Origin: Gryganskiella cystojenkinii
Taxonomy: Eukaryota; Mortierellomycota; Mortierellomycetes; Mortierellales; Mortierellaceae
Length of the DNA: 26,209 bases
Assembly (NCBI GenBank): GCA_015852425.1
Contig: JAAAIG010000562.1
Coordinates: forward strand, 1-26,209
Reading direction: 5' to 3'
Positions 1-26,209 of the stretch are shown in pieces. Positions within the stretch are counted from its first letter, which is position 1. The number at the start of each line of letters is the position of its first letter. Under the pieces are notes generated by a model. That model ran no database searches. It had not been told where the DNA came from and saw nothing but the letters and a program-made list of their open reading frames with translations. The position numbers and the translations under genes were made by a program.

Positions 1-142
1 CATTAAACTCGTCAAGCATGAGGAAGGGATCGTGGTTACGGAGTTCAGGTCGACCAATGGATCGACGGACTCGAGCACCCTTGCCTTCGGCCTGTTCTCG
101 GGAAAGGACAGCTTGAGTGATGGATCTTGAGGCGACAGTCAT
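1..142 (-). CDS. Pirin family protein, N-terminal part (runs off window)
   Basis: Reading the minus strand from the ATG at 140-142 gives 47 codons that are still open at the window edge. The peptide begins MTVASRSITQAVLSREQAEG and continues with GARVRRSIGRPELRNHDPFLMLDEFN in overlapping form: residues 24-47 carry the RRSIGRPEL and DPFLMLDEF signatures. These are the hallmark start of the pirin N-terminal cupin domain. Pirins are Fe(II)-binding bicupin proteins, described as nuclear transcription cofactors or quercetin dioxygenases. The metal-binding histidines lie further on and are outside the window, so activity cannot be judged. The start is chosen because it is the first ATG before the conserved block; upstream sequence is A/T-rich and non-coding. 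An intron may follow the visible part. Family identification is firm; the specific role is unknown. Confidence 0.8.
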   Translation of the reverse strand, partial: MTVASRSITQAVLSREQAEGKGARVRRSIGRPELRNHDPFLMLDEFN

Positions 143-699
143 TTTTATTTTGTGTGTATGTATGACGGCGGTTGTGTTTGAGGTCGGTTGTTGTTGTTTC
201 TTTGCAAGAAGAAGAGATGGAATGATATGGTTGTTTTTTGAAGTGAAGAGAGAAATCCGAGGATGGGAACATCACGCTTTTATATCTTTTCCTTCTCTCG
301 CTGCACCACTTGGGATCTCAAGGAATCTCTATTCTATGACAAATTAAGCCCATTTATTGACAAATCTCGTTTCATCTTTCAGGGCTAAGCCACATTTCAA
401 ATGCTTTAGTCATTGAGATACCATAATTGTGGCTTAGATTAAACGACTATTTGTCATAAAGATAACTTTGTTTGTTCCACAACCATCCAACTAACAAGAG
501 ACTTCTCTTGAACACGAGCGACCTTGACGCGACTCTGGAGGGTTCACTTTCGACCGTGGGCAAGCCTAAGACCAGACCCTTCGCTTTCACATCATTCCTC
601 GTGGTCATTTGAAATAGAACAAACCGCCTTCATTCCTCTTCCCTCTGTCGTTCCTCTTGCAAAAAATATCACCACCTCTCCAGTAAACTAGAGTGTGGT
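143..699. other. Intergenic region between pirin and helicase-half gene A
   Basis: I see no recognisable gene. The part next to 142 should hold the pirin promoter and leader, and the part next to 699 the 3' flank of gene A. It contains the nested inverted repeat at 335-458 and a short palindrome (CAAGAGA ct TCTCTTG) near 494-509. A 53-codon minus-strand frame at 447-608 is open but matches nothing I know. No second RecA domain is visible here, which matters because gene A stops at the domain linker. Confidence 0.4.
335..458. repeat. Nested inverted repeat, MITE-like or long stem-loop
   Basis: The ends are perfect 10-bp inverted repeats, TATGACAAAT at 335-344 and ATTTGTCATA at 449-458. A second copy of the left end (ATTGACAAAT) lies at 356-365. 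Inside, CTAAGCCACA (385-394) pairs perfectly with TGTGGCTTAG (428-437), and CGTTT (368-372) pairs with AAACG (441-445). The order and spacing of these blocks match on both arms, so the stretch could fold into one gapped stem of about 40 bp per arm. This resembles a decayed miniature inverted-repeat transposon. A clear target-site duplication was not identified, so a chance or regulatory hairpin remains possible. Confidence 0.45.
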
Positions 700-1537
700 C
701 TACTGGGCTTTATCCACTCTTCCTTCTTCTTCCTCTCCCACTTTGACCTTCAAGACCCGGATGGGTTCCATAAAGAACGAACTGGCTATTGCCGACTCGT
801 CTTTTGAAGGCGTCAACGCAGTCGTAAAGAGTAGAAGCTGAAATGGTGATGGTGACGCTGTAGCGGTCTGGTTCTCCTTCTTGTCCCTCAATTGACGCAT
901 AAGCTCCTCTACTTTTTCTCTCGACTCCTCCGAGGACAGGCATGCATCCATCCCATCCAAAACAACAATCTTGAGCGAATCCGTCTTTAACGCATCCCTC
1001 TGAACCAACTCCAGCGTCCTTTCGACAGTTCCCACGATCACTTGGACACCGACCCCGAGTTGCCGTACCGCTGCTTGAAGACTCATCCCCTCCACACAGG
1101 CGAGACAATCGACCTCGACAAATTGAGCCAATCTCGAGATCTCCTCCTGGGTTTGCAAGGCCAGTTCACGATTCGGGACCAAGATCAAGGCTTGGACTTT
1201 TAACTGAGCGTCATCGACGGTTTGAAGGATCGGGATAGAATAGATCGGGACTCTGTTGTTGCCTGCCTGCCCTAATGCCCGTTGTCCTTGTACGATAAAA
1301 TCCTGCCCTTGTAGGACGGAGGCGATCAGTTGTTGTGCGGAGACTGGAAAGTCATTGTACCTATTTTTTTCGTTGGGACAGCGAGATAAGTGAGTAGGGG
1401 GGTTCAGAACAAGTACAGTAACGAAGACAAAAAGACATCAAATGGGACATGCAGAAGTTAAATTAGGAGAGTTATCCCTACACGACATTGACGCCTTTGA
1501 TCAGGCTCGGTTTGAGATTCATTCCCTCCCAGGCGAC
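700..1537 (-). CDS. Gene A: eIF4A-like DEAD-box protein, RecA1 domain only, degenerate motifs
   Basis: Two exons are clear: 1537-1482 and 1360-700, joined across a GTAGGG..AATAG intron (1361-1481). They give 238 residues from the first visible codon to TAG at 700-702. The peptide follows eIF4A from the helix before the Q motif (MNLKPSLIKG) through motif Ia (PNRELA, about 81-86), GG-like, motif Ib (GTVER, 129-133), motif II and motif III, then ends just after the residues equivalent to eIF4A DPIRILVK. The second RecA domain is absent. Key residues are lost: Walker A AQSGTGKT is GQRALGQA (44-51), so the catalytic Lys and Thr are Gln and Ala; DEAD is DGMD (154-157); SAT is TTA. ATP binding and hydrolysis are therefore unlikely. 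The 5' end is unresolved: either an upstream mini-exon (ATG at 1626-1628 directly before a GTATTC donor) or the internal ATG at 1520-1522. The open frame and good splice sites argue against a plain pseudogene. Family certain, function unknown. Confidence 0.75.
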
Positions 1538-1922
1538 CTATTCGAAAAAAAGGTTATATATCTAGTCAGATCTACAGCAGGCAATCTCAACCACAAAGAA
1601 AGAATGAAGAGAAGGATAGGAATACCATATTTCTTGATGAGCAATGGAGAAGGCGGACAATGGCTGAGGAACTTTATGTAGATTGGTTCAATATTTTCCG
1701 GAATAACAAAAATAATGTGTGGGAGTGGAAGAAAAGAGACCAAAAAAAAAAAAAGGAAGAAGAGGGACCCATTATTATTTGCGTCCTTCGGTCTGCGGAC
1801 AGCCTTTTTTTTCTTCGCACGCACTGCCACATCTTTCAAAAATATCCAAGCAACAGAGCTTACTTTGTTTCTCCGTTGTCAAGGGAATTGGTAACAACAA
1901 TCGGTTGTCCACTACCATTTGT
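1538..1922. promoter_or_regulatory. Interval between F-box gene 3' end and gene A 5' end
   Basis: This 385-bp stretch must hold the 3' flank of the minus-strand F-box gene and the promoter and 5' end of gene A. It has T-runs on the minus strand and several possible branch-point and acceptor signals, including CTGAC followed by a pyrimidine run and GAATAG just before 1537. Frames on both strands are open by chance but show no family signal. The first exon of gene A, if there is one, should lie here. Confidence 0.35.
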
Positions 1923-4268
1923 TTATTCATTTTTATCCCTGGGAAGGGGAAGCACCAGGGAATTAAATCTCGGCCAACGGCTCTTCATCCACTCGACTTC
2001 CTCGGCTCCTATTCTACATAACGGTAACGATGAAACATTCAAGCGTCGCAATCGCTTCAGACCGCTCATATGTTCGAGACCCTGAGCCAATGAGCAATCC
2101 AAAGAGACAAGACAGTACTCTTGATTTGCGACGAGTTCTTTGAGCTGCCTGTTTTCGTCCTTGTTGTCGTTGACTACTGACCAAGGATCACGAAATGACA
2201 CATTCCACGTGTCCGAACCCAGAGCGAGATCCTCCAAGGCCACCAGTTGTCCAAGTCTGTGATAGATTCCAGCCATGTATGAACGGACTTGCTCCCGATT
2301 GAAATCACCCAGATCCAGTGAAAAAAAGATCGAGAGCACTCTCAGCGTACGCGTGCATGGCCACACACAGATCCCGCTCATTTGCAGCGAGATTGATGAC
2401 AAGGTTGCTGATATCGATTCCAGCGGCTGCAGCTGCAGATCTTGTTGCTCCTGTTGCTCTTGTCGAAAGAATGATGATTCAGTTGTCATTTCTGGTAATC
2501 TCGTCATGGCAGTTTCGAGATCGGTGTTACTGCTGCTGCTGGTGCTGCTAATGCTGGTACTTTTTCGGTCGTGAGTGTTGTTGCCTGCTGGATCAGTCCC
2601 TCGGGTTTGAAAGTCGATCCAATCCACTTTGGGTGCGATCGATTGCCATAAAGTGGGGTCCGGCATACCGGGTTCGATCAAGAGCAACGTTCCCAGGCTG
2701 GGGCATCTCTTCAACCAGGTCAAGATATCGGAACTTGTCAGTTTTGACCCGCAACCCACAACCGAGATCCGCTCCAGGGTTGAGAAGTGCACAGATAAGG
2801 CCGCGTGAAGGACATGGCCAAACACAATATTTTTAAAGATCAAAGACCGTAGACCATTTCTTATTCTCGGGCTAGTGCCGCTTCCGTCGTCCCAATTCTG
2901 CTCCGAGAGAGCTCTTGTCGCAGTGGTTGTGGTGCTTGTAATGGTGGTGGTACCGGTTAACGATGCAAAGCTTGAATCTAGCTGCTGTGGTTTAGGTGAA
3001 ACGGTATCAATGATCTTGGCGAGATGTTGCTCCCGTCCCCGTACATAACCGGTGAAATCCAAATGTTCGAGGCGTTTCCCGACCCCACCCTCCTTCAAGA
3101 CCTCAATCAGATTGTCAACATCGTCGTCGTAGAAATATGGAAGCCGAAATGACGTTAGGTTTGGGCAAAGACGCAAGATCGCGCACACGATCAAGGCAGG
3201 GTAACGCTTGGTCACTAGTGAGAGACGCAATCGCTCGAGTCGAAGTTTAGGCGCCACCATAGTCTCCATCACAGACTGGATCGATTTCCCTCGGATTCTC
3301 TCAAGAAGGTGTCCGACCTCGCCACGATCATCGTTATCAGGTTCATCTGACAAGAACCCATCCACCAAAAGTTGCTTCCTCAAATCCTCTTGATACTTGG
3401 CCCAGAGTTGTTCCGATTGCTTCATCGATCCGTCGTGATCCCTCCGCCTGGGTGTGATGGCCGTCAGGGTCAGGTCTTGAACTCCACTCGGCATGTGTAT
3501 GAAGACGTTCAAGAGATCCTCCGTCGATACAGGCCCGATCCGAAGGACCTCCAGCCTTGAAACTGTGCATAAGAGTTGAGTGAGTTGAGCCGAGAAGGCC
3601 GTGGGGTTGTCAATTGTAGTGGCGAGATCCTCAAGACAAAGTTTTCGTAAAGTCGAGCGGTTTCGTCCAGCTAAAGATAGAACCAAAGTCCTTGGAATGA
3701 TACATAGGTTATCCTGACCATTGCGCCGAACTCGAACCTTCTCCACCAATTTATGTTTTACATAAAGGAACCGGAAATTGTAGTCGTCCTCGTATTCGTC
3801 CCAGTGCATCCAATGCGAAACCCTTGAATGAGGATAAATCCCTGCGAGCTTGATGGTATCGAGTCGATGAGGTAAGTAGTCGCACCTGACTGTTGTTGTA
3901 GATTCTGTCGTTGCTTCTTCTTGCAAAGGTAGCAACAACAGTTCACCAAGTCGGTCGCGGTAATGACCAAACTGGACCTCGCGGGCGAGACGCGCACCGT
4001 ACTGGCGCAAGGCTGCTTCGGCTTCTTTGGTGGGTTGCTGAGGAAAGAGAGTTTTGTCGTTACTGTTCTTGTCGATATCGCCAAAGAAGTCGGTTGCAAG
4101 AACTCGCCATCTGCAAGGAAGGAATGCGGCATGAAAGTCTCGACAGACCAACAGACAATTGAACACGTCGTCAGGTTCCAAATGCTGACTGATGATTGCA
4201 ATCAGGTGAGGTATCAGAGAGAGACGAATTGCCGGCAGGCCCCAATGTAGTGGAGACGTCAAAGACAT
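1923..4268 (-). CDS. F-box/leucine-rich-repeat protein (781 aa)
   Basis: This is a single-exon frame on the minus strand. I choose the ATG at 4266-4268 because the F-box begins about ten residues later; the same frame is open 39 codons further upstream but that part is Phe/Ser-rich and leader-like. Residues about 10-58 form the F-box, with LPxxxLSLIPHLIAII, the DVFNCLLVCRDFH core and a CRWRVL tail. The rest holds irregular leucine-rich repeats (for example LRKLCLEDL, LEVLRIG, VQDLTL, LRLERLRLSL, LEHLDFTG, TLERISVVG, LEDLALGS, LRRLNVSSLP) with Thr/Ser-rich and Gln-rich linkers. By family, the F-box would bind Skp1 of an SCF ubiquitin ligase and the repeats would select substrate. The C-terminus (EVEWMKSRWPRF) resembles that of the divergent neighbour at 4603-8256 (ELEWMVEQWPDL), so the two are paralogues. 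Substrate unknown. Confidence 0.85.
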   Translation of the reverse strand: MSLTSPLHWGLPAIRLSLIPHLIAIISQHLEPDDVFNCLLVCRDFHAAFLPCRWRVLATDFFGDIDKNSNDKTLFPQQPTKEAEAALRQYGARLAREVQFGHYRDRLGELLLLPLQEEATTESTTTVRCDYLPHRLDTIKLAGIYPHSRVSHWMHWDEYEDDYNFRFLYVKHKLVEKVRVRRNGQDNLCIIPRTLVLSLAGRNRSTLRKLCLEDLATTIDNPTAFSAQLTQLLCTVSRLEVLRIGPVSTEDLLNVFIHMPSGVQDLTLTAITPRRRDHDGSMKQSEQLWAKYQEDLRKQLLVDGFLSDEPDNDDRGEVGHLLERIRGKSIQSVMETMVAPKLRLERLRLSLVTKRYPALIVCAILRLCPNLTSFRLPYFYDDDVDNLIEVLKEGGVGKRLEHLDFTGYVRGREQHLAKIIDTVSPKPQQLDSSFASLTGTTTITSTTTTATRALSEQNWDDGSGTSPRIRNGLRSLIFKNIVFGHVLHAALSVHFSTLERISVVGCGSKLTSSDILTWLKRCPSLGTLLLIEPGMPDPTLWQSIAPKVDWIDFQTRGTDPAGNNTHDRKSTSISSTSSSSNTDLETAMTRLPEMTTESSFFRQEQQEQQDLQLQPLESISATLSSISLQMSGICVWPCTRTLRVLSIFFSLDLGDFNREQVRSYMAGIYHRLGQLVALEDLALGSDTWNVSFRDPWSVVNDNKDENRQLKELVANQEYCLVSLDCSLAQGLEHMSGLKRLRRLNVSSLPLCRIGAEEVEWMKSRWPRFNSLVLPLPRDKNE

Positions 4269-4602
4269 TGCGGGATGCGTCCGAGATTGTTTGGCTGCAA
4301 AAGAAAAATACAAATGGGAGGAAGCAAAGGAAGAGAAGAACGGAAGTTGGCCATGGCGCGCCAACGACTTCGGTGCATCAGCCACCAGGAATGGAAAAAA
4401 AGGCGCCGCTCTCCTCTACTTTGTTCTCTTGGACTCTGACTCCACCTCGTCTTGGGCTAGAGCACCCTCTCACCTCATCCACAGTAAGTACAAAGCCCGC
4501 GCCACGGTCATTGCTCACTCATTCATTCACCTTGAATGTTGTTGCTTCCTCGCAGGCGCTAACATTTACATTCATAACGCGTCGAGGTAGAAACATAAGC
4601 TT
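4269..4602. promoter_or_regulatory. Shared upstream region of two divergent F-box genes
   Basis: The 334 bp between the two start codons must carry both promoters if the chosen starts are right. It has no TATA box that I can defend. Open frames cross it in several phases but they are shadows or upstream extensions without family signal. The close head-to-head arrangement allows co-regulation; this is inference. Confidence 0.4.
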
Positions 4603-7600
4603 ATGGAGGTTGAATCCCAGCAACCAGCGTCTTCACTCGCAGTCAAGGTCCTACTGGTCCCCGAGCTTTTTGACCTCATCCAGGCCTACCTGACCTTAAA
4701 CTCGGATCTCGTCTCTTTAACGCAAGTCTCCAAGGCCTTCTTCAACCTCTTTGGTCCCATCTTCTGGCACACTGTCGAGATCAAAACAGAACAACAGCAC
4801 GATCGGTTCGTCAACACACCCGAGGTCCGAAACGCTCTTCAAAAACATGGGCCAGGTTGGATCCGAGTCATTCGCATCCGGACCCCAAAGAGTTTGACCC
4901 CGTTCTTGCATCAACCCGATGGCCAGAACATTCTTTTGACACAGCTTCACACGCTCGAGTTTCCCTAGCCAAGACGCCTTTTCTTTGAGGACTTGATTCC
5001 AAAAGGTGTTGACTTTCAGCCATTCCTGGACGATGGATCGAACCTGCTTGGCGACCCTTATGCAGAATCCTTTTATCTCGAACAGGAGCATTTCCACAGA
5101 GCCCGTGGCGGACAGGCTTGGCTCGACTCGAGAATGACGACCACGACCTCCTCAGCCTCTACGTTTTGGTTACATCAACGCCGAATCGGTATCTTGAGAC
5201 TTGCACAGGATAGCCTCCAGCTCTCTGTCGAGGCAAAAAAACTTGAGACACGATTACGTGAAGTCTACATGGATCTCGGCCTAGTCCGCAAGGCGCATGA
5301 GGTCATGACCGATTGTCAAGAAATCATCCGCAAGTTGGCCTTGGAGGAAGAGCACGAAGTTGACAATCAAACCTTTGAACCCCACAATGAGATAACGACA
5401 ACCCCTCAGGACGAAAGAACAATGTACTCAACAGAGGCAACAGCGACAACGTCCACATCCAACGGCAAGCTGGTCGATGTCTTCTTTTATTTGTTCACAA
5501 TCCGTGAAGAACTCAAGTCCGAGATCCATTCCAGGAGTGCGACCACTTCGATTAGGCAAGCGGCTGTGAATATGAAACCCTTACCAGAGGAATCTCGGTT
5601 GGTGGATCTTATGAACGAGTATGTCACCAAGATCGGGATCTTTGAAACCCAGGTCTTGTCTTTGGATCATAATACTTTTTTTGCGTGTTCTTCGTCGTCA
5701 AGCCTATCCGGGAGAACGGCCATATTCGTGCGGACTGCACACGAGGAAGCGTCAAGTCGACTCGCCCGATACCCGATCGAAGAGGTCTCCCATCTCCACC
5801 AACATGGGAAACTCTCCATTCATAAAAAGACGCCAGGACTCGAACCAGCCCCATCAAACCTACACTTTGACCATTCAGCCCTGAATATCAATCCTCTCAC
5901 CCGTGAGCAAATAAATCGCAAACGACAAGAGCGACAACAACACCTTTTTAATTACCGACAGGCGCTGCAAACCCAACAGCTGAAACAAAGAGAGGATCAA
6001 CATGCACGACACAAGTTACGGACAGAACAATGGGAATATGAACAGGATCAGCAACGGCATCAACTCTTGTTACAACAGTTCCTGTACCAATATTCGCATC
6101 ATCATCAACAGGTCCTCGCTCGTCAGAATATCTCGATTGAGGAGCATATCGAACGATTTCGACGGGAACAAGAAGAACGGAGTCACAGGGCACGGCTGCG
6201 GGAGATGGATTCCTGGGACAGTAACGGTCACAGCGTCATCCGACCGCCATACTTGGCCGTGTCTGCCCTGGTCCTTGATAGCATGAGAGCGTTCTTGGAG
6301 GAGCAATTCACAAGTCTATCTATGTTCCAGATCACCAACACTTCTCAGTCAACAACAATAACAAGAGCAACGTCGACACCGGACCCCTTTAGTGGCGCTC
6401 TTCCAGCATGGCCTGCAGAAAAGGATCTATGGGATTACGTGGACACCCCCACAGATGTCGATGCAGTCCTCGTCCCGTTCCTGGAGCAGTGTTGCCCAAA
6501 CCTCCAATCCCTTGGTTCAATCTATTTTCCGTTTCAGTCATGGCGTTTACTCTGCGGTCTTTCGAGAATTGGTAATGGAAACTCCTTGAGGACCCTGTCA
6601 ATGATCAGTCCGGAACTGAACTGTATTGTCGACAGTGCTGCGCTCTTTGCTGTCCTTCGGGATCTGTCCCCACGACTCGAGACCTTAAGATTCGGAGCTC
6701 AGGTGGGTCTGGCAGTAGCGGCAGCGGCAGCATCGGCGGTAGAGCAGGAGGAGGCCAGACCAGGACAAGAGGAGGATGCAGAAGCCAGAGTGGACGCACT
6801 CATTGCGACTTGTCTAGAGCGATGGTCGACACCTCTTCGCGGTCTGAGGACTCTCATTCTTGAGGGTTCGGTTGAAGGACTCAACTCGGCCTTGTGGACA
6901 AGGTTTATGGAGAGATGCCCCAACCTCCGATCACTGAACTTGATGGTCTCGTTTCCGGACCCGATTCTGCACCGACTCACCTCGGCCTTGACCCAACAAA
7001 ATCCAAATATGACTTTGTTTCTGCCTCGACTTCAGGAAATCTCTCTGTCCGGTGGCAGAGAAGCTCAGGACAAGGAATTATCTGAGTTCTTGGAGGCTTG
7101 CAGTGGCGTCTGTGGTGGTGTCATTGACGCCAACAGGTCGCGCATTGGCGTGTCGCGAATTCGTTTGACAAACATTGGAAACTTTGGTCAACATTCCCTC
7201 AAGGTCTTTCAACGATGTTACAACAAGACTCTCACGCATCTGACCCTCCATGGTTGTTTTGGCCCACTGGCCCTGCATCACGAGAAACCGTCTTCACCTT
7301 TAACCGCCGACGACTCGGTGTCGACAGAGAGTACAGACCACGGGCATCCGATCGTCTGGGTCCTGGCCGAGTTTGAACGCCTGCAAGTCGTGGATCTCTT
7401 ACCAGTTCAAAGGGTCAATCTCTTGCCCTCGACAGCGCTCCATGGCACGGTCTGGGACGCCGAGCACTTGATCCGGAGTCACGACTTGCGCACTAGTCCT
7501 GCTGTGTCCGAGACAGGTCGGAGAGGGCCTGCTGTGTTATCATTCGTACCCTGGGAATGTTTCTCGGCACTTCGGGTCCTGAAATTGATCCTTGGCGGTG

Positions 7601-8256
7601 ATGTCTTGGTGCGGACAACAACACAGAGACCAACAGTACCAGGAGCAGCAGACGAAGAACTTGCAACCTTGCTCAATATTTTCCGTACTTTTCAACAAAA
7701 CCATCGAAAGCTTTACAGAGTCCTGGGGTCCTTGGTCGTTCTGGAGGAGCTGCACCTGGGAACGGCCACCATGCCTATGACGGCAACGTACACGGGTGAG
7801 GTGCAAGTAACAACAGGGACTGCGACAGCTACGTCGTTGGCATCAACATCGATACCAACACCAATAATGTCCTTGACATCGCTCTCGTCCACCTTGTCGT
7901 CGTCATATTTGCCTATACCTGTCGCTACCACCGCTAAGGAGACCAAGGGACCTTGGTTGAGGCAAGCGACCATTCGTCATTTTTTGACCGATCATGAGAA
8001 ACGAATCGAGATTGATCAGCAAAAGAATTGTCTATTGATGACGCTCGAGAGTGGTCTGGGAGAAATGGCTGAGCTCAAGGCTTTAAAAATCTTGAATCTT
8101 AGTGGTATGGACCACCGCATCGGTCTCCCAGAGCTGGAGTGGATGGTTGAACAGTGGCCCGATTTACGAGAGATACCGGGTCTGAAGAGACCTGGGTGGG
8201 AATCTCACTTGAGCGAGTGGATCAAATCTCGTGCATCCTTTTGGAGATATTCCTAG
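4603..8256 (+). CDS. Large F-box/LRR protein, interrupted by an in-frame TAG
   Basis: One frame runs from ATG 4603 to TAG 8254-8256 (1217 codons) but is broken by a TAG at 4966-4968, codon 122. Codons on both sides are in the same phase and the stop-free flanks read smoothly across it (HTLEFP, stop, PRRLFFEDLIPKG). Residues about 15-60 are the F-box (VPELFDLIQAYL, LVSLTQVSKAFFNLF, FWHTVEI). Coding from about 5200 to 6210 holds helical segments and a long Gln/Arg/Glu/His-rich coiled coil (5904-6207). Leucine-rich repeats fill about 6450-8200, and the C-terminus matches that of the divergent F-box neighbour. The expected role is an SCF substrate receptor. The TAG could be a nonsense mutation, a sequencing error, or be removed by a poor in-frame intron (for example GTCATT at 4867 to TTTCAG at 5019, 153 bp). 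If the TAG is real, only the 121-residue F-box piece, or a headless LRR protein starting downstream, would be made. Confidence 0.75.
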
Positions 8257-8589
8257 AAACGCGAAAGATGGACACCTTTTATTTTTTTTTTATTTCGACT
8301 GTCACCAGCACGATAAAAAAGCCTTGCCATATGAAATAGAAAAAATAAAAAGAGGAAGGTAAAAGAAAACTAGTGTGTCAATTCTCTGATTTTAAGTCCG
8401 TAGTACTGTTGAGTCTCGTTCAGCTGGAACAGGGTGTCCTCCGTGATGAAGTTATATCACTCCGTTCTTTTTTGCCTACTTTCGACGAGCCGAGAGAGTT
8501 TCCTCTGGCACAGCCGGCATAGTTCATCATCTTTCGGATACGTATCCTTTCAAAGGTCAGCATCGTGAAGTTGATGACCAGCCAACCTA
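8257..8589. other. 3' flank of the large F-box gene
   Basis: Starts with an A/T-rich stretch just after the stop, including T-runs and AATAAAAA-like sequence around 8340-8350 that may serve as a poly(A) signal. The remainder shows faint F-box-gene character but no frame that can be followed. Confidence 0.35.
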
Positions 8590-9103
8590 GGAATGATGCC
8601 AGGTCCTCGGTCGCGAACAGTGTCCGACATTTGGATGTGCTCGAATGATTCTTACTCTCTATTGTCCTCTATTCAGAGAGAGCCTGGCACCGGTGAGAGC
8701 CAATCCTGGAGTCTCCAACAGTAAGAGCCGCTTCTTCGATTCCTGACAAGATCTCTCTCGCTCTCGACCACGTCGCAGAGCCAGGCTTGTCGGAACGCTA
8801 CATCCAGGAGCACGTGGTATTGATCGACAGACTCCCAGGGTCCTTCTTATCTCTGAGAATGAACGCTCGTCTTCGAGAGCTTTTGCATCTGACGATTCTT
8901 CATATCGGGGGTAGAGATAGGAACTCTTGGTCCTAAACGAGTTGGATCATCAGCTCGAGAATCTTTACATTGACGATCTGGCTCGAGAGGTCAATCTGAC
9001 GGATGTCCGTTTGTTGGTCGATCATACGACAAATTTAACGCGGTTGTGGTACCGACAGTTGAATCGACACTTGAGAGCCCTGGAGGTCACTCTGGCATGC
9101 GAG
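8590..9103 (+). pseudogene. Decayed F-box/LRR gene fragment
   Basis: Several broken frames on the plus strand resemble the neighbouring F-box/LRR genes. Around 8592-8646 a frame reads SVRHLDVLE and then meets TGA. From about 8749 a second frame reads EPGLSERYIQ..FLSLRMNARLRELLHLTILHIGG and stops with TAA at about 8935. Reading shifts by one phase into a third frame (8927 on) with LENLYIDDL, VNLTDVRLLVDH, LTRLWYR and LRALEVTLACE. The leucine spacing is LRR-like. At least one stop and one or two frameshifts are needed to connect the pieces. A GTAGGT at 9104 and CAG at 9299-9301 bound a possible 198-bp intron whose length is a multiple of three. It is probably a relic of a tandem F-box duplicate. 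No F-box motif itself is visible, so the assignment is moderate. Confidence 0.45.
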
Positions 9104-9420
9104 GTAGGTTTTCTACTTTTCGGGTTTTTTCCTTCTCCGCTTTTCATTAGTCTCTTCACTTATTTCCCCATATATTTTAAGTTTCTGTACAGTACATATT
9201 TAAGTCAAAGACATCCGCTGGAGATGGACACTCCCATTCTTTTTTTTTCACATCAGTCATTCTCCCTCCTCCTCATTCTTTTTCTCTTTTGTCCCTCACA
9301 GGCAAGCAGTTTAGCTGATGCTCCATGTCACGTGAACACCAAAATCGAATGCTGCGTGACTGCTTCTCGATGGTTGAATAGGAACATCGGCAAATTCACA
9401 TTTGCCAAGCCGAAGAGTTA

Positions 9421-9608
9421 GGATGGTCCAGTGGTCTAGGGCGCTGAACCGGAGCTGCTGAAGGTGATGACCGTTGGTTCGAATCCCGCGATACGCAAAC
9501 GTTTGTCAACGCTGGGTTGGTTGGAAGGTAATCCTGAGCGCGACATAGGTAAGCTATGTACGCGCTAACCTTCGTTAGGTCAAAAAAGTAAATTGTCTTT
9601 TTTTTCTT
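9421..9608 (+). mobile_element. tRNA-derived SINE-like element
   Basis: A pol III A-box-like sequence TGGTCCAGTGG (9424-9434) and a consensus B box GGTTCGAATCC (9476-9486) are spaced as in a tRNA. The acceptor and anticodon stems do not pair (no complement of GGATGGT follows the T arm), so this is not a working tRNA. The body beyond the tRNA-like head holds a strong hairpin (9524-9573): GAAGGT with ACCTTC, GCGCG with CGCGC, ACATAG with CTATGT, around a GTAAG loop. An A-run (about 9582-9587) and a run of eight or more T at about 9597-9605 follow, the latter usable as a pol III terminator. Head plus unrelated body plus simple tail is SINE architecture. Other genomic copies would be needed to confirm mobility. 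Confidence 0.5.
9524..9573 (+). repeat. Stem-loop in the SINE-like body
   Basis: The arms GAAGGT (9524-9529), GCGCG (9538-9542) and ACATAG (9543-9548) pair with CTATGT (9554-9559), CGCGC (9561-9565) and ACCTTC (9568-9573). There is one bulged A and a small internal loop. A conserved 3' hairpin is sometimes the part of a SINE that a partner LINE reverse transcriptase recognises; that role is inference here. Confidence 0.6.
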
Positions 9609-10457
9609 TCATTCCTTCCACCCTCTTCTCCCATCGCTCATTGTTCACTGCCTCGCGCAACTCTGCTTTTCTCACTTGGTCTTTTACTCTCGCTGGAGGA
9701 TCCAGCCTGGCAGCACCACTGCCGTCAAAAAGCAGCACTGGTGGTCAAAACTCGCGTTGCCACTTAAGGGTATGCGACGTTAAAGCTCGCGAACTTTGTT
9801 TCGCTCTCAAAGCGACCTTCGGTCCTTTAACATGACACAAGATCCTTTCGAAGCAGGAGCACTGCCCAACTTACTTTGTAATCCAGCTCGTCTCTCTCAC
9901 TTTTTTGCTCGGTTTCGCCATCTTGACGAGAGCTTTGCCATTCAATTGCAATCGGTAGCTCAAATAAAATGGCAGTTTCTGCATCAATGTCACCATCACT
10001 GTAGCCATCTCGCAAGTGAAGGGCAGGCGGGGTTATTATTTTTCTGGGGGGTGGTTTTGCCGTGGGAGAATGAACGGTATGAAAAAAGAACTTGATTGCA
10101 TCACAAAGGACAATCCCCTTTTCTTATTTCCTCTCCGCGCCTTTTACTGCCGTCTCCAACTTTGAGGAAAATTTGGGGCTGACCAGAGTCATTAGAAAGA
10201 CGCATTCTTAATCCCAACCAGGGCTTATTTTTTGTCGTGTCAACCTCAAGAACGCGTAATGAAGGCAATTTTAAGGGAACTTAGTTGACCCAGACAGAAA
10301 CACGCGCGGGTCCCCTCTCGGCAAGATTCAGTAGGGAGCGAAAATTCAGTAAAATGTGTGTGTGTGATGGGGCACGAACCTTTACTTTCTTCAAAGGTCT
10401 AAAACAACAAGGAGGAGGGGTGGGACAAAGAGAGTGGCGGGGGGCGAACATCAATAT
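9609..10457. other. Gene-poor interval downstream of gene B
   Basis: Open frames here (for example around 9593-9835 and 9796-10095) show no recognisable motif and no splice-linked partner. The right end must contain the 3' flank of gene B. No RecA1-type motif is present. I see nothing else I can name. Confidence 0.35.
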
Positions 10458-11125
10458 TTACATCTCATGGACAAGGATAGCGTCCGATGGGATCTTGCGA
10501 ATCGTGGTCGAATAAAACTCCTCGATCTCCTGTAACAGCTCCAGGTCTTCCTCGGTCGCAATGTTGATTGCCGCTGGACCCTTCTTTTTATCGCCACCAC
10601 GACTGCCCACATGATGGACATAGCTCTCTTTTCTCGGAACTGTGAAATTGATTACCAGATCCACTCGATGCACCTCGACCCATTTCGCCATCGGTTCTGT
10701 GGCGACCAAGATCCGAATCTCGCTCTCCATGAAATCGTCCAGGGTCGACTCTCGTTCGTTCTCATCCAACCCAACGAAGAGCGCGGCGGCTGAAAAATGA
10801 GTCGCTCGAGATGAAAGGAAACCGAGCAAATCTTCGACTTGTTGCGTGGATGCACAAAAGATAACGGCCTTCTCGAACGATCGACCCTCGTGAATGCTCA
10901 GGACTATCTCTGGTTTCTCGGTATCGTCTTGGACGGGGACGTAGCAGTGCTGAATTCCTTCAAGGGTTAACTCGCCTTTCTTGACTTGGTTTCGTACCGT
11001 CTTTTTGATCATGAAAAATGGTCAGATTGTGATGACCATAAGGAAGATGCCGTGGGTGGGCCAGAATAAAATCAGGTTCTTGTTACCTCGTAGACGCTTT
11101 CAGCGTCTTGAATTGTGGCGGCCAT
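10458..11125 (-). CDS. Gene B: eIF4A-like DEAD-box protein, RecA2 domain only, degenerate motifs
   Basis: The two exons are 11125-11087 (MAATIQDAESVYE) and 11000-10458, joined across an 86-bp intron (GTAACA..AAAAAG, 11001-11086). They encode 193 residues. From residue 14 the protein follows eIF4A starting at the interdomain linker (VKKGELTLEG, residues 19-28), through motif IV (AVIFCASTQQV, 58-68), the ERESTLDDF helix, motif V, motif VI and the closing EEFYSTTIRKIP helix. The first RecA domain is absent, and the upstream 480 bp show no trace of it. Motif V ARGID is AKWVE (118-122). Motif VI HRIGRGGR aligns with HHVGSRGG (142-149), so the arginine fingers are lost. The ATG is well placed and the splice sites are good, so this looks like a designed small protein rather than a truncated pseudogene. 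It begins where gene A ends. Binding an eIF4A partner such as eIF4G is conceivable but unproven. Confidence 0.75.
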
Positions 11126-11608
11126 CGATGGTGCTTTTGACCTTGAGTAATAGAGAGAGATGGAGGGGGAGAGAGAGATGTGAAGAAGAAGAGAAACCTG
11201 CAAATTGGGGAATCATGATTTTTAGAGCGGGGCGGAGACTCCTTTTTCGCAATTTGGGAGGTGGGGGAGCACTAAGGCTGCATGAATGTTCTATACGCTG
11301 AGCCAGAAATAGAAAACAAACAGCACATGCCCGAAGAGATCGTATCTTCCAGAACAAGGCTACCTTTTGTCGATCTGCTTTATTTTTTTTCAAAAACGGT
11401 CGTAAGGGTCTAAGTCCAAGTGCACTTGCAAGTTTTGAGGTTTCCGCAGGGAAGTCGCAAAGGTTGCGGCTCGACAGTGGGAATACACGCCTCGCGCATG
11501 CTCGAATACAATTATGTGTTAGCTCTATTTTTATCCAGTGGCATTTGTTGTGCGAGTGTCCTTGCAGAGCACGTGCTGTAGTTGCTTGATTCATTTCCCT
11601 ACAAATCC
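11126..11608. other. Upstream region of gene B
   Basis: This should contain the gene B promoter. The minus strand is open across 11100-11594 but the peptide is Arg/Leu/Ser-rich without motif. I looked for Walker A, PTRELA, GTPGR and DEAD equivalents on the minus strand and saw none. Confidence 0.35.
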
Positions 11609-11835
11609 CTAGCTTCTTTTGGATTTCATCATAGCTAACGTGTAGCTCGGAAGCTCCTTAACTTTGCCAGTGTGCTTGCCAGGTGTCCCTGGGATGTAGA
11701 CAATCCGAAAGTCCTCCAATGCCCGAGTAATATCCACCTGTTGGCCGTCCCTGAATGATATGGCCTTCCTCGTGACAACGGTCTTTCTCGTGATCAGGTC
11801 GATGTCAGCCTTGCGTTGGCCCCCAAAACTGATAT
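11609..11835 (-). pseudogene. Unidentified coding remnant (minus strand)
   Basis: From about 11835 to the TAG at 11609-11611 the minus strand reads about 75 codons with protein-like composition. It starts near DISFGGQRKADIDLITRK, continues through AISFRDGQQVDITRALEDF and IVYIPGTPGK, and ends LAMMKSKRS before the stop. It has no ATG; the frame is open upstream only to a TAG near 11925, and that part overlaps the LINE-like remnant on the other strand. It could be the last exon of a truncated gene or part of a transposon. I do not recognise the family. Confidence 0.35.
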
Positions 11836-11878
11836 CCAGACATTTTTTTTCCGATTTGATTCACGCCAGGAGCGCTCG

Positions 11879-12112
11879 ATGGACCAAAGATTGAATATAT
11901 TGACTTTTTCCTCAGCGGCTGGGGCTACGCCATCAGACGAGAAACTAGCCAAACTCGAAGCGGAGCGCGAGACTGTGGAAAGGGAACTGGCACTACGAAC
12001 TCAGACACGCTGGAGAGAACTAGGGGAACGATGCAATGGCTATTTCTTCCGGTTGTTAAGAGCAAGGGTTATAAAACGTTCAATCGCCGAAATCCAAGAA
12101 GGACCGAGATCG
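11879..12112 (+). mobile_element. Non-LTR retrotransposon (LINE) ORF2 fragment
   Basis: Within a plus-strand frame, residues encoded at about 11933-12109 read EKLAKLEAERETVERELALR followed by TRWRELGERCNGYFFRLLRAR. This is the pattern found between the endonuclease and reverse-transcriptase domains of LINE ORF2 proteins: a charged helix, then RWxExGERxxxYFFxLxxxR. No endonuclease or YxDD motif is visible, and the frame decays after about 12120 with stops. It is a short, inactive relic lying between helicase-like genes B and C. Confidence 0.5.
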
Positions 12113-12425
12113 CGTCGGGGACACCCAAGGTCAAAGTCAAGTAAAGCCTTATTTTTATTTGACATGCAGCACACGAATCCTCTTCGCTACCAACAAACCA
12201 CTTGCGGACAGCTGTCTCTATTCTTTGATTACTCCTTTTCTGATACGGGTTAATCTACGCTCCTTCTGGATCGTATCGATTTAGTCCTCTTCCAAAACAG
12301 GGTCAGAATTCCCTATCCTAATTTGCTCTCTTGAGGCTTTCAGACTAAATGGACATGTCCAGCTGGAGAAACTGACGACAATTTGCCTTATTATAATTAC
12401 AAATTTAAACGTGCCCTGGTCATTA

Positions 12426-15400
12426 TTAGTTGACAATGAACTCGGCGATGCTCGGCTATTGAATAAGGGCACGGTTAAAAAAGAGACTGTTAGCAAAGCC
12501 TTGGCGGCATGTGTATTAAAGTCCCTCTCTCCCTCTCAATGCGAAGGGAGTGCTGGCGACTTACAGGTATTTCATCGATAATAGCGCGGTAGTGTTGTTG
12601 AATCGCTTTCAGGGCCTGAACTTCTCCACGTTGTCCATCGACCAGGGTCACCTTGACACCTACACGGCCTCCTGAGCGATCGATCCACTTCACTCTATTT
12701 TTTTTGTTCAAAGAACATCAAAAGGGACGGGGTTGGTTACCGGTCGTCCTTGTCAGTCCATCTATTCGTCCTTTTCGATTAAACAGAGTACGTCTCCTTA
12801 CCGAGGTATATAATATGAAATACTGGGGACTTCAAAGCTGATGACGAGTGGCACATGGACTATCTCAAGGTCCTTGGCAGCTTCATCTGAAAGTACAAAG
12901 AAAGCCGAGGGATTCGCAGATTTGAACCAAGCCAGAGCTGATTTCTTTCCTGCCATGTCCATCTCCGTGTACTAAAATATCGTCAAAAAAAAAAAAAAAA
13001 AAGCCAGGGAAACGTTCAATACTAAGGACGTTAGAACATGAGGACAATCAAAACAATAGAGACCATACTAGAAGCCATTACAACGCTTACCACTCCAATA
13101 GCGGTTCCTTTGCGTTCCCGGATCCTCCGGACGACTCGTTCCACAGATTCATCATTATTACAGAAGACGACCGTCCTGTGCGCGCCACTCTCTTCCAACA
13201 TATCGCAGAGTGTGTCCAGTCTCCAGTCCTCATCATCCACGGTAAGGTACTTGAAGAATTGTAAGATCCCCTTCAAAGCTTGATCATGTCCCTTCACCAA
13301 GGCTTTGGTCGGTTGGATCGAGTACTGGTTCACATATTCCAATACATAGGACGGTACCAAGGTCGAGAACAACAAGAGTTGAGGTGGTGGAGCCGAGTTT
13401 GCTGAGGATGAAGTTGCGGGTCCTGAGAGTGGCGGTAGCGTGGCAATCGACATGGATCTTGGTCGACCATTGAAATTGCCGATTGAACCATCCGATCCTG
13501 GGAATCGACCGATATTTGTTCCGTTGCTATTTGCCATGGCTCGTCCATTCAAGGCCGCGACTGCCATGGACACTGGTGAGGTGGGTCCTGAGTTTGGTGG
13601 TGATGACAAAGTCGGCACCGACGTCGAGCTCGCAGATCCGGTCGTCGTAATCAAGGTTGAGGCTGCGGTTGGGCTCATCAATGTTGTGTCCCTGATCATC
13701 GACAACAAGCTAACCGTTGCTTCCTTCAACGGTGACACCAGTAAGATATCTGCGTTCTCCAACACCATGACCTTGAGCGCCGACAGAGAGAGTTGTTTGG
13801 TTCGGACCAGATTCAAGACTTTGCCAGGAGTACCGATAACGACATGCGCAGCGATATATGGCAAAGGCTCCTGCATCATTGATCCTGACTTACTGGTGCC
13901 TCCGAATCCCTGTCCGCGACTTCCGTGTGGTCCATGACCCGCCACGTTGACTTGAGTTGTCGAGATAGTTCCCAGGGACAAGGTTGCGTTACTGCCCTCG
14001 GCGCAGACCAGACAAGAGATCGTTGGCATGAACCGAGCAAGGGCCAACAGAACGCGCTGGACATGTTGACAGAGATCGTGGTTGGAACAGAGGATGATCA
14101 GTTGTGGATGGATCGAAGTTGCAGGCAATGTCAAGAAATGGAGTAATGGGATCGCATACGTCAATGTCTTGGCCACCTCGGGCTTTGCCTGGATCAAAAC
14201 ATCCTGTCGGGTCATGATCATTGGGATTCCACGCTGTTGCAACATCGAAGGCATTTCAAGGCTAGGTTCGTATAGGGTAAAGGGGGATCGAAGAAGAGGA
14301 TCAATGCCGTAAGTATTGCTGAGATAGGTCCTTCTGATATGGATCCTTGTTCTGTCTTTTGTCTTTTGCCTTGCTGCGAAGTAGAGTAACCTCTTACCCA
14401 TACGCATAGATGCCTCGCAAGAGTTCAGGTTTCAGTCCAAGCTTGCTGAAACAGTCTGCGGATTCGATCTTTTCTCCATGAGACGACGACATGGGTGATG
14501 GAGGTTTGTTGACCGTCACGGTCGATTTTAGAGTGTCCCGACCGACCGTAGGATGGAGGATGGTTCCCTGGGAAGCGGATCGCAATGCCTATTGAGAAGA
14601 AGACACAGAGAGAAAGATCAAAGTAGAGTTAGCTTTCAATAAAGATCAGCCAAAATCAAGCTAAAAGTCAACAGATATCACTGCTCCCCTTTATCCAACA
14701 TAAAAAGGAAAAGTCCTCATTCTGTACTCACGCTGTATCTATCCTTTATGCTGCTGCTCATCTGGTTGTCTGAAGAACTTCTCGGATCCGATGATTGTGG
14801 TCGTCCCCGTACCGTCTATTTCGAGATACAAGGTAACATAAAATAAAGAGGATGTTAGCCACCCTCTGTTTCGCTAATGATAGCTTCCCAGTCTTCAAAG
14901 AATACGAAAAAAATAAATCCAACTTACGTTTGCAGCTGAACCATTCCTACTGGACGGTTCGCCTGATACGATAATATTGCCGGCTACAGAGCTAGGTCTT
15001 GTATTGGTGTTATTATGGTCCATATTCGGGGTCGTTTGAGATCGAAAATAAGGTGGCGGTGCTGCCGAACTTGATGAGGGTGGCGAGGAGGCCGAGGCGA
15101 GAGTGCTGATGTTGTTACTACTGGCACTGGTACCGAACCCACCCAGAATCGATCCTTGACTTGAAGAGGTCGACAAGACAGGTGTGGCCGAAGGTTTCGA
15201 GATTGCGAGCGAGTACTTTGGGATGTGAGCCGTTTGGACCGAAATCGTGTGTGGGACACGCTCCGCCTCGACAATACGAAGTGTCGACGAAGCCGAGGCC
15301 GTGGATGGCACGGAAGCAATGTTGAGGGCTTGGATGGTCGTGTATGTTGAGTTTGTGTCCATATTTGGTGTGCCAGCGTCGTGTTTGTCAGGAGTACTCG

Positions 15401-15947
15401 AGAACGAGTCACTATGACGTTGTCCTCCCTGGAACGAGTTGGATCCTTCCGAGGAAGCCGAGTCCTCTTCGATGACCTGTTCCTGAAGATTAGAAGTCGG
15501 CCATGCACTCCCCACTGCCGGCTGACTATGCTGAGGCTGGGGTTGTTGCTGCTGCTGCTGTTGGTGACCTTGAGAGTTCTTGCTCTCGGCCTCGTTACCA
15601 CTTCCTGCTAAGCTGGTCCGCTTTTGACTCAGGATCCTGGCCAAGGCCTTGGTCTCATCCTTGACGGTCGAGGGTTTTCTCTGCAAGAGAGATCGGACAC
15701 TATCCTGCCTTCGGGTAGAAGAGGATGCACCTGTGACGCTATTATTCTTTTCCTTGTCGTTCACGTTTGACCAAGGGTCGACATCAAGGTAATCGAGCTC
15801 GGCCTCAAGATCGCCCTGTTCTTCGAGTTCGACAAGAACTGCGATGCCTTCACTCAGGACTTTAACCTCAGCTGTGATCTGTTTCAACAGGCTCTGGACA
15901 TGGTTCAGCGATACAGACAACTCGGCCACGGTGGTCGTACGGGACAT
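12426..15947 (-). CDS. Gene C: coiled-coil/low-complexity protein fused to a degenerate eIF4A-like helicase core (931 aa)
   Basis: Seven exons with matching phases: 15947-14928, 14815-14732, 14588-14398, 14261-13091, 12971-12802, 12694-12565 and 12455-12426, with introns GTAAGT, GTGAGT, GTAAGA, GTAAGC, GTAAGG and GTAAGT to AG. Residues 1-50 are a heptad-like helix; 51-410 are Ser/Thr/Gln-rich and disordered, with a Q run. The eIF4A-like core follows: LKPELLRGIYAYG (to 432), PSMLQQRGIP, RecA1, the eIF4A signature WRLDTLCDML (about 777-786), RecA2, and an end PSIAEFIVN matching the eIF4A tail. Motif I AQSGTGKT is AKPEVAKT (457-464; Lys and Thr kept, Gly lost). PTRELA is about CSNHDLC (490-496). 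GTPGK (575-579) is intact. DEAD is ENAD (600-603), SAT is FST (730-732), ARGID is AKDLE (854-858), and HRIGR is PRVKW. Inserts of about 40 and 100 residues interrupt RecA1. A full-length open gene with lost catalysis suggests a pseudo-helicase; targets unknown. Confidence 0.8.
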
Positions 15948-17013
15948 AGCTTTTTGTTGTTGTTGTTGTTATTCTTGTTGTTTTCCGTTCCCGACGTGTA
16001 ATGTGTTGTTTTCAGTTCGTTGTGGTTGGTGGTGGCTGGTGTGCTTGTATTTCTTTGTCACCGGGGGCGGGTCCTGTTACCTGTCTTGTGCGGTTCGTTG
16101 TTTGTATACCCCTCCCTGCTTTGTGTGTTCTCTTGGTTGTTGACTATAATGGTGATGAAATGTGTTGCAGTTGAGATGTGAAGGTGGGGTTGAATTAGAG
16201 AAGAATGGGTCGATTTGCTGAGGCGTTGCTTTGGCCCTGATGCCGAATGCGTAGAGTGAATGAGGGATTAAGGAGAATGAAAAAGAAAAAAAAAAGCAGG
16301 GTGAAAGAAGAAAAAAAGAGGAGTGCGTATCCCTGCCAGAGAAAACGAACAAAAAAATAGGAGTGATCGCACACTGTCACCTGCTACGATGGGGTCGGTC
16401 AGCGCACACACCAAAAAAAAAAAGTAGTCAGTCAGTGCCACTCACAAACACCAAAAAAAAAAATGTGGCCAGTGTGTGAGTGGCAATGCAACAGGTCTAT
16501 CCATCAACAACAAAACACCATTGAAACAAACATTCTTCCTCTACAACGGTCGACTTCGGGGCCATGCAACCACACACGCGATATGCGAAAAGGAGTACGA
16601 ACGCGCTCATTTACGTTCTGAAACAACCGACATAACCGATCGCGTTGTCTATGAAGTGTAAAAATCGAAATCAGCAAGTGATAATAATAGCGGGTCTTTT
16701 ATTTATTTTATTCCAAAAGGTTCATTACGGGACAATGCGATCGAAACATAATTAGTTGTAAAACAGGAAAAAAATAAAAAAAAGTGCTGAGAAACGAGGC
16801 GAAAGTAACCAAAAATAAAGAGAAAGTGGGCCTGAGGGCATTCCTGGAGGATCATTATTAACACAGGAGAGAAAAATAGAGGCGGATTGAAGGAACGAAA
16901 TACCAACAGGAAAAAAGAATGCATATCAAACAAGGAGAGAACAGGTGATGTATGGGACGTTGTGACGGAAACCAAGGGCGAATAACAGGAGGTCGATCCT
17001 TGCTGTAGGTGTA
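15948..17013. other. Interval between gene C 5' end and H2C2 gene 3' end
   Basis: The left part is the leader and promoter of gene C; it opens with a TTG-repeat run (about 15952-15970) directly upstream of the ATG. The middle has two copies of CACCAAAAAAAAAAA and the hairpin at 16436-16485. The right part (about 16690-17013) is A/T-rich and should be the 3' flank of the H2C2 gene. Open frames on both strands here show no family signal. Confidence 0.4.
16436..16485. repeat. Inverted repeat with 11-bp perfect arms
   Basis: TGCCACTCACA (16436-16446) and TGTGAGTGGCA (16475-16485) are exact inverted copies around a loop that holds an 11-A run. A near copy of the loop's CACCAAAAAAAAAAA also occurs just to the left (about 16409-16423). 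It may be a stem-loop, an operator-like dyad in the gene C promoter, or a small transposon footprint. Confidence 0.5.
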
Positions 17014-19438
17014 TTATGGTCGAGACATTGGGCGCATTTGAGAGAAAGCCGGAGGGCGGGACATAGGTGTTCGCTTTTGAAAAGAATCTGGTGGCCGTTT
17101 TGATCCACGAGGAATACCGACAAGACCACCAGGGGTAAAATCATCCTCGGATATCCGAATATCTTGACTGGAATGTCGACCTCCTTGCCACCTATCCTGC
17201 TGTTGTTGTTGATGGTGGAGGTGGTGGTGCGACTGCTGATGCTGATATTGATGATGGAGCTCAAACAGAGTAGCATTCTGCTCACGACCATATGGCTCGT
17301 CAGAGGAAGCAAATCGACCAACATGATAGTCGTAGTCTTGTTCGTCTGCCTCTCCTCGTCCTCCTCTTCCTCCTTCTATTTCTTCATCAAACTCTCCAGT
17401 ATCTACTTCCTCCTCACCAAAGTCAAAGTCTTCGTCTCCGCCGAGTTCGCCCGTGGAGACATCCGAGATCGAGTTTGAGGTCGCGGATCCGGTCATATCC
17501 ATTCCCTGACTCCAACTGTTACTGGCTCCGTGATGAACATGACCGGACGAAAGGTTCTTGTGGTGAAGAGACAGTATCTCTCTTCGACCTCCGGGCGGGC
17601 CGTGACCGTAAGGATGCACAAATTGACTCCTGGTCTGAGAATGACCAAGCGCACCAGTGTTGATCGACGCGGCTCGTCGATGCCGAGGATTATTATGCTG
17701 ATGAGCCCCGGCACTTCCAGACTTGGAGAGCGATGAATATGTGCCCGGTAGCTCGTTCTGTCTTTGAAACTGTAAAGATGACTGTGAACGTTGGGGTGAC
17801 GGCGCGATCGGGGGCATTTGACCCGTTTGATTTTGATGTTGAGATAAGTGATCACTGAGGAAAATGGGTGGGGGTGAGAATGCACTCGAGCCACCGTCAG
17901 GAGGCGACATGGTCGTCACAGTCGCAGCACTACTGCTATTACTGGTACTATTGTCGTTCTGGGGTCTCGGTAGATTTTCGGACCAGAGTCGTCCTTGGTG
18001 AAGCCGGCGATGGTGGTCAATCGACATGGACTCTGGTCTCGTCAAATGATATGCTCCGAAAGAGGGCTTGGGTTTGTGATGAACAGATCCTAGAGTTGAG
18101 TCTGGTCCAATTCGAGTCGAGCTAAAGGCCTCAGCGACGGTGGTAAAGTTAAAAGCGATCGGTGTTTTCGCATCCGAGAACGTATATGGCCCACCTGATG
18201 TTGCCGATGTATTCGACAGGGTGTCGAATTGCGTGGATGCAGAGGACATGGATGAAGATGATGAGGACATGCTGACACCACCAGTGATGTGACTCTGCAG
18301 TGGAAGAGGGAGAGGGGGATTGACCATCGAATGGGAAGATGACGAAGACGAAGACATGAACATTGGTCCGATTGTTGCTGATGCTGCCTCCATTCCTGAA
18401 GAGGACGCGTAACTCCCCTCGAGATCAAGACCCGAGAGACTAGAGATCGAGAGTGGTCTTTGGAGACTGTGTCGGCGACTTGAGCATAGTGGGCAATGTT
18501 TCACGAACCGGGCGATAAGTTCTTTGGGCACCCAAGAATAATGCAGTCGGACCTGGATTCAGTAGGAATCGAGTCGGTTAAAAAACAAAGCTGAAAAAAA
18601 CAACCCGGTCGAGATAATCGCGCGTCGTTAGCATAAAGCTTGATCAGATTTTTACCTCTGCAGACGTTTTATCTCTTCCACCATGCGAGCTCTTCCGATG
18701 ACAATACACTAGGACATCATACAGACACTCTTTGGTTGCGACCGGTTTCCCACCATGACAAACAACATGATGATGTGTCGGCGTGGTCGAGAGTGTAAAC
18801 ATCTTCTTGGCCCAGAACCGAAATTGAGCAGTCGAGACCTGTGTGTTTTTGGGTTGCAGTAAGACCATGAGGATCTTTTGGTACATTGTATTCGTCAACA
18901 GCGCCTTTTCTCGTTTCTTGGGTGAAAGCGAACGCAAATAATCCTCGGCCAATATCATAAACTCTTCTTCCGAGATGAAATTGGTCGAATGCAGGATCTC
19001 ATGGGAACTCTGCGGTCGAGGAGGACGATCAAGGTTTTGAATGGATGGCTGTTGTTGCTGTTGTTGACTATGTTGGCGTTGATGTTGATGTGGGTAGTCT
19101 TGACGAGAGGAGTGAAGCGCAAGTTGATGTTGCGCTGGTCGATGTGAAGGATGATAGTGTCGGTCAGAGCTGTATCCTGGTTCAAAGGATAGAGAAGAGG
19201 TCGTCGTCTCATTCTCAAAATCAGAGTCGTCGTTATAGTCAATAACCTCTTGATGGTCCATGTCCGACGATAAAGACGGTTGATAGGCATGTCGTGAAGG
19301 GAAGTGGTCATGTTGATGTAGTGGTAGTTGGCGCTCTTGATCTGAATGGTAAGAGTGATGGCGATGATGCTGTGGTTGCTGCTGCTGTTGTGAGAGCGAG
19401 GAACTGTGGCTGTGATGCAGGTGGTGCTGCAATTGTTT

Positions 19439-19480
<42 letters not shown>

Positions 19481-19984
19481 TTGTTGTTGTTGTTGTCGTT
19501 GATTTTGGAAAGAGGGGCCGGGGTACTGAGGAGGTCGTGGACGATGATGGAGATGTTGTTGTTGCGTGCGCACAGAATAAGAAGAGGACGACGGTTGAGA
19601 AGTGTGACCGTATCGCTCCTCGTCGTCATCGACCTCAAAGTCGTCCCCTTGATCCTTCCCTTCCCAGTCGGAATCGAACCTTGACGTAAATGGAGGGAGC
19701 GGCGGTGGAGAAGAGCCTGAACCGCTTTTGTCGTACGAAGTCGGGGAGTAGAGAAAGGAACCACTGGCAGGTCGTGAACTCGATGAAGTACCCGAGTATG
19801 AGGATGATGACTGGCGATGATGGTGGTATTGTCGCTGTGGAGACCGATGTGCGTTTTGTTGGTCACGATCCTGTTCAGATTCGTGTTTAAAAGTGGTCCG
19901 CTGGTCGTCTTGAAGTCCAGATTCCAGGCTGTTATTGTTGTTGCTGTTAGTCGACGTCGAAGTTGCAGGACGAATCGTGTTCAT
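17014..19984 (-). CDS. Gln/Ser/His-rich protein with integrase-type H2C2 zinc-binding domain (955 aa)
   Basis: Two exons, 19984-18656 and 18552-17014, are joined across a 103-bp intron (GTAAAA..TCCAG). The conserved core spans about residues 337-470. It begins EEEFMILAEDYLRSLSPKKR, then a FWAKKMF block, CLYDVLVYCH, and HRKSSHGGRDKTSAE (to 443), continuing in exon 2 as VRLHYSWVPKELIARFVKHCPLC. H429, H434, C463 and C466 form an H-x4-H-x28-C-x2-C site, the HHCC zinc-binding fold of retroviral and Gypsy integrases, with no DDE catalytic domain. The intron sits inside the zinc site. Flanks are low complexity: Q-rich with a 19-Gln run (164-182), Ser/His-rich, and an acidic stretch (about 790-835). 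Zinc-binding regulator or scaffold is likely; nuclear action is inferred. The frame is open 94 codons upstream to 20266; I prefer ATG 19984 because the upstream part looks like leader. Confidence 0.8.
19439..19495 (-). repeat. CAG/CAA trinucleotide repeat encoding 19 glutamines
   Basis: Nineteen consecutive CAG or CAA codons on the minus strand, with nine uninterrupted CAG in the middle flanked by CAA blocks. It lies in the N-terminal half of the H2C2 protein. The pure CAG stretch is likely to vary in length among strains. Confidence 0.9.
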
Positions 19985-22411
19985 AATTAAAGTCGGATAG
20001 AGACGATACACTCCTCCAGGTGTATCAGAGAAATGAAAGAAAAAGGAAAAGGATGATGGGCAAAGGACGCGGGAATAAAGAAAGCTGAGCAGGGGGTCAC
20101 AGGACGAGGAAAGTTGGAAGGAGGCTGAATCAAAAGTTTGGTTTACAAGTTTAAAAGACAAGGATACTCCGTCGAAGGTAACTTGAGTAAGCGTGTGGGA
20201 TGAACAGCTCGGGATATTGAAAAAAGCGCTTGAAGAAAGGCAAGCTGAAGGCTCCAATGGAAACAAACGATTTCCTCTGGCCTGCTTGTGGAGGTCTACT
20301 ATGGCGTAAGGTTACTCTTCGTGGAAGTGGATGAAAGAGAAAAGAAGCGGAGAGGAACTAAAGAGAAAAAAAAAGTGAAATAGATCAAATGGGAGGCGTG
20401 GGGAGGAGAAGGAAGGCAAAGGGCAGAAAGAGAGGGAAAGGGGGAAAGGGAAAAAACGTGCTTCTCTTGCACCTGGGAGAGGAGAGAGGGGAGAGGGAGT
20501 AAGGAAAGAGAAGGGAAAGGAGGGGATTCGAATACGTGCAAGGGAAACAATTAACGTCGTCCGGATGATGGACAATCCAGTGCTATGGAAAAGTGAAAGA
20601 GTTGCAAAAGGCTTTGTGTTCGTCTCCTGGATCTGAAAAGGGCTGAAGACAAGAAGAGGAGGATGCAAAGGGGGTTCTAAGGGGGAAGGAGGGAGGGGGA
20701 GAAGTCTAGAAGAGAACAAAAATGGGAAGGAGAGTCGGGTCAGTGAACCACGAGAGATGGGTGACGACCGCTGGATCACTAGAAAGAGCCGAACGCAGGA
20801 AGGGAAAGGGAAAAAATGGAAGGAGAAAGAGAGAGAAGGCAAAAGATCGGGCAGGGTTAGAAAGAGATGGGAGCGATCAAGGTCAGCGGGAGAGGTAGAT
20901 GAGGACAACCTACCTGGCAAAGATGATAGCCCGACAAACGAGTTCGACGGGATGTTGAACTAGGGTGTCCAGATTGGAATAAGCTCAGGGGACGATCAAT
21001 TATGCGAGGTTGCTAGTTCACTGGAGACAGCACACTGAGGGTGGTGGAAAGGAAAGAAAAATACTAGCGTAGGTGGAGAGGCGACAAGAGACGAGGACAA
21101 CGGCTAAAAGAAAAAGGACAGAAGTGTATTCTCGGTTCAGGCACGGTTATAATTTTGAGAGACTAGAAAGGGAACGTGAACTTGAAGTAGCAGCTGGACA
21201 GGGGACGCGAAGAGACTGAAGCTTGTCCGACACGACCGCAGGCAATGTCATGGTTGAGGTAAAAGTTTTGATATTTGCAAAGGCAATTGAATCCGTTTTT
21301 TTTTTTTTTTTTTTTTTTGGCTGCCTCCTCGATTCGAAGCCCTAGGCGAAAGATAGCGCTGTCGTTGAGACGTTAATATAATGAAGGTGTGAGAAGCGAG
21401 GAGATTTTCTTTTTTGTGGTTGATGGGTGAGAAAGAGATCGACAACGAACGGATGTAAGTGGGAGAGAGCGAGAGAGTGAGGATGGCGGGGGATGAGAAA
21501 AGGAGTGAAAGCGAAAGAAAGATAACAATGCGAGCTTGCAGTTTTTTTTTTGTTTTTTGTCTCTTTTTTCTGCTTGATTGTTAGGAGCAAACGAACTCCA
21601 GGGCATGGAGCAACTGATGCAAAACAAAGAGACTTGAAGCACGAAATGGATTAAGAAAAAAGGACCCTGGGTCGAGAGCAGGGGTTGTGAAAAAGGCGTA
21701 AGTGAAAGGATAAGGGGGGAGAGGAAAAAGGGAGAAGAGAACAGAAGAAGGAAAGGGAGGACAAAGATTCCAATATCGATTTACCTCGGAGCAAGTGTGA
21801 CCACGAGAAAGAGGCGCGCGTAGCAAAGAGTAACTATAATCTTTCCTTGCCTATTCGTGCCAAGTTTGCTGTCCTGCCCAAGATTGACTCTTGCGAGTCA
21901 TCACCGTGGTTCTTCACGCACGCGATCCCTGCAAAAGGAAGAGAGAAAATACCTTCAAAACCCTCTAGTCGTTTGGATGTCTGTTGCCATATTTGCTGAG
22001 CAGATGCATAGCCGATCCATTATTGCTGTGCTCCTGAGAAAGATGCGTTGACCAATCCTATCTAAGGGAGGAAATACAGGATGATGGAGTTTGAGATCGA
22101 GGGAAGAAAAGTTGGTCGGCCAAAATTGCAAATTAACGGCACACCATTTTTCACGGCATTTTTTCTGGGCACAGGGTTCATCCACCATTCAAGTCTAAAC
22201 GGCCCTCCCTTTTTCTTTTTGGATTTTTTTTTCCTCCCTCCTTTTCTCGAGGGTACCATGATGTTTGAAAGAGATAGCGATTGGGGCGAATCAGAATCAA
22301 CAGGGTCAAGGAAATCCCCTGTTCATCTTTCTTTCCCAGGGCAAAAAATAATAATGGGCCGCCCTCTTTCTGTTTCGTAAGAGGGCATAGACGAAACGTA
22401 ACCAGTACACG
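19985..22411. other. Long gene-free region with purine/pyrimidine-biased tracts
   Basis: No convincing gene is seen on either strand. From about 20310 to 20900, and again from about 21400 to 21780, the plus strand is strongly purine-rich, so the sense strand of the H2C2 gene is CT-rich. The many long minus-strand frames (for example 20312-20920) are Ser/Phe/Leu/Pro-rich products of that bias. The part next to 19984 is probably the leader and promoter of the H2C2 gene. A 23-T run lies at 21296-21318. Confidence 0.45.
21296..21318. repeat. Poly(T) run of 23
   Basis: An uninterrupted run of 23 T on the plus strand. Together with many 8-13-base A or T runs in the window it could be a nucleosome-excluding promoter tract or the poly(A) tail relic of a minus-strand retroinsertion. 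No element body is recognised next to it. Confidence 0.8.
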
Positions 22412-22582
22412 ATGCTCACTAGAGGGCCGAAGTTCTACCTAGAAGCGCGAGATCGACAACGCTATGAAGCATTCTTACGACCCTGTTGCCACCAACGCGA
22501 GTCTAACGTTACTATCGACGAACGGACCAAAGAACATGATGTAAGCGGGTCCCGTTATTCAGGGTTCTTCCCCATGTTGTAG
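22412..22582 (+). CDS. Possible small protein (56 aa), unrecognised
   Basis: ATG 22412 opens 56 codons to TAG 22580-22582. The peptide is charged and not low complexity (FYLEARDRQRYEAFLRP, SNVTIDERTKEHD), unlike the surrounding biased frames. A GTAAGC at 22541 right after EHD could be a splice donor, in which case this would be a first exon. No family is recognised and no downstream exon could be placed with confidence. It could equally be chance. Confidence 0.2.
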   Translation: MLTRGPKFYLEARDRQRYEAFLRPCCHQRESNVTIDERTKEHDVSGSRYSGFFPML

Positions 22583-23099
22583 GTGCCTATCCTTTGAGTC
22601 AACATTTGTCCAATGGCGCCATTCTCCGCCCGGTCCGGATGGCGATTGACGTAGGAATCACGCCCAACATTTTTTTTTTTTTCGTGACCAGGCACGAAAA
22701 GGAAAAGGTTTTGCCACTAATGAAGAAAGGAGATCTCCGGTTGCTTGTTTTCCCCGCCTAGTTGTTTCCTCCCACTGTGAGCATTCGACGTGCGACTTTC
22801 AAATCGCTTCTGTTTCTCGTTGTATGTAGACAGAGTGCATTCTCCACAAACTCAGTTCTGTTCGGGTAAAAGGGATCGAACCTTGGTATCTTTTACTACT
22901 TAGTTACATTCCTTTCTTCTTTTCTTTCTTTGACATCTCTCTTTCCCATTTCTCTTTTCCTCGGCTTCTTCTCATCTGGAATTAATCCCCAAATCGACTC
23001 TACTCAACAAATACTCTTCATTCTCTACACTCCGACATTTATACCCCTCAACTCTCATTATTCATTGTGTCTTAGGAGCTCATTCATTCCTCATACATA
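22583..23099 (+). promoter_or_regulatory. Promoter and leader of the acyl-CoA synthetase gene
   Basis: Contains a CCAATGG motif (about 22610), a small dyad TTTTCGTG/CACGAAAA around 22680-22702, and a long pyrimidine-rich stretch (about 22905-23045) running up to the start codon. CT-rich leaders just upstream of the ATG are common for well-expressed fungal genes. No TATA box can be defended. Confidence 0.45.
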
Positions 23100-26000
23100 A
23101 TGCCAACTTTTTTCAAGATCAATAACCTGGAGCGACAGAGTATCGAGGCCCCTGGAACTCGTGCCGAGAATGCTACTGGTAAAATACAACAATCTTCCAG
23201 TTTCTCGGAAGGTCGTCGAACGAGCGACCCAAACAATGTTAACTATTTATTTGTACCTGAATCACATCCCTGATCGTATATTTTATTTGTTTTTTTGGTT
23301 TCTGTCTCTGTTTTCCAGGTCACTACCGTCACTCAGCTTTCGTCAACGGTCTGGTCGATCATATCCGTGAAGCACCCCATGTAAAGACCCTTTATGATCT
23401 TTTCGAAACCTGTAAGTACCGTTCTGAAGATACCTAATTGGTTCGCGCTTGGTGGACCACCCATGGGAAAAATATTCCGAGGAACAACTGAGGCGAGCCG
23501 GAAATGTGCTGCAGGGTTGCAAAAGTTCGCGAGCCGAAACAAAGGAATGCTCTCACGGTCACACACCATCCGCCTTCCGTTTTTTGCACTCAAAGCTCAA
23601 TCCAACCATCTCACACCAATTATTGTTCCCGGTATTTTTCGTCCAGCGGTCATGAAGCACAAGGACCTAGACTTTTTAGGCACTCGCCCATTTGATCCAT
23701 TGACCAAGACCTATAGCGGTTACACTTGGCAAACATATGGACAGATCCATGAACGGATCAACAGTTTCGGATCCGGTCTCGTCCATATCAACGAGGTCGT
23801 ATTGGGATCCGATCAACTCAACCGTTGGCCTCTTGGTATCTGGTCTCAGAACCGACCCGAATGGTTCGTGAGTGAAATGTCCTGTAACTACTATAATTTG
23901 ATCTCGGTCCCACTCTACGATACCCTCGGACCGGATGCGGTCGAATACGTGATCAACCATGCCGATGTTCGCGTTGTCTCCTGTAGTGGTAAGTGAGAAC
24001 ACTCCCCGATAAAAACGTTACGCTTGAATTTGAGTGACACGAGATTCATCGCTCTGCACTATACTCTTTTGGGGGGACTTAGCCAACCACATCGCTTCTC
24101 TACTCAAAATCGCGGACAAATTGCCGACGTTGAAGGCAATTGTTTGCATGGACTCGTTCACCAACTCTGCCACCCTCCCCGGATCACCTAATGCCGCCGA
24201 GGCTCTTCGTGCGTGGGGTACTGAGAAAGGTATCAAGATTTACGACTTTTATGAAGTCGAGGCTCTCGGACGTCAGTTCCCTCGCAAAAACATGCCACCT
24301 CAAGCGGAAGACATTGCCTCGCTCTGCTACACCAGTGGTACCACCGGTCAGCCTGTAAAGTACCATGGGACTCGTCTTTTTATGTGCATAATACCAACTA
24401 CAAGTACTGTTTCTCACCTTCGTTTTATCGTCAACAATAGAAAGGAGCCATGTTGACTCATCGCAATTTTGTCGCTGCTGTGGGTAGCAGTCGTGAGAGT
24501 ATGCACCTCACACCCAACGACGTCACCATCAGGTAAAAGATTGGGTATCTCTCTCTGAACTAGTGTTAGCTTCGGAACCACGGAAGATCTCTAAGAGAGC
24601 ATTTATCCGCTCAGTGCCTAGCAAACCTTATGGCATTCTTTAGGTCATGTGGATACCCCATTGGCTAAAATTCTAACTATTTTATATTTTGCTCGTCCCT
24701 CTCCTCTGCTTCTTCCTCAATAGCTACCTGCCCTTGGCGCATATTATGGGTCGTCTCTCTGACACAAATGCTTCTTTCTCGGGTTGCAGGATCGGCTATT
24801 TCAAGGGCGATGTTTTGACTCTCTTGGACGACGTTGTGCAATTGAAACCGACTTATTTCTCGGCGGTCCCACGACTCTTGAACAGAATATATGCACGTTT
24901 GGTGGCCGCGACAATCGAGGCCCCCGGAGCCAAGGGTGCATTGGCTCGTCGGGCGGTCGCGGTCAAATTGGCGAATTTGGAGGCTGGAAAGGGTGTCAAT
25001 CATCCCTTCTGGGATCGTTTGATCTTTAACAAGGTGAAGATGGCCCTTGGTGGCCGCGTCCAGGTTATGTTGACGGGATCGGCGCCGATTGCGAAAGAGG
25101 TACTCAACTTTATGAGAGTATGTTTTGGATGCGTGGTCGTTGAGGGTTACGGATCGACCGAGGGTATGGCCACCGCCACTGTCACCATGGCAGAGTAAGT
25201 CGTCCTTTTTTCGGATTCGATGCATCATTTGTGTATGAAAGAGAGATATGCAGTAACTAAAATAATTCTCTCTTAAAATCTGATAGTGAGTATATCCCTG
25301 GACATGTCGGTTGTCCTCGACCTGGATGTGAGTTGAGACTCGTGGATGTTCCCGCGATGAACTACCTCTCGACCGACAAACCTTTTCCTCGCGGTGAGAT
25401 CCAGATTCGAGGCGCGACTATCTTCAAGGGTTATTATAAGGACGAGAAGAACACACTTGAGACCCTGGACGAGGACGGATGGTTGGCCACGGGTGATATT
25501 GGATTCGTCGATAACCGCGGCACCTTTACGATCGTTGATCGCAAGAAGAACATTTTCAAGGTATAGAATGAGAAAAAGTATGCTACACACAAAAGGATAT
25601 CGTTTTCTGCAATGACGTCTGACTTAGTAATTTCGTCCGCTTCATGTATGAACGATTAGCTGGCTCAAGGAGAATACATTGCTCCAGAAAAGATTGAGAA
25701 TATCCTCACAGCCAGATGCAAGCTCATCTTTCAGATCTACGTGCACGGTGACTCTTTGGAATCGACTCTGGTCGCGGTCTCTGTCCCAGACCCTGAGACC
25801 TTTTTGCCCTTTGCCAATGCAGTTACGGGTACTCAGATCAAACTGACGGATCGTGCAGGATACAAGAAATTGATTGAGGATCCTAAAGTGAACGCGGCAT
25901 ATATGCAGGAACTCGAAAAAGCTGGCAAGGCGGGTGGTCTTCGAGGATTTGAGTTTGTCAAAAGACTTCATCTCTCTACAGACATGTTCTCGGTCGAAAA

Positions 26001-26118
26001 TGAGATGATGACCCCGACCTCGAAGGTGCGTCGCCCCCAAGTCAAGGAGTACTTCCAAGACAAGATCCAGGCCATGTATGCAGACATCCGCAGTACAATG
26101 CCCAGTGCCAAGTTGTAA
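23100..26118 (+). CDS. Long-chain-fatty-acid--CoA ligase (acyl-CoA synthetase), probably peroxisomal
   Basis: Eight exons: 23100-23178, 23319-23411, 23647-23988, 24083-24354, 24441-24532, 24724-25194, 25287-25560 and 25660-26118. All introns are GT..AG with consistent phase, giving 693 residues, the usual length for the family. The enzyme activates long-chain fatty acids with ATP and CoA for oxidation or lipid synthesis. Evidence in order: TLYDLFETS then DFLGTRPFD; the AMP-binding P-loop YTSGTTGQP/KG (about 254-264), split by intron 4; YLPLAHIMGR; the GYGSTE adenylate motif; GEIQIRGATIFKGYYKDEKN; GWLATGDIG; DRKKNIFK followed in exon 8 by LAQGEYIAPEKIEN, the fatty-acyl gate region and hinge. 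The C-terminus is SAKL, whose AKL is an accepted PTS1 variant, so peroxisomal import and a beta-oxidation role are likely. No other targeting signal is obvious. It stands alone, without linked fatty-acid genes. Confidence 0.93.
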
Positions 26119-26209
26119 AAAAATTAAAGAGAGATAAATCTCTACTATCTATAACCTCATCCTGAAAAGCATCCGGCGTTCCGGTACCACTGTCCCGTAG
26201 AAGCTCTGC
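26119..26209 (+). other. 3' flank of the acyl-CoA synthetase gene
   Basis: A/T-rich sequence with AAAAATTAAAG and GAGATAAATC just after the stop, fit for a fungal poly(A) site. The window then ends. Confidence 0.4.

Follow-up and report, generated by a model that had tools for sequence, protein, structure and literature searches.

Three eIF4A-related genes and their layout

The window analysed here, the whole stretch of 26,209 nucleotides of Gryganskiella cystojenkinii contig JAAAIG010000562.1, carries three eIF4A-related genes, A, B and C. Their coordinates and minus-strand orientation (Table 1) were confirmed as an earlier note had given them, and so were its open, spliceable frames: the spliced products of C and B are identical to deposited proteins, the former across its entire length, and the A intron has GT..AG ends. 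The proposed eIF4A origin was borne out as well, the best match among DEAD-box proteins being eIF4A or eIF4A3 in each case (C against solved structures, B and A within their own genome); as a correction, A and B each retain a single RecA domain. The start of A is uncertain, exon 1 containing no ATG ahead of that in GMNLKPS, from which 233 residues are counted. A protein search with A returned no protein from its own contig and a distant match only.

Table 1. Coordinates of genes A, B and C and of the main features of C in the window
Feature	Positions	Strand	Description
Gene A	700..1537	minus	RecA1 only; 233-238 aa; 2 exons (1537-1482 and 1360-700) with GT..AG ends
Gene B	10458..11125	minus	RecA2 only; 193 aa; 2 exons (11125-11087, 11000-10458); deposited as P0073
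Gene C	12426..15947	minus	Pseudo-eIF4A of 931 aa; 7-exon splice model equal to deposited P0001
Gene C exons	15947-14928, 14815-14732, 14588-14398, 14261-13091, 12971-12802, 12694-12565, 12455-12426	minus
Gene C exon 1	14928..15947	minus	Bulk of N-terminal extension; conserved predicted helix, second conserved block, low-complexity stretches
Gene C intron after IYAYG	14262..14397	minus	Phase 2; codon and phase shared with the genome's two intact eIF4A genes (sequences compared by eye)
Gene C exon 4	13091..14261	minus	RecA1 with dead motifs AKPEVAKT, CSNHDLC, TPGK and ENAD; S/P-rich insert; start of RecA2
Gene C exons 5-7	12426..12971	minus	Remaining RecA2; motifs V and VI dead

DEAD (E 5.7e-13) and Helicase_C, the latter marginally below cut-off (23.4 versus 23.5 bits), were the sole Pfam domains listed for P0001, and both helicase domains of C are backed by sequence profiles. 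The S/P-rich insert of exon 4 contains the conserved SPPNSGPTSPVSMAVAALNGR. Within exon 1, the conservation profile marks a block at residues about 80-109; an N-terminal helix is predicted by AlphaFold2 at residues 7-54, with pLDDT 80-86 over residues 11-40. This helix and residues about 771-870, part of RecA2, are the confident portions of a model whose mean pLDDT is 43, and Foldseek searches with it ranked C-terminal domains of eIF4A at the top. As the model is poor outside part of RecA2, we base no claim about the fold upon it.

Descent of gene C and loss of its catalytic motifs

The best relatives of P0001 among solved structures were human eIF4A3 (1.1e-54) and eIF4A1 (3.2e-48), and a profile of 26 C proteins matched a DEAD-box set with an E of 8.7e-39 across 367 columns. 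When C was searched against its own genome, the first part of RecA1 was closer to a DECD-type gene on C405, presumably SUB2-like (5.5e-11), than to the eIF4A on C60 (2.8e-9); the remainder had eIF4A as its best match. P0001 shows 36% overall identity to human eIF4A3 against 31% to eIF4A1, and the deposited name of C is eIF4A-III, both of which would suit a nuclear, eIF4A3-like dead subunit of a spliceosomal or nucleolar MIF4G protein of the CWC22, NOM1 or UPF2 type. The genome holds 6 MIF4G matches on 4 contigs, three loci of which we take to be NOM1, UPF2 and CWC22. However, at 11 positions separating eIF4A from eIF4A3 the majority of C proteins is of eIF4A type at 3, of eIF4A3 type at 0 and of neither type at 8, and the phase of the C intron agrees with eIF4A and differs from eIF4A3. 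A nuclear role of this kind thus appears rather unlikely.

In trees of both domains, built with 13 of the 44 C proteins, C forms one clade with support of 100/100; its stems measure 1.95 and 1.49 changes per site, compared with 0-0.26 for end branches and up to 0.34 for inner branches. The tree program flagged two cases in which long branches join, that of C and the bacterial outgroup and that of B and c800b, a further gene for a C-terminal domain (CTD) only, located elsewhere in the same genome. The long stem and short end branches fit an old pseudohelicase kept under constraint.

The earlier note had also claimed loss of catalytic residues in all three genes, and this was found: Walker A and DEAD are altered in C, and A and B carry changes of their own (see below). 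In C, AKPEVAKT stands for AQSGTGKT, ENAD for DEAD, CSNHDLC for APTRELA and YIPRVKWIDR for YIHRIGRGGR. The check that the note had proposed, whether the altered residues are themselves conserved, gave a clear result for C. The C-type set comprises 44 proteins (C and 43 others) whose source names, wherever given, are all Mortierellaceae and span 12 genera, Gryganskiella included. Motif II reads LENAD in 44/44, motif I Q[AT]KPE[VI][AT]KT in all 43 that cover it, and CSN[HNY][DE]LC was found in 42/42 covered proteins. Residues were counted on 39 of the 44 C cores, P0020 and P0024 having been missed by the trimming pattern and P0042-P0044 excluded as partial (63-73% of the query covered). In human numbering, G79 is replaced by E, G81 by A or T, D182 by E and E183 by N in 39/39 cores each, and R362 by W in 36/36 covered. 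The active-helicase signature (Walker A GxGKT, DEAD, SAT, HRIGRxxR) is absent, Walker A and DEAD being altered in every covered C protein; stray DEAD or LSAT strings in P0010, P0023, P0039 and P0040 fall outside the motifs, and those of P0002-P0006 sit in a fused neighbour part. Mean column conservation across RecA1 residues 421-520 is 0.94-0.97 per 20-residue block; this profile, like the alignment of the C model, was built on 26 of the 44 proteins. No motif-selective loss was found in C, canonical invariant residues being kept at 29/67 positions inside motifs and 53/125 outside.

With its catalytic residues gone and the protein still conserved, C would by its sequence count as a pseudoenzyme, and its being a pseudogene is very unlikely. 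Since the same altered active site recurs across many genera, C probably has a role independent of enzyme activity. The Walker A Lys and Thr, R359, the motif V Asp and the TP of motif Ib (39/39 each), together with R365 (36/36 covered), are kept, so that C may still bind ATP or RNA. That it possesses an ATP- or RNA-dependent activity, be it weak or altered, nevertheless seems very doubtful, considering that the two glycines of the P-loop, the Asp and Glu at the start of DEAD, and R362 are replaced in every core that covers them.

Genes A and B and their relationship to C

Gene B sits 1300 bp downstream of C. Its first exon encodes MAATIQDAESVYE and is spliced to a RecA2 domain (Pfam Helicase_C, E 1.5e-13) with TEPMAKWVE for TDLLARGID and HHVGSRGG for HRIGRGGR. 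Gene A matches the Pfam DEAD domain (E 1.1e-21), and a model of its exon 2 is structurally similar to the RecA1 domains of eIF4A and further DEAD-box proteins (TM 0.59-0.69 among the matches listed). Motif Ia is nearly intact (PNRELA), DGMD is found at the DEAD motif, TVER replaces TPGR, and GNNRV replaces GTGKT, an assignment that a short insert there makes alignment-dependent.

Both genes could be pseudogenes or transitional remains of an eIF4A gene that once lay beside C, functionless now, a reading that we regard as possible but doubtful. Open frames seldom survive substitution-only neutral drift, as 1/500 simulations stayed stop-free for A and 2/500 for B, and both show a third-position excess (0.60 versus 0.45/0.34 for A, 0.56 versus 0.49/0.32 for B). 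Besides, B has 30/40 changed residues in common with a metagenomic relative, P0074. The dS values against the C800 eIF4A, 2.0 for A and 1.6 for B, are saturated. Taken gene by gene, B is unlikely to be a pseudogene, and A may be a young gene or one in slow decay.

The earlier note had treated the three genes as a single local family. This was discarded, since 12 genera are named as sources of C-type proteins, and A and B look, by their residues, like eIF4A derivatives separate from C. In the trees neither grouping with C is rejected (p-AU 0.317 for A with C, 0.288 for B with C), so that separate loss is argued solely from the differing replaced residues. A and C share 11/39 changes. For A and the eIF4A-like neighbour in Haplosporangium, the 5/18 shared changes are no better than those with C (AU p 0.264). 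B and c800b share 2/27 changes, a figure suggesting that they probably arose separately. Five of the 44 C-type gene models are predicted to read through into a downstream eIF4A-like copy, which occupies the same place as B in this contig.

The domains of A and B are complementary and the genes share contig and strand; B keeps a first exon, and A keeps the second exon, RecA1 and the ancestral phase-2 intron. One could thus imagine them as two parts of a single ancestral pseudo-eIF4A that was duplicated and whose copies each lost what the other kept, with products that still pair. We consider this highly improbable: the order is reversed and the genes lie 9 kb apart, their sequences overlap around the domain linker by about ten residues (judged by eye), neither trees nor shared residues signal one parent, and the genome has another CTD-only gene in c800b. 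A single gene broken by insertion, as the simplest reading, was rejected on the reversed order, the linker overlap and the tblastn searches beside A and B, in which no remnant of their missing halves was found.

Possible partners of C and its place among pseudohelicases

In the available text of PMC7470955, eIF4A contacts eIF4G through R45, D265, E268, D296 and T298, D296K lowers eIF4G binding in human cells, and the eIF4A1 mutant PRRVAA, without helicase activity, is reported to be dominant-negative. This precedent suggests that C might compete directly for eIF4G as a dominant-negative eIF4A and lower cap-dependent translation. Three of the five contacts are kept in C: R45 and E268 in 39/39 cores, and D265 as E or D in 38/39. 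T298 is variable, and D296 is replaced by K, N, Q or R, usually Lys, in 39/39, a replacement that, given the reported effect of D296K, speaks against simple binding to eIF4G. Moreover, three of five is near the 42-43% of conserved residues that C keeps in general, and the reading does not extend to B or c800b, each with 1/4 contacts. Taken together, the contact residues speak partly for and partly against eIF4G binding by C and mostly against it for B, and competition of this sort appears distinctly unlikely. The MIF4G matches of the genome were read for acidic residues facing K296, but eIF4G itself was not identified among them and the idea was abandoned.

We favour, as fairly probable, the view that C is an old Mortierellaceae pseudohelicase turned into an eIF4A-fold docking scaffold, that B is a separate RecA2 product and A a RecA1-only derivative. 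From the homology, the fixed motif changes and the conservation described above we infer the lack of activity and the scaffold role. An eIF4A copy would have been duplicated ahead of the split of the sampled Mortierellaceae genera; a long extension at the N-terminus and two inserts would have been added, the motifs that bind and hydrolyse ATP and grip RNA in the standard manner would have been lost, and the protein would thereafter have been fixed as a protein-binding scaffold. Its most likely docking surfaces would be the eIF4A-like LLRGIYAYG segment of RecA1 and LCE-LLE segment of RecA2, and its putative partner a protein of HEAT/MIF4G or eIF3 type acting in mRNA translation or mRNP assembly. 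The N-terminal helix and the SP-rich insert would recruit other factors. B is probably the product of an eIF4A copy cut down to exon 1 and RecA2 downstream of C; A, presumably constrained through much of its history, may now be a minor or decaying gene. A broader scheme strikes us as improbable: C as a family-wide non-catalytic eIF4A, stoichiometric in the translation machinery, and a neighbourhood that again and again converts new eIF4A copies into dead or one-domain forms (A, B and the Haplosporangium neighbour, with c800b elsewhere), together tuning initiation.

To our knowledge, few pseudohelicases have been validated. C resembles eIF4A (DDX2), which is among its top sequence matches, in its two RecA domains, its eIF4A-type signature segments and the position and phase of an intron; it differs in its fixed ATPase-motif changes, long N-terminal extension and two inserts, and A and B differ in being single domains. 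The available portions of the papers cited here allow three further comparisons. Utp25/Def of the SSU processome, by a 2022 account only the second proposed pseudohelicase, combines a DEAD-box fold with vestigial motifs and disorder in its N-terminal region, features that C would share; going by its description, it is set apart by being common to yeast and human and by acting in ribosome assembly (PMC9539457), whereas C is nearer to eIF4A and all its named relatives are Mortierellaceae. Fly Bgcn is an RNA helicase duplicate that has lost its ATP-binding motifs and acts in translational control, but it belongs to the DEAH/RHA family (YTHDC2 line) rather than to eIF4A, and its partner, Bam, is known (PMC5832417). 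PriA of Deinococcus radiodurans, a helicase relative also termed a pseudohelicase (PMC4504706, PMC9539457), is a bacterial DNA replication restart protein of an unrelated helicase family. No description of the C family was found in the mostly open-access literature on pseudohelicases, inactive eIF4A paralogues, DEAD-box pseudoenzymes, eIF4A-like proteins of Mucoromycota and Mortierella eIF4A or DEAD-box proteins, the last judged by title and start of abstract.

Many Mortierellaceae C-type records are deposited under the names of active enzymes (eIF4A-I, eIF4A-III, eIF4A), which mislead as helicase annotations. Some Mortierella species can be transformed and would make the role of C testable. 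As a dead yet strictly conserved eIF4A, C offers a natural separation-of-function protein, and could reveal roles of eIF4A that are independent of ATP.

Gene models and eIF4A kinship

The window is the entire 26,209-base contig of a genome totaling 35.0 Mb. Splicing its minus strand by hand yielded open frames for genes A, B and C at exactly the positions claimed in the earlier note (Table). Genes B and C match the deposited proteins of Gryganskiella cystojenkinii (Mortierellaceae, Mortierellomycota) letter for letter. In C, all six introns begin with GTAAG or GTGAG and end in TAG. Gene A is the weakest of the three predicted models: its intron starts with GTAGGG, and its first exon offers no ATG ahead of GMNLKPS.

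Features of the window, and a related gene on contig C800
Feature	Position	Strand	Description
Predicted protein, start	1-142	-	continues off contig end; presumably pirin-like
Gene A	700-1537	-	2 exons, 233-238 residues, open frame
Long open frame	1923-4415	-	F-box/LRR-looking
Long open frames (two)	4591-8256	+	F-box/LRR-looking
tRNA-like stretch	about 9426-9515	+	by eye, consensus letters of a D-arm and a T-arm
Gene B	10458-11125	-	2 exons, 193 residues, open frame
Gene C	12426-15947	-	7 exons, 931 residues, open frame
Q/H-rich open frame	18644-20311	-	ends in conserved-looking stretch LYDVLVYCHRKSSHGGRDKT
AMP-binding enzyme exons	23385-26118	+	first exon PF00501 (1.5e-14), later exons by eye; probably a long-chain acyl-CoA synthetase
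c800b	L045:3163-3889 (C800)	same as intact eIF4A copy	CTD (RecA2)-only eIF4A derivative

The eIF4A-type origin proposed for all three genes was borne out. Pfam assigns a DEAD domain to A as well as C, and Helicase_C to B; the solved structures closest to C in sequence are human eIF4A3 (1.1e-54) and eIF4A1 (3.2e-48). Within the same genome, A and B come closest to two intact eIF4A genes, located on contigs C800 (47% and 39% over the matched stretch, respectively) and C60 (34% and 37%). The same two genes are the top matches for most parts of C, the exception being the first part of its N-terminal helicase domain (RecA1), where a DECD-type gene on contig C405, presumably SUB2-like, outranks the C60 eIF4A (5.5e-11 against 2.8e-9). 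A contains RecA1 only and B its first exon plus RecA2 only; tblastn beside both genes found no remnant of the missing halves.

Among the other features, the F-box/LRR label of the open frames between A and B is partly our assumption: Pfam F-box fell under its cut-off in the minus-strand frame, and a Pfam scan gave no family for the two plus-strand frames or for the Q/H-rich frame. The tRNA-like stretch was reported neither by ARAGORN nor by Rfam at gathering score.

A conserved family of proteins with altered helicase motifs

A protein search with the C core, in which scoring was limited to the 7992 candidates with the most shared words, returned 71 proteins, 44 of them C-type (the deposited C protein, P0001, included). 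Of the other 43, 42 bear Mortierellaceae names and one (P0012) is nameless. The names, as given by the sources and with several species represented more than once, span 12 genera including Gryganskiella; 18 named genera are listed for the family. C-type scores were at least 477 bits, the next match being a Tulasnella protein named eIF4A (156 bits).

The replaced motif residues claimed for C proved to be conserved: motif II is LENAD (44/44), motif I Q[AT]KPE[VI][AT]KT (43/43 covered) and motif Ia CSN[HNY][DE]LC (42/42 covered). Residues were compared with human eIF4A1 in 39 of the 44 cores, using numbering counted along the human chain, whose letters agree with the residues named in PMC7470955. 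In all 39, the Walker A glycines G79 and G81 have become E and A/T, and the DEAD acids D182 and E183 have become E and N; the motif VI arginine R362 is W (36/36 covered). Retained residues are R359 and, in Walker A, Lys82 and Thr83 (39/39 each), as well as R365 (36/36 covered). The eIF4A1 mutants DQAD, R362K and R365K are reported to be without helicase activity (PMC7470955). By sequence, all three genes have dead helicase motifs, and in C this condition has become fixed.

Separate RecA1 and RecA2 trees including 13 of the 44 proteins both recovered C as a single clade (support 100/100). Its stem measures 1.49 changes per site in the RecA2 tree and 1.95 in the RecA1 tree, for which the program warned that the long stem meets the bacterial outgroup. 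Within the clade, the end branches have lengths of 0-0.26, and no inner branch exceeds 0.34. Long stem and short end branches together suggest a burst of change followed by near standstill. Residues 421-520, which include Walker A and motif Ia in their dead form, show a mean majority-residue conservation of 0.94-0.97 per 20-residue block (26 C proteins). Within C, the motif columns (0.896) are conserved to the same degree as the remaining core columns (0.874). Since C retains canonical invariant residues equally inside motifs (29/67) and elsewhere (53/125, p=1), residue loss is, by this count, general and not aimed at catalysis.

Genes A, B and c800b

A metagenomic relative of B (P0074, 133 aa) is 75% identical across 70% of B and has the same new residue at 30 of the 40 positions where both depart from canonical eIF4A; by this sharing, the dead B type is present in at least two sources. 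Another CTD-only derivative, c800b, is separated by 2.7 kb from the intact eIF4A copy that follows downstream on C800, to which it is 55% identical. It joins MAATTQHEDDK to LTLDGINQF... and has altered motifs V (GDLLATSIH) and VI (DRIGLQQR). As it has only 2 of 27 changes in common with B, the two probably arose separately.

Compared with the C800 eIF4A, A has mismatch fractions of 0.45/0.34/0.60 at codon positions 1/2/3, and B of 0.49/0.32/0.56; dN is 0.56 and 0.57, with dS saturated (2.0 and 1.6). Neutral simulations at the same divergence (substitutions only) stayed free of stops in 1/500 (A) and 2/500 (B) runs. Together, these values argue that A and B were under protein-level constraint over much of their history. 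The sole protein returned with A was P0072, an eIF4A-like fragment (39% across 54% of A). The predicted structure of A exon 2, built on an alignment of mainly bacterial-type helicases, is confident for about residues 41-160 only; among the matches listed, its TM to the RecA1 domains of DEAD-box structures, eIF4A included, is 0.59-0.69. The trees are compatible with more than one placement of A and B.

Retained surfaces and possible role of C

PMC7470955 names R45, D265, E268, D296 and T298 as eIF4A1-eIF4G contacts, and reports reduced eIF4G binding for human D296K and E268R. C keeps R45 and E268 (39/39 each) and an acid at D265 (38/39). In place of D296 it has K in 27 proteins, N in 7, Q in 3 and R in 2; the T298 position is variable. 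This retention (3/5) is close to the background of 42-43%. B and c800b each keep one of four contacts (E268 and D265, respectively), and A has K at the R45 position. The mixed retention suggests that C may bind an altered partner, or another one, through part of the eIF4G-type surface. According to PMC10948362, the eIF4G-binding domain of eIF4A touches eIF3i at the mRNA entry site; eIF3i is a second candidate. Two conserved elements, the N-terminal helix and the SPPNSGPTSPVSMAVAALNGR of the S/P-rich insert, suggest possible extra partners. The structure model of C (mean pLDDT 43) reaches confidence in just two places, a part of RecA2 (about residues 771-870) and the N-terminal helix; with this model, Foldseek ranked eIF4A C-terminal domains first. 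The retained surfaces are the best guide to how C may work, and the best reading of C is that of a putative non-catalytic scaffold or regulator.
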